From: a virus
DNA length: 52,313 nucleotides
IMG/VR virus record: IMGVR_UViG_3300037090_000125
Span: 1-52,313 of that record
Strand: one strand, 5' to 3'
Shown here piece by piece: positions 1 through 52,313 of this stretch; the stretch's first letter is position 1; every line of letters begins with the position of its first letter. Below the pieces are notes generated by a model. It was not told the origin of the DNA and ran no database searches. It was given only the letters and a program-made list of their open reading frames with translations. A program made the translations under genes and the position numbers.

Positions 1-127
1 TGGAGTGCAGATATAGAAATAGAAATCCTTCATACTGCCGTCTCCAGTGCACTTTGCCGGTCGTATTCGACGATGAGCCTATCGCAAAGATCGACCGATG
101 TATTGCAGGCCATGTATTCGGACAGCT
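1..127. repeat. Terminal direct repeat, copy 1 (circular contig overlap)
   Basis: These 127 bases recur without a mismatch at the end of the window. Genes run straight across the join: the glycosyltransferase-like gene starting at 52219 has its first codons here on the minus strand, and the 65-residue gene after it reads intact only in this copy. The most likely reading is the k-mer overlap of a circular assembly graph. A true short terminal repeat is possible but the length argues against it. Confidence 0.95.
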
Positions 128-227
128 TCTCGCCCGCCAGCTTTTTGAAATCAGAGTATTCCTTAAACTTCCTCATCTTGATTTGCAGAAGCGCCTCTCG
201 TTTGTTCTCAAGGTCTTGGCGCGTCAT
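30..227 (-). CDS. Hypothetical protein, 65 aa, charged helical
   Basis: Not recognised. The protein is rich in Lys, Glu and Arg and looks mostly helical. The start chosen is the Met whose ATG overlaps the TGA of the glycosyltransferase-like gene upstream (ATGA), although the frame is open further upstream. Its own stop overlaps the ATG of the gene that follows across the circle junction (MKDFYF). It is therefore translationally coupled between two sugar-transferase-like genes in the late operon. Confidence 0.7.
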   Translation of the reverse strand: MTRQDLENKREALLQIKMRKFKEYSDFKKLAGEKLSEYMACNTSVDLCDRLIVEYDRQSALETAV

Positions 228-817
228 ATTTGTACCCCAGTGAAAGAAGGGTCGTCTAAATGCTTCCCGATCCTGGATGCTATCCACTGCATAATCACTG
301 GCTCGGACGGGTCTCGGGTTATTCCATCCTCGACGCAATAACTGATCGGCAAGTGCGTTACCGTAATCTTTCCGTCGGATTCCCAAGACCGGGCAAGAAC
401 TCCGAAGTTTTCCTGATCGGCCGCACAGTTATCCGGGAACTCTTCGTTTAGCCTTCGCCATTCAGCGATAAAAAGGCGTGATGCCTCGTTGTTTTTGAAG
501 TAGACCATCGAGGCTATGCCGTAGCCGTTCTCGTTTTCAACGAAGGCAAGATCGGTTGTGATGTTGTCCAGGAGTTCCGGGTACTGTTCGATCTCCCCGT
601 CCGCGTCGATCCAACAAATGTTTCTGTCGGGAAACCTGCCGAGCATTCCGAGAATGAAATACGCTTTGCGGAAACAGCAATCATTCCAGGTGCCGGGCCT
701 TTCGTGAGTTTGGACGCATCTATCGAGCGCAAAGTATTCCAGACTCTTTACGAGTCTATCCGACTGCCATGAGTAGAACTCGTCGGGCGTGTGCCAGGAC
801 ACAAAGAGGGGCATCAT
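224..817 (-). CDS. Putative nucleotide-sugar glycosyltransferase (GT-A-like)
   Basis: This 197-residue protein carries WIDADGEI near residue 69, preceded by the RKAYFILGML helix. That is the usual context of the DxD metal/nucleotide-sugar site in GT-A fold transferases, and LAFVEN and ADQENFG further on also fit small capsular-type glycosyltransferases. The substrate is unknown. It is coupled by short overlaps to the genes on both sides and lies two genes from the GT-B-like protein at 51404. It may act on virion proteins, phage DNA or host surface sugar; that is inference. Confidence 0.55.
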   Translation of the reverse strand: MMPLFVSWHTPDEFYSWQSDRLVKSLEYFALDRCVQTHERPGTWNDCCFRKAYFILGMLGRFPDRNICWIDADGEIEQYPELLDNITTDLAFVENENGYGIASMVYFKNNEASRLFIAEWRRLNEEFPDNCAADQENFGVLARSWESDGKITVTHLPISYCVEDGITRDPSEPVIMQWIASRIGKHLDDPSFTGVQI

Positions 818-1215
818 GCGATCTCCATTTGGGGTTTGCCGAAAACCTCATCATAGGTTTTTGCAACCCGTCCCTCGTGGTCTACCCATGCCACCCCTGC
901 GACGGCACACATCATCCGCTCCACGGCTATCGCAACACCATGTTGATGCTTGTACGGCGAATCGACCATATCCCCCGGTTGACCAGGGTCGTCCTCGTGG
1001 GCCTTGTCGTAGGCGTCTATCTCATCAATAGAGATTCCAGCCATTTCGAGAAGCGTTTCTTCGACAAGTTCATGAATCAAAACCAACCGATTGGTGAACT
1101 CGTTGCCAGTGTCCAAGATTTCAAACCGAAGTGTTCCGTTGGGTTTAATGAAATAATCGCCGACCGTGGCATACCGCATCTTGGCGGGGTAGGATATTTC
1201 AATTAGTCTCGGCAT
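814..1215 (-). CDS. Hypothetical phage protein with an IHELVE segment
   Basis: This protein of 133 residues is not assigned to a family I can name with confidence. It has an IHELVEE segment around residue 50, followed by an acidic stretch and a conserved-looking HQHGVAIAVER helix. The His-Glu pairs recall metal-binding helices, but a full HExxH is missing, so no peptidase role is claimed. The start (MPRLIE) is the Met after a GGGAG box; it overlaps the previous gene by 13 bases. An upstream Met is in frame but lacks a ribosome site. Confidence 0.6.
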   Translation of the reverse strand: MPRLIEISYPAKMRYATVGDYFIKPNGTLRFEILDTGNEFTNRLVLIHELVEETLLEMAGISIDEIDAYDKAHEDDPGQPGDMVDSPYKHQHGVAIAVERMMCAVAGVAWVDHEGRVAKTYDEVFGKPQMEIA

Positions 1216-1763
1216 ATTGGCGCTCCCCACATATCTTCCGTCCATCCGCTCAAGGATTTCACTTTCCCCCCAAAGAACCGGCTAAACCTCATCCATTCCT
1301 CTTGCATTGTTTCCGCTGTGATTTGCCCGACCGCGCCGGTTATTTTCGGATCGTTCGATACCGGAATCCCGGCCAGCACGATTGAGTCAAAGCCCATGAG
1401 AAGGGAAATGATGACTGCGGATAGTCCGCTCGTGCCGCCGTCTGCGTGCAAGGGCCAAATTACTTCCGGCCACCCGCCTGCCCGGTGTGTGCTCATCGGT
1501 ATCGGGTTATCCTTCCTCGCCTTGCACCAAAACCAAAGTTTGGGGGGGTGAAGCGAGGCGGCATAGTCGAGCTTGCCCTTGTACGCCGGGATAGCGTCGT
1601 TTACCGCCATGCGCTCCCCGTTGTGTTTCTTGTCGTACCGTTTCAGGTCATCGGGCAGGCACTTAGCACTGCCCATAATGAGAAGTGCCTTACCGGCCCC
1701 CGACCCGATCAAATCGGGCAGGGGACCAGTAGGAGCGCAGTATCGGATTAAGTCCTCCATCAT
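1203..1763 (-). CDS. MptE-like / DUF115-like phage protein
   Basis: The 186-residue protein shows an N-terminal LLIMGSAKCL nucleotide-binding-like strand-loop. It then has AVNDAIP, a SLHPPKLW block, and GGTSGLSAVIISLLMGFDSIVLAGIP. This order matches the DUF115/6-hydroxymethylpterin pyrophosphokinase MptE-like proteins common in phage and surface-polysaccharide loci, where related proteins modify flagellins or S-layer sugars. The biochemical role in phages is not established. Two adjacent Met codons (1763, 1760) make the exact start uncertain. It is transcribed away from the HNH gene that starts at 1868. Confidence 0.55.
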   Translation of the reverse strand: MMEDLIRYCAPTGPLPDLIGSGAGKALLIMGSAKCLPDDLKRYDKKHNGERMAVNDAIPAYKGKLDYAASLHPPKLWFWCKARKDNPIPMSTHRAGGWPEVIWPLHADGGTSGLSAVIISLLMGFDSIVLAGIPVSNDPKITGAVGQITAETMQEEWMRFSRFFGGKVKSLSGWTEDMWGAPICRD

Positions 1764-1765
1764 GT

Positions 1766-1794
1766 TTGCAATCCCATGTTGTCTGTGCTATAAA
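1766..1794 (+). promoter_or_regulatory. Sigma70-type promoter for HNH gene 1
   Basis: TTGCAA at 1766..1771 and TATAAA at 1789..1794 are separated by exactly 17 bases. The same arrangement (TTGCAT, 17, TATAAA) precedes the second HNH gene. It points into the plus-strand endonuclease and against the surrounding minus-strand operon. Confidence 0.75.
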
Positions 1795-1799
1795 AGAAC

Positions 1800-1833
1800 G
1801 AGCCACAGGACGTTAGCGGCGTCTCTGCGGCTC
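1800..1833 (+). promoter_or_regulatory. 5' leader stem-loop of HNH gene 1 mRNA
   Basis: GAGCC at 1800..1804 pairs with GGCTC at 1829..1833. Inner arms CAG/CTG and GACG/CGTC close a seven-base loop. The hairpin begins about where transcription from the upstream promoter should start, so it would form the 5' end of the mRNA. The second HNH gene has the same architecture with different paired bases. Confidence 0.65.
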
Positions 1834-1867
1834 TAATCCAATCATTTGCTAACAAGGAGCAAACTTC

Positions 1868-2398
1868 ATGGACTTTCCCAAAGATACCACGAACGTCGAG
1901 ATTCCTAAAGGCCTTTGTCAATGTGGGTGTGGAGAGAAAACCACAGTAGTTTGCGGCGTCCCCCGAAAGTTCATCCATAACCATCATTGTTTTGGAGAAA
2001 ACAACTCGTCCTGGAATAACGGGCGGACCGTCAGCAATGGTTATGTCCTCATCAAACAACCAGATCACCCCAAGGCCAATATCAACGGTTTTGTGCATGA
2101 GCACATCATTATGGCTGAAAAAGCCTTGGGCAAACCACTTCCACCAAAAGCGCAAGTACATCATCACGGTCCGAAGGCGAACCAATGCTTGGTGATATGC
2201 CAGGACACCGCCTACCACCAATTGATTGAGAAGCGCACTCGCGCCTACAACGCCTGCGGAAATGCTAACTGGCTGAAGTGTGTCCATTGCAAAAAATATG
2301 ATGAACCTCATAAGCTGGTTGTCCATGGCCGCCATATTGCCCACGCTGAATGTGACAGAAATTATGGCCGAGCTTTTCGAGAAAAATCAAAAGCCTAG
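1868..2398 (+). CDS. HNH homing endonuclease, paralogue 1
   Basis: The 176-residue protein has an N-terminal CQCGCG zinc motif, a central HEHIIMAEKALG helix, then VHHHGPK and LVICQDTAYHQLI. These are the His-rich beta-beta-alpha HNH core and its downstream His. A C-terminal CVHCKKYDE zinc finger follows. This layout is typical of free-standing phage HNH nucleases. The loop between the two core strands is shorter than usual and lacks the common DN...N. An AAGGAG box precedes the ATG. It is the reverse orientation of its neighbours, has its own promoter and leader hairpin, and its end overlaps the next minus-strand gene tail to tail by four bases. Confidence 0.85.
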   Translation: MDFPKDTTNVEIPKGLCQCGCGEKTTVVCGVPRKFIHNHHCFGENNSSWNNGRTVSNGYVLIKQPDHPKANINGFVHEHIIMAEKALGKPLPPKAQVHHHGPKANQCLVICQDTAYHQLIEKRTRAYNACGNANWLKCVHCKKYDEPHKLVVHGRHIAHAECDRNYGRAFREKSKA

Positions 2399-2661
2399 TC
2401 TATGCCTACGACCACAAGCGTGTGCAACAAGTTGCTGGTTGGGGCGGCCCCATAAGTAAGAACGGCACCCGACCATGAAAGCTGGGGGTTGTATCCCGCC
2501 GTTTCTGTCTGGTTACCGACGAAGGCGCCTTCAATCTTGCCGAGCCGCGCCTGGAGGGTTGTCCCGCTACCGTCGCCCTTGACGGTCATTATTTCCGCCC
2601 TCTTGTTCCCCCAGGTGGTGAAGCTCCGGTTGGTTATGTTTGCCGCTGGAATTGCAGCCAT
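2395..2661 (-). CDS. Small decoration-like protein, tandem paralogue A
   Basis: The 88-residue protein is clearly related to its neighbour at 2679. Shared blocks are WGNKR, GD.(S/A)GT, LGKIE.A, GNQTE.AG.N, QLSWSG, LTY..AP and the final HT..(V/A)VG.D. The sequence looks all-beta. Position just after the capsid gene suggests a head decoration or minor head protein, but this is inference. The gene pair looks like a tandem duplication. Confidence 0.75.
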   Translation of the reverse strand: MAAIPAANITNRSFTTWGNKRAEIMTVKGDGSGTTLQARLGKIEGAFVGNQTETAGYNPQLSWSGAVLTYGAAPTSNLLHTLVVVGID

Positions 2662-2678
2662 TTTACATCACCTTCCTT

Positions 2679-2942
2679 TCAGTCAGATCCGACTGCAAAG
2701 ATTGTATGTTTCTTTGTTGAAGCGGGCGCCACAGCGTAGGTCAGCGTATTGCCGCTCCAACTAAGCTGAGCGTTCCATCCTGCATTTTCCGTCTGATTTC
2801 CGGCCCAAGCCGCCTCTATCTTGCCGAGGGGAAAGGCGAGGGTCGCCGTGCCAGCCAGGTCGCCCGTGATCGTGGCAAAGCAAACCCTCTTATTGCCCCA
2901 TGAACAGAAGTGAAAGTGGGTCGGAGATATTGTAAGAGCCAT
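2679..2942 (-). CDS. Small decoration-like protein, tandem paralogue B
   Basis: The 87-residue paralogue of the gene at 2395 has the same block order (WGNKR, LGKIEAAW, GNQTENAG, QLSWSG, HTIFAVGSD). N-terminal residues and the middle loop have diverged, so the duplication is not recent. Probable virion surface or minor head protein by position. Confidence 0.75.
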   Translation of the reverse strand: MALTISPTHFHFCSWGNKRVCFATITGDLAGTATLAFPLGKIEAAWAGNQTENAGWNAQLSWSGNTLTYAVAPASTKKHTIFAVGSD

Positions 2943-2957
2943 ACCTCACCGCCCTTT

Positions 2958-3506
2958 CTACTTCAGGAAGGTTGTCAGGTCGGGAAGACGCCTGGTCCTG
3001 AACCAGAAGAAACCCACAAAAGACGCGCTGGTTGTGGCGCAAGTATAGGTCATGGTCTTGTACGTTCCGTCCCCGATGAAGTTCTGAAAGACAGGGATCG
3101 CATTGTGCTCTGCGGTATTCGCGCCGTCCTGACCCTTTTTGAACGCATACCCGAGGGTATTCGCGGACAGATACGCGGCGTTGGTTCCCTGTGAGACTGT
3201 GAACGCAGGCCGTACCCATCCGGCCGTTGCGATGGAAGCCCCGTAGACGAAACAATACGGTCCGTAAGTGGCATACTCGGACGAGAGGATACCGATGTTA
3301 ATGGTTTTCGCCCCGGTTCCCTCAACGGTCTGAACGAAGACGTAGCAGGACTGCCAATCAATTTCCTGGTACTTCTCGATCACGTACCCCTTGCCGGCGA
3401 CTGCGGCGTTCCCATCGAAGGTGGTCTCAACATTGCTGTTGAAACTCATCGGCAGGCATTCATATTGCCATTCGGCGGCCATGTTTGTTGCAAGTCCAAT
3501 AGTCAT
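2958..3506 (-). CDS. Hypothetical structural protein, 182 aa
   Basis: I do not recognise a family. The protein is rich in aromatic residues, Thr, Ser and Gly and looks beta-rich, as expected for a virion protein. It lies between the two decoration-like genes and the capsid gene, on the same strand. Its start is preceded by AAGGAAGGAAT. The second HNH gene lies between it and the capsid gene. Confidence 0.65.
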   Translation of the reverse strand: MTIGLATNMAAEWQYECLPMSFNSNVETTFDGNAAVAGKGYVIEKYQEIDWQSCYVFVQTVEGTGAKTINIGILSSEYATYGPYCFVYGASIATAGWVRPAFTVSQGTNAAYLSANTLGYAFKKGQDGANTAEHNAIPVFQNFIGDGTYKTMTYTCATTSASFVGFFWFRTRRLPDLTTFLK

Positions 3507-3542
3507 TTTTTATATTCCTTCCTTTCTAAGTACTTGTTTGTT

Positions 3543-3571
3543 TTGCATTACAGGGAGGTTTGTGGTATAAA
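3543..3571 (+). promoter_or_regulatory. Sigma70-type promoter for HNH gene 2
   Basis: TTGCAT at 3543..3548 and TATAAA at 3566..3571 have a 17-base spacer. The following TATAAAAGAACGAGCC is identical to the sequence at the first HNH gene, so the pair was copied with its control region. Confidence 0.75.
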
Positions 3572-3576
3572 AGAAC

Positions 3577-3610
3577 GAGCCGGAAAGATGCGCTAACATC
3601 AAACCGGCTC
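3577..3610 (+). promoter_or_regulatory. 5' leader stem-loop of HNH gene 2 mRNA
   Basis: GAGCCGG at 3577..3583 pairs with CCGGCTC at 3604..3610. Inner GATG pairs with CATC around the loop CGCTAA, with an AAA internal loop on each side. The outer GAGCC/GGCTC arms match the first HNH leader while the inner arm pairs by different bases (GATG/CATC against GACG/CGTC), which suggests the structure is conserved. Confidence 0.7.
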
Positions 3611-3644
3611 TAACCAATTTATCTACTGAAAAGGAGTAGACAGC

Positions 3645-4235
3645 ATGGCTGAGCCCAAAGATACCACGAACATTCCTGAGATTCCATACGGTTTTTGTCA
3701 TTGTGGATGCGGGCAGAAAGCGCCACTCGCGCCGATTACGAACAATGGCGGACGGCACAGCCAAACAAAGGGCGACCCCTTGCGGTTCTGCTCCGGCCAT
3801 CAGGCTAGAGGGAAGTGCAACTCGTCCTACAATGGCGGCAAAAGCGTCGTCAGGGGTTATACTGTAACCATGCGCCCCGGTACTCATGCCGGGTACGATT
3901 ACGAACATCGGCTTATTGCCGAAAAAGCACTTGGCCGCCCACTGAAGCCGCCGGAAGAGGTTCATCACCATGGCCCTAAGAAAGACCAGTGTTTGGTAAT
4001 TTGCCAGGATCATGCGTACCACATGCTTCTCCACCAAAGACAACGCGCCCTTGAAGCGTGCGGTAATGCCGACTACCGCAAATGCTGGATATGCAAAACG
4101 TGGCATGACTCCGCCGACATGGAACGCATTGGAGACGGATATCAACATGTAGAATGCCGCATTACTCGGTACCATCGATTACATCCTAATAGCGCCTATC
4201 GATCTAGGCGTAAGCATCAGGAAAGACTTGAATAA
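3645..4235 (+). CDS. HNH homing endonuclease, paralogue 2
   Basis: The 196-residue paralogue of the gene at 1868 starts with the same PKDTTN segment and CHCGCGQK motif. It has YEHRLIAEKALGRPL, then EVHHHGPK and LVICQDHAYHMLLHQR as the HNH core, and a C-terminal CWICKTWHD zinc finger. AAAAGGAG precedes the ATG. The gene lies opposite to the structural operon and its last 19 bases overlap the 3' end of the capsid gene tail to tail. Homing into sites next to essential head genes is common for this family. Confidence 0.85.
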   Translation: MAEPKDTTNIPEIPYGFCHCGCGQKAPLAPITNNGGRHSQTKGDPLRFCSGHQARGKCNSSYNGGKSVVRGYTVTMRPGTHAGYDYEHRLIAEKALGRPLKPPEEVHHHGPKKDQCLVICQDHAYHMLLHQRQRALEACGNADYRKCWICKTWHDSADMERIGDGYQHVECRITRYHRLHPNSAYRSRRKHQERLE

Positions 4236-5152
4236 AAGCCATGTGCATTTCTGCGCTTACACAAAAGTTGCCCTACCCAGATGAGCTGTGTCGTGTAGAC
4301 GTACTGATCCACCGGGCGCATCCACGGTTCTCTTACGAAAAAGAAGTCCTTGTGCGACTTCATATCGAGCAGGTTTTCGTTGAGGAAATACAGGTACCCC
4401 GATGGGCAGAGGTAATCGGATACGAGCGGGATGCCGTTGATGACGAGGTTTTGGAAACCTACTTCGGCAAGCTCGGCCTCTTCGTATCTCTGGTTGACCT
4501 GGGTTTGTCCTTCGACAACATCGAAAAGGGTCCGCGTGGTGATCATGATGGTCGGTTTGTCTTCGATGCCGTCGCCCACCTGGCAGGAAGTTCTACCCGC
4601 ACGCATGATCGCATAGGACAAAGCGTAGCCGGTCGTGTTGGCAACGCCGGTCGTCCATTCGGCGATATCGGAGGATGATATCTGACCGTATGAGGTTGTC
4701 GACGAACTCATCATGGCCGGAAGTCCGAGCATCCCGCGCCCGGTCGGTTGCTGGGTAGAGTTGTTGTAAAAATCGACCGCAATGCTCTGACGAATCTTTT
4801 TCTGTGCGTTTGTGAGTTTTGCCGCAACAATATCGACCTGAGCGGCGCTTCCTGCGTTTCGGACCTTATCGTCGATATCGAAGGTAACGGGTTCGTAGTA
4901 GTAGGCAGGTGCAAAGCGAGCGGCGTTCAGTTCCTCACGCTTCGAGGTATCGAACTTGCTTTGCGCGTTGAACGATCCGCCTACAGGTTGGCCGTACTGA
5001 ATCACCACGCGGAGGTAGTCGCCGCCGCTCCACTTGCGCCCTTTTTTTAGCAGCCGGTACATAAGGGCGTTGCCCTTAAAGTACTGATCGTGCGCACCGG
5101 GCTCCCAATAATCCTGGGTGAGAGCATTGATTTCATTGAGATTCAAACTCAT
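4217..5152 (-). CDS. Major capsid protein
   Basis: This 311-residue protein follows the scaffold gene, as expected for the coat protein. It starts with LTQDYW and has a YRLLKKGRKWSGG segment, and later VRNAGSAAQVDIVAAKL, a helical NAQKKIRQSIAVDFYN stretch and a C-terminal strand near WVGQLLCKRRNA. This order matches HK97-fold coat proteins of the kind that begin near residue 10 with a TQDYW-like helix and lack a fused N-terminal scaffold. The AAAGGAC box lies 6 bases before ATG. A 20-base motif shared with the scaffold leader lies upstream (5189..5208). Confidence 0.85.
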   Translation of the reverse strand: MSLNLNEINALTQDYWEPGAHDQYFKGNALMYRLLKKGRKWSGGDYLRVVIQYGQPVGGSFNAQSKFDTSKREELNAARFAPAYYYEPVTFDIDDKVRNAGSAAQVDIVAAKLTNAQKKIRQSIAVDFYNNSTQQPTGRGMLGLPAMMSSSTTSYGQISSSDIAEWTTGVANTTGYALSYAIMRAGRTSCQVGDGIEDKPTIMITTRTLFDVVEGQTQVNQRYEEAELAEVGFQNLVINGIPLVSDYLCPSGYLYFLNENLLDMKSHKDFFFVREPWMRPVDQYVYTTQLIWVGQLLCKRRNAHGFYSSLS

Positions 5153-5188
5153 TTCTTTGTCCTTTCAGTGACTTAGGTTAGTTCTGCT

Positions 5189-5208
5189 CGGTCTCTAAAA
5201 GGACTCTG
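5189..5208 (-). repeat. Leader motif before the capsid gene (copy 1)
   Basis: On the minus strand the motif reads CAGAGTCC, a short T-rich gap, then TAGAGACCG. The scaffold leader holds nearly the same sequence (6145..6163), one base shorter. Both copies precede highly expressed head genes, so a role in transcription, RNA processing or stability is possible but unproven. Confidence 0.5.
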
Positions 5209-5227
5209 AAATGTTGCCGTTTTGGTG

Positions 5228-6082
5228 TTAGTCGAGACTTCCACCTCTCATCGCTTTAAGTGCGGCCTTCATTGCTTCCGCCGCGTCTTCGCTGTTACTG
5301 AAATTCTGCACCTTGCCGCTTCCGCCGCCAGTGGAGGCCCTTGCCGTTCCGCCGCCCTGAAGCAGTCGAATCCCGCCCCGAGCCTTCATGGTCTGGAGCG
5401 TTTCCTTTTCGCCGGCCTGCTTGCCCTTCGCGCCAGCCGTGGCGATCTGGGCCTTGAGGTCTGCAATTTCCTTCTGGTGCGTTACCGTTGCCCGATCCGC
5501 CTTGAAGGCGAGATATGCCTGTACGCCGTCAGCATAAAAGGGGTTGCGAGCCCTGAAAGTGGCGAACTCACCCGCCAGTGCTCCGTTAATTGCTTCGGGC
5601 GCGTCCGGGTGTGCGGCGAGAAACTGTGAATCCCGCTGCTGTTCGCTCAATGTGGTTGACGTGGCTGATTGTGCCCGGATTTCGGCAAACTGTCCTATTG
5701 CATCGAGCAGGGTCGGGATTGCGTCCATGTCCCCGTTTGCAAACCTGGTAAGAGCGTCTTGCGCCTGGTCCCTGATGCCGGTTATCGGGTCTTGCTGAGC
5801 CTGAACCGGAGCGGGAGCGGGCTGGTACACAGGTTGCGGCGCCGGCTGATTCGCCTTTGCGCTCAGTTCGGCAATCTGTTTTTGAAGGTCCAGATTCTCG
5901 CTGATCCGGTCCATGACCTCTTGACCGGTGAGCGTAACTTCGTTTCCATCGTCGCCCGTTATGGCCATGTAGGGTTGCGATAAGTCAAGTTCGGTCTCTT
6001 GCGGCTGACTTTCGGACTCATCGTTTAGGGTGCCGTCGTCGTTCTGTTCAAAATCGTCCTGGGTGCCGTTATCAAGTTCCAT
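5228..6082 (-). CDS. Capsid scaffold protein
   Basis: The 284-residue protein is acidic and low in complexity at its N terminus. It has a Pro-Ala-Gln linker near residues 80 to 97, long charged helices in the middle (QQRDSQFLAAHPDAP, HQKEIADLKAQIATAG), a Gly-rich segment and a short basic C-terminal helix (AMKAALKAMRGG). That is the common design of scaffolds whose basic C-terminal helix binds coat protein. Its place directly before the coat gene supports this. The AAAGGAAC box precedes the ATG, and a hairpin with a T-run (6114..6147) lies just upstream. Confidence 0.8.
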   Translation of the reverse strand: MELDNGTQDDFEQNDDGTLNDESESQPQETELDLSQPYMAITGDDGNEVTLTGQEVMDRISENLDLQKQIAELSAKANQPAPQPVYQPAPAPVQAQQDPITGIRDQAQDALTRFANGDMDAIPTLLDAIGQFAEIRAQSATSTTLSEQQRDSQFLAAHPDAPEAINGALAGEFATFRARNPFYADGVQAYLAFKADRATVTHQKEIADLKAQIATAGAKGKQAGEKETLQTMKARGGIRLLQGGGTARASTGGGSGKVQNFSNSEDAAEAMKAALKAMRGGSLD

Positions 6083-6113
6083 TGCCTAAGTTCCTTTCCG
6101 GTGTTTGAGAAGT

Positions 6114-6147
6114 AAAAAACCGGCTCAGATTTTCTGTGTCTGGCCGG
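6114..6147 (-). terminator. Rho-independent terminator or attenuator before scaffold
   Basis: On the minus strand, CCGGC-CAGA pairs with TCTG-GCCGG around a nine-base loop with one bulged base, and six T residues follow directly. It sits between the zinc-ribbon gene at 6189 and the scaffold start, with no clear promoter after it. It could be a partial terminator that changes the dose of head proteins, or an end of a processed transcript. Confidence 0.7.
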
Positions 6148-6163
6148 TCTCTAGTGGACTCTG
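6145..6163 (-). repeat. Leader motif before the scaffold gene (copy 2)
   Basis: This is the second copy of the motif seen at 5189..5208, reading CAGAGTCC-N2-TAGAGACCG on the minus strand. Its end overlaps the first arm of the terminator-like hairpin. Confidence 0.5.
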
Positions 6164-6188
6164 CTGATTGTCTAACTATTGAATGCCG

Positions 6189-6398
6189 TCACTCCATCAC
6201 GAAATAATTGTCCGTCTTGCATCGGGGACACCTGACCTTCTGTGGTCCCGTCGGATCTCCCTCAAAAAAGAGTTTCCCGCACCGTGGATTAAGACATCGG
6301 CATTCGATCTGCGGGACTTCCGATGAACATTCGGGAAGCCCGTATCTCACTTTGGGGAGATTTAGCCGGTGCAACGTGGCGTGCGGGTGAGTTCCCAT
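6189..6398 (-). CDS. Com-like zinc-ribbon protein
   Basis: The 69-residue protein has a C-terminal zinc ribbon, ECRCLNPRCGKLFFEGD followed by KVRCPRCKTDN. That resembles the Com family of small phage translational regulators and related DNA/RNA-binding ribbons. The start ATG overlaps the TAA of the gene before it (TAATG). Whether it regulates head-gene expression is unknown. Confidence 0.65.
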   Translation of the reverse strand: MGTHPHATLHRLNLPKVRYGLPECSSEVPQIECRCLNPRCGKLFFEGDPTGPQKVRCPRCKTDNYFVME

Positions 6399-6745
6399 TA
6401 CACTTCGGTCCTATTGTATTGTCCCGGTTTCTCTCTAATGCCCTTGGTGGCAAGGTAGTCGTTAAACTCCTTGCGGGTCTTCATGACGTTGCCCTGGTAT
6501 AACCCGTTGCCCTTTGTGCCCTCGTAGTGCTCCTGTGATACCGTTTTTGCGTGTTCGTCGAGCCACGAGCAATCTTCGAGCAGCCCGCGTATCGGGTGAT
6601 TGTCGAACTTGCCCGAAACAATGATGTATTTGGCCTTCCCGCCGCACTTTTCGCAGGGAAGCGTATCGGGGCGGGACCGCCAGGAGGTGAAAACGGTTTC
6701 CTCGTGGGCGCCGCATGTGTCGCATTGGAAAACGAAGATGCCCAT
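6398..6745 (-). CDS. FmdB-like zinc-ribbon phage protein
   Basis: The 115-residue protein opens with FVFQCDTCGAHEE and then LPCEKCGGKAKYII. Two CxxC pairs about 20 residues apart form a FmdB-type zinc ribbon. The rest is charged and helical with FDNHPIRGL. This kind of small protein is common near phage portal and capsid genes; its function is unknown. It overlaps both neighbours by single-codon junctions. Confidence 0.7.
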   Translation of the reverse strand: MGIFVFQCDTCGAHEETVFTSWRSRPDTLPCEKCGGKAKYIIVSGKFDNHPIRGLLEDCSWLDEHAKTVSQEHYEGTKGNGLYQGNVMKTRKEFNDYLATKGIREKPGQYNRTEV

Positions 6746-7008
6746 CAGTAATACTCCACATCAAATATCGTATTGCTTTCGCTAAGATCGACTACTAACG
6801 GTTCGGTCCGTTCTAGATATTTGCCGGGTCTTACTTTTGTGCGAAGCATCCAAACAAATTCCCCTTCCGAATCAGCACAAACAACCTTGGCCATGCTCCA
6901 CGCGATTCCGAATAAATTATAATTGATATAGAGCACATCCGGAAATCCGGCTTGCGTTATGATTCTTCTGAGGTCACTCCACGTCAACGGGACTGCGTTT
7001 TCCATCAC
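6745..7008 (-). CDS. Hypothetical protein, 87 aa
   Basis: Not recognised. It is mixed in charge and looks alpha/beta, with a FPDVLYINYNLFG strand region and a C-terminal acidic tail ending FDVEYY. Two ATG codons stand at the start, the first overlapping the stop of the gene before it, so expression is likely coupled within the portal-scaffold segment. Confidence 0.6.
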   Translation of the reverse strand: MMENAVPLTWSDLRRIITQAGFPDVLYINYNLFGIAWSMAKVVCADSEGEFVWMLRTKVRPGKYLERTEPLVVDLSESNTIFDVEYY

Positions 7009-7244
7009 CTAGCCCTCCCGTCGTTCATGACATCCATTGCCGCTGCGCCAAGGCCTACTGGTTCGATTAGGGGTTTGTCTTTTTTCTTCCGTGCCTGATG
7101 GAGGTTGTTCATGGCCGCAAGAAGCATATCCATAGCCAAGTCGAGGTTATCCGGAATGCCGATTTGAAGCGTGCGGTTAGAAAGTGCGTGAATCACTACT
7201 TCGGCTTCGATTGTCGGTGCTGGGATTTTGGGTTGATTGCTCAC
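7005..7244 (-). CDS. Hypothetical protein, 79 aa
   Basis: Not recognised. It has a central helix LDLAMDMLLAAMNNLHQARKK and a Gly-Ala rich tail. It directly follows the portal gene, overlapping it by four bases (ATGA), and overlaps the next gene in the same way. Confidence 0.6.
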   Translation of the reverse strand: MSNQPKIPAPTIEAEVVIHALSNRTLQIGIPDNLDLAMDMLLAAMNNLHQARKKKDKPLIEPVGLGAAAMDVMNDGRAR

Positions 7245-9448
7245 TGTTGTGCTCCTTGTGGCATCGCTTGAGGTTGTCCTTGTGGCTGCCCCTGCCCGCC
7301 GCCTGCGAGCATCATCGGGCCTCCCTGTTTAAAGATTTTATCTGCGCTTGCACTTACTTCTTCGGGTATCCCCGCCTTCATCATGGCCGCTAAGGTCTGG
7401 TTCGCCGGTTTTACCTGTGGGAATAGCCGCTCAAATTCTTTTTCCGGCATGGCGATTATCTTTATCAAAGCGTCCAACAACTCCGGCTTGAGCTCCACTT
7501 GCATACCGGAGTTAAACATCCCGGTTTTCTGTAGCCTTTGAGCCGCCTGCATGAGAGGACCGCGTGCCTTCCTTGCAAGTATCTGGTCGCGGTTCGGCAC
7601 GTTGAAAATGTCAAGGATCGCTTCAGCATCGAGGAATCCGCCAGAGGCGAGCTTTAGCCACATTTCGCGCTTAGCCGATTTGCTTTGCGGTAATGTACTG
7701 CCGGCCTCAACGTTGAACGCGTATTGACCCTGGAACTGTTCGGCCACACCACGGAAGGCTATCGCCTCTTCGCCCTGACCGCCGGATAGTTTGATTTTCT
7801 TTTCAAACGAATACCAGTTCTGGCCGAGGCTTATATACATACGCCCTTGCTCTTCAAGGGACGTATCGAGGTTTCTGATCTTCTCGCGGAGAACAGATTG
7901 AGCTTTCTCCTGCAGGGCGGCAATGGCCGCAAATGCGGTTATCCCTTGTGCTCCCCGGCCTTCGGTTACATCGGTCAGGCCCGTAATGATATCTATGAAC
8001 TTCATGAGAAGCTCGATATACGCCCCGTAGTCGGTTGGGAGGTTCGGGACTTCCAGATACCGGATGAGAGCGGCCGCCGTCATTGTGGGCTCCCACACGC
8101 GCTCGGGCAGGTTGTTTATCTGCCTTTTCTCGAGTCCGGAGCCTTTCGGGTTGATAATCGGGGGCAGGCAGGCTGCATCCAAGTGAGAGCCGACTTTTGT
8201 AATCTTTTTGGCTATCTCGATTACAAGCGGTTCGATTTGCTCAATGATCGACAATCCGTATTCGGATAGACCGTCCGAGTAGCTGAGGCGCTTGAAAAAG
8301 GGAAACTTATCCCAAAGGTAACAGTCGGCGGCCTTCTCGAGCGGGAGTTGCGGGTTTATGCTTGGATTCGGCAGATCGTCTAAAACCAGATCGCCCTTGT
8401 TCGTAACGCGAATCCGGCGGAGAAATCCGGGGTATTTTGATTCCTGGTGAGGCTCGGCCTGCTTGATCGCCAACTGCATGGCCGGTTGTCCCGTCATGGG
8501 ATCAATCGCCGGTTGACCGCTCATTGGATCGATTACGGGTTGGGGTTCGAGATAAAGTAAATCGTTCGGGTTCGGCTTCCCGCTCGACCTTTTGCCCGTT
8601 ACCGGGTTCACCCACACGAAGGTGTAGTCTTTTACCCAGCAGGTAACGACGAGGGCCTTCTGAATACCGTAATTTTCTGTCTCGCTGGTGTGCTTATCAA
8701 CGGGCTTAAAGCTGTCGCCACCCACGCCTTGCGGGTATCCCGATTGCAGGTAGGGCCGGATGGTTTTCTGACTGACGTTGCCCCGCGTCTCGCGCCGATC
8801 TTCGCCGAGATTATTCGAAAACTGGGTATCGGATTTGACTTTTCCCTCGACGCCGGGGATTTGCCGATAGATCGTGTCTAACTCTATGGCCTCCATCTTA
8901 AAAAGCATGGGGGCCTTTTGGATGTCGATGTATCCCGGCCAGAGCACCGTTCCAAAGTTATCACCCAGAACTGTTTCTATTTCCCCCATGCCCCCGGCAA
9001 GCTCAGGATCGAACCTCATTTCGTCGGTCTGACAGCCGTAAAGCTCTGAGAGTCCCACCGATTCCTGAAGTGTGTTTTGCTGCCGGGTTGCGTCCCACCA
9101 TTCCTCGTAAGCCGCCTGCCAAGCGTTCGCCGCCTGGTCGCCAGCTTCGCCTCGGGGTTCGATGGATGCCTGCGGTTCGTTGTCGGTAAGTTCGGCCTTG
9201 AGCTTGTTCACCGTCTTGAAGAACAGATTGACGGGCACCTGTGTGATTTTGGGCTTGGGGTTTTTGAAGAACCGATTGCGGTACAGCTCGTGGTTGTGGC
9301 GCCATACGTCCGTTATGCCCAAGGTCTCGCGGTACTTCAGGGCAAACTTGAGCTTGCCCCACACCCACGCCCCCACGTTTTCAGAACCTTCCGGGGGCGG
9401 GGCAAGACGCCATGATTCCCAATCGGCGGATTTGGACGTTGCAGGCAT
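7241..9448 (-). CDS. Portal protein (P22-like)
   Basis: The 735-residue length and sequence fit P22-type portal proteins, which form the dodecameric DNA gate of short-tailed phages. The N terminus has NHELYRNRFF and VNLFFKTVNKLKAELTDNEP, and then LGDNFGTVLWPGYIDIQKAP, motifs usual in this family. Residues about 440 to 600 carry long helices, and the C terminus is Gln, Pro and Gly rich. The gene lies in the expected place between terminase and scaffold. A GAGGAT box precedes the ATG. Small coupled genes follow on both sides. Confidence 0.9.
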   Translation of the reverse strand: MPATSKSADWESWRLAPPPEGSENVGAWVWGKLKFALKYRETLGITDVWRHNHELYRNRFFKNPKPKITQVPVNLFFKTVNKLKAELTDNEPQASIEPRGEAGDQAANAWQAAYEEWWDATRQQNTLQESVGLSELYGCQTDEMRFDPELAGGMGEIETVLGDNFGTVLWPGYIDIQKAPMLFKMEAIELDTIYRQIPGVEGKVKSDTQFSNNLGEDRRETRGNVSQKTIRPYLQSGYPQGVGGDSFKPVDKHTSETENYGIQKALVVTCWVKDYTFVWVNPVTGKRSSGKPNPNDLLYLEPQPVIDPMSGQPAIDPMTGQPAMQLAIKQAEPHQESKYPGFLRRIRVTNKGDLVLDDLPNPSINPQLPLEKAADCYLWDKFPFFKRLSYSDGLSEYGLSIIEQIEPLVIEIAKKITKVGSHLDAACLPPIINPKGSGLEKRQINNLPERVWEPTMTAAALIRYLEVPNLPTDYGAYIELLMKFIDIITGLTDVTEGRGAQGITAFAAIAALQEKAQSVLREKIRNLDTSLEEQGRMYISLGQNWYSFEKKIKLSGGQGEEAIAFRGVAEQFQGQYAFNVEAGSTLPQSKSAKREMWLKLASGGFLDAEAILDIFNVPNRDQILARKARGPLMQAAQRLQKTGMFNSGMQVELKPELLDALIKIIAMPEKEFERLFPQVKPANQTLAAMMKAGIPEEVSASADKIFKQGGPMMLAGGGQGQPQGQPQAMPQGAQQ

Positions 9449-9504
9449 ATCCTCATCGTGGGACGGGGTACGCTGAGCTTGGTCCGTTGCTGGATAGTTG
9501 TCAG

Positions 9505-9678
9505 CTATGTGTTTGCTTGATCGTCAAGCGATTCGGTCCTTTCCTTGAGAAAGCAAGAGAATGGATATTCTCCGAACCTCCAGCCATTGTGCTTCAATTC
9601 CTCGTACCAAAGTTGCCGAAGATTCTTTTGTGCATTATCAAGCCGGTGCTTGATTGCATCCAGTTCGCGTTCTGTCAT
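9505..9678 (-). CDS. Hypothetical protein, 57 aa
   Basis: This short gene starts MTERELDAIK and ends before the portal. It is helical with Trp, Glu and Lys (RQLWYEELKHNGW). Its ATG overlaps the TGA of the gene at 9675 (ATGA), which supports coding. Function unknown. Confidence 0.65.
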   Translation of the reverse strand: MTERELDAIKHRLDNAQKNLRQLWYEELKHNGWRFGEYPFSCFLKERTESLDDQANT

Positions 9679-9842
9679 CTCTGCGGCCTCCCCGGTTCGG
9701 CCCTTTCGATTTTAAACGTGTATTCGCTGCCGGAAAGATTTTTAAGATCTTCGGCTATTTCTCGGCGGAGTTTCCGGGAAAATTCTTCACAAAGTTTGCC
9801 GAAGTGTTCCTCGCAATTCTCCATGAACTCTTCACGCGTCAT
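9675..9842 (-). CDS. Hypothetical protein, 55 aa
   Basis: It starts MTREEFMENC and is strongly charged, with a predicted helix FGKLCEEFSRKLRREIAEDL. Its stop overlaps the start of the next gene. No family recognised. Confidence 0.6.
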   Translation of the reverse strand: MTREEFMENCEEHFGKLCEEFSRKLRREIAEDLKNLSGSEYTFKIERAEPGRPQR

Positions 9843-9844
9843 TA

Positions 9845-9991
9845 CTAAACCTTCTCTCGCAAGCCATCCTTACCATTCGCATATTTTGGCCTGATGCCCT
9901 TTTTCTTGCGCTTCTTCACGCTTTTGGGCGGAGCGCCAGCCGCACGCCATTCCTTGTTTTTCTCACCGCTTGTCGTGCTTTCGTCTTTCAT
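9845..9991 (-). CDS. Hypothetical basic protein, 48 aa
   Basis: It starts MKDEST and has a very basic middle (KSVKKRKKKGIRPKY), so nucleic-acid binding is possible. It overlaps the end of the gene at 9963 by 29 bases. No family recognised. Confidence 0.55.
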   Translation of the reverse strand: MKDESTTSGEKNKEWRAAGAPPKSVKKRKKKGIRPKYANGKDGLREKV

Positions 9992-10334
9992 GATTGTTTG
10001 CCTTTCCGGGTTTGAATTGGTCTATACCAAATTGCTCGATGGTGCCCGTCTTTATGTCCGTCCAGTCTACCAGCTTCAGGAATCTCGCGTCGGGGTAGTC
10101 TCGCATCTTAATGCGTCCGGACAGAACCCCGTCCCTATGCTCAAACGGAGGGCCGCCGCATCCAGGGCAGGTAAGCTCCATATTGACGGGTCCGGGCGGG
10201 AATATCCAGGTCCGAGAATGAATGCAGTCCACGCTCACCGGGAACATGTCCGAATGAAACGGGAAGTCGAGAAGGTCCGTATCGACCGAGAACTCAAAGC
10301 CTTCGCACTTATCGCAATATGCAGGAATAATCAT
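9963..10334 (-). CDS. Hypothetical Cys-rich protein, 123 aa
   Basis: The N terminus has YCDKCEGF and the middle LTCPGCGGPPFEH, two CxxC pairs that could bind zinc. The sequence between them is hydrophobic and beta-like. The C-terminal tail is basic. It overlaps the gene upstream by four bases. Confidence 0.6.
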   Translation of the reverse strand: MIIPAYCDKCEGFEFSVDTDLLDFPFHSDMFPVSVDCIHSRTWIFPPGPVNMELTCPGCGGPPFEHRDGVLSGRIKMRDYPDARFLKLVDWTDIKTGTIEQFGIDQFKPGKANNHERRKHDKR

Positions 10335-10564
10335 TTGGCCTCTTTACGTTTTAGATACATCAGCATAGGGTTGGGCCTTCCGGCAAAGTGTTCGTGCCTC
10401 GTCTTGCCACATTCACAGGGGTACCAGACGGTTGTTTGGATTTCTTTGCGATAGACCCTGCCCGTCTTGCTTATCTTGGCAGGTATCACCACGTCTACAT
10501 AATGACCTTTTCCATAGTTCACTTCTTCGAGGCAAGACTGTATTTGCGATATGTTGAGTGACAC
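10331..10564 (-). CDS. Hypothetical protein with a CxC...H motif, 77 aa
   Basis: A YPCECGKTRHEHF segment may bind a metal. The rest is mixed. The ATG shares its last base with the previous stop. No family recognised. Confidence 0.55.
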   Translation of the reverse strand: MSLNISQIQSCLEEVNYGKGHYVDVVIPAKISKTGRVYRKEIQTTVWYPCECGKTRHEHFAGRPNPMLMYLKRKEAK

Positions 10565-10980
10565 TACTTGCTCCCCTTCACGATCTGTTCCATTGTCTTG
10601 TTTATGTCGGACTTCATGCGCTCTTTTAGCTGCCGGTCTGCTTCCGCCTCTTCGGGGCTAAGTTCCGGCTCGTCGGGGCCAAGGTCTATATCGGCGGCGA
10701 AGGGTGAGGGGTGATAACCCTGCTCGTCTCCCCGCATTTCTTGTTGTTCCACTATCGCCCTCACTACTGCCTGGGCGAGTCCCGACTCCGTTGTGCCGGG
10801 GTCAAGCCCGCTTGCCGGTCTTGGCGATACCAGCCTTTCAATCACGCCTAAAAGCCGGTCCTGTGCTATCTGTGCCTGCGCCTGGATCATAATTCGGTCC
10901 ATGGCCTCGATATGCTTCGGGGTAGCAGCGTCCTTGATGGTTCTGAGCGCGTCCGCATAGAAGTCGAGAATCTTATTCAT
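10564..10980 (-). CDS. Hypothetical acidic helical protein, 138 aa
   Basis: The start at MNKILDF is chosen because its ATG overlaps the TGA of the previous gene; the open frame runs 24 codons further. The protein is helical (TPKHIEAMDRIMIQAQAQIA) and very acidic near residue 105 (DIDLGPDEPELSPEEAEAD). Function unknown; possible minor virion or scaffold-related role. Confidence 0.6.
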   Translation of the reverse strand: MNKILDFYADALRTIKDAATPKHIEAMDRIMIQAQAQIAQDRLLGVIERLVSPRPASGLDPGTTESGLAQAVVRAIVEQQEMRGDEQGYHPSPFAADIDLGPDEPELSPEEAEADRQLKERMKSDINKTMEQIVKGSK

Positions 10981-11303
10981 ATTGAGTCCTCGAATTGGCC
11001 GTAACCGTAGACTTCTAAGTCCTCGGAGGACATGGGCTTTGGAGGTTTGCAAAACTGTTCCTTCTCATACGCCACTTGCATCCATCGGTCCCACAGAAGA
11101 TTCCGGATACCGACAGCCGCCAATTCTGATCTTTCGTATCTCCATCCGCATGGGATTTTATCTTCCAGTCGTTCGAAGGATTCCAAGCTGAGCGGGACCA
11201 ACGCCCTATGTTCGAGAACGGACCTTAGTGCATCTATCTGCTCCGGAGTGGGCGGTTTGGGAACGACTACAAACACCATGCTGAACGTGACAAGTTCGGT
11301 CAT
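10977..11303 (-). CDS. Hypothetical protein, 108 aa
   Basis: Not recognised. A hydrophobic N-terminal strand (VTFSMVFVVVPKPP) leads into helices rich in Leu and Glu. It is coupled by ATGA junctions to both neighbours. Confidence 0.6.
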   Translation of the reverse strand: MTELVTFSMVFVVVPKPPTPEQIDALRSVLEHRALVPLSLESFERLEDKIPCGWRYERSELAAVGIRNLLWDRWMQVAYEKEQFCKPPKPMSSEDLEVYGYGQFEDSI

Positions 11304-11542
11304 TTGTACTCCCGCTTGAACACGAGCAACGAATCGGACTTGATGATGGTCGTAGACTTGTAATCCCAGCCCTGCTCGCCCAGCCTGTTTAGGTACGCTT
11401 CAAGCTCAGAGCCGTCTTCTATCCGCCTTTCGGCTTCGTGATCGTAGCCAGCCGTAAGGACTTTGAACTCGTATTTTTTGCCAGCAGTGCCGGATTCCTC
11501 ATGATTCATTGTATGAGTCTCAATGGCTTCTTTTTTCTTCAT
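11300..11542 (-). CDS. DUF4177-like small protein
   Basis: The 80-residue protein has the layout of the DUF4177 family: a YEFKVLTAG strand, a helix LEAYLNRLGEQGWDY, and a closing strand LLVFKREY. The family is widespread in phages and bacteria and has no known function. The gene is coupled to its neighbours. Confidence 0.6.
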   Translation of the reverse strand: MKKKEAIETHTMNHEESGTAGKKYEFKVLTAGYDHEAERRIEDGSELEAYLNRLGEQGWDYKSTTIIKSDSLLVFKREYK

Positions 11543-11949
11543 TTCACCTTCTCCAACTTGCTGACGCGCCGGTTGATCTTCTTTAGTTCGTTCCCGAGCG
11601 CCGTTATCCCCGCGAGTATCTGAGCGTTCATGTCTGGTTGCTGCACGGTTGCCTGTGCCGGTGGCTTCTCAAGCATTCCATAGTGATTCCGGTACTTGTC
11701 CCGCTCTATTGTCAGGATATTTTGAAGCATGGCGTCGCTTGTCGAGTCCCAATCGCACGAAAAGCCGGGCCGCATCTGTTGCAGTTCCGCCTTCAGTTCG
11801 TAGAAGTGATTGCTTCTTTGCTGCTCTTTGGGTTTTGCCCGTTTACTCTTCTGGAAGGGTACGCCTTCTTCCCGCAGTCTTACTGCTTTGGCAACAAACT
11901 CCTGCGGGTTGATCGCGTCGTCGATTGGTGACGTATTGGATATTGTCAT
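11539..11949 (-). CDS. Hypothetical protein with C-terminal coiled coil
   Basis: The 136-residue protein has a basic segment near residue 40 (KSKRAKPKEQQRSNHF) and a Leu/Ile heptad pattern in its last 35 residues (ILAGITALGNELKKINRRV). This suggests an oligomerising coiled coil. No family recognised. Confidence 0.55.
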   Translation of the reverse strand: MTISNTSPIDDAINPQEFVAKAVRLREEGVPFQKSKRAKPKEQQRSNHFYELKAELQQMRPGFSCDWDSTSDAMLQNILTIERDKYRNHYGMLEKPPAQATVQQPDMNAQILAGITALGNELKKINRRVSKLEKVK

Positions 11950-12398
11950 GCTGCCCTCTCTTGTAAAATTACTCCGGGATCATCCATATCTCCATCCCAT
12001 TCGATTGTGAATGCGGTTTTGCATACCGGACATTCTATTTCGTCTCGCCAATTCTTTTTAAACCGATTATCTGCAAGCTGCCCGTAACATTTCGGGCAGA
12101 AATGCTGAATCTTGGAAGCAAACGGATATTTTTTCTCCTTATATTGTTCCAGTCTATACGAAAGACTCTGAGCAAAAACTTTCATCTTCGCCCTTGCGTG
12201 ACGCAAAGCAATCATCAGTTGATCGTCCGGAATATAATTCCAATCCACACCCCACAGAAGGAGATGCTTCAGTTCGATCTTGGCCCTTCTCAACGTTTCA
12301 ATGCGCCTTGGGTTATTATACCGTTTACACTGCACCTCTTTGGGCGCATAAGGTTGTTGATTGACGATCTGAATTTTTGCGCTACCAGATTCCATCAT
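11946..12398 (-). CDS. Hypothetical protein with C-terminal zinc ribbon
   Basis: The start is placed at the first of two adjacent ATG codons, 9 bases after a strong GGGGGAGG box. An upstream Met is in frame but lacks such a site. The 150-residue protein has a helical, basic N-terminal half and a C-terminal ribbon FCPKCYGQL ... IECPVCKTAF. Nucleic-acid binding is plausible. It overlaps the end of the gene at 12382. Confidence 0.6.
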   Translation of the reverse strand: MMESGSAKIQIVNQQPYAPKEVQCKRYNNPRRIETLRRAKIELKHLLLWGVDWNYIPDDQLMIALRHARAKMKVFAQSLSYRLEQYKEKKYPFASKIQHFCPKCYGQLADNRFKKNWRDEIECPVCKTAFTIEWDGDMDDPGVILQERAA

Positions 12399-13017
12399 CA
12401 CCAGCCACCTCCCCCTCAAGGTCTAAATACTTATTGGAATACGACTCATATTCCTTTTTACCTTCGACTGTGTTGATTATGTGCTCGGCGTGCGTTGGGA
12501 TCTTCTCCTTTGCCGGAGCTCGATACCAAAGATACGCCGCGCTTACAGCATAACACAAAGCTGCCGCTGCCGGGTAATCCTGGATTCTATTGTCCTTGTC
12601 GCCCTTCAGGTCAACGATTTGTTCCTTGGCGTCCCTACCGATGGGATCATCCCCAACGTACAGCAGCTTCTCTGCGCCTAAACACTGATGGAGAATCTGA
12701 AGGTACAGTGCCGTTGCGTCCTTGGCCTCAATGTAAGGCGCCGGAGATATCGGCAGAACAAAATGATGCCAGGCCATAACGGACATGGCTCGCTTATCGA
12801 TAACATCCGAGAACCAGTCGGCGGCCTTCTGCTTCTTCCCCCAGCCCACGAGAAGGAGCACGTCCGAAGAATGGAAACTCCCCGATACCCGGAACTGCAT
12901 ATCTTCGGGCTTCCCTTCGTCGGCGCAAACATCCAGAGTCAGGGCACAACCGGAGCGTCCTGTTTTCTGCGCTGGCCATGCAAGAGCGCCAATGGATTTG
13001 AAGGGGGTTATGCTCAC
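12382..13017 (-). CDS. Hypothetical protein, 211 aa
   Basis: The protein looks globular alpha/beta, with strands LTLDVCAD, DVLLLVGWG and KLLYVGDDP and helices between. The VGDDP turn resembles nucleotide-binding loops but is not enough for a family. It lies between the large terminase and the portal in a coupled series. Confidence 0.6.
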   Translation of the reverse strand: MSITPFKSIGALAWPAQKTGRSGCALTLDVCADEGKPEDMQFRVSGSFHSSDVLLLVGWGKKQKAADWFSDVIDKRAMSVMAWHHFVLPISPAPYIEAKDATALYLQILHQCLGAEKLLYVGDDPIGRDAKEQIVDLKGDKDNRIQDYPAAAALCYAVSAAYLWYRAPAKEKIPTHAEHIINTVEGKKEYESYSNKYLDLEGEVAGDDGIW

Positions 13018-13220
13018 GCTTGTGCCTCACGTGGATGAAGAGTGACAACAATTTTGCCGAATATATTTCGGATCGAAGCGGCCCCGAACAAAGGGCAATT
13101 AAGTTTTTCAAGAACCATTGACTTATCGTCCCTTCGGCAAGCCAGGACAGCCTTTTCGATTTCTTGGATAGCGGGCTCTCTTTCCGTCTTCGTTACGGTC
13201 CATCGGGGTATTTGGCACAT
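13014..13220 (-). CDS. Hypothetical protein, 68 aa
   Basis: The start MCQIPRW is chosen because its ATG overlaps the TGA of the previous gene and a GGGAGGAG box lies upstream. The sequence has mixed helices and no known motif. Confidence 0.6.
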   Translation of the reverse strand: MCQIPRWTVTKTEREPAIQEIEKAVLACRRDDKSMVLEKLNCPLFGAASIRNIFGKIVVTLHPREAQA

Positions 13221-13414
13221 CAGGCCTTCTCCTCCCACAAATCACCGTTTGGGCCGCACTTTGCGCCTTTGACGCGAGCATAAACGCACTCTATCGGGGA
13301 GTGGTGACCATAAACAAGATCGATTCTCGCGGTTCCCTCATTATGGCAATATGCTGCGGAGGTTTCCTCGGGGCCTTCACCTATCCACTTACAGTCCTTG
13401 CACAGATACGTCAT
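13220..13414 (-). CDS. Small Cys-rich protein, 64 aa
   Basis: CKDCKW near the N terminus, a CHNEG segment, IECVYAR and a late KCGPNGDLWE give five cysteines and likely one zinc site. Proteins of this shape (CKDCKW ... C ... G.KC) are common in phages and have no known role. It follows the large terminase. Confidence 0.65.
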   Translation of the reverse strand: MTYLCKDCKWIGEGPEETSAAYCHNEGTARIDLVYGHHSPIECVYARVKGAKCGPNGDLWEEKA

Positions 13415-13427
13415 CTTAGTGATCCTT

Positions 13428-14780
13428 TCATGACCAATCCCAGCCCGTCTCTTCGGTCAACCCAAGCTCGGTAAAGCCCCACACCAGGGCCTCCATGCGG
13501 TCGGGGGAGTAGCCGGCCTTCTCTTTCGTGAAGTCATGGGTAAACTCACACTGCTGATCCTCAAGCACCGGGAATGAGCCTACATGTTTGATTCTATTCT
13601 GTTCATATAACGCGCTGATCGGTTCAGCTCTAACCACCTTGCCCCTTGAGGCGTGGACAGCCTTGTAACTGACGTTCGAATCAACGGCCCGAATGACCAT
13701 ACCGACCATTTCCCCCCCGTTATTGACTTCCCCCACTATCCGGTCGGCTTGCCACTTCTTATAGGCTGCAACGGCACGCTTTGCCCATCCAGCCGGGCCT
13801 CTTGCTTCCCCTATTTCGTCCCCGGTAGCATCCTCCAAAACGTATCCAAGGCCGTCCACTCCCAAGCCACATACAACGATTCCCGCTTCATCGGCGTCTT
13901 CGCCCGAAGTCACGTTCGGGTCGATTGCAACGACGATCCGGCGCATATCGGGGCAGGTTTTGACGCGGTTTGCATCAATATTCGTCCGGTTCCAAAGAGC
14001 GCCCGGAACATCGTCCAGGATTTCAGCGTTGAGTTCCTGCCGGCCGAGCCGGGTTCCCTCGTACTTACTGATGATCTTCTTGGCAAAAGCAGGCGCCAGG
14101 TTCTTTAGGTTCTCGTAAGTGGTCCCGCGCGTAACGTGTGTGGTCAGGTCTTTGACCAGATCTTTTATGAGTTTTATCGGCCTGGGTGTAGTGGTGAAAC
14201 ATACCTGCGGATGTTGGCCGAGCCGCAAACCAAACATGAGGTTATCGATTGCATCCTGTCCATACTTCCACTTGGCCGGCTCGTCTCCCCAGGCTGCACC
14301 GTGAGCAGGGCCGCGCAACTGGTCGGGCTTCTCCCCGCTGTAGGTCGTGGCGATAACACCGTTGGGCCATTGGACAAGCCTGCGCGATTCAATGTGAATC
14401 GGTCTGAACCCCGGTCTCGATATCGCCATTATGCCAGCTTCGCCGTGTACCATCGTGTCTCTTACATCCGCCGCCGTCTCGCCTATGAGGGCGATTCTTC
14501 CAATGAGTTTATTTTCCGCAAGGTGCCTGACCCATTCCGCACCGACTCGAGTCTTCCCAAAACCTCGACCGGCAAGTATCAGCCATGTAATCCAGTCGCC
14601 GCCAGGAAACTGCTGCTTCGGTCTTGCCCAGAAATCCCAATCGTAGTTAAGTGCGTGCGCTTGCTCAGGACTCAACTCCTTCAGTATCGCTTCCCTTTGC
14701 TCCACCGGAAGCGAGGCCAGCAATTCGGCTTGCGAGCAGTTCCTTTGCAGCGCCAACTTCTTCAAACTTGATTGGTCCAC
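13428..14780 (-). CDS. terL: Terminase large subunit
   Basis: The ATPase-nuclease motor packs DNA into the prohead. The 450-residue protein has Walker A AGRGFGKT at about residue 70, GETAADVRD, a Walker B region AAWGDEPAKW, and a coupling TTTPRP motif. The RNase H-like nuclease starts at VVAIDPN near residue 290, with later EVNNGGEM and SPDRMEALVWG. This is the terminase_6 / Terminase_6C type. The longest frame begins with GTG and overlaps the small subunit gene by 116 bases; GTG at 14705 would reduce the overlap to 41 and also precedes all motifs. Confidence 0.95.
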   Translation of the reverse strand: MDQSSLKKLALQRNCSQAELLASLPVEQREAILKELSPEQAHALNYDWDFWARPKQQFPGGDWITWLILAGRGFGKTRVGAEWVRHLAENKLIGRIALIGETAADVRDTMVHGEAGIMAISRPGFRPIHIESRRLVQWPNGVIATTYSGEKPDQLRGPAHGAAWGDEPAKWKYGQDAIDNLMFGLRLGQHPQVCFTTTPRPIKLIKDLVKDLTTHVTRGTTYENLKNLAPAFAKKIISKYEGTRLGRQELNAEILDDVPGALWNRTNIDANRVKTCPDMRRIVVAIDPNVTSGEDADEAGIVVCGLGVDGLGYVLEDATGDEIGEARGPAGWAKRAVAAYKKWQADRIVGEVNNGGEMVGMVIRAVDSNVSYKAVHASRGKVVRAEPISALYEQNRIKHVGSFPVLEDQQCEFTHDFTKEKAGYSPDRMEALVWGFTELGLTEETGWDWS

Positions 14781-15156
14781 CGTCTTTGCCTGTGTTCTCG
14801 ACGCTTTGCTTGTTCTTGTACTTTTCGGGTATAAGGTTTGTGAGTGCGCATATTACCGCTTGAGCATTCGGCGCAACGTGCTTGTAGACGATTTTCGCTA
14901 TCGATCTTTTAACGCTGATAATTCCGTCTCGCTCGACTTCCCGGAACTCTTCGGTGATATCCCTGGTGGTAAATCCGGTAATTAGTTGGCACAAAGCGGC
15001 CTCGGCCATCTTGGGAGTCGGTACGACCCTTCGAGTGCGCCTTTCGACCACATCATACGTCTTGGGCTTGGGCGGATCGAAAACCTTCCTCCACAGCTTT
15101 TCACAACGCTTGGCCTGTTCGTCCAGTTCTACGGGGTCGTACTCGTCTATCTTCAT
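14665..15156 (-). CDS. terS: Putative terminase small subunit
   Basis: The 163-residue protein lies directly before the large terminase. Residues 44 to 100 look like a helix-turn-helix region (TPKMAEAALCQLITG). ICALTNLIPEKYKNK followed by TGKDGGPI resembles the C-terminal segment of many phage terminase small subunits, where a Leu-rich helix precedes a GPI tail. It would recognise phage DNA and start packaging. The family match is by pattern only. Confidence 0.65.
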   Translation of the reverse strand: MKIDEYDPVELDEQAKRCEKLWRKVFDPPKPKTYDVVERRTRRVVPTPKMAEAALCQLITGFTTRDITEEFREVERDGIISVKRSIAKIVYKHVAPNAQAVICALTNLIPEKYKNKQSVENTGKDGGPIKFEEVGAAKELLASRIAGLASGGAKGSDTEGVES

Positions 15157-15158
15157 TG

Positions 15159-15422
15159 TTACTCGCTATCCAGCTGTCCGTCAGGCACCGCCAACTTACC
15201 GGGAACTTCGTACTTGAAGTTGAACGGATCCGAGTCGCACGGAGCGAAACCATTCTGCGCGATAACGACGAGCGTGTATGGGCCACCGACAGGAGAATCA
15301 GACAGGTCCACAATGAAACTTCCGTCTGTCTCCGGAGTAACCTTAAACGGATCGGTGCTAGGCTTACCGGATACCAGCAGCCACTTTGCGCCTTCGATTG
15401 GTTTGAATTTGAGATCTACCAT
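15159..15422 (-). CDS. Hypothetical beta-rich protein, 87 aa
   Basis: The short sequence alternates strands and turns (WLLVSGKPST, GSFIVDLSD, YTLVVIAQNG), like a small immunoglobulin-like or beta-sandwich fold. It lies between lysis and packaging genes. Function unknown. Confidence 0.6.
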   Translation of the reverse strand: MVDLKFKPIEGAKWLLVSGKPSTDPFKVTPETDGSFIVDLSDSPVGGPYTLVVIAQNGFAPCDSDPFNFKYEVPGKLAVPDGQLDSE

Positions 15423-15423
15423 A

Positions 15424-15648
15424 CTATTTTGCCTCCATAGTGCCTTCGGGCTTTGGCAACTGTTCGGGTTTACCAGTGTTTAGGTGTCCCACAAGGCCGG
15501 CAATGGCTGTGCCTGTGAGCCCTATTACGGTCGGGACGACCAGCTTGATCACATCCATGTCCTTGGTCGCCAATATTAGGATTGCGGCCACAACAAGCGC
15601 CAGGATACCCATCGTGGCAATGCACTTGATAGCCAAGTGGTTTATCAT
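15424..15648 (-). CDS. Small two-TM membrane protein (holin candidate)
   Basis: The 74-residue protein has two hydrophobic segments (about residues 9 to 28 and 34 to 56), split by a short charged loop KDMD, and a hydrophilic tail. Two-TM proteins of this size near an endolysin are often holins. A second membrane protein follows directly, so which one acts as holin cannot be decided. Confidence 0.6.
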   Translation of the reverse strand: MINHLAIKCIATMGILALVVAAILILATKDMDVIKLVVPTVIGLTGTAIAGLVGHLNTGKPEQLPKPEGTMEAK

Positions 15649-15836
15649 CTCTTTGCCGTCCCGTAGAGCCGCTGAATGACGTTAAATATGAGTTGAAAGA
15701 CTCCGTTGGCTTTGACTGCCGGTATCAGGCTCAAGGCCTCAGAGATACCCCACAAGGCGCCCAAGCAGACAACCCAAACATGAGGATCAATCTTATCTCC
15801 CAGGGCCGCAGCAATCCAGACGATGATTGATTCCAT
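15645..15836 (-). CDS. Small membrane protein, 63 aa (holin-like)
   Basis: It starts with MESIIVWIAAALG and has a central hydrophobic WVVCLGALWGISEAL segment and a basic amphipathic C terminus. It is coupled to both neighbours: its ATG overlaps a TAA upstream and its stop overlaps the next start. It may form a lysis pair with the protein at 15424. Confidence 0.6.
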   Translation of the reverse strand: MESIIVWIAAALGDKIDPHVWVVCLGALWGISEALSLIPAVKANGVFQLIFNVIQRLYGTAKR

Positions 15837-15997
15837 TATGAGATCACCTCAATTCCTTTTGCCAGCATGAGAAGCCGGTAATCCTCGTACTCATCACAGG
15901 TGTCCCGGCAGTTGGTATGCGAGTCGGCTTGGTATCCGTATTCATGCCAATTACAATGCCAGCAAGGCGGATTGTATGGAGCCAGGGTGTCTGTCAT
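15836..15997 (-). CDS. Small Cys/His-rich protein, 53 aa
   Basis: It starts MTDTLAPYNP and contains CWHCNWHEY and NCRDTCDEY, so a zinc site is likely. TAATG and ATGA junctions join it to its neighbours. Function unknown. Confidence 0.65.
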   Translation of the reverse strand: MTDTLAPYNPPCWHCNWHEYGYQADSHTNCRDTCDEYEDYRLLMLAKGIEVIS

Positions 15998-16197
15998 ACT
16001 TGCCCCCAAAGCTCAAAACCAGCAACCGATATGTGCAATGTGTCTCGGTCTGCTTCCTTTAAGCAACGTTCCTTGAAAGTGGGGATATACTTTTCGGCCT
16101 CGCTGGACGCAGTAAAGAGCCTATCGCATGTTCTGAGATAGCCCCCGCCACAGCATAGGTGATTGCCCTTTGCTATGAGGCCGTAGATAACTGTCAT
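15994..16197 (-). CDS. Hypothetical protein, 67 aa
   Basis: The start MTVIYGL is chosen for its overlap with the TGA of the small membrane gene upstream; the open frame extends 23 codons further. The protein has a CCGGGYLRTC turn and two charged helices. No family recognised. Confidence 0.6.
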   Translation of the reverse strand: MTVIYGLIAKGNHLCCGGGYLRTCDRLFTASSEAEKYIPTFKERCLKEADRDTLHISVAGFELWGQV

Positions 16198-16289
16198 CTC
16201 GACAAACACACGAGCACGACGATCAGCGTTACCAGGAACGCCACAGCCGTTGCAATCATGCCCCACATTGTCCAGTCGCGCGTTACCAT
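16194..16289 (-). CDS. 31-residue single-TM peptide
   Basis: It starts MVTRDWTM and is then almost wholly hydrophobic (AVAFLVTLIVVLVC). TGATG at its start and ATGA at its end tie it into the operon. It could be a lysis accessory peptide. The short length keeps confidence moderate. Confidence 0.55.
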   Translation of the reverse strand: MVTRDWTMWGMIATAVAFLVTLIVVLVCLSR

Positions 16290-16390
16290 CAGAATTTCCA
16301 AGTCCACTGGAAATAAAATACCTTGTTATCCTTGCCCGGCTCAGGCATCAAAGTATCCTCGACACCCCATCCGTTACAACCCTGCCACAT
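16289..16390 (-). CDS. Short hypothetical protein, 33 aa, start uncertain
   Basis: The only ATG gives 33 residues starting MWQGCNGW and ending FYFQWTWKF. The frame stays open upstream into the 3' end of the lipoprotein gene with protein-like sequence (YGEQVGYPAWLTQVGYED), so a non-ATG start is possible. The stop overlaps the next ATG. Confidence 0.45.
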   Translation of the reverse strand: MWQGCNGWGVEDTLMPEPGKDNKVFYFQWTWKF

Positions 16391-16443
16391 CGGTTCTTCG
16401 CCTTCGTCCTCGTATCCAACTTGCGTGAGCCACGCCGGATAGC

Positions 16444-16851
16444 CTACTTGCTCACCGTAGGGTTTACGGGGGCAATCGGAGAAACGCCGGTCTTGGCTGA
16501 ATTGATTGCATCTTGAACAGCGCCAACAGCCGCAGAGACGGAAGCCTGAGCGGTTGATACGGATACGCCTGCAGGATCACTCGCGACAGCACTCACGACC
16601 GAAGCCGCCGCAGTAGCAGCCTCAAGAGCCGTGATAGCCTTTTGAGCAATCGGAACGTAAGGCGCTGCCTGCGGAATCATTGAGGCAATAGCCAGAAGCG
16701 CGGGAGTGTCGGCCTTGACACCGGCCAGGAACTGAGCCGAAAAGGTCTGAAACTTCGCAATGTTGGCCTGAGATGCCGTTGACCACACGCCGAATGAAGC
16801 ACAACCTGAAACCATGAATACCAATGCTACAACTGCGATGATTCTTTTCAT
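16444..16851 (-). CDS. Putative outer-membrane lipoprotein (o-spanin candidate)
   Basis: The start MKRIIAVV is preceded by AGGAGGAAAG. A signal sequence ends in the lipobox VSGC, with Cys at about residue 18. The mature part is rich in Ala, Ser and Val and looks helical. A short lipoprotein after an endolysin and next to a TM-plus-coiled-coil protein fits a two-component spanin, which would fuse the inner and outer membranes at lysis. It is larger than usual o-spanins, so the call is tentative. Confidence 0.6.
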   Translation of the reverse strand: MKRIIAVVALVFMVSGCASFGVWSTASQANIAKFQTFSAQFLAGVKADTPALLAIASMIPQAAPYVPIAQKAITALEAATAAASVVSAVASDPAGVSVSTAQASVSAAVGAVQDAINSAKTGVSPIAPVNPTVSK

Positions 16852-16867
16852 AACTTTCCTCCTACGG

Positions 16868-17263
16868 TTAATGTTTTCGTAATGCGTCAACGTGTTGGTC
16901 CATTTTTTCGGAGAGCTTTCCGATTGCTCCCTTTAGTTCAGCGGTCATATTCCAGACCATTGATTTCATTTCGGCGTCGCTCTTTTCGGCCTTGTCTCGT
17001 TGGATTGCCATTCGTTCTTTCAGGTCAACATGTTCCGCCCTGGTGGTGTAATTATTCGGCATCTCGCAGAACCTATTTTCGAGAACCTCAATCTTTTTGG
17101 CGTCTACCAGTACGAGTGTTTCAAGTGCGCCGATTGAGCGGGCGATATAAATGCCGTGCGCAAAAAGAGCCATGCAGAGCAGCATAAGTTGTGCGCCAGC
17201 CACAACGTATTGAGTATATTTACCAGGTCGATGTGTGTCGTAATAATCATGCTGTGCCGCCAT
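16868..17263 (-). CDS. TM plus coiled-coil protein (i-spanin or holin candidate)
   Basis: The 131-residue protein has one TM segment at about residues 18 to 41 (VVAGAQLMLLCMALFAHG). A long hydrophilic helix with Lys/Glu heptads follows (HVDLKERMAIQRDKAEKSD, LKGAIGKLSEKMDQH). This is the topology of inner-membrane spanins. It sits between the endolysin and a lipoprotein. A role as a type II or III holin is an alternative. Confidence 0.6.
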   Translation of the reverse strand: MAAQHDYYDTHRPGKYTQYVVAGAQLMLLCMALFAHGIYIARSIGALETLVLVDAKKIEVLENRFCEMPNNYTTRAEHVDLKERMAIQRDKAEKSDAEMKSMVWNMTAELKGAIGKLSEKMDQHVDALRKH

Positions 17264-17322
17264 TACTTATCCGCCCGTGGATTATCGAACTCATTATCGA
17301 GGACAGTGGATACCTTTTTCAT
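17263..17322 (-). CDS. 19-residue peptide between lysis genes
   Basis: ATGAAAAAGG opens a 19-codon frame (MKKVSTVLDN...). Its ATG overlaps the endolysin stop and its TAA overlaps the next ATG. It may only be a coupling device that passes ribosomes along. Confidence 0.35.
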   Translation of the reverse strand: MKKVSTVLDNEFDNPRADK

Positions 17323-17762
17323 GCGCTGGCCTTCATGAGCAGTGCGCCCGCTTCGACAATGCGCTCCGAATAATCGGCAATGTTGCCAGGGCCGTTGTAA
17401 AACTTGGCAAACCGTTCACGAACCTGAGGATTAGACAGTATCGCTGCACCGTCTTCGGTGAATTTCTGGATCTGCATGAACTTATCGAACACGGCCTCTT
17501 GCTCGGATTCGTTTGCAAAGAAGACCTGTATGGGCTGGGTATATGCGAGGGTTGAGTAAAGCGTCATGCCAAGGAATTGGAACTTGCCAAAGGAGCTGGC
17601 ATAGATTTCCCTTGCTGTGGGCATGGAGCATTTATTGGCGTGAATGATGCGCTGGATCGTGGGCGGATCGAAGTGGGTGATACCAGGTTCAAAGCGGATA
17701 GCGCAAATTGAGTTCCCGGATTCCACTTGCGCAATGATTTGCTTGAGGGTCGGATAGGTCAT
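17319..17762 (-). CDS. Endolysin (N-acetylmuramidase-like, DUF3380 type)
   Basis: The 147-residue protein matches the lysozyme-like DUF3380 pattern. An N-terminal IIAQVESG contains the likely catalytic Glu. ASSFGKFQFLG and a C-terminal FAKFYNGPGN...YSERIVEA follow. It has no signal peptide, so it would need a holin. Nearby membrane and lipoprotein genes complete a lysis cassette. Confidence 0.75.
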   Translation of the reverse strand: MTYPTLKQIIAQVESGNSICAIRFEPGITHFDPPTIQRIIHANKCSMPTAREIYASSFGKFQFLGMTLYSTLAYTQPIQVFFANESEQEAVFDKFMQIQKFTEDGAAILSNPQVRERFAKFYNGPGNIADYSERIVEAGALLMKASA

Positions 17763-18346
17763 TAGCCTTTAGTCCAATCATTGATAGCGAACTGCCACTG
17801 CGACTGGCTTCTTTTCCCAAATTGAGGAATGCCTGCATCTTCCGACAGAGCGCAACCGCATTCGTGCGCGGCACTGGCATATTCGGGACTCATCTGACCG
17901 GGTCGACACGATCCGGCAAAGCGGTCAACCACATCAAACATCTTGGGTCCATGGAGGCTGTTTGCTCGGGCATGGATAGTTTCGGCAGCTCGAACCATTA
18001 TTGCGGTCGAGTCGGGAACGACGCCCAAGAGGCGCCGTTTAGCTTTTTTCTTCTGTGCTCTGGAAAGTCCTCGGGCGGGAAAACTACTCTGGTTTGTCTC
18101 CCTATTCAGTACCTCGTGCGGCCTGCTCGGGGACGCGGTGCCTGCTCTGTTTTTCACGGTGAGAGTGTGTTTCCCATTTTCAGGCTCCGGTTCCTTCCAG
18201 TCAAGTGGGGACCCCGTGGCCCCCACCCGCCGGAGGAGGAAAAGAATGGTAGCATTCGAGGGGCAGTGTACACCCGGTTTTGGCAACATCGGCGTATAAG
18301 CCAGTAGAAAAGCTGATGTTTGGCGCATGATTGGTTCATGGTTCAA
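17762..18346 (-). CDS. Hypothetical protein, first gene of the late operon
   Basis: Not recognised. The C-terminal 85 residues look like a folded domain (SPEYASAAHECGCALSEDAG, WQFAINDW). The N-terminal half is basic and low in order (SRAQKKKAKRRLLG). Its TAA overlaps the endolysin ATG (TAATG), which supports this frame over the antisense one. The true start may be internal. The divergent control region lies upstream. Confidence 0.55.
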   Translation of the reverse strand: MNHEPIMRQTSAFLLAYTPMLPKPGVHCPSNATILFLLRRVGATGSPLDWKEPEPENGKHTLTVKNRAGTASPSRPHEVLNRETNQSSFPARGLSRAQKKKAKRRLLGVVPDSTAIMVRAAETIHARANSLHGPKMFDVVDRFAGSCRPGQMSPEYASAAHECGCALSEDAGIPQFGKRSQSQWQFAINDWTKG

Positions 18347-18383
18347 ATATCTTCCCGCTTGCCCTTAAGTTCTAACCGTTTCG

Positions 18384-18402
18384 TCTAAGTGTTTTCTAAG
18401 TG
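18384..18402. repeat. Tandem TCTAAGTG repeat in divergent control region
   Basis: TCTAAGTG occurs at 18384..18391 and 18395..18402 (11-base period). It lies between the first late gene on the minus strand and the promoter of the plus-strand operon, so it could bind a regulator. No clear minus-strand promoter is visible nearby. Confidence 0.45.
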
Positions 18403-18433
18403 ATCTTTTCCACTTTCAGAGTGCATTATTAAT

Positions 18434-18462
18434 TTGACAACGCACCTTGAGAGTGCTATCTT
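18434..18462 (+). promoter_or_regulatory. Sigma70 promoter of the 18.5 kb plus-strand operon
   Basis: A perfect -35 TTGACA (18434..18439) is followed after 17 bases by TATCTT (18457..18462). A TATAAT overlaps it at 18462..18467 but would need a 22-base spacer. An AAAGGAG box and ATG follow at 18494 and 18506. Confidence 0.8.
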
Positions 18463-18505
18463 ATAATCAACGAATAAGACGAACTCAAACGACAAAGGAG
18501 CGAAC

Positions 18506-18706
18506 ATGGACGCAAACTGCGACGTAATAGCAAAAAGCTGGAAAGAAGAAGTGATTTTTGAAGGCGCAACCAGAAAGGGTCGCGATTGGATACAGAAAAA
18601 CTGGAAATCAGACACTTTCCGAACAGAGAGCCTCCTAAATGCCGCCGTGCACGTACGAACAATGAATTCAGACGGACTGTCGGTAGTGCTTTTGTGTGGC
18701 GTATAG
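18506..18706 (+). CDS. Hypothetical protein, 66 aa
   Basis: The first gene after the strong promoter encodes a short protein with a basic, Trp-rich centre (ATRKGRDWIQKNWKSDTF) and a hydrophobic end. No family recognised. A 53-base gap separates it from the next gene. Confidence 0.65.
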   Translation: MDANCDVIAKSWKEEVIFEGATRKGRDWIQKNWKSDTFRTESLLNAAVHVRTMNSDGLSVVLLCGV

Positions 18707-18759
18707 ATGCTCTCAATCCGGTGGCCTGCGGGCCGCCCCCAAAACAGAAAGGACAGAAA

Positions 18760-19056
18760 ATGAAAATCACGCGCACAGAAATAGCGGATAAACTCAACAG
18801 GGAAATCGCAGAAATCAACGACCTCGAAAAACAATACGCCGATCAACCGGAATATGCTGATGCCGTAGCAGACGAGATCAATCGCCGGACTAATTATGAA
18901 AACGCAATCAAGGCCCTTCCGGTCCTCTCTGATTCCGACATCGATTTGATCCTCCACATGGGTCTCGTTGGCAATAACGCCGCAGCATTTGCGGTATACA
19001 TCGCTAAGGTTCAGTCTGGACGTTTGCATCGCCACCGCGAACTGCCGGTTTTCTAA
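18760..19056 (+). CDS. Hypothetical helical protein, 98 aa
   Basis: The start MKITRTEIAD is chosen because AGAAAGGAC precedes it. The ORF is open 58 codons further upstream, but that part lies in the first gene and the gap. The protein is helical and acidic (LNREIAEINDLEKQYADQPE) and may form a short coiled coil. Function unknown. Confidence 0.65.
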   Translation: MKITRTEIADKLNREIAEINDLEKQYADQPEYADAVADEINRRTNYENAIKALPVLSDSDIDLILHMGLVGNNAAAFAVYIAKVQSGRLHRHRELPVF

Positions 19057-19080
19057 CCACCAAAAAACAGGAGAAACCCA

Positions 19081-19395
19081 ATGAAAAAAATCATCGACGG
19101 ACTCAGATACGACACGGAAAAGGCTGTAGAAATTGGATCGTATGACACCGGTCTCGGGAACCGTGATTTCCGGAACTGGTCCGCAACTCTCTATCGAACG
19201 CCCCGGAGCAATAGGTATTTTCTGGCTGGTTCGGGCGGACCAATGACCAGGTTCGCCCGAAGTGTCGGCAATATGAGCAGCGGCGGAGACGGTTTGTTTC
19301 CCATGACCGCACAGGAGGCGCTTGAATGGGCCGAGCAGTACCTGGACGCTGATGCTATCGAACAGCATTTCGGCGATGCCATCCAGGACGCCTGA
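19081..19395 (+). CDS. Small conserved phage/plasmid-type protein, 104 aa
   Basis: It opens MKKIIDGLRYDTEKAVEI and has a strand LYRTPRSNRYFLAGSGG and a C-terminal LTAQEALEWAEQYL-like helix (here PMTAQEALEWAEQ). This MKKIIDG-RYDT layout is seen in many small proteins of phages, conjugative elements and Gram-positive bacteria; function unknown. An AGGAG box precedes it and a terminator follows. Confidence 0.7.
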   Translation: MKKIIDGLRYDTEKAVEIGSYDTGLGNRDFRNWSATLYRTPRSNRYFLAGSGGPMTRFARSVGNMSSGGDGLFPMTAQEALEWAEQYLDADAIEQHFGDAIQDA

Positions 19396-19406
19396 ACTAG
19401 CCGGGG

Positions 19407-19430
19407 GGGAGGGACCGCCCTCCCTTATTT
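19407..19430 (+). terminator. Rho-independent terminator of the plus-strand operon
   Basis: GGGAGGG and CCCTCCC form a perfect seven-base stem around ACCG, followed by TTATTTC. It ends the operon that starts at 18506. On the other strand no T-run follows. Confidence 0.8.
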
Positions 19431-19622
19431 CATTAATGGCCCGGACTTCGTCGCTTCCTTACCCCATTCGTCGATATTGTCCGTATGCGAATACCAGACG
19501 CCTTTTTTGGAATCCGACAATTTCCGAGCTGGGAAACCCTGCCGGACAATCAATTTAAATACTGTGTCCCAGTCCATTTTCATGTGTCCGGCAATCGCGT
19601 TTCTTCCTACAAGCAACCCCAT
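19425..19622 (-). CDS. HTH DNA-binding protein (excisionase-like)
   Basis: The 65-residue protein has a helix-turn-helix pattern (GRNAIAGHMKMDWDTVFKLI) followed by GFPARKLSDSKKGVWYS and IDEWGKE. This is like small excisionase or MerR-type winged DNA-binding domains. It is the last gene of the minus-strand early operon. The ATG after GGGGAGGG is chosen over an adjacent TTG. No integrase is seen, so a plain regulator is more likely than a true excisionase. Confidence 0.6.
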   Translation of the reverse strand: MGLLVGRNAIAGHMKMDWDTVFKLIVRQGFPARKLSDSKKGVWYSHTDNIDEWGKEATKSGPLMK

Positions 19623-19671
19623 CAATTTCGCCCTCCCCTTTTTAGTGTAGATTATGCCGTCAACCCCCCGA

Positions 19672-19743
19672 TTAACGTGGTGCGTGGTTATTGGCCCTCA
19701 TACTCGATTCCTCCTTGGCCTCTATCAGCTTCTCCTCATCCAT
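19672..19743 (-). CDS. Possible 23-residue peptide
   Basis: A short frame (MDEEKLIEAK...) overlaps the end of the gene at 19736 by eight bases. It contains the 20-base sequence that recurs at 21276..21295. It may not be translated. Confidence 0.3.
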   Translation of the reverse strand: MDEEKLIEAKEESSMRANNHAPR

Positions 19744-19939
19744 GTGCCCTCTCCTCCATAAAAGCTACAGCGACAGCCGCTTGCCATCCGGTCCACATGT
19801 CCTGGACTCTGCAATTAAAATAAGTAGAACTTCCCATATTGGTGGGATAGAAAAGCCGCTCGTTGCTTGGTCCGAAATATTTACGCGCCCATTGCTCAAA
19901 TTTCTCTCTCACTATGTCGGGCAATCTGTCATGTTCCAT
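19736..19939 (-). CDS. Small phage protein, 67 aa (EKFEQWA type)
   Basis: The start MEHDRLP follows AAGGAGAAGG; the longer frame upstream lacks a ribosome site. The protein has VREKFEQWARKYFG and, near its end, MWTGWQAAVAVAF. This is the layout of a common small phage protein found next to replication genes. Function unknown. Confidence 0.65.
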   Translation of the reverse strand: MEHDRLPDIVREKFEQWARKYFGPSNERLFYPTNMGSSTYFNCRVQDMWTGWQAAVAVAFMEERAHG

Positions 19940-20018
19940 GTGCCTTCTCCTTGCGTTTTGTGTGTTGGGGTGTAAATTGCCCCGGCTCCATATCCGTTCG
20001 TTGATTCTTGCTTCACTT

Positions 20019-20273
20019 TTACAGTACAGAGTCCACGGTCCCCGTAAATTTCCCGCCAAGACCTGACCGCTTTGCACTCTCTCTCCGTTTCTCCCTGCTT
20101 TCTTCGCTGATGTTGGGATTCTTGCCCATGCGGTAACTCCATAACGGGCAGGGCGGGACTGAACCGTGAACGACACCATCGGGGCATTCACGGACCCATT
20201 CCTGATCGCCAGCACAGCAGACGGTTACACAGTAAGCCCTGATACTCTTGATTGCTGTTTTGCGTTCTTTCAT
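20019..20273 (-). CDS. Small Cys-rich phage protein, 84 aa
   Basis: KSIRAYCVTVCCAGDQ, VRECPDG and CPLWSYRMGKNP form a pattern (RAYC..CC...VR.C....CPL..YR.GK.P) known from many phage genomes near replication and recombination genes. The cysteines probably bind zinc. The tail is basic. It is coupled by ATGA to the gene before it. Confidence 0.7.
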   Translation of the reverse strand: MKERKTAIKSIRAYCVTVCCAGDQEWVRECPDGVVHGSVPPCPLWSYRMGKNPNISEESREKRRESAKRSGLGGKFTGTVDSVL

Positions 20274-20593
20274 TTTGTCCTCTCCCGCACGAGCCGGTAT
20301 GTACCAGCGTCGATATCGCCAGGAACGGTTCTACTTTGCCAGGGATGACTAGGCTCGTAATCTCCGACAAACAAGAACTCCGCCTTCTCGATCCCCTCCC
20401 TCAGCGCCGCGAGTTGGGATTGCGTCTTATCCAGTTCTGTGCTCAGTTCTTCGATTGAGTGATTCGCAGATTCCAGTTGCCCCTTGAGCCATTCGACCTT
20501 GCACCACGGGCACTCTTCGCCCTCGTCAAGCGCCCAGTGAAGGTGGTCCTTCGGGCATGTTACGTGTCTCGCCGCGAGCATTATGTCCTTCAT
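20270..20593 (-). CDS. Hypothetical protein with zinc site and coiled coil, 107 aa
   Basis: The start MKDIMLA overlaps the stop of the nuclease gene. HVTCPKDHLH and CPWCKVEW make a likely zinc site, followed by a coiled coil (LKGQLESANHSIEELSTEL). Function unknown. Confidence 0.6.
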   Translation of the reverse strand: MKDIMLAARHVTCPKDHLHWALDEGEECPWCKVEWLKGQLESANHSIEELSTELDKTQSQLAALREGIEKAEFLFVGDYEPSHPWQSRTVPGDIDAGTYRLVRERTK

Positions 20594-20961
20594 TCCATCT
20601 CCCCCGTTCCCATTTGGACGCATGGTATCCCGTCCACCAGGGCCTCTAGTTCGTCCCAATTACGCACCTTGGCCGCTCGGCCACCCGCTTTTCGTATGGC
20701 CGCTATTTCCATGTCCTGAGCCGTCACGTTTTTGCCGGGCTTGTATTCCGCTCTTTTCCATTCGATGCAACACGGTATTCCACGTATAATCAGGATGTCG
20801 TCCGGGACACCTGAGCGCGTCATACCGTTTCCCAGCGTGCGGTACTCCCACATGACGCCCCGGTATCGGATGCGCAACCACTTGAGGGCAGTAGAGCGCC
20901 AGGCGGATTCGGGGGTCTGCTTTTTGCCACCTCGTGCCGGTCGTTGAAAACAGATAGGCAT
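20590..20961 (-). CDS. VRR-NUC domain nuclease
   Basis: The 123-residue protein matches the VRR-NUC fold. RSGVPDDILII gives the catalytic Asp, IEWKRAEYKPG the Glu-x-Lys pair, TAQDMEIAAI the Gln helix, and AGGRAAKVRNWDELEAL the closing strand and helix. Stand-alone VRR-NUC proteins are found in phages and are thought to act on branched DNA. It lies among replication genes, which fits. Confidence 0.8.
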   Translation of the reverse strand: MPICFQRPARGGKKQTPESAWRSTALKWLRIRYRGVMWEYRTLGNGMTRSGVPDDILIIRGIPCCIEWKRAEYKPGKNVTAQDMEIAAIRKAGGRAAKVRNWDELEALVDGIPCVQMGTGEME

Positions 20962-21113
20962 CAGTCCCCCTGTTCGATAAAATGCCGGAGCTTTGTGGCC
21001 CCGTCCCTCATGTATGCCGCGATAGTCTCAAGGCACAAACCCACGCACTCATCGCAGATATTGTGCGAGCACTCCGCTGTCACCGGTCCGGGAATTACCC
21101 CAAGTGCGGCCAT
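20961..21113 (-). CDS. Small Cys-containing protein, 50 aa
   Basis: It starts MAALGVIPGP and contains ECSHNICDECVGLC, a probable zinc knuckle. Its TGA overlaps the nuclease ATG (TGATG) and its start lies inside the gene at 21095. Confidence 0.6.
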   Translation of the reverse strand: MAALGVIPGPVTAECSHNICDECVGLCLETIAAYMRDGATKLRHFIEQGD

Positions 21114-21271
21114 ATTCCTTGGTTAAGAAAGTGCCGTTTCATCCGGTCCCAATAGCCCTTTACGTGGCACGCTGGACACCTCGACAAATGACAGCGCGAG
21201 TATGGACAGCCAGCGCCAGGCAAACAAAACACCATCATCTCGTACATATCTAATACGTGCATTCTATTCAT
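21095..21271 (-). CDS. Small Cys-rich protein, 58 aa
   Basis: A strong AAGGAGGAATCG box precedes MNRMHVLDMY. CLPGAGCPYSRC and RCPACHVKGYW give five or six possible zinc ligands. No known family. Confidence 0.6.
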   Translation of the reverse strand: MNRMHVLDMYEMMVFCLPGAGCPYSRCHLSRCPACHVKGYWDRMKRHFLNQGIWPHLG

Positions 21272-21292
21272 TTCGCGATTCCTCCTTGGCCT

Positions 21293-21883
21293 CTAAAAAG
21301 GCAGGTCGTCGTATGGTTGCGGCTCACCTTCGAGCCGGCGTAATTTGGGACTTTCCGCCAGTATCTTCTCAATCGCCACAATGTCAGGATCGCGGACGTA
21401 AACCTTTTTCTTCTTGGTCCGCCTCCACAAATCGGGATCGCTTTGCACGGTCCTCGCCTTGATTTCCTCGAAGGTCTCAGGGATATATCCGGCCAAGATT
21501 AGCCGTTCCATCGTATCTGCCGGTATCCCTAAAAGCTCAGACGCATTGCATCGCTCGCATCGAAAAGCAAAACGGTACTTGTCCTTGTAGACAAATAGCA
21601 AACCGTCCCGGCAATGTTCTTCCTTGCACATAAATTCCCGGCGCTCGATGTTCTGCGGGTTGCTCCGTACCCATTCGCCCCACATGCCAAAAAGAACTTG
21701 CGGCAGGTTCTTTGGGAATCCCTCGTACCGCTCCTTGATATGCTCAATCATCCATTCTGAGCATACGGCAGGTATCCGACCGCACTGCTGCATCCACTCG
21801 GATACCGTTTCGTCCTTTGGCTCTTTGCGCTCGTAGTAATGGCAGAGCCGTTCAATTAATCCTGTCAGCTCCCACTTTTTCAC
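21293..21883 (-). CDS. Hypothetical replication-associated protein, 196 aa
   Basis: The N-terminal half is helical and holds a WMIEHIKERYEGFPKNLPQ segment, like helicase-loader partner proteins of phages. The middle has a four-Cys site (EEHCRDG ... FRCERCNAS), and the C terminus is basic with KKKKVYVRD. It overlaps the end of the replication organizer gene by 32 bases. A loader role is a guess from context only. Confidence 0.6.
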   Translation of the reverse strand: MKKWELTGLIERLCHYYERKEPKDETVSEWMQQCGRIPAVCSEWMIEHIKERYEGFPKNLPQVLFGMWGEWVRSNPQNIERREFMCKEEHCRDGLLFVYKDKYRFAFRCERCNASELLGIPADTMERLILAGYIPETFEEIKARTVQSDPDLWRRTKKKKVYVRDPDIVAIEKILAESPKLRRLEGEPQPYDDLPF

Positions 21884-22607
21884 TTTCCTGCCTCCGGTGT
21901 TCTTCGAGTTCGATTTTCCATTGCGGTTTTTGTGGGGAAGAGCCGCTCATTCCGGTGCCCTGGATTTCAAATACGCCCTTCCACCCTTTTTCGATTGATT
22001 GGAGCAGTATTGCGTTTGGATCACTGCCGGCTGTTTTGAATTTTTCGAGCTTTGATACGATCAGGCTTTCAGCAAAGGTCGTCATGGAAGGTTTGAAGTT
22101 TTTACGGTGTATTCTGAACTGTTCCCAAATTTCAGGGTTGACCCACTCAGGGAGGACGAAGTTCGACTGTAGTTGTTTTTTCTTTACTTCTTTAATTCTT
22201 TCTTTCTTTACTTCTTGTTTGTGTTCACTTGTTGTTCGCTTGGTGTTCACTTGTTGTTCGGGTTGCTGTTCACCTTCCGGAATGTAATCCTGATAAGTAT
22301 GCCAATTTGTTATTGTTATTAGTGAAAATTTGTTGTTCGGTTTGATGGTCAGATTTTGGGCACTTTCTAAAAACTTGAGAAGGCGATAAACTTTACTCTC
22401 AGAGAGATTTAGCTCTTCGGAAACACTCTTGCGACCGAAAACGAGTTGCCCGGGTTCAAGTTGAACAAGCTGAAGACCCACCATTATCTTGCACGCTCGG
22501 CGGCTAGCTTTCATAAGACACCAACTCCAGAAGCTCCATAACTCCGGATTTCTGAGCATTCCAGAATCGATGGATTTACGCCAAAGTTTTACCCAGCCTC
22601 TATCCAA
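21852..22607 (-). CDS. Phage replication organizer (DnaD/primosome-like)
   Basis: The 251-residue protein begins RGWVKLWRKSIDS. It has a winged-helix pattern through LEPGQLVFGRKSVSEELNLS and KVYRLLKFLE, ending in ITITNWHTYQ. A Lys/Glu-rich linker and a C-terminal domain (YWVNPEIWEQFRIHRKNF-like, here PEWVNPEIW) follow. This is the layout of phage replication initiation proteins that bind the origin and recruit the helicase. The start codon is TTG, 5 bases after GGAG; the first ATG would remove the conserved RGWVKL. No origin iterons were seen. Confidence 0.75.
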   Translation of the reverse strand: MDRGWVKLWRKSIDSGMLRNPELWSFWSWCLMKASRRACKIMVGLQLVQLEPGQLVFGRKSVSEELNLSESKVYRLLKFLESAQNLTIKPNNKFSLITITNWHTYQDYIPEGEQQPEQQVNTKRTTSEHKQEVKKERIKEVKKKQLQSNFVLPEWVNPEIWEQFRIHRKNFKPSMTTFAESLIVSKLEKFKTAGSDPNAILLQSIEKGWKGVFEIQGTGMSGSSPQKPQWKIELEEHRRQESEKVGADRIN

Positions 22608-22628
22608 ATTCTCCGCCCCTCCCCGAGC

Positions 22629-22766
22629 CTATTGCGCGTCGTGCTTGTCTTGGCCGCCTTGTTCCTCGAAGCTCTGTTCCAAAAGATAGTTTTTATAGAA
22701 CTCAGGCAACCCGGCGATAGATTGCCTGAGAAGCCCCTGCCCAAACTCGCGGAACAAGAACTCCAT
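22629..22766 (-). CDS. Hypothetical protein, 45 aa
   Basis: The start MEFLFREFG overlaps the TAA of the zinc-ribbon gene (TAATG). The frame is open upstream but lies inside that gene. It looks helical and acidic at the end. Confidence 0.55.
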   Translation of the reverse strand: MEFLFREFGQGLLRQSIAGLPEFYKNYLLEQSFEEQGGQDKHDAQ

Positions 22767-23476
22767 TATCTGAGCTTTTTCCTCTTCGCCGCCGTGCGTG
22801 CCTGGCTGTGCAATTCCATGTAGGTGCCCGATGAAGTTCCGCCCCGTTCCAGCATTTCGCACATCTGTTCATCGTCCGATACAATATCGGGATTTGCCAC
22901 TGTGCATTTCCATCCGTCCCAGAGCTGCCGGCCTACCACCAGGCAGCAATCTCGGTCCTTGGGGATATCGAACAACCTTGCATGGCTACCATGGCGGCAG
23001 TGTACGAAGTCGGCGCAGCGTCCCGACCACGTGCCGTCTTTGCGGCGTCGTGTCCTGCTCTTAACCAGCACGCAACCATTGATTCGGATCTCTTGGGGGA
23101 GCACTGGCGACTCCGGAAGTTCCGGTGCCACCCAATCTACAGGCCGCGCCTTCTTCCCCACGGGTGACGGCCGGCATTTCCCGCAAAGCGGCTGAAAATG
23201 GTATTTGTCTTCGCAGTGGTATTTGTCTACGCTCCGGACATCTCCACACCCAGGACATTTAAAATCCACCCGGTACACTCGTTTCGGTCTCATCGGCCGT
23301 GAGCACCTTTCGCAGAAAGGTGTCCCGTTGGGCTTCCGGATATGCTTCCCACACCGGCACACCGGCAGAGAATCCTGGTACTGCCTGACGGCCTTCTTCT
23401 GCGCGGCCCCGTGGCACGTTGGACAGTATTTGATTTTGTCTGACAGAAACCTCCCGCACCCCTCACACTTTGGCAT
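22766..23476 (-). CDS. Multi-zinc-ribbon protein, 236 aa
   Basis: At least four Cys-pair sites are visible: CEGCGRF with YCPTCHG, CRCGKHI with CERCSRP, KCPGCGDV, and LCGKCRPS. A basic linker (KSRTRRRKDGTWSGRC) and a less cysteine-rich C-terminal domain follow. The N-terminal part looks like tandem ribbons for nucleic acid or protein binding. The upstream gene at 23463 is also a ribbon protein. Role unknown. Confidence 0.7.
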   Translation of the reverse strand: MPKCEGCGRFLSDKIKYCPTCHGAAQKKAVRQYQDSLPVCRCGKHIRKPNGTPFCERCSRPMRPKRVYRVDFKCPGCGDVRSVDKYHCEDKYHFQPLCGKCRPSPVGKKARPVDWVAPELPESPVLPQEIRINGCVLVKSRTRRRKDGTWSGRCADFVHCRHGSHARLFDIPKDRDCCLVVGRQLWDGWKCTVANPDIVSDDEQMCEMLERGGTSSGTYMELHSQARTAAKRKKLR

Positions 23477-23663
23477 CTCCTCCCCTTCTCCTATACGTGT
23501 TCCCCGTCATCCGTTCGCTCAGCAAAATCTTCCGGCACTCGGGGCAATTCAGGGCCTTGATGTACGGCTTGAAGTTCCGGCCACACGTATTGCACACTGC
23601 CTGGTGCCTATTACGGCCATTGGGGGGAACACGCGCCCTCCCATATCGAGTGCTATATGGCAT
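23463..23663 (-). CDS. Small zinc-ribbon protein, 66 aa
   Basis: CNTCGRNFKPY and NCPECRKIL form one C2C2 ribbon after a basic N terminus. It overlaps the radical SAM gene upstream and the multi-ribbon gene downstream, so the three are probably made together. Confidence 0.65.
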   Translation of the reverse strand: MPYSTRYGRARVPPNGRNRHQAVCNTCGRNFKPYIKALNCPECRKILLSERMTGNTYRRRGGDAKV

Positions 23664-24504
23664 GGGTTATCTCCTTCCGGCTTTCCGCTGTACCCCGATG
23701 TTGATAGAACCAGCCCATCAAATCAGTCCTAGCCTTCTTGCTCCATCCCAATGCCACTTGGTCCGTGGTGATCGTGTTCCACTTCAGGCAGTCAAGGCCG
23801 TGAAACCACATCGGGTAAGCCTTGATTTTGTGGTCCTCGATGAACCCGCATCTTCTCCATGCTTCTTCCGGTCCCGAATCAAACCCGATAAGCGCATAAC
23901 TCGATATCCAGGACTTCGGACACTCGGCACGCACTAGCGCGTCAAACGCATCGTCCCATTCACCAGCATCCCGTTCGTGGTCCAGGGCCAGTCTGATATG
24001 AGGTCGGTTCAACCGTGCAAACCTCTCGGCGTGATATGGCGTAAGCAATCGGGCATCAAGCCCTTGATTGAAATCAACGCCCCGATGGTGCTCCAGCCGA
24101 TCCATGACTTTATCGAAGTGTGCCTCAGAAGACGCCAGGAGGTTGTTGTCGCAGACTATCGGCAGGTCCGGCCAGTCGGGTAGCTCTTGGAACTTTCCCT
24201 CGATTTTGCCCGTTCCTATCCCGCAGAACTGGCATTTACGGATACAGCCCGTGGTGGTTCGGGTAGCGAAGGGGTTAACCCTCTGCAAAACTCCAGGACA
24301 GTCTTCGCCGATAATGACGTTGGGGACACCGGCTAGGTATTCAGGCATGAGCTTAACGGCGGGACCGCCCACCATTGCAACATCCCAGGAAGGAGCACCG
24401 GCCTCAAGGTATCGTCGGACCTGGGGTAAATTCCAGGTAAATGGGATTGATACCATCAGGACCCGTCTTCCCTCGTGCCAAAAAAATGGACGTTTAGGCC
24501 ACAT
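23653..24504 (-). CDS. Radical SAM protein
   Basis: The 283-residue protein has CIRKCQFC at residues 87 to 94, the CxxxCxxC motif that binds the 4Fe-4S cluster and SAM. An N-terminal alpha/beta part precedes it (VLMVSIPFTW, DVAMVGGPAV, PNVIIGEDCP), like the B12-binding-type domain of larger family members but short. After the cluster, a TIM-barrel-like order follows: LPIVCDNNLLA, VDFNQGLDARLL, LALDHERDAGEWDD. The substrate is unknown. An AGGAGGGGGAT box precedes the ATG, which lies in a broken cytosine methyltransferase gene. A DNA-modification role is possible. Confidence 0.8.
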   Translation of the reverse strand: MWPKRPFFWHEGRRVLMVSIPFTWNLPQVRRYLEAGAPSWDVAMVGGPAVKLMPEYLAGVPNVIIGEDCPGVLQRVNPFATRTTTGCIRKCQFCGIGTGKIEGKFQELPDWPDLPIVCDNNLLASSEAHFDKVMDRLEHHRGVDFNQGLDARLLTPYHAERFARLNRPHIRLALDHERDAGEWDDAFDALVRAECPKSWISSYALIGFDSGPEEAWRRCGFIEDHKIKAYPMWFHGLDCLKWNTITTDQVALGWSKKARTDLMGWFYQHRGTAESRKEITHAI

Positions 24505-24658
24505 CGGTTATATCCCCCTCCTGCTTTCCGCGATCTGCCCGGCTCGGATTGCGGCCATGAGGCGTTTCCACGCCTACCACCTCGAAGCCCGCCCTTGAGT
24601 AGCCCATAGCAGCCCCGCCGGCGCCACAAAACAAATCGAGCAATCGCGGTTTACCCAT
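24494..24658 (-). pseudogene. N-terminal fragment of a C5-cytosine DNA methyltransferase
   Basis: The first 30 residues contain LLDLFCGAGGAAMGYSRAGF and then EVVGVE, the motif I/II region of C5 methyltransferases. After that the reading becomes unrelated (PHGRNPSRADRGK) and stops at residue 54. The normal enzyme is several hundred residues, so the rest is lost. The last bases overlap the radical SAM start. A short expressed product is possible, but it cannot methylate DNA. Confidence 0.75.
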
Positions 24659-24774
24659 CAATCGCCCCCGTAAAAATCGCCCTGCTTCGGGGCCGGGGTC
24701 GATGCCGCACTCAAAAGGCCAGAAAGGGCCATGCCCGCAAGGATTCCAAGGATCAAACCAACTAGAAAGCCCAT
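24658..24774 (-). CDS. 38-residue single-TM protein
   Basis: A very good AGGAGG box precedes MGFLVGLILG. Residues 2 to 22 are hydrophobic and Gly-rich; a short polar tail follows. TGATG couples it to the methyltransferase fragment. Function unknown. Confidence 0.6.
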   Translation of the reverse strand: MGFLVGLILGILAGMALSGLLSAASTPAPKQGDFYGGD

Positions 24775-24785
24775 GTGCTTACCTC

Positions 24786-24875
24786 CTATTTTGCCAAGAA
24801 CATATTCAGTTGAGCCGTTTCCCTTCGAAGCCGTTCCTCTGCGATCCGGCAGTATTCCGGTGAGATTTCAATGCC
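24786..24875 (-). pseudogene. C-terminal fragment of an N6A/N4C DNA methyltransferase
   Basis: The frame reads GIEISPEYCRIAEERL and RRETAQLNMFLAK, then stops. This is the typical end of beta-class DNA methyltransferases, following the DPFxGSGTT motif that is missing here. Transposon 24877..26119 ends exactly next to it. If the transposon is removed the join reads RFIGIEISPEYC, but the frame upstream has a stop within a few codons, so most of the gene was already gone or was deleted with the insertion. Confidence 0.7.
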
Positions 24876-24881
24876 TGTCAA

Positions 24882-26015
24882 TTACCCCTGACTGAAGTCA
24901 GAGGCTTGCAGTTCCAAGAACGGGAGTAGTTGAGAATCAGCGTGGACTGCGATGGGCAAATTGACAGGGTTGCCCTTAAAACTAAGATTGATTGCGGCGT
25001 TTAAGTCCGCATGGGTTGTAAACCCGCATTTCGTACAGGAGAATAGGGCTTGAGACTTTCTATTTTTCTTAGATACAAAACCACACACGGAACAGGTTCG
25101 ACTCGTATTGCGGGGATTGACCGCAATTACAGGCACACCCTCCCGTTTGGCTTTGTATTCGATATATCCTCTGAGCTGCCCGAAGCTCCACCTCCCGAAC
25201 CGTTCTCTTTGCGCCTTGGAAACCGTTGTCCTGCCGTTGAAGCCTTTCAGGTCTTCAATTACGATTGCCCGGCAGGTGTCTTTAGCCAAAAAAACGATTT
25301 TCTTGCTGATTACGTGGTTCGTGTTCTTCTTGAATCTTGCCTCTTTACCGGAAAACTTTTTAAGGTGGCGTTTCGCAGACTTTCCGCCACGGCTTTGAAG
25401 TGCTCTTTTAAGTTCGGTTGCTTTCTCTCGGACTTTGTCCGTCGCTTCACCGGAGAAAGTATCTCCATCCGAAGTGGTGGCAAGACTAACGATTCCGAGG
25501 TCGACCCCCAGGAAACCTTTTGGTTCAAACTCAGGCAGTTCCGGAATTTCGCAGACCTGAAGCAGATAGAAAATTCCTTTGGAAAGCACAAGGTCGGCTT
25601 CACCTCTCCTGTGTTCGAGAAGTTCAAGTTGTTTTTTCCCTGCGAGAAAAGGAACTCGAAGCCTGCCCACAAGAGTCCAGATATTGACAGACTGATCTTT
25701 CATCTTCCAAGAAAGGATTCGGCTGTCGAAAGCGATGGAGCCGGTGTCTTTGAAAACTCGTTTCGTTTTCTTGTCTTTCTTGTACGAATCGGAAACCTTG
25801 GAAATGCACCGGATTGTCACTTGAGCGCCAAGGCCAAACTGTTCTTTCAGTTCAAAATATTTTGCCTTGTGAAGATCGTATTGTCGAAAGGTTTGCGATT
25901 CCCAAGCCCAAGAAGACAACGCATTGGCACATTCGTTCGAACGCAGAATCGTATCCATCAGGGCTTTGTGTTGCTCTGGCGTAGTCTGAAGTTTCACTTG
26001 GGCAATCAGTTTCAA
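24882..26015 (-). CDS. tnpB: TnpB RNA-guided nuclease (element 1)
   Basis: This 377-residue RuvC-type nuclease is an ancestor-like relative of Cas12. It has GVDLGIVSLA (first RuvC Asp), IVIEDLKGF (Glu), a zinc ribbon CSVCGF ... CTKCGF and THADLNAAINL (last Asp), so the catalytic set is complete. The start is taken as TTG 6 bases after GAAGGAT, reading MKLIAQVKLQ, the usual TnpB start; the longest frame begins inside the promoter -35 box and is ruled out. The stop lies in the right-end hairpin. TnpB cuts the empty donor site and so helps keep its element. Confidence 0.9.
   Translation of the reverse strand: MKLIAQVKLQTTPEQHKALMDTILRSNECANALSSWAWESQTFRQYDLHKAKYFELKEQFGLGAQVTIRCISKVSDSYKKDKKTKRVFKDTGSIAFDSRILSWKMKDQSVNIWTLVGRLRVPFLAGKKQLELLEHRRGEADLVLSKGIFYLLQVCEIPELPEFEPKGFLGVDLGIVSLATTSDGDTFSGEATDKVREKATELKRALQSRGGKSAKRHLKKFSGKEARFKKNTNHVISKKIVFLAKDTCRAIVIEDLKGFNGRTTVSKAQRERFGRWSFGQLRGYIEYKAKREGVPVIAVNPRNTSRTCSVCGFVSKKNRKSQALFSCTKCGFTTHADLNAAINLSFKGNPVNLPIAVHADSQLLPFLELQASDFSQG
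24885..24904 (-). repeat. Right-end hairpin of element 1
   Basis: On the minus strand it reads CCTCTGACT-TC-AGTCAGGGG: a six-base perfect stem extended by two more pairs. It differs by one loop base from the right end of element 2. The last codons and stop of tnpB lie inside it. Confidence 0.8.
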
Positions 26016-26040
26016 GGCATATCCTTCTTTTGTTTGAAGG

Positions 26041-26069
26041 ATTATAGATTTAAAACAGCGGCGTGTCAA
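26041..26069 (-). promoter_or_regulatory. Consensus sigma70 promoter of tnpB, element 1
   Basis: TTGACA (26069..26064), a 17-base spacer and TATAAT (26046..26041) on the minus strand match the consensus perfectly. The tnpB TTG start follows about 25 bases later. Confidence 0.8.
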
Positions 26070-26081
26070 GCCGCAATTCCT

Positions 26082-26101
26082 CCCCTGATTGAAATCAGGG
26101 G
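26082..26101 (-). repeat. Left-end hairpin of element 1
   Basis: A perfect nine-base stem, CCCCTGATT and AATCAGGGG with a two-base loop. IS200/IS605 transposases recognise such subterminal hairpins. Confidence 0.8.
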
Positions 26102-26117
26102 TTTCCTTGCGGAGGTT

Positions 26118-26306
26118 TTATGAATCGTTGGAAGCTTTTTTAAGAACAGCTTGCCGCTCTTTTATCTTCAGCCTTATGAGTTCCTTCATCGGCTCAGGAA
26201 TCTTCCCGGCCTTATAATTCCAGTAAGACCGGATATCGACGCCAAGCTCATCGGCTGTTTTTTTGGGTGAGCCACAAAGCTCGGTAAGTTTTTCAAGTTC
26301 GTTCAT
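26118..26306 (-). CDS. Small HTH repressor (Cro/CI-like)
   Basis: The 62-residue protein starts MNELEKLTELCG and has a helix-turn-helix SPKKTADELGVDIRSYWNYK and a basic C-terminal helix. The internal ATG is chosen because TGGAGG lies 7 bases before it; the first ATG of the frame is part of that box. It is read from a promoter that holds one of three matching operators, so autoregulation is likely. The last base of its stop region is the target junction of element 1; without the element the stop becomes TAG and the protein is unchanged. Confidence 0.75.
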   Translation of the reverse strand: MNELEKLTELCGSPKKTADELGVDIRSYWNYKAGKIPEPMKELIRLKIKERQAVLKKASNDS

Positions 26307-26326
26307 TTGCGCCTCCATTCCAGACT

Positions 26327-26355
26327 ATTATGGTGAAAAAATTTCACCAAGTAAA
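26327..26355 (-). promoter_or_regulatory. Leftward promoter of the repressor operon
   Basis: On the minus strand TTTACT (26355..26350), 17 bases and CATAAT (26332..26327). The spacer is almost entirely operator 1. Bound repressor would block polymerase. Confidence 0.75.
26332..26348. promoter_or_regulatory. Operator 1 (GGTGAA-N5-TTCACC)
   Basis: A 17-base palindrome with six-base perfect arms and an A/T centre. It fills the spacer of the leftward promoter. Confidence 0.8.
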
Positions 26356-26441
26356 GGGGAATATTGTTGGCTGGAAGCAAAACCGCCAGAAACGTAATCC
26401 CGATGTTCCCGACCCCATAGCCAAAAATTTTTATTTAACGT

Positions 26442-26458
26442 GGTGAAAAAAATTCACC
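26442..26458. promoter_or_regulatory. Operator 2 (GGTGAA-N5-TTCACC)
   Basis: Same 17-base palindrome, perfect arms. It lies between the two promoters, 16 bases before operator 3, so it could support cooperative binding. Confidence 0.75.
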
Positions 26459-26467
26459 GATTAGGGC

Positions 26468-26496
26468 TTGTAATGGTGAAAAATATTCACTATAGT
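26468..26496 (+). promoter_or_regulatory. Rightward early promoter
   Basis: TTGTAA (26468..26473), 17 bases and TATAGT (26491..26496). The spacer is operator 3. It drives the plus-strand early module starting at 26651. Confidence 0.75.
26475..26491. promoter_or_regulatory. Operator 3 (one arm base differs)
   Basis: GGTGAA and TTCACT with an A/T centre; the last arm base differs from the other two sites. It occupies the spacer of the rightward promoter, a mirror of operator 1. Confidence 0.75.
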
Positions 26497-26650
26497 ATCT
26501 CCAACATCGACACCGACTTCGACCCGCTGCGCGACTCCGCCTAATGGATCAAGCGGCAAAAAAGGGAAGCAGAAGGTGACTAACCGAAAACCTTAACCCC
26601 AACGGTTTCAAACCCGAAGGGACCGCAAGACAAGGACGACGGAGGGGACC
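26497..26650 (+). other. Early leader region without a clear gene
   Basis: About 150 bases lie between the rightward promoter and the first solid ORF. Short frames occur (one ending RDSA, another MDQAAKKGSRR), linked TAATG, but they are too short to call. No strong terminator was seen. Confidence 0.4.
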
Positions 26651-26953
26651 ATGTACGAACAGGGTTGTACGGCACAACAGATGAACGCCATACCGGGTGG
26701 ATTGGCCACTGGACCGAGAAAAGAACTAACCTTTGAGCGTCTTATCTCCCGGCTTGATGAGGTTTTGGAAGTGGCGCGAGGCGTAGCGGGTCAGGTTGAG
26801 CACACTACCGACCAACTCGCAGGGGGAAGGCCGGAGGATGCAACAAAGCCAGCGGCACCCGGCACCGCGTCGCTCTACGATCAGGCACACATCAGGGTGG
26901 ATTCTATCGAGCGATACCTGCGCGCAATCTTGCAGGCCGTTGAACGGCTTTAG
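26651..26953 (+). CDS. Hypothetical protein, 100 aa, first early gene
   Basis: GGAGGGGACC precedes the ATG. The protein has an amphipathic helix (RLISRLDEVLEVARGV), a disordered Pro/Ala/Gly middle and a C-terminal helix (IERYLRAILQAVERL). It could oligomerise. No family recognised. Confidence 0.7.
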   Translation: MYEQGCTAQQMNAIPGGLATGPRKELTFERLISRLDEVLEVARGVAGQVEHTTDQLAGGRPEDATKPAAPGTASLYDQAHIRVDSIERYLRAILQAVERL

Positions 26954-26963
26954 GAGGGGGACC

Positions 26964-27344
26964 ATGTATCCAAGAACAAATTACGAAATGAGCGAGCAGG
27001 ATTTGGCGGAGTTGTTGGAGGCCTGCAAACCGACGCCGGTGATGTTCCTGTCTGGCGGTCAGAGAATGGGTGGCAGCCCCCAAGAGAACGCTAACGATGC
27101 GTGGTCGAGCTTGGGGACGAAGATGGGATTCGACCACATGACGGTCCGGCCAATAGACGGCAAGAGCCAGCGGTTTTTTACCGCTGTGCCTGCGGAGACC
27201 GGCGAACAGCGAGCAGATAGGGTGAAGATCGAGGCGCGGCGAGACCGAGAGCAAGAAATCATAATGCTTAACGCCGAGATTGCGCATAAGCAAAAAAGGT
27301 TGGCCGAACTCGAAGAGATGGACGACACTGGAGGAAAACCATGA
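26964..27344 (+). CDS. Hypothetical protein, 126 aa, C-terminal coiled coil
   Basis: AGGAGGGGGACC precedes MYPRTNYEMS. This start is chosen because the ORF open upstream overlaps the first gene. The middle has GGSPQENANDAW, and the last 50 residues form a charged heptad helix (QEIIMLNAEIAHKQKRLAEL). Function unknown. Confidence 0.7.
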   Translation: MYPRTNYEMSEQDLAELLEACKPTPVMFLSGGQRMGGSPQENANDAWSSLGTKMGFDHMTVRPIDGKSQRFFTAVPAETGEQRADRVKIEARRDREQEIIMLNAEIAHKQKRLAELEEMDDTGGKP

Positions 27345-27538
27345 AAGCGCACCATACAGCAATGCCATGCGAGTGTCCGGAATCGGCGCTCATCATCCGG
27401 TCCTACGCTGGCCGGGTGTTAGACCAAATGCGAGAAGGCTATCTGGAGACATCCTGCACGTTTTGCGGGAGATATCACCGCTACGACCTGGGGGACTGTT
27501 TTGTCCTTGGAAGCAGGCGCGAAATACAGCCGAGTTAG
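27341..27538 (+). CDS. Small Cys-rich protein, 65 aa
   Basis: PCECPESA near residue 9 and SCTFCGRYHRYD near residue 39 could form one zinc site. It overlaps the previous gene by ATGA. Function unknown. Confidence 0.65.
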   Translation: MKAHHTAMPCECPESALIIRSYAGRVLDQMREGYLETSCTFCGRYHRYDLGDCFVLGSRREIQPS

Positions 27539-27547
27539 GAGTCACCG

Positions 27548-27730
27548 ATGCCTGACACCGATTTCACCGAACTTGAACGCGAGGACGCCCGCAAGGCCGC
27601 CGCCGCAGACCGGATAGTGGCTGACATGCCTTGTAGTTACGCAGGCGAGGTGACGCGCTTGCTGTACCGACATTTCTGGGACAACCTGGACCGGCCTACG
27701 GGTTACGTGGAGGATACCGATGAATCTTGA
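27548..27730 (+). CDS. Hypothetical acidic protein, 60 aa
   Basis: It is helical and acidic (FTELEREDARKAAAADRIV) with a Cys in PCSYAG. TAGGAG precedes the start. It overlaps the next gene by 11 bases. Confidence 0.6.
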   Translation: MPDTDFTELEREDARKAAAADRIVADMPCSYAGEVTRLLYRHFWDNLDRPTGYVEDTDES

Positions 27731-27986
27731 GTGTCCGTATTGTGAAGCCGATTGCGGCCAACCCGACGAGGTTTATCCCGGCATGGCCGACGAAGAGGAA
27801 GAATGCCCGAAGTGCGGCAAGAGCTTCCTGTACGACTGCGAATATGAGCCACTTTATTATGCGCGGAAGACACCATGCCTGAACGGGGAACCTCATGATT
27901 ATCGGCCGATTCCATACTCTGATCCGCCATGGCGGAGATGCGAGGCGTGCCGAATATTGGAGCCGAAAGTGGAGGTGGAGGAATGA
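27720..27986 (+). CDS. Zinc-ribbon phage protein, 88 aa
   Basis: ECPYCEADCGQPDE, EECPKCGKSF, a PCLNGEPHDYRPI segment and RRCEACRI follow in the order of a small protein found in many phage early regions (CPYC...PDE...ECP.CGK.F ... CLNGEPH). The CxxC pairs must bind zinc. The role is not known. Confidence 0.75.
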   Translation: MNLECPYCEADCGQPDEVYPGMADEEEECPKCGKSFLYDCEYEPLYYARKTPCLNGEPHDYRPIPYSDPPWRRCEACRILEPKVEVEE

Positions 27987-28183
27987 AGTGCCCGTTCTGT
28001 TTTCAAGACGATAACGCAGTCCATTCCCTAGACGTTGTGGGCGCTCTCACCCGCCCCCACTATCATGTATTCTGTTATGTGTGCGCCTGCTATGGACCCA
28101 CGGCACCCACCAAGGAACGAGCCGTGAAGCTGTGGGAAGACCGTCCCAAATGCGAGGCCATACTGGCGGACCCCAATGCCTGA
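27983..28183 (+). CDS. Lar-like restriction alleviation protein
   Basis: The start MKCPFCFQ is chosen for the ATGA overlap and the GGAGGTGGAGG box before it. The 66-residue protein has CPFC, FCYVCACYGPTAPT and KERAVKLWEDR. This pattern (CPFC ... C..CG..GP ... A..LW..R) is that of the Lar family, some members of which reduce host restriction. Function by family only. Confidence 0.65.
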   Translation: MKCPFCFQDDNAVHSLDVVGALTRPHYHVFCYVCACYGPTAPTKERAVKLWEDRPKCEAILADPNA

Positions 28184-28195
28184 CGAGGGAAGAAC

Positions 28196-28438
28196 ATGTG
28201 TTACGGAATGGGATGTAAATGGGAGAATCAATCCATCGGCGAGGGGGGTGGCGAATGTCGCAAGCCCTCATTTGTGAAATGCCCGATGGCAGAGGAAGAG
28301 GCAGCAAACACCATCGATGACGAGGATTACTATTGTTCCGTCCGTGGCATAGACGGTGATGCTTGCCCCCGTCCCGCCTCTGAACGGAGTCCGTTGCGGT
28401 GTAGTAGGTGTGAAAACGAGCGGGCTACCAATGTCTGA
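28196..28438 (+). CDS. Small Cys-rich phage protein, 80 aa
   Basis: CYGMGCKWEN, GECRKPSFVKCPMAEEE, DYYCSVRG and CSRCEN provide eight or more cysteines. The first half (C..G.C.WE...G.C..P....CP) is a known phage early-region motif. Function unknown. Confidence 0.65.
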   Translation: MCYGMGCKWENQSIGEGGGECRKPSFVKCPMAEEEAANTIDDEDYYCSVRGIDGDACPRPASERSPLRCSRCENERATNV

Positions 28439-28477
28439 CGAGATTGACCTGCGGGAGCGCCTGGCGAAGGAGAAACA

Positions 28478-29395
28478 ATGCTGACCGACGAACAGAAAGA
28501 GAGACGCAAACATTCTATTGGCGGCAGTGATAGCCCAGTGATTTGCGGCATTTCTCCATTTATGACTCCGCGCGACCTGTGGCTTGAGAAAAAGGGGCTT
28601 TTACCTGAACGTCCAGAGACTCCGGCCATGAAGCGCGGGACCCGAATGGAAAGCGTTGCCGCTGAGATGTTCATGGAAAAGACTGGTATCGAGCTTGTAA
28701 CTGTTGATCAGCAACTCATTCACCCCGACCTCCCCTGGTGGTCCGGACATGTTGACAGGACGACTACGGACGGTGAAACCGTCGCGGAGATTAAAGTCCC
28801 GGGCTGGCGACAATTCAGCAAGATCCGGCGCGAGGGGATGAGCGATTACATCCAGGTCCAAAATCAGCACTACATGCTCTACCCGAAGTTCAAGCGCGGC
28901 ATCTACATCATCATGAGTCTTGAGGAATGGGACGTTTTGTGGTTCGAGCAAGAACCCGATGCCGAGTTGCAGGGCGCAATAGTTGAGGCCGATTCTCTTT
29001 TCTGGGAAATGTTGCAGCGGGACGTTGAGCCGCCAGAAGTATCCAGCCCCGTTATCGACCTTCCGCCCATCGGCAACTCCGAGATACTAAGAATATCTTC
29101 GCCCGAGTGGTACAAGGCCATTTCTGAGCTTCAGGAAGCCCAAGAGATACTGGAAGAGGCCGAAGCACTGAAAGAGGCCGCAAAGGCCGAAATTTTGCGC
29201 CAGATGGCGAATCATGAGGTGGCCGAGTCGGAAGGATTCCGGGCATACAATAAACTCCAAAACGGACGAACATCGATAGATACGAAACGCCTCAAAAAAG
29301 AAATGCCCGACATTTACAGCAAGTACGCCAAAACCGGAGTCCCATTCAAGAGCTTCAGAACATTTTTCCTGAAAGGATCGCATAATGACGGATGA
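28478..29395 (+). CDS. YqaJ-type viral recombinase / exonuclease
   Basis: The 305-residue protein has IGGSDSPVICGISPF and PRDLWLEKKGLLPE at the start, then GHVDRTT, VAEIKVPG and YIQVQNQHYML. These are the PD-(D/E)xK active-site motifs of lambda-exonuclease-like YqaJ enzymes, which chew 5' ends at double-strand breaks to expose single strands for annealing. A helical C-terminal region follows. Its partner RecT-like gene overlaps by 11 bases. AAGGAG precedes the ATG. Confidence 0.85.
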   Translation: MLTDEQKERRKHSIGGSDSPVICGISPFMTPRDLWLEKKGLLPERPETPAMKRGTRMESVAAEMFMEKTGIELVTVDQQLIHPDLPWWSGHVDRTTTDGETVAEIKVPGWRQFSKIRREGMSDYIQVQNQHYMLYPKFKRGIYIIMSLEEWDVLWFEQEPDAELQGAIVEADSLFWEMLQRDVEPPEVSSPVIDLPPIGNSEILRISSPEWYKAISELQEAQEILEEAEALKEAAKAEILRQMANHEVAESEGFRAYNKLQNGRTSIDTKRLKKEMPDIYSKYAKTGVPFKSFRTFFLKGSHNDG

Positions 29396-30320
29396 AATGA
29401 GTAAAGCACTTCAAAAAGTTGAGACCGCCGAACCATCACTGCCCGTTGTGGCTGGTTTCGGAAGTAAAGATGGATTTGACCTTTTGCTTCGTCAGGCAAA
29501 GTGGCTCGCGGAAAGCGATCTACTTCCGAAGCAGTTCCGGAAGAACGTTCCGAATACCGTTGTAGGGCTCGAAATGGCGAACCGTATGGGCGCTAGCCCC
29601 CTTGCAGTATTTCAGAACATTTATGTAGTCCACGGCAAACCGGGGTGGTCGGCGCAATTCACCATCGCGGCGGTCAATAGTACAGGTAAATTCTCCCCTC
29701 TAAGATTCCAACTTACCGATCTGGGACCGGAACAAACCGTCACGGTCACATTGACCGAATATGAAGAGGGGAAAAAGCAAACCCGCAACATTACCGAAAA
29801 GATACGGGACCGAATTTGTATCGCATGGGCTATTGAAAAGGAAACCGGAGAACGGCTCGAATCTCCACCTGTCTCGATGGTCATGTCTGTAATGGAGGGA
29901 TGGTATAGCAAGGCCGGGTCGAAATGGAAGACGATGCCGGAATTGATGCTCCGATACCGAGCGGCAGCATTTTTTGGTCGGCTCTATGCACCTGAAGTCC
30001 TGATGGGGATGAAGACTATTGAGGAAATCGAGGACATTGTCGACCTGGAACCGAGCGAATATCAAACCATTCCCGAGAAAACGGCAAGCAAGAAGGAAGC
30101 CCTCAAGGAAAAACTGAAGGCTAAGAAGGATGCCCCCCCCGAGGCGTCACCCGTCGAACAGGCAACCCCCCCGGTTGAAGACCCCATCCCCGATGCTGCA
30201 AAATATATCTGGTGCGAGGACGAATCAAAACGGGTCACACCAATGCGAGAAACATGCAAGAACTGCCAGACTCAATGCGGAGAGTACATGGAATGGTTGC
30301 AGACGCAGGCAGCCGCATAG
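29385..30320 (+). CDS. recT: RecT-family single-strand annealing protein
   Basis: The 311-residue protein has LAESDLLPKQF, LEMANRMGASPLAVFQN, VVHGKPGWSAQFTIAAVN, WYSKAGSKWKTMPELMLRYRA (split here by eye), AAFFGRLYAPEV and EIEDIV. These motifs are typical of a RecT subgroup common in phages. A Lys/Ala/Pro linker and a C-terminal Cys pair (CKNCQTQCGEYMEW) are extra. It anneals strands made by the exonuclease just before it. Confidence 0.85.
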   Translation: MTDEMSKALQKVETAEPSLPVVAGFGSKDGFDLLLRQAKWLAESDLLPKQFRKNVPNTVVGLEMANRMGASPLAVFQNIYVVHGKPGWSAQFTIAAVNSTGKFSPLRFQLTDLGPEQTVTVTLTEYEEGKKQTRNITEKIRDRICIAWAIEKETGERLESPPVSMVMSVMEGWYSKAGSKWKTMPELMLRYRAAAFFGRLYAPEVLMGMKTIEEIEDIVDLEPSEYQTIPEKTASKKEALKEKLKAKKDAPPEASPVEQATPPVEDPIPDAAKYIWCEDESKRVTPMRETCKNCQTQCGEYMEWLQTQAAA

Positions 30321-30351
30321 CGGAGCCGGTGAGGAGGAGGAGGAGGGGGAA

Positions 30352-30765
30352 GTGAGAGAGTGCCTGGTTGATAGAGACATCGATGAGCCGATAGAAACGA
30401 TTCGAGATAAAACGGTCCGCTCAAAAAAGGCAATGAAGTGCGGGGAATGTGGAAGAGACATCCCGTCCGGAACTCCATTCCGTATCGAAGTGGGCCGCCT
30501 GGACGGTGATTATACCCACAACATAACCTGCCTCACCTGCTTGGAACTCAGGAATCGGTTTTGCTGTTCATGGTGGTATGGAGGCATCCTCGAAGACATT
30601 GTTTATGAACTGGAGGAAAACGGCGGAGCATTGGAACTCGGATGTCTTGACGGATTGAGCCCTGACGCATTCGGTTTTATTGCTGACACGCTGGATCAGA
30701 TTTGGAGCGAGGACGATAACGCCGCCGAGATAGACCGGCTGCAAAGGGCCGAGAAAGGGGAATGA
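30352..30765 (+). CDS. Zinc-binding protein, 137 aa (GTG start)
   Basis: The longest frame reaches back into recT in another frame. A strong GGAGG box precedes GTG, giving MRECLVDRD. KCGECGRDIPSG and ITCLTCLELRNRFC form a zinc site, as in proteins that carry treble-clef or ribbon folds. The C terminus is acidic. Function unknown. Confidence 0.65.
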   Translation: MRECLVDRDIDEPIETIRDKTVRSKKAMKCGECGRDIPSGTPFRIEVGRLDGDYTHNITCLTCLELRNRFCCSWWYGGILEDIVYELEENGGALELGCLDGLSPDAFGFIADTLDQIWSEDDNAAEIDRLQRAEKGE

Positions 30766-31205
30766 TGAACGACAGTAAGTTGATAAAAAAAATAGCCGAC
30801 ATGTATCGTAACGAATGGACTACCGCCGAAGTCTACGCAGAACAGGCGATAACCATGGTTCGCGAGCACGACAAGCCGGAAGTTGAGCAACTCCGCGCCG
30901 GACTCGCTACATTGCGCGAAATGAATGCCGCGCTTCGCATGGCAATAAAGCGTGAGGCCCTGGCAGGTTATCGCAACCATAAAGCCTATGAGCGAGTCAA
31001 GGCCGAACTCGCCAGCGGGGCGGAGGTGTGGCTGGCAGAAGATACGGATGGTAATCGGTATATGAGTCTCGATGAACCTATTTTTCTGCCCGATGATGGA
31101 GAGATGTCATTCACGGACGGCTTTGAGTTACCAAACACCTGGATGGACGAATTGTTGTCACCCGGCGAGTGCCGTCGCGCCCTAATCGTGCTGGACGCCC
31201 AATAA
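30762..31205 (+). CDS. Hypothetical protein, 147 aa
   Basis: The protein is mixed alpha/beta: a helix ADMYRNEWTTAEVYAEQA, a coiled-coil-like LRAGLATLREMNAALRM, and a C-terminal part with LAEDTDGNRY. Two ATG codons overlap the previous stop. No family recognised. Confidence 0.65.
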   Translation: MMNDSKLIKKIADMYRNEWTTAEVYAEQAITMVREHDKPEVEQLRAGLATLREMNAALRMAIKREALAGYRNHKAYERVKAELASGAEVWLAEDTDGNRYMSLDEPIFLPDDGEMSFTDGFELPNTWMDELLSPGECRRALIVLDAQ

Positions 31206-31267
31206 TGACCCGCTGGCTTTCCATGCCCGTAGCCGACTCGCAAAGGAGGAAAGATGAATTGGATTAG
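31205..31267 (+). CDS. Possible 20-residue peptide
   Basis: MTRWLSMPVA opens a short frame that overlaps the previous stop (TAATG) and holds the AAAGGAGGAAAG box of the next gene. A similar start, MKWLSMPLA, occurs at 32782 directly after the broken DUF551 gene. Translation is uncertain. Confidence 0.35.
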   Translation: MTRWLSMPVADSQRRKDELD

Positions 31268-31541
31268 TACTGCAGACCAGTTACCACAGGGCGGAGTCCG
31301 GGTGCTCTTCTGCTTCCGGAACGATTTGGATAAACACAGGACTGCCCTAGGTTGCTATAGCCTGGCACGCACCGAGGAATCACATATTGATAACTGTGAT
31401 GGTGATTGCGTGGACTGCTCTATCGGCGACATGGATAATAACGGACAATGCTGGAGGCCCGAGGGATGGTATGAGGAGCCGAATGAAGCTGAGTTTTATA
31501 AACACCTTTCGAGAAAACCTCCGGTTTCAACCGGGGGATGA
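31254..31541 (+). pseudogene. DUF551 gene, 5' part, interrupted by element 2
   Basis: MNWISTADQLPQGG and VRVLFCF are the start of a DUF551 protein, common in phages and of unknown function. Native coding ends at codon 82 (31499), where transposon element 2 enters. The remaining codons to the stop at 31541 (KHLSRKPPVSTGG) come from the transposon left end. The missing C terminus lies at 32729..32785. The protein may still be made in truncated form. Confidence 0.8.
31518..31537 (+). repeat. Left-end hairpin of element 2
   Basis: CCGGTT and AACCGG pair around TC, extended by a G-T wobble and two C-G pairs. The flanking GAAAACC matches the left end of element 1. Confidence 0.75.
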
Positions 31542-31553
31542 ATCAAAAAAGTG

Positions 31554-31583
31554 TTGACTTTCCAACATAGTTAAGCGTAAAAT
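31554..31583 (+). promoter_or_regulatory. Promoter of tnpB, element 2
   Basis: TTGACT (31554..31559), an 18-base spacer and TAAAAT (31578..31583). The tnpB ATG follows directly at 31590, so the transcript would be almost leaderless. Confidence 0.65.
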
Positions 31584-31589
31584 AACAAC

Positions 31590-32696
31590 ATGCTTAAAAA
31601 TTACCGATACCGTATCCAACCGACCAAGAAGCAAACAAAAGCCCTTGAGAATGTTCTTGAGGAATGCCGATGGCTATACAATCATTTCCTGTCTGGACGA
31701 AAGGATTCTTGGGAAACCAAGCAGGAGGGTGTCACCTACTACGACCAGACAAGGAGCCTTCCAAACCTCAAGAAAGAACGAGCATCTCTCAACGAAGTTC
31801 ATAGCCAGACGCTTCAAAACGTGGCGGTCCGAGTTGATCTTGCTTTCCAGGCGTTTTTTCGAAGAACCAAAAAAGGAGAAAAACCCGGCTATCCTCGTTT
31901 TAAAGGAAAGGGACGATACGACAGCATAACTTTCCCCCAGGTCCCTTCGGGCTGTTCCATTAAAAACGGCAGACTCTTCGTTTCCAAGATCGGCCACATT
32001 AAGATTGTTCAGCATCGTCCGCTCGGTGGAATACCAAAGACCGCCACTATCTTTCGTTCTTCTACGGGCAAATGGTATGTCACTTTTGCCACTGCCGTTG
32101 AGCCTAAAGTTTTGCCTGTAAGGGACAACCCGGTCGGTATTGATGTTGGCCTTCACACCTTCGCTGCCCTCTCCGATGGAAACATAGTGGACAATCCCTG
32201 CTTTTTTAAGAAGGAAGAGAAGCGGCTTGCAAAAGTCCAACGCAAACTTTCCAAAGAAGCGAAGGGTACTCCTGAACGGTTCAAACGTCGTAAGATCGTC
32301 GGCAGAGTTCACGAACGCATTCGGTTCAAGCGTGAGAACTTCACCCATCAGGAATCCCGAAAGATTGTTGACGGATATGGACGAATCTTCGTTGAAGACC
32401 TGAACGTCAACCGAATGGTTCACGACAGTTGCCTTGCAAAGAGCATTTCGGATGCAGCTTGGTCGCAATTCTTCGCCATGACCCACTACAAAGCGGTAGA
32501 AGCTGGTAGAGTGTTCACGGCGGTTAACCCGGCCTACACATCGCAAACATGCAGCGGATGCGGACACCGGCAACCAATGCCCTTGTCTAAGCGTATCTTT
32601 GAATGTCCCTGCTGTGGTTTGCATATCGACCGAGACCTCAATGCTTCCCTAAATATTCTCCGCTTGGGGATACAAGCGGTGGGTGAAAATCCCTAG
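31590..32696 (+). CDS. tnpB: TnpB RNA-guided nuclease (element 2)
   Basis: The 368-residue protein has NYRYRIQPTKKQ at its start, VGIDVGLHTFAA (RuvC Asp), IFVEDLNVNR (Glu), a zinc ribbon SGCGHRQ ... CPCCGLH and DRDLNASLNIL (last Asp). All catalytic positions are present. It is from a different TnpB lineage from element 1, with little matching sequence outside the motifs. The omega RNA would run from the 3' end of this gene into the right-end hairpin and the DUF551 remnant, which would serve as guide. Confidence 0.9.
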   Translation: MLKNYRYRIQPTKKQTKALENVLEECRWLYNHFLSGRKDSWETKQEGVTYYDQTRSLPNLKKERASLNEVHSQTLQNVAVRVDLAFQAFFRRTKKGEKPGYPRFKGKGRYDSITFPQVPSGCSIKNGRLFVSKIGHIKIVQHRPLGGIPKTATIFRSSTGKWYVTFATAVEPKVLPVRDNPVGIDVGLHTFAALSDGNIVDNPCFFKKEEKRLAKVQRKLSKEAKGTPERFKRRKIVGRVHERIRFKRENFTHQESRKIVDGYGRIFVEDLNVNRMVHDSCLAKSISDAAWSQFFAMTHYKAVEAGRVFTAVNPAYTSQTCSGCGHRQPMPLSKRIFECPCCGLHIDRDLNASLNILRLGIQAVGENP

Positions 32697-32699
32697 AAG

Positions 32700-32719
32700 C
32701 CTCTGACTTTAGTCAGGGG
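32700..32719 (+). repeat. Right-end hairpin of element 2
   Basis: CCTCTGACT-TT-AGTCAGGGG, the same as the right end of element 1 apart from one loop base. Confidence 0.8.
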
Positions 32720-32728
32720 AGTATTCAC

Positions 32729-32785
32729 TACTCCGTAAGTTATTCAGTGACCCACTGGCAACCACTGCCCGAGGCCCCGAAATGA
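32729..32785 (+). pseudogene. DUF551 gene, 3' part, after element 2
   Basis: The frame reads YSVSYSVTHWQPLPEAPK and stops. VTHWxPLPE is the usual end of DUF551 proteins. It joins codon 82 of the 5' part in frame when the element is removed. Confidence 0.8.
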
Positions 32786-32826
32786 AATGGCTTTCCATGC
32801 CCCTGGCGTGTGAGTGAGATGCCCCC

Positions 32827-34572
32827 CTACCACGTCCTCGCCGCCCCTTGTGACACCGGACCCGCACCTGTTGTGTACGGTCCCACACTTCCACCTTGCC
32901 AAGAATAGGCCCCGATGTCCCAGGCGCCGGTTGCGGGCCGCGCGGTGCCTGCGAGGTCCGAACATAGGGCATTTGGCAGTGATCCGCCGTTCTGAATGCA
33001 AAGACTTGATAGATTGACCCCCTTGCCCACAGTAGCCGATGACGATACAGCTATATAATTGCTGTCAAGTCCCAACGTGCCGGTGCAGCAATCTCCATTG
33101 CTATATAGTCCCGTATTGATTGAATGCTGCTCCTGACCGTAAGAGCCTGCATCCGTTAAATACTCGCTCCAATTACTGTTTGCTCCCGGAATGAAAGTAC
33201 CAAAAACGTGACCATTAGGGCCGCCAGTTATAGGAGAACCGGAATAAGCATTATAGTCGGCAGTGATGCCGGTATTGTAGGTGCCATTCAGTTCATCGTC
33301 CCCGTTTAGATAATCAAACCCCTGGACGGCGTTGTTCTCGAAAGCGAAAGTATAGCTGTTCTGCGATATGCCGCTCCAATGGATACCGGACCCTGCGCTA
33401 TTAGGCCCTATCGTATTTATGACTGTATTATTATAAGCCGTATTCCCGTTCCCGCCACCATCAATTATGCCGGATTGATTCATGGTTCCGTTCTGAGTCA
33501 CTATAAGGTTGTTAAACATTGATGAGTTATTAATGAATGCTCCAGTCGAGTTGGTCGCAGATAGGTATAATGCACCATAAAGACACGCACTAGAGTCGTT
33601 GATGATATTGTTGTAAATATAAAGATCGTTGAATGCAGTTGTGCCTGAGTTGACGCTGGAATGGAAACCTTCTATGTGATAGACACAACCACTTGTATCA
33701 AAATTCTCGAAGTCGTGTAGGTAATTACCGTAAATATACCCACCAGACATTGTTCCGCTGGTTAAATTACTCGTCCAGTAAAACGGATGTGGAGTGTTAT
33801 AAACATTGTTATTATATATCTGGATGTTGCTGTCACCATTCGACCCAAGATACCACATGCACCACCCAACATCATGCATGTCACTATCATGTATAAGAAT
33901 ATTGGTGCCTGAAAACACCATGCAGCTATCATAGCCAATGTTTGCAGTGGTAGCTCCGGAAGTTTGCTGATACATATTGTAGATGCCAATGTTTCTCACT
34001 TCACAGTTGGTACAGTTTAACAGCGCAATCGCATTAGTCTTGCCACCATCGTAGGCAAGACCTGCGCCCATTTGCGTGTTCACGATAGAGCCGTTGCATG
34101 TGCCTTCGCTGGTATTGGTTGCCACATTCCAGCCGCAAGGAGTATTTAGGCCACCATCGACCGTGATAAAACTCCGGGGGGTCGACGGCGTACTCATTAC
34201 TAGACATCCCGAATTATTCCCTTGACCATCCATGCAAGAAGGGGCGCTTAATTGAGCACCGCTTTCAAACAGCAAAGTAATAGGATTCCCAGACGTACCG
34301 CTACCCTGGAAGGTTAGGATATTCTCGTTCCCCGTGTTAGGACCATAGATCGTTCCGCAGATATGGACCGTATCTCCTGGACTTATCTTGCCGGAGGTCC
34401 CGGTTGTGCTGCTCCAGTTGCTAGGAGTGTTGAACCACGTGTAGGCGTAGGCGTTGACACACGAGGTTCCGTTTGCCGATTGAGCCGCTGATTGCGCGAT
34501 GTAGTAATCTGCGGCGCAAACATCCGAAATGGCCAAGAATAATAGAAATATTAGAAGTATTGTTTTTTTCAT
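32827..34572 (-). CDS. Tailspike-like right-handed beta-helix protein with Sec signal
   Basis: The 581-residue protein begins with a signal peptide (MKKTILLIFLLFLAISDVCA, likely cut before ADYY). It then has repeated short strands with Asn/Gly/Ser turns (FITVDGG, CEVRNIGIYNMYQ, ILIHDSDMHDVGWC, YIYGNYLHDFENF, NDLYIYNNIIN), the pattern of parallel beta-helix proteins such as polysaccharide lyases and phage tailspikes. It is the last gene of the late module. A signal peptide is unexpected for a virion protein; it may instead be exported as a free depolymerase. Confidence 0.7.
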   Translation of the reverse strand: MKKTILLIFLLFLAISDVCAADYYIAQSAAQSANGTSCVNAYAYTWFNTPSNWSSTTGTSGKISPGDTVHICGTIYGPNTGNENILTFQGSGTSGNPITLLFESGAQLSAPSCMDGQGNNSGCLVMSTPSTPRSFITVDGGLNTPCGWNVATNTSEGTCNGSIVNTQMGAGLAYDGGKTNAIALLNCTNCEVRNIGIYNMYQQTSGATTANIGYDSCMVFSGTNILIHDSDMHDVGWCMWYLGSNGDSNIQIYNNNVYNTPHPFYWTSNLTSGTMSGGYIYGNYLHDFENFDTSGCVYHIEGFHSSVNSGTTAFNDLYIYNNIINDSSACLYGALYLSATNSTGAFINNSSMFNNLIVTQNGTMNQSGIIDGGGNGNTAYNNTVINTIGPNSAGSGIHWSGISQNSYTFAFENNAVQGFDYLNGDDELNGTYNTGITADYNAYSGSPITGGPNGHVFGTFIPGANSNWSEYLTDAGSYGQEQHSINTGLYSNGDCCTGTLGLDSNYIAVSSSATVGKGVNLSSLCIQNGGSLPNALCSDLAGTARPATGAWDIGAYSWQGGSVGPYTTGAGPVSQGAARTW

Positions 34573-35357
34573 TGGATCGCGTCAACTATTAGAACCCAAT
34601 AGCTCGTGGTGTCTGTCCATCCGACCGTGACATTACTCAAGGCAGAAGTTTCTATCTGATATGCGGCATTCATTATTTGTGAGTAGGTAGCCCCGCCATT
34701 TTCTAGAGGCATTCCGGTAAAAGCCGATAGACCAGCAGGTGTCAATGTGCTTACACTTCCTTGGTTGCCGGTTCCATAAACAGCGAACACCAGTGGACTT
34801 GTGCTTGTCGTTGATACTCCGGTCGCATCACATGCCGAGGGTGTCCCTGAGTTATTTGTTGCGTATTTCGGCAGTGAGGCGTTCACGTCCCAGGGGGTGC
34901 TGGTGTTTGCTCCGGCCACTGCAAAGGCCAAAAGACAACCATCATCTATCGTGCCGCTATAGGTGACTGTGAGAGTATAAGTCCCAGCGGTGGGAGCAAT
35001 GGCCCACCACACTTCATTGTCCTGATAATGGGCCGAGCTGGAATTAATGATTTGTGATGATCGGTTTGTGAACGCACCAACTCCGCCAGAACCGGACACA
35101 CCACTGACCGACATTGCGAAACTCTTGTCGTTCTCTAGCGTGGAAACGAGAATCAAAACACGGTTTAGGCCTGACGTGGTTACGTTTATAGTCTCGGATG
35201 AAACGTCGGTTATAGCGCTCGAAGATGCCACCCCTTCGATAGTCTTTATGCTTCCGCCCCCGCCCGCCATGATGCCCGATAGGATTTGCTGAGCGTGTGC
35301 CTGTGGCGCGAATAGGAGGAGGCCGAGAAGGACGATTGGTATTAGGTATTTCTTCAT
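34569..35357 (-). CDS. Secreted beta-sandwich protein, 262 aa
   Basis: The start MKKYLIPIV follows a perfect AGGAGG box; the upstream frame lies in the previous gene. Residues 1 to 22 are a signal peptide ending HA. The mature protein is rich in Thr, Ser and Ala with strands typical of a beta-sandwich (LNRVLILVSTLEN, GTYTLTVTYSGTIDDG, YWVLIVDAIQ). It may bind sugar or join the tailspike. It overlaps the tailspike gene by four bases. Confidence 0.65.
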   Translation of the reverse strand: MKKYLIPIVLLGLLLFAPQAHAQQILSGIMAGGGGSIKTIEGVASSSAITDVSSETINVTTSGLNRVLILVSTLENDKSFAMSVSGVSGSGGVGAFTNRSSQIINSSSAHYQDNEVWWAIAPTAGTYTLTVTYSGTIDDGCLLAFAVAGANTSTPWDVNASLPKYATNNSGTPSACDATGVSTTSTSPLVFAVYGTGNQGSVSTLTPAGLSAFTGMPLENGGATYSQIMNAAYQIETSALSNVTVGWTDTTSYWVLIVDAIQ

Positions 35358-35365
35358 GTTGCCTC

Positions 35366-36988
35366 CTAATATGCAGTCCATGTGCCTTGAGCATTGTTGA
35401 TGTTGTAATGCGTTCCGTCAACTGAATGAATGCAAATCGCGTCCTTAACCGCACCACCTGAAGTCAGACCGTGCCCTGTGCCTGCCGTGCCGTAAGCCGT
35501 TCGTGCCTGATTCTCAATCATCACACTGGCTGGCATTGCAAGAGTTATAACCGTGCCTACGTTAGTCCCGTTCTCAATGCAAAACTGATATTCAGATCCT
35601 GCTGCGGGACCGGCTATAGCAGTTACGGTACACGTCGTCGAACACGTCCACATATCCGCCGGGGCCGCTAACGTATGGGTTGTCCCCGTATTGCCAACAA
35701 CAGGCGGAACGTGAGCCGCTGTCAGGCCGGTTGTGTCGGCGTTAACTGCTGCCTTTCCCGCTATGTTTCCGTCCAACTTATCAATAGCCGACAAAAGAGT
35801 ATCACCTGTACTAATCGAACCGGCACCAGAAACAAATCCCGTGATTGCCGAAGATAGGTTGATCCCCCCCAAACCCGCCAGAGTGTATGGAGCCGTATTA
35901 CACGCAAACAACGTCCCTGACGCCGTGTAGGTGCATAGGTCGCCGTCTGTCAGCGTGCCGGGGAGAAGCCCAAGATTCACCTGAGTTGCCGTCCCCGTGG
36001 ACCACTGGCCCACGAGCACAGAGCCGTTATAGAAAAACCTGAACCATATCGACTGATTGACAGGCGGCAGGACCGGGGATAAGCCACCTTCCCAGGTGAT
36101 CGAAGGGCTGCTGGAAAAAGTCAGCGTTGACACGACACTCGCGGGCATGGTCAGTCGGACGAAGAAAGGCATGTTCGTCGGGTAAGGGGAAAGCGTTACC
36201 GTTGCGGCAGTTGACGCCGTGAGCGTTCCCCAATTCTCGTTATACGTCGAGCAGTCCAGCGTGGCCGTGCTGCCTATTGTGCCGCTGTTGTGGTAGGAAG
36301 CCACATTCGGGACGGCCACATCCGTCAAATTCGTACAGGCTGTCGGCTCACCGTTGGCATCAGAGCAAGCCACATGCGAGGCCGTGACTGAGACGCCCTT
36401 GGCATTTGTTCCCGTAGTCCAAACCGGCCACTGGTGAATAGTTGGAGGCCCCGAGCTTGTTACGGTGCCTGTGGGAAGCGCTCCCTCATCTTCAAGTACC
36501 TTGCCCGAAGTATCTGCAAACCCGGCCAAGTGGTGAATCGTTGAGCTTGCGGCCCCGGTGACGTTGCCAGTGCCTGTGCCGTCCTGCCCTGCGGGCCCCT
36601 GTGCCCCCTGTGGACCCGTCGGACCCGCTGCCCCCGCTGCGCCGTTCGTCCCATTTGTCCCGTTGGTGCCGTTGGTTCCTGCCGCGCCCGTGGCTCCTGT
36701 AGCTCCTGCTGGCCCGGTGGGTCCAGTGATTACCGCCGCCTCGCTTATCCACGCCGAGCCGTTCCATTGCTCAAGGACAGAGTTACTGGACACGTAGATG
36801 CCGGATACCTTCAGCGTCGGATTGGACGTGAAATAGGCGTCGCGGGCTCCATCGTTGGCGAAGATGAAGGCAGAAGGGACCGTGAGAGAACTACCCGTGC
36901 CACCCCCGCCGAAAAAACCCGCGTATCCATATCCGGCCAGAGAGACGAGCACCAAAGAGAGGATGAGTATTGAGATAATTTTCTTCAA
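35366..36988 (-). CDS. Secreted collagen-like fibre protein, 540 aa
   Basis: Start is TTG, 6 bases after AAGGAGG, giving MKKIISILILSLVL and a signal peptide ending GYA. A longer frame upstream overlaps the gene before it and puts residues before the signal. After about 65 residues comes a Gly-x-y collagen-like repeat of about 55 residues (GPTGPAGATGATGAAG, GTNGTNG, GPTGPQGAQG), then beta-rich Thr/Ser domains with repeated VTASHVACSD- and TLTFSSSPS-like strands. Collagen repeats are common in trimeric tail fibres. The signal peptide is unusual. Confidence 0.7.
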   Translation of the reverse strand: MKKIISILILSLVLVSLAGYGYAGFFGGGGTGSSLTVPSAFIFANDGARDAYFTSNPTLKVSGIYVSSNSVLEQWNGSAWISEAAVITGPTGPAGATGATGAAGTNGTNGTNGTNGAAGAAGPTGPQGAQGPAGQDGTGTGNVTGAASSTIHHLAGFADTSGKVLEDEGALPTGTVTSSGPPTIHQWPVWTTGTNAKGVSVTASHVACSDANGEPTACTNLTDVAVPNVASYHNSGTIGSTATLDCSTYNENWGTLTASTAATVTLSPYPTNMPFFVRLTMPASVVSTLTFSSSPSITWEGGLSPVLPPVNQSIWFRFFYNGSVLVGQWSTGTATQVNLGLLPGTLTDGDLCTYTASGTLFACNTAPYTLAGLGGINLSSAITGFVSGAGSISTGDTLLSAIDKLDGNIAGKAAVNADTTGLTAAHVPPVVGNTGTTHTLAAPADMWTCSTTCTVTAIAGPAAGSEYQFCIENGTNVGTVITLAMPASVMIENQARTAYGTAGTGHGLTSGGAVKDAICIHSVDGTHYNINNAQGTWTAY

Positions 36989-36998
36989 ATTTGCCTCC

Positions 36999-37358
36999 TT
37001 ACCTTGGCTGTGACCCGATGATTGCTTTACCGTTCGTTCCACTGATCGCCAGATAGATTCCGCTCGGACAAGCCACGGGGATCTCGAAAGTTACGCCGCA
37101 AAAATAGCTTGCACCAGGACAGACGAATTGAGCGACCGCCACACCTCCCGCCGATGCTCCGTTGTAGACGGTGGCGGTTACGCTGTTGGTCCCATCCGTG
37201 ATGATCTCCGCAGAGGTGAGGGCATATGATGCGCCGCTCGTACCCACCACCCCGCTTGACGCCAGAAGTCCGCTGCTGGTCGAGTAGGATTCAAGAGCCC
37301 AACACGGCGCTGCGATCAGAAGTGCCAGGATTGCGAATAAAAGAATCTTTGTCTTCAT
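36999..37358 (-). CDS. Small secreted protein, 119 aa
   Basis: The signal peptide MKTKILLFAILALLIAAPCWA precedes a beta-rich mature part with SAEIITDGTNSVTATVYNG, two Cys near the middle and a third near the end (PVACPSG). The sequence resembles small phage proteins that follow a neck or tail gene. It precedes the collagen-like fibre by 10 bases and may be its chaperone or partner. Confidence 0.65.
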   Translation of the reverse strand: MKTKILLFAILALLIAAPCWALESYSTSSGLLASSGVVGTSGASYALTSAEIITDGTNSVTATVYNGASAGGVAVAQFVCPGASYFCGVTFEIPVACPSGIYLAISGTNGKAIIGSQPR

Positions 37359-37373
37359 GCTCGTCCTTTCAAA

Positions 37374-37577
37374 TCAGTACGCAAATTCGTCATCGAAATT
37401 GCCGTTAGCATTATCTTCAATACAGGTGACTCGAACTTCAGCGCCGAGAGCTTTCGCCTGCTTTATCGTTTCGGTTCCAGCACTAACGCAAGCCATCTCA
37501 TGCTTAAATGGCTGAGTATTGACGGTCACATTAGCGTTCGGACCAAGCAGAAAAATTAAAAGTATCCATGTTCCCAT
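37374..37577 (-). CDS. Small protein with hydrophobic N terminus, 67 aa
   Basis: MGTWILLIFLLG is hydrophobic and may act as an anchor or weak signal. The rest (FKHEMACVSAGTETIKQAKALG, VTCIEDNANG) has a Cys pair like small periplasmic phage proteins of unknown role. Downstream genes encode clear Sec proteins. Confidence 0.6.
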   Translation of the reverse strand: MGTWILLIFLLGPNANVTVNTQPFKHEMACVSAGTETIKQAKALGAEVRVTCIEDNANGNFDDEFAY

Positions 37578-37595
37578 TGTATTTTCCTTTCAGAG

Positions 37596-38942
37596 TTAGA
37601 GATTTAGACGAAAACCAACTATACGCAACTGGCCGGACCCAGTTCCACCGCCCAGCTGCCAGCAATAAACAGTTTGTGAAGTTATGATCGGCATAGTTGC
37701 ATAACTTTTCGTATTGGAAAGAAATGCTATATTGGTAGCCTCTATTATAAAAGCAGCGCCCGAAAAACCAAGAGCAACACCAACATTCCCCGATGTCCAA
37801 TTCATCACAAGAGAAAAAAATCCGATTGGTGCGATTGTATTTGGTGGAACACAATAAGATAAATCAATAGCAGTTGGAGAGCCACTTGTAATAACAGTCT
37901 GGTCAATTATTTCAGGTATAAAGTAATAGTCGTAATTCCATTGGTTAAATGGATTGAAGTTGTAATTGCCACTTTCCGTAGAAGCATAACTTACTCTTCT
38001 GAAATAAGTGTAGCCTGTGGGTAATGTGGGAGCCGTCGGAGAAAGGGAAAGAAGTCCGGCCACAGTTTGAGTTGTTGGATTGTAGATAACGAAAACATGG
38101 TATCCCTTTGACGAAGCCACACTACCTGTATCGAGTCCATTGACACCCTGTACATTATTATAAATCGATAAACTAATATTCGCTGATATTGACAGGCTCG
38201 TTCCATTGACCGGATTAAAAACCACAAAGGTATTGTCAAGCTTTACGGTAAGGGCCTGGTTGCTAACACCCGCTATGGGAGCGACGGCAACTAAGTTTGA
38301 AAAGCTAAGCCCCATTGTGTTCTGTGTCGCCAGCGCCCCCTGGCCCGTTATGGCCGCCGCCGTCCCCTGGCTGGTAATTACCTGGGCATCAGAAAGCACA
38401 TTCCCCGTGGAGTCTATGAAGTTCTCCCCGAGTTGCGCCCCGATCTGAGCCAGGGCGCTCCGTGCTGCCGCGTACGCCTCAACGTACCCGTCCCACACCG
38501 TGCGGTCCAGGACCGTATTCGAACTCATATCGGTGAAGATACCGCTCGAGGTGACATAAGCCGCAAGGTTCGCGTAGGCCGCGTTGAAGGCCGTTGCGCT
38601 CAAGCCATACTTCGCCGCCTGAAGAACTAGCACGCCGGTTGACGGGTTTCCTTCGGCAACGATGATAACCCAGTCTTGGTTTAGTTGGAGCTTTTCAGCC
38701 GGCGTGATAATCCCATCGCTTGCCAGGTCCTCTAACTGCTGCAAGGCCATCAGGCCGCTTGTAACCGCTGTGCCCGTAGCTGAACCGGCAGGAACGGTAG
38801 GCGTGCCCCTGGACGACAGTGCGGCCTGCGCTGAACTCGCCGCGGCGCCAGATAGCACCGACTGGCCGCCCGTGAGCTTGAAAAATTGCTGCTCAAGGCT
38901 CGCTATCCTGCGCTGTATCTCAGCCATTGCGGGGAGAGGCAT
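37596..38942 (-). CDS. Tail fibre / host-specificity protein, 448 aa
   Basis: An N-terminal short coiled coil (IQRRIASLEQQFFKLTG) is followed by LEDLASDGIITPAEKLQLNQDW, a helical domain found in the tail J-like and fibre proteins of many phages. LDRTVWDGYVEAYAAARS continues it. The C-terminal half is beta-rich and variable, as expected for receptor binding. No signal peptide, in contrast to the genes after it. Confidence 0.7.
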   Translation of the reverse strand: MPLPAMAEIQRRIASLEQQFFKLTGGQSVLSGAAASSAQAALSSRGTPTVPAGSATGTAVTSGLMALQQLEDLASDGIITPAEKLQLNQDWVIIVAEGNPSTGVLVLQAAKYGLSATAFNAAYANLAAYVTSSGIFTDMSSNTVLDRTVWDGYVEAYAAARSALAQIGAQLGENFIDSTGNVLSDAQVITSQGTAAAITGQGALATQNTMGLSFSNLVAVAPIAGVSNQALTVKLDNTFVVFNPVNGTSLSISANISLSIYNNVQGVNGLDTGSVASSKGYHVFVIYNPTTQTVAGLLSLSPTAPTLPTGYTYFRRVSYASTESGNYNFNPFNQWNYDYYFIPEIIDQTVITSGSPTAIDLSYCVPPNTIAPIGFFSLVMNWTSGNVGVALGFSGAAFIIEATNIAFLSNTKSYATMPIITSQTVYCWQLGGGTGSGQLRIVGFRLNL

Positions 38943-38945
38943 GGG

Positions 38946-40289
38946 TTAGGCTGCCTTCTTTGATTCTTTGGCTTCGAGATCGGCGCCCGCATATTCCTTG
39001 GCTTTCTCTATCTCCGGCCTCATTTCTTCCAAAAAGTTTTTAGTGTAATCCATTCGGTAGACCTTGAGCTGCTTGGCCCGATCTTCTACGAGTTCCCCGA
39101 CTTCATCCACGGAATTGCCTACGGCTACAATGCTGCCAAAATGGCCCCCGCATTTATTTTCGATGCAGTAAAGTTCCCCGTTGTCACGCTTTGTGACGTT
39201 GCGAAGCAAGAACCATTCTTGGAGTTCCTCGGAGACTTTGGGGATATGAATTTCGTGACGCTCGTGCCATGATGATGAAAGAATTATTTCGGCGCCATAA
39301 AGATATTCGGGTTTGAGGATAGGGAGTCTGTCATGGGCAAGATCATAGATCGCCTGTGCGTAGGATCGACCGTAAACCTTCAGAAGCGTGGATGTCGGCG
39401 GGTTCGGTGCCCGGCAGCAATCATCCATCGGGTAGGCTACACCTTTTTTTGTAACACGGACCTCGTTTGAAAATATCCCAGCGAAACCGAGCTTTTTGTA
39501 AATGGGTTCCTGCTTTCTCTCGATTTCGGCGAGGATTTCGGGTGGTTCTTCCGTCCATCTGCCGATATAGAATTGAGCCTTCTTTTCAAGGCCCCAGAAG
39601 CCTTTCTTGGGAGTTTTCCCGTTCAGCATAAAGGGGCCATCGCGGCCTATCTCTACCGCATCCGGGATGTCTTTTTGCACGAGCAATTTGATATTGTTTG
39701 AGCGGTGAACGCCAAGCTCGGCTCTTTTTTCATTGAAGACAACTTCGGTCTGAAAAGGGTCTTCGTGGTAATCGGTCTCCCAATCTGAACGGTATCGCTC
39801 AGCCGCCTTTATCCAGAGTTTTTCGTGCTTGTTTTTCAGAAATTCCCAAGTGGCATCCAGTCCTTCGAAGTACCACGTTTTCGGGACCGGCAAACCTGCT
39901 TTGTGAAGTTCATCGATGAAGTAATGTTTATCCAGCTCCATTATTTCACCGCCGAGAGCACCGCATACGTTATAGCCGTGACGTTTGTAATAGATTTGGT
40001 CTTCCTGATAGTTTACGTCCGGGTACAGAATCACCGTCGCCTTGTCGATGTATTTCTTATAGTCGGGCACCCACTCAATATCGTCGAAGCCCCTACCAAT
40101 AACGTGCTGTGAAGATTCAAGAAAGGCGGCTGCAATGGGCTTCGTATACCAGACGTGGCCGAACCACTTGGCGCAATGCTGAGCGATCATTGGATACATG
40201 CCGTTGTCGATGACGAGCAGCTTTTCCTTTGACAGATCCGCTTCCGGCTTCGGTTTTTCCTTCGGCTTCTGGATGAGCTTAATATTCAT
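38946..40289 (-). CDS. ATP-grasp enzyme, 447 aa
   Basis: The N-terminal part has KLLVIDNGMYP and a Rossmann-like set. From residue 110, GGEIMELDKHYFIDEL, LPVPKTWYFEG and LWIKAAERYRSDWETD follow the order of ATP-grasp enzymes related to PurD. SNEVRVTKKGVAYPMDDCCRAPNPP then matches their metal and substrate loop. Such proteins form amide bonds on carboxylates. Its position between internal virion and tail fibre genes suggests it modifies a phage or host product; the substrate is unknown. Confidence 0.65.
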   Translation of the reverse strand: MNIKLIQKPKEKPKPEADLSKEKLLVIDNGMYPMIAQHCAKWFGHVWYTKPIAAAFLESSQHVIGRGFDDIEWVPDYKKYIDKATVILYPDVNYQEDQIYYKRHGYNVCGALGGEIMELDKHYFIDELHKAGLPVPKTWYFEGLDATWEFLKNKHEKLWIKAAERYRSDWETDYHEDPFQTEVVFNEKRAELGVHRSNNIKLLVQKDIPDAVEIGRDGPFMLNGKTPKKGFWGLEKKAQFYIGRWTEEPPEILAEIERKQEPIYKKLGFAGIFSNEVRVTKKGVAYPMDDCCRAPNPPTSTLLKVYGRSYAQAIYDLAHDRLPILKPEYLYGAEIILSSSWHERHEIHIPKVSEELQEWFLLRNVTKRDNGELYCIENKCGGHFGSIVAVGNSVDEVGELVEDRAKQLKVYRMDYTKNFLEEMRPEIEKAKEYAGADLEAKESKKAA

Positions 40290-40291
40290 GA

Positions 40292-40320
40292 TTGCGATGA
40301 TCCCTTGTCTGTCTTATAAT
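40292..40320 (+). promoter_or_regulatory. Promoter of the inserted plus-strand membrane gene
   Basis: TTGCGA (40292..40297), a 17-base spacer and TATAAT (40315..40320). It reads away from the ATP-grasp gene into the plus-strand ORF at 40368, opposite to the operon around it. Confidence 0.75.
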
Positions 40321-40367
40321 AGCGTTTCTGATCCTGCTGCTTTGCCTCAATCCCGAAAGGGCCGCTC

Positions 40368-40565
40368 ATGCTAAAATTCATGTCTTTTGCGCTCGTGAGT
40401 GCGATCGTCGGGACTTCTTTCCGGAATCTAACATCACACATGAGCGACGGAGAACGGCTTAAATACGCCTTCATATTGATTGCAGGCGGAGCTATTTTGG
40501 CTGTTGTTTTCATAGGCATCATGGCCGGTCCCGAAATTCAAAAGATTATTGCGGAGTCGGAATAG
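40368..40565 (+). CDS. Two-TM membrane protein, moron-like
   Basis: The 65-residue protein starts MLKFMSFALV. A first hydrophobic stretch (residues 3 to 16) is followed by MSDGERLKYAF and a strong TM segment (FILIAGGAILAVVFIGIMAG), and ends PEIQKIIAESE. GAAAGGG precedes the ATG. With its own promoter on the opposite strand it behaves like a moron. A role in superinfection exclusion is possible by analogy only. An ORF on the other strand overlaps (40286..40522) and cannot be excluded. Confidence 0.6.
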   Translation: MLKFMSFALVSAIVGTSFRNLTSHMSDGERLKYAFILIAGGAILAVVFIGIMAGPEIQKIIAESE

Positions 40566-42870
40566 GAGCTTCCTGGCCGCTCCCCGCGACTTTTTCACTC
40601 GCCTTTGTAAGCCCGTAGCTGATCGGCCGAGTTAGGCTTTTCCCCGTAAGCCGTGCCGATCTTGCCAGCGCGTAAGCAACTCTTGATTTGACCATCGGGG
40701 ATTCCAAAACCTTTTTCGTGATTAAGGCCCCCACTGCCAAGCCCCCGCCTAATTCCGCCCCGCCTGCGGCCGCCCCGCCGGTGAATGCTGACCCCAAGGT
40801 TATCATATCGCCAAGACCGATGACGTTATGATTCCTGACCCTTGATACTGCTCGTTCAAGATATTTCGTCAGGTTTATCTTTTTGGAAAGTTCCTCGTTT
40901 ATCTTTCCGTATTCTGGAAGAGCAACCTTGAGCTGCTCGTTGATTTCGTGCGCAATAGCTTTGTCCGCTTTCTTTACTGCGGCCCTTGCGTCTTTCAGCC
41001 ACGCCATATCCGTCAGATCTCTTTGGATGTTTTGCTTTAACTGGTGAGCATCCTTTGCCGATATGTACCCGTTGGCGTCGGCTCTTTGGCGGAATAGATC
41101 GATGCGCGAATCAATATCCGCGTGCTGGTCGGCCATATCCAGACCCTTGTATTTGTCTTTGAGCTTTGAGACCTGGGCGGCGATATCATCAACTTTTACT
41201 TTCGCCCCCAATCGCTCCCCGCGCGTAACCACTTGGTCAAGGTCTTTAGCAAGTGATGCCCGATCCGACATGATCCGGTCAAGGCTTTTTTCATTGACCC
41301 AATATTTACCCTCAATCCCTGTCTGAATTGCTCCTTGAGCTTGTTTCCTGTAGACGGTGGAAGGTTTAAGCGCCGATTGGTAAAGACCCTTTGCCGTGTT
41401 GCCCAACTTCGATCCTACCCATTGTGCTACGGGTTCAGCTACGAACTTCGAAAGAGCCTGGCCGCCCATTTCTGAAGTAGCGCCAAAAAGGACATCCATA
41501 CCCGCCTGAGCTACAGCCTTCCCCGCATCTTCTGGCTTTTTGATTCCGGCATATTCGTCAAGGGCATTTGCTGCCTGCTTGCCCGCCGCATAACCGAGCC
41601 CCGCTCCCGCCGACCCTCCCATACTGGCACCTGCTGCCGTACCCGCGAAAGGCACTATGCTACCAGCCGCTCCACCTGCTGCGCCCCCAGCCACACCGCC
41701 CGCCGTCATGCCCCCATATTCGAGCAGTGGGCGTGCATACGGAGCCACGGCCTTGGCCGCCCTCTTGAAGAATCCGGGCTTCTCTTCGGCTTGCTCGGGT
41801 TGACCTGGTTGCCCCCCCTGCTCCGGCTGGCCTTGGGGCTTGGGTGTCTCTTGCCCCGGGGTGGAGAGGACGAAACCCTCGGGTATCGGCGGTAAAGACT
41901 TCTGTGATTGTTGGGCGGGCGCAAACCCTTCCGGCATGGGCGGGGCTGTTTTGCCCGTAGCTTCGGGCTTCGGCTTCTGTCGGTCTTGCTGAAGCAAATC
42001 CCAGGCCGGGTCGCGTTTTTGGGCGCGATCATCAAATAGAACCTTACCGTTCTTGTCTACAAGCTGATCTTTGTCATTCCACCCCGGTGCATCGGATGTC
42101 GCATACTGAGATTCTTTGGAGAAAGTGGGATGGTGCGGAGTCTTCCAATAATCGGATGTATGGACCTTGCCGTCGTTTGGATCTACCCCCATTTTCGCGT
42201 GGGGGTCTTTGTCCTGCAATCCCTTCCAGAAACCCCGCATATCATAACCCCTGTTCCTCTCGGAGTCGGCGGGTTCCTCTGGGAAATATGGGGGAACCTT
42301 GTTTTCTTTCATCCATGTTCGGAATTGCTTTTCCTGTTCGGGCTTCAGTTCAGTGTAGAATGATTTCGATCCAGGCTTCACATATTGACGATTCTGCTCA
42401 GGGATGTCCGGATCGGGCGGAACAACCTTCCCGCTTGCATCGGCAGTCATGTTTCGGGCGGCGGAAATCGGTGTTGCCTTCGGCTTATCGGCAAGCTGAA
42501 AATGATTAGCATCGCCCTTTATGGGGTTGTCAAAACCATACTTCTTTAGATACGGTGCGGCAACCTGCCAGTTCCCAATGTCCAAGGCAAGGCCTTTTTC
42601 ATGTCGGGATGTCCCCGGCTTTGCAACTGCTGCCCCCTTCGGATGGAGTTCGTCGTAGAGCTGCTGTTGTTTCTCGCGGGTCCGGAAGCTCGAAGCGATT
42701 TTCAAACCATTGCCGGTCGTTTTACGCATATCGGCATCGGCTTTGGTTAGGGATTCGGCTAAACTTTGATGAACGGAAACATCTTTCCCGCCGATCTTTA
42801 CTTTGACCAGGCCTTCCTTGCGAGAATCTACAGGGTAAAAGCCTTCGGGAATGTCGGGCATGGTAGCCAT
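40546..42870 (-). CDS. Internal virion protein with M15 peptidase domain
   Basis: The 774-residue protein starts with an M15 (VanY-like) DD-carboxypeptidase/endopeptidase domain. IASSFRTREKQQQLYDEL and SRHEKGLALDIGNW carry the His and Asp zinc ligands, and NHFQL the last His. A second part (GYDMRGFWKGL, HTSDYWKTPHHPTFSKES) is found in T7- and P22-like ejection proteins. A Gly/Ala-rich hydrophobic stretch (GGVAGGAAGGAAG and beyond) could cross the membrane, and a helical tail follows. It probably opens the peptidoglycan during DNA entry. Confidence 0.75.
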   Translation of the reverse strand: MATMPDIPEGFYPVDSRKEGLVKVKIGGKDVSVHQSLAESLTKADADMRKTTGNGLKIASSFRTREKQQQLYDELHPKGAAVAKPGTSRHEKGLALDIGNWQVAAPYLKKYGFDNPIKGDANHFQLADKPKATPISAARNMTADASGKVVPPDPDIPEQNRQYVKPGSKSFYTELKPEQEKQFRTWMKENKVPPYFPEEPADSERNRGYDMRGFWKGLQDKDPHAKMGVDPNDGKVHTSDYWKTPHHPTFSKESQYATSDAPGWNDKDQLVDKNGKVLFDDRAQKRDPAWDLLQQDRQKPKPEATGKTAPPMPEGFAPAQQSQKSLPPIPEGFVLSTPGQETPKPQGQPEQGGQPGQPEQAEEKPGFFKRAAKAVAPYARPLLEYGGMTAGGVAGGAAGGAAGSIVPFAGTAAGASMGGSAGAGLGYAAGKQAANALDEYAGIKKPEDAGKAVAQAGMDVLFGATSEMGGQALSKFVAEPVAQWVGSKLGNTAKGLYQSALKPSTVYRKQAQGAIQTGIEGKYWVNEKSLDRIMSDRASLAKDLDQVVTRGERLGAKVKVDDIAAQVSKLKDKYKGLDMADQHADIDSRIDLFRQRADANGYISAKDAHQLKQNIQRDLTDMAWLKDARAAVKKADKAIAHEINEQLKVALPEYGKINEELSKKINLTKYLERAVSRVRNHNVIGLGDMITLGSAFTGGAAAGGAELGGGLAVGALITKKVLESPMVKSRVAYALARSARLTGKSLTRPISYGLTKASEKVAGSGQEAPIPTPQ

Positions 42871-44552
42871 TATTTAACCACCTCCCACGCAGTACCTTCA
42901 GCATTGAGTCTCATTTTTTGCCCCGTGGTCGGGTTCACGATCTCAGTGGGGGTATCGGTCCCGCCCGCTTTCGTTGCCGATCCTGCGCCCCCAGCCCCCG
43001 TCTTCTTTTTGTAATTTCCGGGGTCTTGAATCTTTCCCTCCAAGGTTGCGGACTCGTCCTCTATCGCCTTCTTCCGCATATCCGCAAACTTATTAACGGT
43101 GCTGAAGAGTTTTTCCAGATCGGTCGTTTTGTAGTTGTAATTCATTATGTCGTATAGTTGCTTGCTGGTTTCGCCCAAAGGTGCGGCTACACCGAGAGAC
43201 CCCGATTCGACCTTGGCGGCTTCTTGGGAAAGAGAAAGCATGGCAAATTGCAAGGCCGCTATGTCTCCATCGCCAACCGTACCCTGTTTGATATGATTCG
43301 CTGCTTGGCTTACCAGTTTGGGCCATTCTTTGCCGTACTGAGCGCGAAGCCTGAGCATCTCGGCGCTGTTTGATTTGACGGTGTTCGAGAATTGTTCTGT
43401 CGCCGCAAGCCGGTCTTCGTTTTTCTTGAGCGATCCCTGATCAGCCTTTACTTTGCCCTGAATAGCTTGGACTTCGGAAGGATCAATCCCCTTCGCCGTA
43501 AGGTACCTTCTGTAATCTTCTTCCGCCGCATTCCGGCTGCTTCTATCCCCAAAGGCTACGGTAATCGGCTTCCCGGTCAGGATTCGGTCCTTAATGGCAC
43601 TTTCTTTTTCTTCCGGGGTCCAATTCGCATAAGAGGAAGGTCCGGATGCCGCGCTGCTGTATATGTCGTTGAGTTCTTTCTTCGTGGGTTTCCGCCCCTT
43701 GTCCTCGACAAAAGCATCGACTGCGGCTTGCTGTTGTGCGTTGGGCTTGCCAGCGGCGCCCCGTACAGCATCGGCCATACTCTCTCGGGAATCTCTGCCT
43801 GCCTGCGCGTTTGCCTGGATGTCTCTTTCCCTTTGCTGAAAATCTTGTTCGTGTTGTATCCGGCCCTGATCCGTACCGTACTTTGTCTGAGTCTGCCACC
43901 CCTGCTGAAGCAATTCTGCCGTTTTGGGGTCTCCCTCGTGGCCCTGATATTCTTGCTTACCATCGGGCGAAACCAGCCACGTTATGCCCTTGGGTGTTGC
44001 GTTGGTCTTAATCAGATCGGTATTGGCCCCGATATATCTTGTTGGCGAGACCTCCCCTGTTTGTTCGTTCAGTGTGGCGAAACCCTTGCTCGGATAATTC
44101 ACTTGCTGCGGCGCCTGCTGTTGTTGTTGCCCCCCTCCGGTAAGACCATGGAGTATCTTCATAACCGGATTTTGCTGTTGCGGTTGCCCTGCCTGCCTGA
44201 GTTGCTGCATAGGGGCTTGCAGGGGGGCTGGTTGCACCAAACCGTCAGGTGAGGATTGCTGTTGCCCTTGTGCTGGCTGATCAGCCGGGGCGGGTTGCGC
44301 CGGTTGCCCCTGTTCCGGCGCCCCCGCCTGCCGAAGATCGTTTAAGTGGATGCCGTATTTTTTCGCCTTTCCGGCTTCTTCGTCCGTAAGATTCATGCCT
44401 GTATCTTTCGGATGCACGGACTGATTGGCGGCGAGTTGTTCCATGAAGTTCGTCCGACCTTCTTTTTCCTGTTTCTGTTGGAACTCTTTGTATCCCGTAT
44501 ATAGCTTGTAAAGACCGGGGATAAGCCCTTCGCCGCCCATAAGTATTCCCAT
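42870..44552 (-). CDS. Gln-rich internal virion protein, 560 aa
   Basis: It has a short N-terminal helical part and a long Gln/Pro/Gly-rich low-complexity region from about residue 75 to 155. The helical C-terminal part includes TVKSNSAEMLRLRAQYGKEW and MLSLSQEAAKVESGSLG. This layout is like podovirus ejection proteins that leave the head with the DNA. It abuts the M15 protein gene by a one-base overlap. Confidence 0.65.
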   Translation of the reverse strand: MGILMGGEGLIPGLYKLYTGYKEFQQKQEKEGRTNFMEQLAANQSVHPKDTGMNLTDEEAGKAKKYGIHLNDLRQAGAPEQGQPAQPAPADQPAQGQQQSSPDGLVQPAPLQAPMQQLRQAGQPQQQNPVMKILHGLTGGGQQQQQAPQQVNYPSKGFATLNEQTGEVSPTRYIGANTDLIKTNATPKGITWLVSPDGKQEYQGHEGDPKTAELLQQGWQTQTKYGTDQGRIQHEQDFQQRERDIQANAQAGRDSRESMADAVRGAAGKPNAQQQAAVDAFVEDKGRKPTKKELNDIYSSAASGPSSYANWTPEEKESAIKDRILTGKPITVAFGDRSSRNAAEEDYRRYLTAKGIDPSEVQAIQGKVKADQGSLKKNEDRLAATEQFSNTVKSNSAEMLRLRAQYGKEWPKLVSQAANHIKQGTVGDGDIAALQFAMLSLSQEAAKVESGSLGVAAPLGETSKQLYDIMNYNYKTTDLEKLFSTVNKFADMRKKAIEDESATLEGKIQDPGNYKKKTGAGGAGSATKAGGTDTPTEIVNPTTGQKMRLNAEGTAWEVVK

Positions 44553-45544
44553 TAGATTGCCTCTCTATTTGGGTGAACATATTTCCCGATTCTGCCCAGA
44601 TTGCTCAACATCTTTTTCCCCACGATGAAATAATGTGTCAGATTTTGCCGCTTCGATATGGCGCGAAAAGGCTTGTCATAACCCGTAAGTTCCGCATAAC
44701 CTTGGCCTGAGTGTGTCCCCGATACTGAAACGGATGCTTCCTGATAGTTGCTATCCAGGAAACTCGACCGACATTCCTGACCGGGTAGATTTGGGGATAC
44801 CAGAAGATCGATTTGATGCGCCGGTACAGAGATATTCCAGGCCGCCGGGTATATACCTTTGTTGAATATGCTTTTCACTATAACCGATCCGTTCGGCAGG
44901 TGTGTCCCGCAACCGTTCTGCACCAGAGTGCCGCTCGATGTAGGATGGTGGGCGCCGTTTTTGAACCTCAACTTGTAAATCATAAGCTGTGCGTCATCTG
45001 AAAGTCTCAGCCCGAACCAATCCCACCCGACTATCTTGGGGTCCATCCATGCCGTAAAAAACTCGTGGTCCATCCATGCAGAACCGTCGACTTCGAAAAT
45101 CCTGTCGTTTATTCTGATTTCGCCCGTAGCACGAATATCGGTGAGCGAATAATACCCCTTCTTACTGTGGTGGACTGGATCTCCGAGACTTAACAAGCCT
45201 AGATCAAAAGAGAAATTATCGCACTCGGCCAACAGCCGCGTATATCCCCTTTCGCCCACAGACATAAAGCACCCCTTGGCGCATACGGAAAACGGGGTAT
45301 CTATGACAGTGGCGTGACGCGTTTTCTTCTCTGCAAAAAGGTACCGCTTCCCGTTGATGTCAGATATCGCCATGTGGACGATAAAGGCGTGGCGGCCCAC
45401 AACCTTTTTCCTGAAAAATGTCACCTGGAAGCCAAACCGCTCGCCTGTTTCGGATTTTACATTCCCGACATAATGCCACCACTCGATTCGAGCATCTGGG
45501 TGCATCGCGTGATCTTCCGGGAAGTTGAAATCCCAATTACCCAT
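44552..45544 (-). CDS. CrtC/AttH-like lipocalin-fold protein
   Basis: The 330-residue protein has NFPEDHAMHP, IEWWHYVGNV, FGFQVTFFRK, HMAISDINGKRY, GYYSLTDIRATGEI, DGSAWMDHEFF and GWDWFGLRLSDD. This is the ordered signature of the CrtC/AttH family (hydroxyneurosporene synthase and predicted secreted hydrolases). Family members hydrate carotenoids or act in attachment; most bacterial ones have a signal peptide, which is absent here. It is out of place among internal virion genes. The catalytic WMDHE-like motif is intact. What it does in a phage is unknown. Confidence 0.75.
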   Translation of the reverse strand: MGNWDFNFPEDHAMHPDARIEWWHYVGNVKSETGERFGFQVTFFRKKVVGRHAFIVHMAISDINGKRYLFAEKKTRHATVIDTPFSVCAKGCFMSVGERGYTRLLAECDNFSFDLGLLSLGDPVHHSKKGYYSLTDIRATGEIRINDRIFEVDGSAWMDHEFFTAWMDPKIVGWDWFGLRLSDDAQLMIYKLRFKNGAHHPTSSGTLVQNGCGTHLPNGSVIVKSIFNKGIYPAAWNISVPAHQIDLLVSPNLPGQECRSSFLDSNYQEASVSVSGTHSGQGYAELTGYDKPFRAISKRQNLTHYFIVGKKMLSNLGRIGKYVHPNREAI

Positions 45545-46185
45545 TAGATTAATTCTCCGGTCTTTCTTTGGTACGCGCCGATACCCATCAGGTCGTAGAC
45601 GGTGAGCCAGAAAAACCCGGTCAGGAGGGAGAAGGCCGGGAACCTCCCGCGTTCCTTATACCAACGGCCCGCCTTCATCATGGGGTTGACCATGCACCAT
45701 TCAACGGCTTTGCGTGCGAGCTTGTTTTTGCGCATCCAGGGCACGAGCTTGTCGGCAAGTCGGTAGTAACCTCGGCGGTTCCTTGGGGTCATTAGATCAT
45801 CTCGGTATTCCCTGACCAGCGGATCGAGAGTGCCCCCGTTTGCTTCAATGAAGATGAAGCAACATCCGCCGCCCGATGATGCCGCGCCTGCTGCTGCGCC
45901 CCCTCCACCTCCACCGCCGCCGGCCATTGGGTTAAATATCCCGTTCAATTTGGTCACTATCCCGGCTTGGGGTAGCGCCTGTGGTGGTGGTGCTACCGGG
46001 GCCGGTGTAGCCGCTGGGGGTTGAGGCATCGATGAGGCAGGTGATTGCCCCGCTCCTGATCCATCGCCCACGGGCGGGAAGTTGAGGTTATACATATACG
46101 AGGGTAGAGCTGTGCCTGATGGTGGTTGCTGCTGGTTTCTTGGACTGCTGTTGGCAAGCGCCATGAGATCGTCGAAAGCACTCAT
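45544..46185 (-). CDS. Virion-associated protein with a CFI-like C-terminal domain
   Basis: The N-terminal half is Pro/Gly/Ala-rich and disordered, with a Gly run near residue 90. CCFIFIEANGGTLDPLVREY then leads into a helical domain (LADKLVPWMRKNKLARKAVEW). It resembles the CFIATAAYGS domain that occurs at the ends of many bacterial surface proteins (CFI...L.P.V..LR.FRD). Position among ejection proteins suggests a virion role. Confidence 0.55.
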   Translation of the reverse strand: MSAFDDLMALANSSPRNQQQPPSGTALPSYMYNLNFPPVGDGSGAGQSPASSMPQPPAATPAPVAPPPQALPQAGIVTKLNGIFNPMAGGGGGGGGAAAGAASSGGGCCFIFIEANGGTLDPLVREYRDDLMTPRNRRGYYRLADKLVPWMRKNKLARKAVEWCMVNPMMKAGRWYKERGRFPAFSLLTGFFWLTVYDLMGIGAYQRKTGELI

Positions 46186-46199
46186 TTTGTAATACTCCC

Positions 46200-46661
46200 T
46201 TAGATTATTGCTCCAAGCGTTGACAGGAAACTGGGACTGCTTGTGCTTGTGCTCCCGGACGATTGCGGACGTGTCGCCATGCCAAGAGCCGCCATAAGGT
46301 TCTGAAGGTTTGTTTGCTGCTTTGTGATATCCATGCCCTGAATGTTGCTCAAGGCCGATGCGGTTCCGGTTACTCCGCTCCGGGCGATGTTGCTTTTTGC
46401 TTCGACTTCGGAGCCTCTGCCGACGAGATTTCCCTGTCTTGCAAGCGAATCCGTAAGCCCGGTTGTCTCGGAAGCGGTTTTCTCGGCTACCCCGCGCTCT
46501 GCTTCGCCGGTGTAGAAGGCGTTTTCCTTACTGGATAGTCCCTGATTCGCCTGACTGAAGAGCTGAGGCAGGAGGTGGCCCAATTCCTTATTGCCCGTTA
46601 TGGCCGTCTTGGTCGCTCCGGGGAGGTATTGATTGTTAGTGCCGCTGGATGAGTCGCTCAT
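46200..46661 (-). CDS. Hypothetical virion-associated protein, 153 aa
   Basis: The protein is rich in Ser, Gln and Gly and mostly helical (SETTGLTDSLARQGNLVGRG), with a low-complexity end. No family recognised. It lies between tail-hub and internal virion genes. Confidence 0.6.
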   Translation of the reverse strand: MSDSSSGTNNQYLPGATKTAITGNKELGHLLPQLFSQANQGLSSKENAFYTGEAERGVAEKTASETTGLTDSLARQGNLVGRGSEVEAKSNIARSGVTGTASALSNIQGMDITKQQTNLQNLMAALGMATRPQSSGSTSTSSPSFLSTLGAII

Positions 46662-46667
46662 TTAAGG

Positions 46668-47129
46668 TTACTCCGAATATGGTTTAGTCAAGAAAGCTGA
46701 GCTTACCGTCATTCCGTCTCGCTCCATTGCTTTTAGTGCTACCTCGTTTTGTGGAGGGCAAAAGGCAGTTCTGGCCGTGGCGCCCTTCGATATTGCCCAC
46801 TCATCGAAAGTTACGCGAAGGCTTTGAGTCTGGAAACTCGCGGGACACAAAAGTGTTACCTCCGCCACAAACGGGTTCCTTAAAAACTTGGGGCGCTGCT
46901 TTATGCTCCCGGCGAGGGCGGCCACTACCTGCCCGCCTTCGATTTCTTCAACCAGAACAATGCTGTCCGGGTCGTTCATGGCTAACACCAGATACTCAAG
47001 CATACCCGCCGTAAGATCGTTTTCATCTTCTGCGAAAATGGAAGCCCCTATTTTCGATAAATGCTTCGCCAAATCCTTGAACAGTTCGCAGACTTTTAGA
47101 AGGTCTTTTGTCTGAGCCTCACGGGTCAT
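46668..47129 (-). CDS. GNAT-like N-acetyltransferase fold protein
   Basis: The 153-residue protein fits the acetyltransferase pattern: an N-terminal helix pair, the strand SIVLVEEIEGGQVVAALAG, a long strand AEVTLLCPASFQTQSLRVTF and NEVALKAMERDGM near the end. The acetyl-CoA loop motif is weak, so activity is uncertain. GNAT-like proteins are found in many podovirus head regions. Confidence 0.55.
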   Translation of the reverse strand: MTREAQTKDLLKVCELFKDLAKHLSKIGASIFAEDENDLTAGMLEYLVLAMNDPDSIVLVEEIEGGQVVAALAGSIKQRPKFLRNPFVAEVTLLCPASFQTQSLRVTFDEWAISKGATARTAFCPPQNEVALKAMERDGMTVSSAFLTKPYSE

Positions 47130-49582
47130 TCTGCGTCTCCGGCGTCGATCTTTATAGGCAAAACAAGAGTGAAGTCTTGAGTGGTAGAACTGAGTATAAA
47201 ACCCTGCGATACCGTATCCCCCATCGGAAGCGAAACCGGATCTCCGTCGATGGTACTATTGGGCAAAGTGTAACTCCCGGCAAGCGTCTGCCTTTCCCTC
47301 ACCACTTGCATGGAAAGAGGGCCGCCCGAAAGATCCAGAATCATGGATACAAAGCTCTTTATCTTCACACTGCCGTTGAATTGCTCCGGGATGGTCAGCT
47401 TCGTTTCGAGCGGGGTTGTTCCGGCGTCTATCTGGTAGATGCTGGCCCCTGTTGCATAGAAGACTTTTTTCAAAACCGAGTCGGCAAATATTGCTGTGGG
47501 CGAAATGTTATAGACGTAATGCGCCAGGGGGTAGCCGAGCCGGTAGTCAATTCGAAGTACGCGCGGAGTTCCGTCCGTATCGGTGAACGCCAGGTAAACC
47601 AGTTCGCCGGCCTGAGCGCCAAATACTTGCGGGAAGGTTGCAACTGCATAACCGATTTCGGGGAGATACTCGGTATCCGTGCTTTGCCAGAAAAATTGTC
47701 GTCCCGCCCACACGTGCTGGCCGTTCCCAAGGTCTACCAGGAACCGCGAACTTACGGAGCCTTCTTTTGCCCCGCTTGATACGGTCCAGGTCGAGGGGTC
47801 CGAGCCTAACATCTGGATGAGATATTCCTTGTTCCCGCGCACCGCAACGTATTGGTTGCCGAGCACGGCGATTTGGTTCAGTGTCTCAGATGGGAATATC
47901 ATGTAATTTGCAGCCGGATATCCTTCGTAGAACTCAATGTCGCTGTAATAAAGGGCGTTTCCAGAAACCATTAAGACTCGACCAGCCGTTTCAACCATAT
48001 CGGTGCAGACCCCCGGAGGGTCTTCGTTGAAGTTGGTCTCGATGGTGGAAAGGTCCGTGTCCTTGAGATTGTACGTGTAGGTGGTCGTGGTGTTGTCCGC
48101 GATGTAGAAAACCATTGGATCGGTCATGGACCCGCCGACAACGGAGACCCTTCTTTGAACTGTCTGAGCGTCCGTATCGGGCGTTAGCCCGGATATCACG
48201 ATGGACTGTCCGGCTACTTCCAGCGGTCCCGCGTAGTCGCTGTACGGGCCGTAATTGCCGAATGAGTTTTCATAGGCTACGGCGAAGTAGTAATTCCCGT
48301 AAGGGAAGCCGCCGCCGACGAGGTTTACCGAATCGACATTTATCGATCCAGCCGTGCTTCCGCACACGTATTTTATTCTCAGCGCCGTAATCGTTGACCA
48401 ATCTCGATTGACCGTCGCGCCGGTCCTCAAGAACTCGCTTTGTGCGAACCGGAACTGCATCCAGACACCGGATGAGGTCGTTGTGGTCCGTTTGGTCATT
48501 TTGACCACGAGGACCTGATTAAAGTCGATTGGTTCATCCGATATGGAGAAGGTCTTGTAGGTTACAACGCTTTTGCTCTTTGTTTTTGACTTGGGAATCC
48601 CGACCGTGATTATTTCGGAATCCGCTGAATCGGATAGCCAGGTCGAGGTTTTACCGCTTGGGGTTACGAGACTTGAGTATCCGCCTGCCGTTACGTCAAT
48701 GGTTCCCCCCGTAGCGTAAGTAACTGTTTTGGAGGCTACGCTACTTATGTTCACGTCTGCCTGATACCAGTCGGTTTTAAAATTGCCGGCCGCCGAGCAA
48801 TCGAACATCAAGCTGATTGAGTTTACCGCGGTGAGGTCGGTTGCCAATATCCAGAACTCAACGTAGCCGGTCCCGAGGTCTCCCGCGGTTACAAACTTGC
48901 TGAGGTCCAGGGCTTCGGATTTGGTCATGGTGACGGTGCTTTTAGCACTTGCGGCCAAGTTGATGGAGCCGGTTCCGCTCCGGTAGTTGGTCACATCCAG
49001 GGTTATTGCCCCGGCTGCACCGCCCCCGGCTTTAACCCAACTGGTAATCGAATCACATTCTTCAATCGATTGAGTGGTTAGGGTCCCCGCGGTAAGCGTG
49101 GGCATCGGGGCCGTATTTAGGCCCCACTGCTCGGTAGCCGACCATCCGGGCATCCACTTCCTGACAAGGCTGGCGCTTGAGAAAACAACGTACTGATCGT
49201 TTATCGGCAAAACTTTAAACAGGCCCGTGAACGCTGCATCTATCAGGGTTGAGGTAAGAGGGTCGGCGGCAAGCGCCCCGGTTTCATCGGTAAGAATTGC
49301 TCCCGTTTCATCAATTATCCCGCCGCCGCCCCCGGTTGAAACTCGGAGTCCATCGGAATGAGTAGTGAAGAAATACTGAACGCCGGCGATATAGACACAG
49401 TGGGCATCCTCGATATCGGCGGAAAGAGTGCCTAGAAGAACGTCTGCACGCATGGGCCTGAGAACACCGGGCTCGGAGAAGTCTATCCCCAGGCACTCGC
49501 CCACGGACCCCGGCGGTACGTCAAGAGCTGCGTCTTTTAAGTCCATGCCCTTGTGTAAACTCTGTATAACCAAGTTCCCCAT
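47126..49582 (-). CDS. Large tail hub / tubular protein, 818 aa
   Basis: A long beta-rich protein: N-terminal SLHKGMDLKDAALDVPPGS and CLGIDFSEPGVLRPMRAD set up the fold. ETAGRVLMVSGNALYYS, SETLNQIAVLGNQYVAVRG and GKEYLIQML-like (NKEYLIQML) segments form a propeller-like series. This is the composition of podovirus tail tubular B-type or nozzle proteins of similar length. A Thr/Ser/Gly-rich insert lies in the middle. It follows the adaptor-type gene, as expected. Confidence 0.6.
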   Translation of the reverse strand: MGNLVIQSLHKGMDLKDAALDVPPGSVGECLGIDFSEPGVLRPMRADVLLGTLSADIEDAHCVYIAGVQYFFTTHSDGLRVSTGGGGGIIDETGAILTDETGALAADPLTSTLIDAAFTGLFKVLPINDQYVVFSSASLVRKWMPGWSATEQWGLNTAPMPTLTAGTLTTQSIEECDSITSWVKAGGGAAGAITLDVTNYRSGTGSINLAASAKSTVTMTKSEALDLSKFVTAGDLGTGYVEFWILATDLTAVNSISLMFDCSAAGNFKTDWYQADVNISSVASKTVTYATGGTIDVTAGGYSSLVTPSGKTSTWLSDSADSEIITVGIPKSKTKSKSVVTYKTFSISDEPIDFNQVLVVKMTKRTTTTSSGVWMQFRFAQSEFLRTGATVNRDWSTITALRIKYVCGSTAGSINVDSVNLVGGGFPYGNYYFAVAYENSFGNYGPYSDYAGPLEVAGQSIVISGLTPDTDAQTVQRRVSVVGGSMTDPMVFYIADNTTTTYTYNLKDTDLSTIETNFNEDPPGVCTDMVETAGRVLMVSGNALYYSDIEFYEGYPAANYMIFPSETLNQIAVLGNQYVAVRGNKEYLIQMLGSDPSTWTVSSGAKEGSVSSRFLVDLGNGQHVWAGRQFFWQSTDTEYLPEIGYAVATFPQVFGAQAGELVYLAFTDTDGTPRVLRIDYRLGYPLAHYVYNISPTAIFADSVLKKVFYATGASIYQIDAGTTPLETKLTIPEQFNGSVKIKSFVSMILDLSGGPLSMQVVRERQTLAGSYTLPNSTIDGDPVSLPMGDTVSQGFILSSTTQDFTLVLPIKIDAGDAE

Positions 49583-49593
49583 ATTGTCTGGCC

Positions 49594-50277
49594 TCAGTAT
49601 GCAAAGCAGCTAACGGCAACGGTATCGCCCGATGCCCAGGCATGAGAAGCTGCCGCCGTTGTAAATTCGCCTATGGTCGCCGTGGTCTGCGCCGATGCCG
49701 TCTGTCTGCACTGGAAAACAGTGCTGGAATAGGTAGATATATCGTTGCAGAAGCAGTTCCATCCGGTGGTCGCCGTGGGAAGCGTGATTACTCCTGTCGC
49801 TGCCGACCCACCAGTGCCCACATTCACAGTAAAGGACGCCGTGCCGTTGTTGTTGGAAATCGAAGGGTTTGTGCCGAATCCCGAGGCTATTGTTGGCGCC
49901 GTTGACGACAGGAGAACATGGCCGCCGTTTGGCACAATGTTCGCAAATGGAACAGCGGTTGACTCCACAGGGATGCCGGTTGCGCCCGTAGACATAACCG
50001 CATTATTTACCGGAGAGATGTATCCTGTGACCCCTGCGGAGCTCTGATACGGAATGGAGTTTACGACTGCACCGGCCAGGTTGAAATTAGCCTCCATCCA
50101 GGTCAAAACGCTGCTAAGCGTCATTTTGTAGACGGCGGAATTATAGACCGAGTAAAGATATGCCGCTGAAGTCGGGGATAGTGTGGGCTTATTTTGAAGC
50201 TGAAAATACGTCTGTGCGCGGCACGGGAACGCCAGGGCCAGAAGAAGCGCGACGGTTAAGAATGCTTTTTTGAGCAT
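49594..50277 (-). CDS. Secreted tail-associated protein, 227 aa
   Basis: A signal peptide (MLKKAFLTVALLLALAFPCR, cut before QTYF) is followed by LQNKPTLSPTSAAYLYS. The C-terminal 100 residues (SGFGTNPSISNNNGTASF, TGVITLPTATTGWNCFC) match a domain seen at the ends of phage tail proteins (S..GT.PSI..NNGT..F.V.VGTG). Its combination with a Sec signal and place between tail hub and adaptor is odd. Confidence 0.65.
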   Translation of the reverse strand: MLKKAFLTVALLLALAFPCRAQTYFQLQNKPTLSPTSAAYLYSVYNSAVYKMTLSSVLTWMEANFNLAGAVVNSIPYQSSAGVTGYISPVNNAVMSTGATGIPVESTAVPFANIVPNGGHVLLSSTAPTIASGFGTNPSISNNNGTASFTVNVGTGGSAATGVITLPTATTGWNCFCNDISTYSSTVFQCRQTASAQTTATIGEFTTAAASHAWASGDTVAVSCFAY

Positions 50278-50288
50278 GACTGCCCTTT

Positions 50289-51404
50289 CTATGAAAAATA
50301 GTCGAAGAACTGAACTGCCGATTCCGATTGATCAGCAAACGGGCTCATCTCCCGGAACTCGGTCGCCAAATCCTCGAAGCGTTGCTTACCTTCGCCGGCT
50401 TTTGCCTGCTGAATGAGCCCCTTGTAGCTCGACCTGCCCAAGGTATAGACCGCCCATCCGACGATTGCGTCAATGTAGTCGGCGGGAATCTCGGGGACCA
50501 TGCTCAGGTAATTGGCGCTGACCGGCATAGGCTTTCTGACAACATCCAGGATCATATTGTCGTGGAATGCCGTTATGTCTCCGACCGTCCCCATTGATTG
50601 AGTGCCGTCCGTTGAAAGGGTTGAAATCGTCCAGAGCACTCCCGCGGGAATGTCTATCGCCAGTCCCCAATCAGGCAGAGGAATTACTGCTGTATCGCTT
50701 GCGGCCCAATTCCCGCCCATCGCTGCCGCGATAGTGTCGTTTGATGCGTGCGTCGTTATGATCTCTGTGATAATTCCGGACAGAGACTGAGTGGCGTTGA
50801 AGATCGGAAGGCCAGCGGTTAGCCCCAAAGTCGTCAGGTCTGTTCCTGCCGAATCGATGAAGCCGGCGGTTGCACTCAAGGCCGTTCTCGATACCGCCCC
50901 CGGCCATGAAGTGCCGGGGTTGAAGGCAACACACCCGGAATTTGCAGCGTTGAAAGTCGTTCCGTCCGTTGACGGGAACATCGATATACCGAACTGAATC
51001 ACCCCGCCCCGGTAGCTCGGGAAAAGATAATAGGCGGGGCTTCCAAGGGCGCCGCGAAAGTCGAGCACTTCATCTTGCAGCTCGCGGGCACTACCCTTGA
51101 TGGTAAGTTCCTGGTAGCTCATCCGGTCGTCGCCGTAGTAGTAGCGGGCGCTGAGTATTTTTTGGCAAAAATCAGGCAGCCGATAGTGCTGGATATTGTT
51201 TTGGACCACTATCAAAATCGGCATGGTTAGGCACTCGGTCAGGAGCGTGAACCGGGATTGCCCGGCGTTTAGTGCCTGGATGATACTGGCCAGCGGGTAT
51301 CTATTGTAATCCCCCAGGGCCACCCCGAGCCATGTTTGAACATCGTTCACACAGTCTTGCGTGGTCTTCGATACTGAATCGGACCTATAAAACGAATAAC
51401 TCAT
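50289..51404 (-). CDS. Head-tail adaptor protein, 371 aa
   Basis: The N terminus has helices with YPLASIIQALNAGQSRFTLLTE, and the C terminus VPEIPADYIDAIVGWAVYTLG, which flank a beta-rich insert of about 200 residues. Such helix-LN.aQ...P.y..ai..wa architecture is found in neck/adaptor proteins of podoviruses (gp4-like). The large insert is not typical. It precedes the secreted protein and the tail hub. Confidence 0.55.
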   Translation of the reverse strand: MSYSFYRSDSVSKTTQDCVNDVQTWLGVALGDYNRYPLASIIQALNAGQSRFTLLTECLTMPILIVVQNNIQHYRLPDFCQKILSARYYYGDDRMSYQELTIKGSARELQDEVLDFRGALGSPAYYLFPSYRGGVIQFGISMFPSTDGTTFNAANSGCVAFNPGTSWPGAVSRTALSATAGFIDSAGTDLTTLGLTAGLPIFNATQSLSGIITEIITTHASNDTIAAAMGGNWAASDTAVIPLPDWGLAIDIPAGVLWTISTLSTDGTQSMGTVGDITAFHDNMILDVVRKPMPVSANYLSMVPEIPADYIDAIVGWAVYTLGRSSYKGLIQQAKAGEGKQRFEDLATEFREMSPFADQSESAVQFFDYFS

Positions 51405-52219
51405 CAGCCGAGCCTTTCGATGCAGAGCCGGATAAATTCATCAATCATTGTCGGTGTTTCCTTTTTGAGCCTTTGATAACCAGCGAGCATAAGCGGGATG
51501 GTTTCTCTTGCATGGGCTATCGACTTTTTATCGAAGCCCGTTGTTGACCCGTGTATTTCCCCCACCATCGCGCCGGGGACTTTTTTTAGCTGATCGGACA
51601 GAACATAGACCGTGGGGCATCCGCAAAAAGCCGCTTCCATCCCCACCATTGATTCTTCGTATAGAATCAGGTACTCGCTCGACCTGAAGATTTCGGCCAA
51701 GGCCGCCTTGTCCCCTCGTGTTATCTTGGAAAGATCGGTTGAGCCTTTGACGTGATCGGGTGCAACCCGGCCTTTGTATTTATTGATATAGATGCATCGA
51801 CCGGAGCGAGGCAGATTTGAGTCGTAAAAGATTCCCTCATCCACCATCGGCATCCAGAGTTGCCGACAATCCTTGCCTAAAACCTTGTACTGAGGCTCGA
51901 AGGCAAAAAACACATCACTCTTGTCTACCTCGAAATGGGGTTGAACGTTTAGCAGCCACCTTGCAACCACATCGCCTTGCCAGATGTTTCCCTTAACGGA
52001 TTCGGGATAGACCACGATCTTTTTCATTTGCGATAGGTCGTATGCCGCGAAACCATCAGCAAGATACGGCGTCTTAAGCTTCAGGTTTCGTGTCCCCTGC
52101 GGGATGAACGCCAGATATCCCCGTTCGTTTATCTCGTGGCAGAGTTGATGGAGTGACCTTACCCCAGCCGAATGTGGCTTCCATCCTGGAGTGCAGATAT
52201 AGAAATAGAAATCCTTCAT
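51404..52219 (-). CDS. GT-B-like glycosyltransferase, 271 aa
   Basis: Its start ATG lies in the terminal repeat and its stop overlaps the adaptor start. VKGNIWQGDVVARWLLN is near the middle. YEESMVGMEAAFCGCPTVYV near residue 200 is the E-x7-E donor-binding motif of GT1/GT4-type glycosyltransferases. The first domain is short. Together with the GT-A-like gene at 224 and the MptE-like gene at 1203 it suggests a small sugar-modification set. Confidence 0.6.
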   Translation of the reverse strand: MKDFYFYICTPGWKPHSAGVRSLHQLCHEINERGYLAFIPQGTRNLKLKTPYLADGFAAYDLSQMKKIVVYPESVKGNIWQGDVVARWLLNVQPHFEVDKSDVFFAFEPQYKVLGKDCRQLWMPMVDEGIFYDSNLPRSGRCIYINKYKGRVAPDHVKGSTDLSKITRGDKAALAEIFRSSEYLILYEESMVGMEAAFCGCPTVYVLSDQLKKVPGAMVGEIHGSTTGFDKKSIAHARETIPLMLAGYQRLKKETPTMIDEFIRLCIERLG

Positions 52220-52313
52220 ACTGCCGTCTCCAGTGCACTTTGCCGGTCGTATTCGACGATGAGCCTATCGCAAAGATCGACCGATGTATTGCAGGCCATG
52301 TATTCGGACAGCT
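52187..52313. repeat. Terminal direct repeat, copy 2
   Basis: An exact copy of bases 1 to 127. It cuts the 65-residue gene found intact at 30..227. Joining the two copies gives a circle of 52,186 bases. Confidence 0.95.

Follow-up and report, generated by a model that had tools for sequence, protein, structure and literature searches.

Five genes in the tail module of the virus genome analysed here encode proteins that, as read directly from their N-termini, are very probably exported through the Sec pathway; what probability remains goes to an uncleaved membrane anchor or a misreading. The window, i.e. the whole stretch of 52,313 bp that was analysed, comprises virus record IMGVR_UViG_3300037090_000125 in full. 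An exact 127-bp direct repeat is found at both termini and the junction of this terminal repeat is read through by another contig (G002), and we therefore regard the window as a complete virus genome. G002, which is among the closest IMG/VR contigs found and about 100% identical to the window, stops short of the region with the exported genes. The portal (P22_portal), the adaptor (SU10_adaptor), the terminase and the major head protein assign the window to the P22/SU10-type podophages, and judged by its sequence the genome as a whole is such a phage, with both of the following genes present:

7241..9448 (-), portal protein, P22-like (PF16510 and phrog_156)
50289..51404 (-), adaptor protein, SU10-type (PF24175, E 6.4e-7)

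No tape-measure gene was seen on reading the window. Searched against phage records, the portal matched only Methanosarcina virus MetMV (25% identity over 84%); an archaeal host was not accepted on this basis, the window having a lipoprotein gene and a muramidase, and a search with the portal in bacterial and archaeal genome contigs found no relative. Three IMG/VR relatives of the window are considered below: G001 (IMGVR_UViG_3300018046_000002), which is syntenic and has a head protein 87% identical; the more distant G006 (IMGVR_UViG_3300028800_000180), which is also syntenic; and L050 (IMGVR_UViG_3300037099_000049). Among the other genes of the window, a two-domain CrtC/Lipocalin_9 protein lies within the tail module at 44552-45544 (-) (Pfam E 8e-27 and 8e-26) and is unexpected in a phage, and two genes at 31590-32696 (+) and 24882-26069 (-) resemble, when read by eye, TnpB-type transposon proteins, the first with CxxC zinc-finger motifs.

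N-termini were read and then scored with a home-made, rule-based Sec/SPI predictor, in which a score of ≥10 is a positive call and on which 17 known exported E. coli proteins score 8.8-11.9. The five genes are as follows, a slash marking the cleavage site:

32827..34572 (-), spike-like protein of 581 aa; signal residues 1-20, score 11.83; MKKTILLIFLLFLAISDVCA/ADYY
34569..35357 (-), protein of 262 aa, probably a beta-sandwich; signal residues 1-22, score 11.84; MKKYLIPIVLLGLLLFAPQAHA/QQIL; upstream sequence ATTAGGAGGCAAC-ATG
35366..36988 (-), collagen-like fibre of 540 aa with a TTG start; signal residues 1-23, score 10.76; (TTG)KKIISILILSLVLVSLAGYGYA/GFFG; upstream sequence AAGGAGGCAAAT-TTG
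36999..37358 (-), small beta-rich protein of 119 aa; signal residues 1-21, score 10.72; MKTKILLFAILALLIAAPCWA/LESY
49594..50277 (-), fibre-like protein of 227 aa, between the adaptor gene and a nozzle-like gene; signal residues 1-21, score 11.34; MLKKAFLTVALLLALAFPCRA/QTYF

The sites given for the 540-aa and 227-aa proteins are our own reading, the score having chosen a nearby alternative in each; the other three are as predicted. All five genes show the n/h/c architecture of signal peptides with A-x-A-type cleavage sites, and their scores (10.7-11.8) fall inside the range of the exported E. coli proteins. The first mature residues (A, Q, G, L, Q) do not include a lipobox Cys. The only other true-looking signal match in the window is a lipoprotein of the lysis region (16444-16890). 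An earlier note on this DNA, made from the sequence alone, had pointed out clear signals on the four consecutive genes between 32827 and 37358 and on the gene at 49594, which is borne out by these scores; a weak fifth signal that it saw at 37374 lacks a basic n-region, received no call from the predictor, and is dropped from the set. This gene and the two that follow it are listed here as neighbours:

37374..37577 (-), protein of 67 aa with a hydrophobic N-terminus (MGTWILLIFLLGPNANV...) and no convincing signal; it belongs to phrog_3766, a small uncharacterised phage family
37596..38942 (-), protein of 448 aa with a coil-like N-terminus and a beta-rich body, without a signal in the window; a domain search gave only families of unknown function
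38946..40289 (-), conserved gene for a 447-aa protein, preceding the exported set in the window, G001, G006 and L050

The 447-aa gene has homologues with 70% identity in G001 and 39% in G006; it weakly resembles ATP-grasp ligases (PDB match to an ATP-grasp enzyme at E 0.16), and a search of 50,697 phage records gave no hit to it.

Signals of this kind are unusual for tail-module genes, as the earlier note had maintained. While 5 of 18 tail-module ORFs in the window, 5 of 17 in G001 and 4 of 15 in G006 score ≥10, a single one of 105 late ORFs does so in five reference phages (P22, BPP-1, SU10, lambda and EBPR podovirus 3), and this one is lambda Lom, which is not a virion part. It is highly improbable that the signals are due to chance or to misread starts, i.e. 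that the real starts lie downstream and the signals are untranslated, or that they are meaningless hydrophobic stretches. This reading draws on the use of a home-made predictor and on two genes whose ORFs extend beyond the signal-peptide start: that of the 262-aa protein is readable from 35381 and that of the 540-aa protein from 37042. However, AGGAGG or AAGGAGG precedes the ATG at 35357 and the TTG at 36988, and since ribosome binding sites fit there, the shorter starts were taken as the true ones. Ribosome binding sites are present at most signal-peptide starts, the 581-aa gene being instead translationally coupled by overlap, and shuffled N-termini attain a score of 10 in only 0.05-0.1% of trials.

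Comparison with related genomes, which the earlier note had proposed, showed that the signals recur in both syntenic relatives; podo- and myoviruses that are unrelated, as well as phages in culture, have them too. By signal score, the exported genes of G001 are:

21706-22320
22302-23039
30398-30760
30771-33431
33644-33910

A clear homologue in the window exists for only one of them: the 119-aa protein and its 120-aa counterpart share about 53% identity and two Cys residues, and their signals have diverged in sequence with the design retained, which also speaks against chance. Differences between the pair by codon position are 42/40/73 over 116 codons, the third position being the most variable. 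In G006, four consecutive signal-peptide genes (20131-24518) are flanked on one side by the homologue of 38946-40289 and two small genes and on the other by the endolysin gene; one of the products, of 471 aa, is a right-handed beta helix. Taken together, the two genomes indicate that place and signal are conserved and the protein bodies exchanged. An acidic, scaffold-like gene of G006 (L046 7740-8831) has a hydrophobic leader (MKKLLKLILLFPAMLMLGNLEGLDAA) with a score of 6.9-7.2, below the threshold, and may represent either a membrane-tethered scaffold or a wrong start.

Signals are also gained and lost on related proteins. The 38946 homologue of L050 is immediately followed by a gene (11389-end) that begins with MERSLKSFVLAVAVIVCLGLSSTPASA/KK behind an AGGAGG site, and the body of its signal-bearing product aligns with the 448-aa protein, which has no signal in the window (40% identity over 285 aa, E 1e-44). 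Conversely, a 188-aa protein of L050 (4173-4739) without a signal opens like the post-cleavage segment of the 227-aa window protein (E 2e-5), a match that covers only 38 residues, the two genes lying on opposite sides of the nozzle-like gene. Such changes are easiest to understand if the job of the protein is the same with and without export.

The mature parts resemble tail fibres and spikes to varying degrees. The 540-aa protein matches Collagen (PF01391) and tail-fibre PHROGs, chiefly across the collagen repeat, and the 886-aa protein of G001 has hits to PHROGs of virion and tail-spike proteins, with a stretch of 47 residues that also matches the PDB entry of the SU10 tail fibre. No fibre or spike family was matched by the 581-, 262-, 119- and 227-aa proteins in Pfam and PHROG searches, the 581-aa protein having no match in either; this protein, tailspike-like in the earlier note, is a putative beta-helix by our reading of its sequence. 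AlphaFold2 models of the mature 581-aa and 119-aa proteins were of no use (pLDDT 34.7 and 46.8), and tblastn with the 581-, 270- and 227-aa proteins and a 204-aa protein of G001 against the 50,697 phage records gave no match. Among the exported proteins of the window, Pfam recognised neither an N-terminal virion-attachment domain nor an Ail/Lom-type barrel domain, and no lysis domain was found.

Cys makes up 1.57% of the mature exported proteins; in 25 other proteins from the window and G001, all of them virion or late structural ones, it is 0.51% (Fisher p ~5e-8, with residues treated as independent). The excess is uneven: the mature 581-aa protein has 16 Cys in 561 aa, whereas the 886-aa and 245-aa exported proteins of G001 have little. 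Enrichment of the mature parts is expected of proteins that fold in an oxidising compartment, and it is one of the points that make it unlikely that the hydrophobic N-termini are uncleaved anchors, which would hold tail parts at the inner membrane while they are assembled and not release them into the periplasm. Further points against such anchors are the canonical cleavage sites with small residues, the short h-regions, and scores like those of exported E. coli proteins; in their favour are the low-scoring leader of the G006 scaffold-like gene and the fact that hydrophobic N-termini alone do not prove cleavage.

The combination of a signal peptide and a fibre body is more widespread. With a DNA pattern for MKK...A...GG[ST]GATT we searched viral contigs and 257 Gb of bacterial and archaeal genomes. 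Six viral contigs matched, one of them G006, and five of these encode genuine fibre proteins with signal peptides; two of the five carry genes that we read as contractile-tail baseplate genes. The sixth viral contig (L015) and all 12 matches in the bacterial and archaeal genomes were chance or non-fibre matches. The architecture thus looks viral rather than bacterial, and this distribution, together with the recurrence of the arrangement in unrelated phages, is a further argument against chance. Cultured phages are included: signal-bearing fibre-like proteins are gp19 of Burkholderia phage BcepC6B and orf35 of Xanthomonas phage PBR31, and gene 24 of Rhodoferax phage P26218, which lies two genes after a spike-like gene and adjoins the lysis genes, scores 11.27. 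In Shewanella phage vB_Sb_QDWS (OK094664; L018 19998-22061) a signal is found at the conserved start. The public annotation of this phage starts the gene at 20805, 269 codons downstream, which removes the signal and suggests that exported fibres are probably under-annotated. PBR31 additionally encodes gp40 (L032 8188-8850), an esterase with a signal peptide that resembles tail-associated hydrolases, alongside the exported fibre-like protein; the paper on PBR31 describes the signal peptide of gp40 and does not discuss that of orf35 (PMC10975493).

What the exported proteins do can be read in two main ways. The earlier note had offered free export or assembly after export; the signals on which it built are genuine, but there is evidence both ways on this choice and the sequence does not decide it. 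The explanation that we favour over free proteins, with somewhat less than even confidence, is that exported fibres and spikes fold in the periplasm and that at least some of them join virions at lysis. Distal tail appendages (fibres, the spike-like protein and small beta-rich proteins) would be made with cleavable Sec signals and would cross the inner membrane late in infection, where signal peptidase I would remove the signal. Folding would then take place in the periplasm, which is oxidising and rich in chaperones, in parallel with the cytoplasmic assembly of heads and tail cores. Once the lysis proteins open the cell, virions would encounter the periplasmic pool, and the attachment of at least some exported proteins would complete their assembly. 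The sequences themselves support the signals with their cleavage sites, their position in the tail module, the fact that they recur and are gained and lost, and the enrichment in Cys; we infer from them that the proteins are actually exported and cleaved, that they fold in the periplasm, that this happens late, and that they attach at lysis.

Attachment at lysis is favoured because signals are gained and lost, because the exported appendages are many and varied, and because of the situation in G006, in whose late region no fibre or spike without a signal was recognised, so that its virion adhesin would be among the exported proteins, unless one escaped recognition or the contig is incomplete. 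It is also supported by the matches of mature parts to fibre or virion families. Such attachment is feasible, since in extracts the tailspikes of P22 and the long tail fibres of T4 can be added to particles that are otherwise complete.

Alternatively, the proteins might be free adhesins or depolymerases that are exported into the periplasm, reach envelope debris at lysis and never join the virion, a possibility to which we give less credence. Such proteins would attach to nascent O-antigen, capsule or outer-membrane receptors, or trim them, and thereby prevent superinfection of the dying cell and the loss of progeny to debris. The cultured phages fit this alternative better. BcepC6B gp19 and PBR31 orf35 align to the C-terminal halves of the tail-fibre family phrog_11393, up to its last position, and a domain search did not find the T7 attachment domain (PF03906) in either; this domain is present in relatives of the C-terminal part of gp19 that have no signal peptide (Pectobacterium phage Nobby gp45, Klebsiella phage KpV74 gp48). 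In gp19 and orf35, the signal takes the place of the different N-terminal sequence, such as the T7-type domain, of homologues that are attached to the virion, and the exported genes of BcepC6B and PBR31 sit beside a fibre or spike gene without a signal. Exported genes moreover tend to adjoin lysis genes, PBR31 also carries the signal-peptide esterase gp40 (PMC10975493), and the tailspike-like glycanase WceF of Pantoea, a bacterial protein, is exported in free form by the Tat pathway (PMC7949094). However, blocking a receptor would not require as many as four or five different appendage-like proteins to be exported by one phage, G006 has no other recognised adhesin, and related proteins gain and lose their signals. 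Our proposal in its full form is offered tentatively: assembly might be split between compartments. Heads and tail cores would be made in the cytoplasm, and host Sec would export the receptor-binding appendages, which would acquire disulfides on folding in the periplasm and join the virion only at lysis, a route gained or lost via the signal peptide.

Both exported phage proteins (SAR and other exported endolysins, spanins, Lom, Llp-type blockers) and fibres and spikes are already known. Known podophage fibres and tailspikes (P22 gp9, SU10 gp12, the PF03906 T7-type, phrog_11393) are similar to the proteins of the window in their position in the tail module and in their beta-rich, collagen-like or fibre-family bodies, with some direct sequence matches. 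In contrast to the window with its five Sec signals, they have no Sec signal, and their synthesis and assembly are cytoplasmic; gp19 and orf35 differ from T7-type fibres in having no T7-type attachment domain. Lambda Lom and Bor likewise have Sec signals on genes among tail genes, but Lom is by annotation an outer-membrane barrel and Bor a lipoprotein, whereas the window proteins are fibre- or spike-like, have SPase-I sites and occur in sets of four or five. Endolysins and spanins are, like the window proteins, late phage proteins that use the host Sec pathway, but no lysis domain was found in the window proteins. T5 Llp, a small lipoprotein, and N15 Cor are receptor-blocking exclusion proteins, i.e. 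exported proteins by which a phage blocks its own receptor. A decoy function of the window proteins would work alike; these, however, are large, fibre-like, without a lipobox and encoded in the late tail module. Pantoea WceF is tailspike-like and exported as are the proteins described here, but is encoded by a chromosomal exopolysaccharide gene without phage context and uses Tat instead of Sec (PMC7949094). In the open-access literature searched we found exported endolysins, spanins and Lom and no description of Sec-exported tail fibres or spikes, and the suggestion of the earlier note that this is a candidate for an undescribed strategy is upheld.

Tail fibres and spikes set host range and are, by the textbook, virion parts made in the cytoplasm. 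That Sec-exported versions recur as a set in phages with different kinds of tail, cultured as well as uncultivated, means either that final assembly takes place outside the cytoplasm or that free receptor-binding proteins act at the envelope. Either reading affects the annotation of tail-fibre genes, as illustrated by the QDWS record, in which the signal is cut off. If attachment at lysis is true, it would represent a new assembly strategy; the finding suggests that the outermost tail parts of these phages act, or get attached, outside the cytoplasm.
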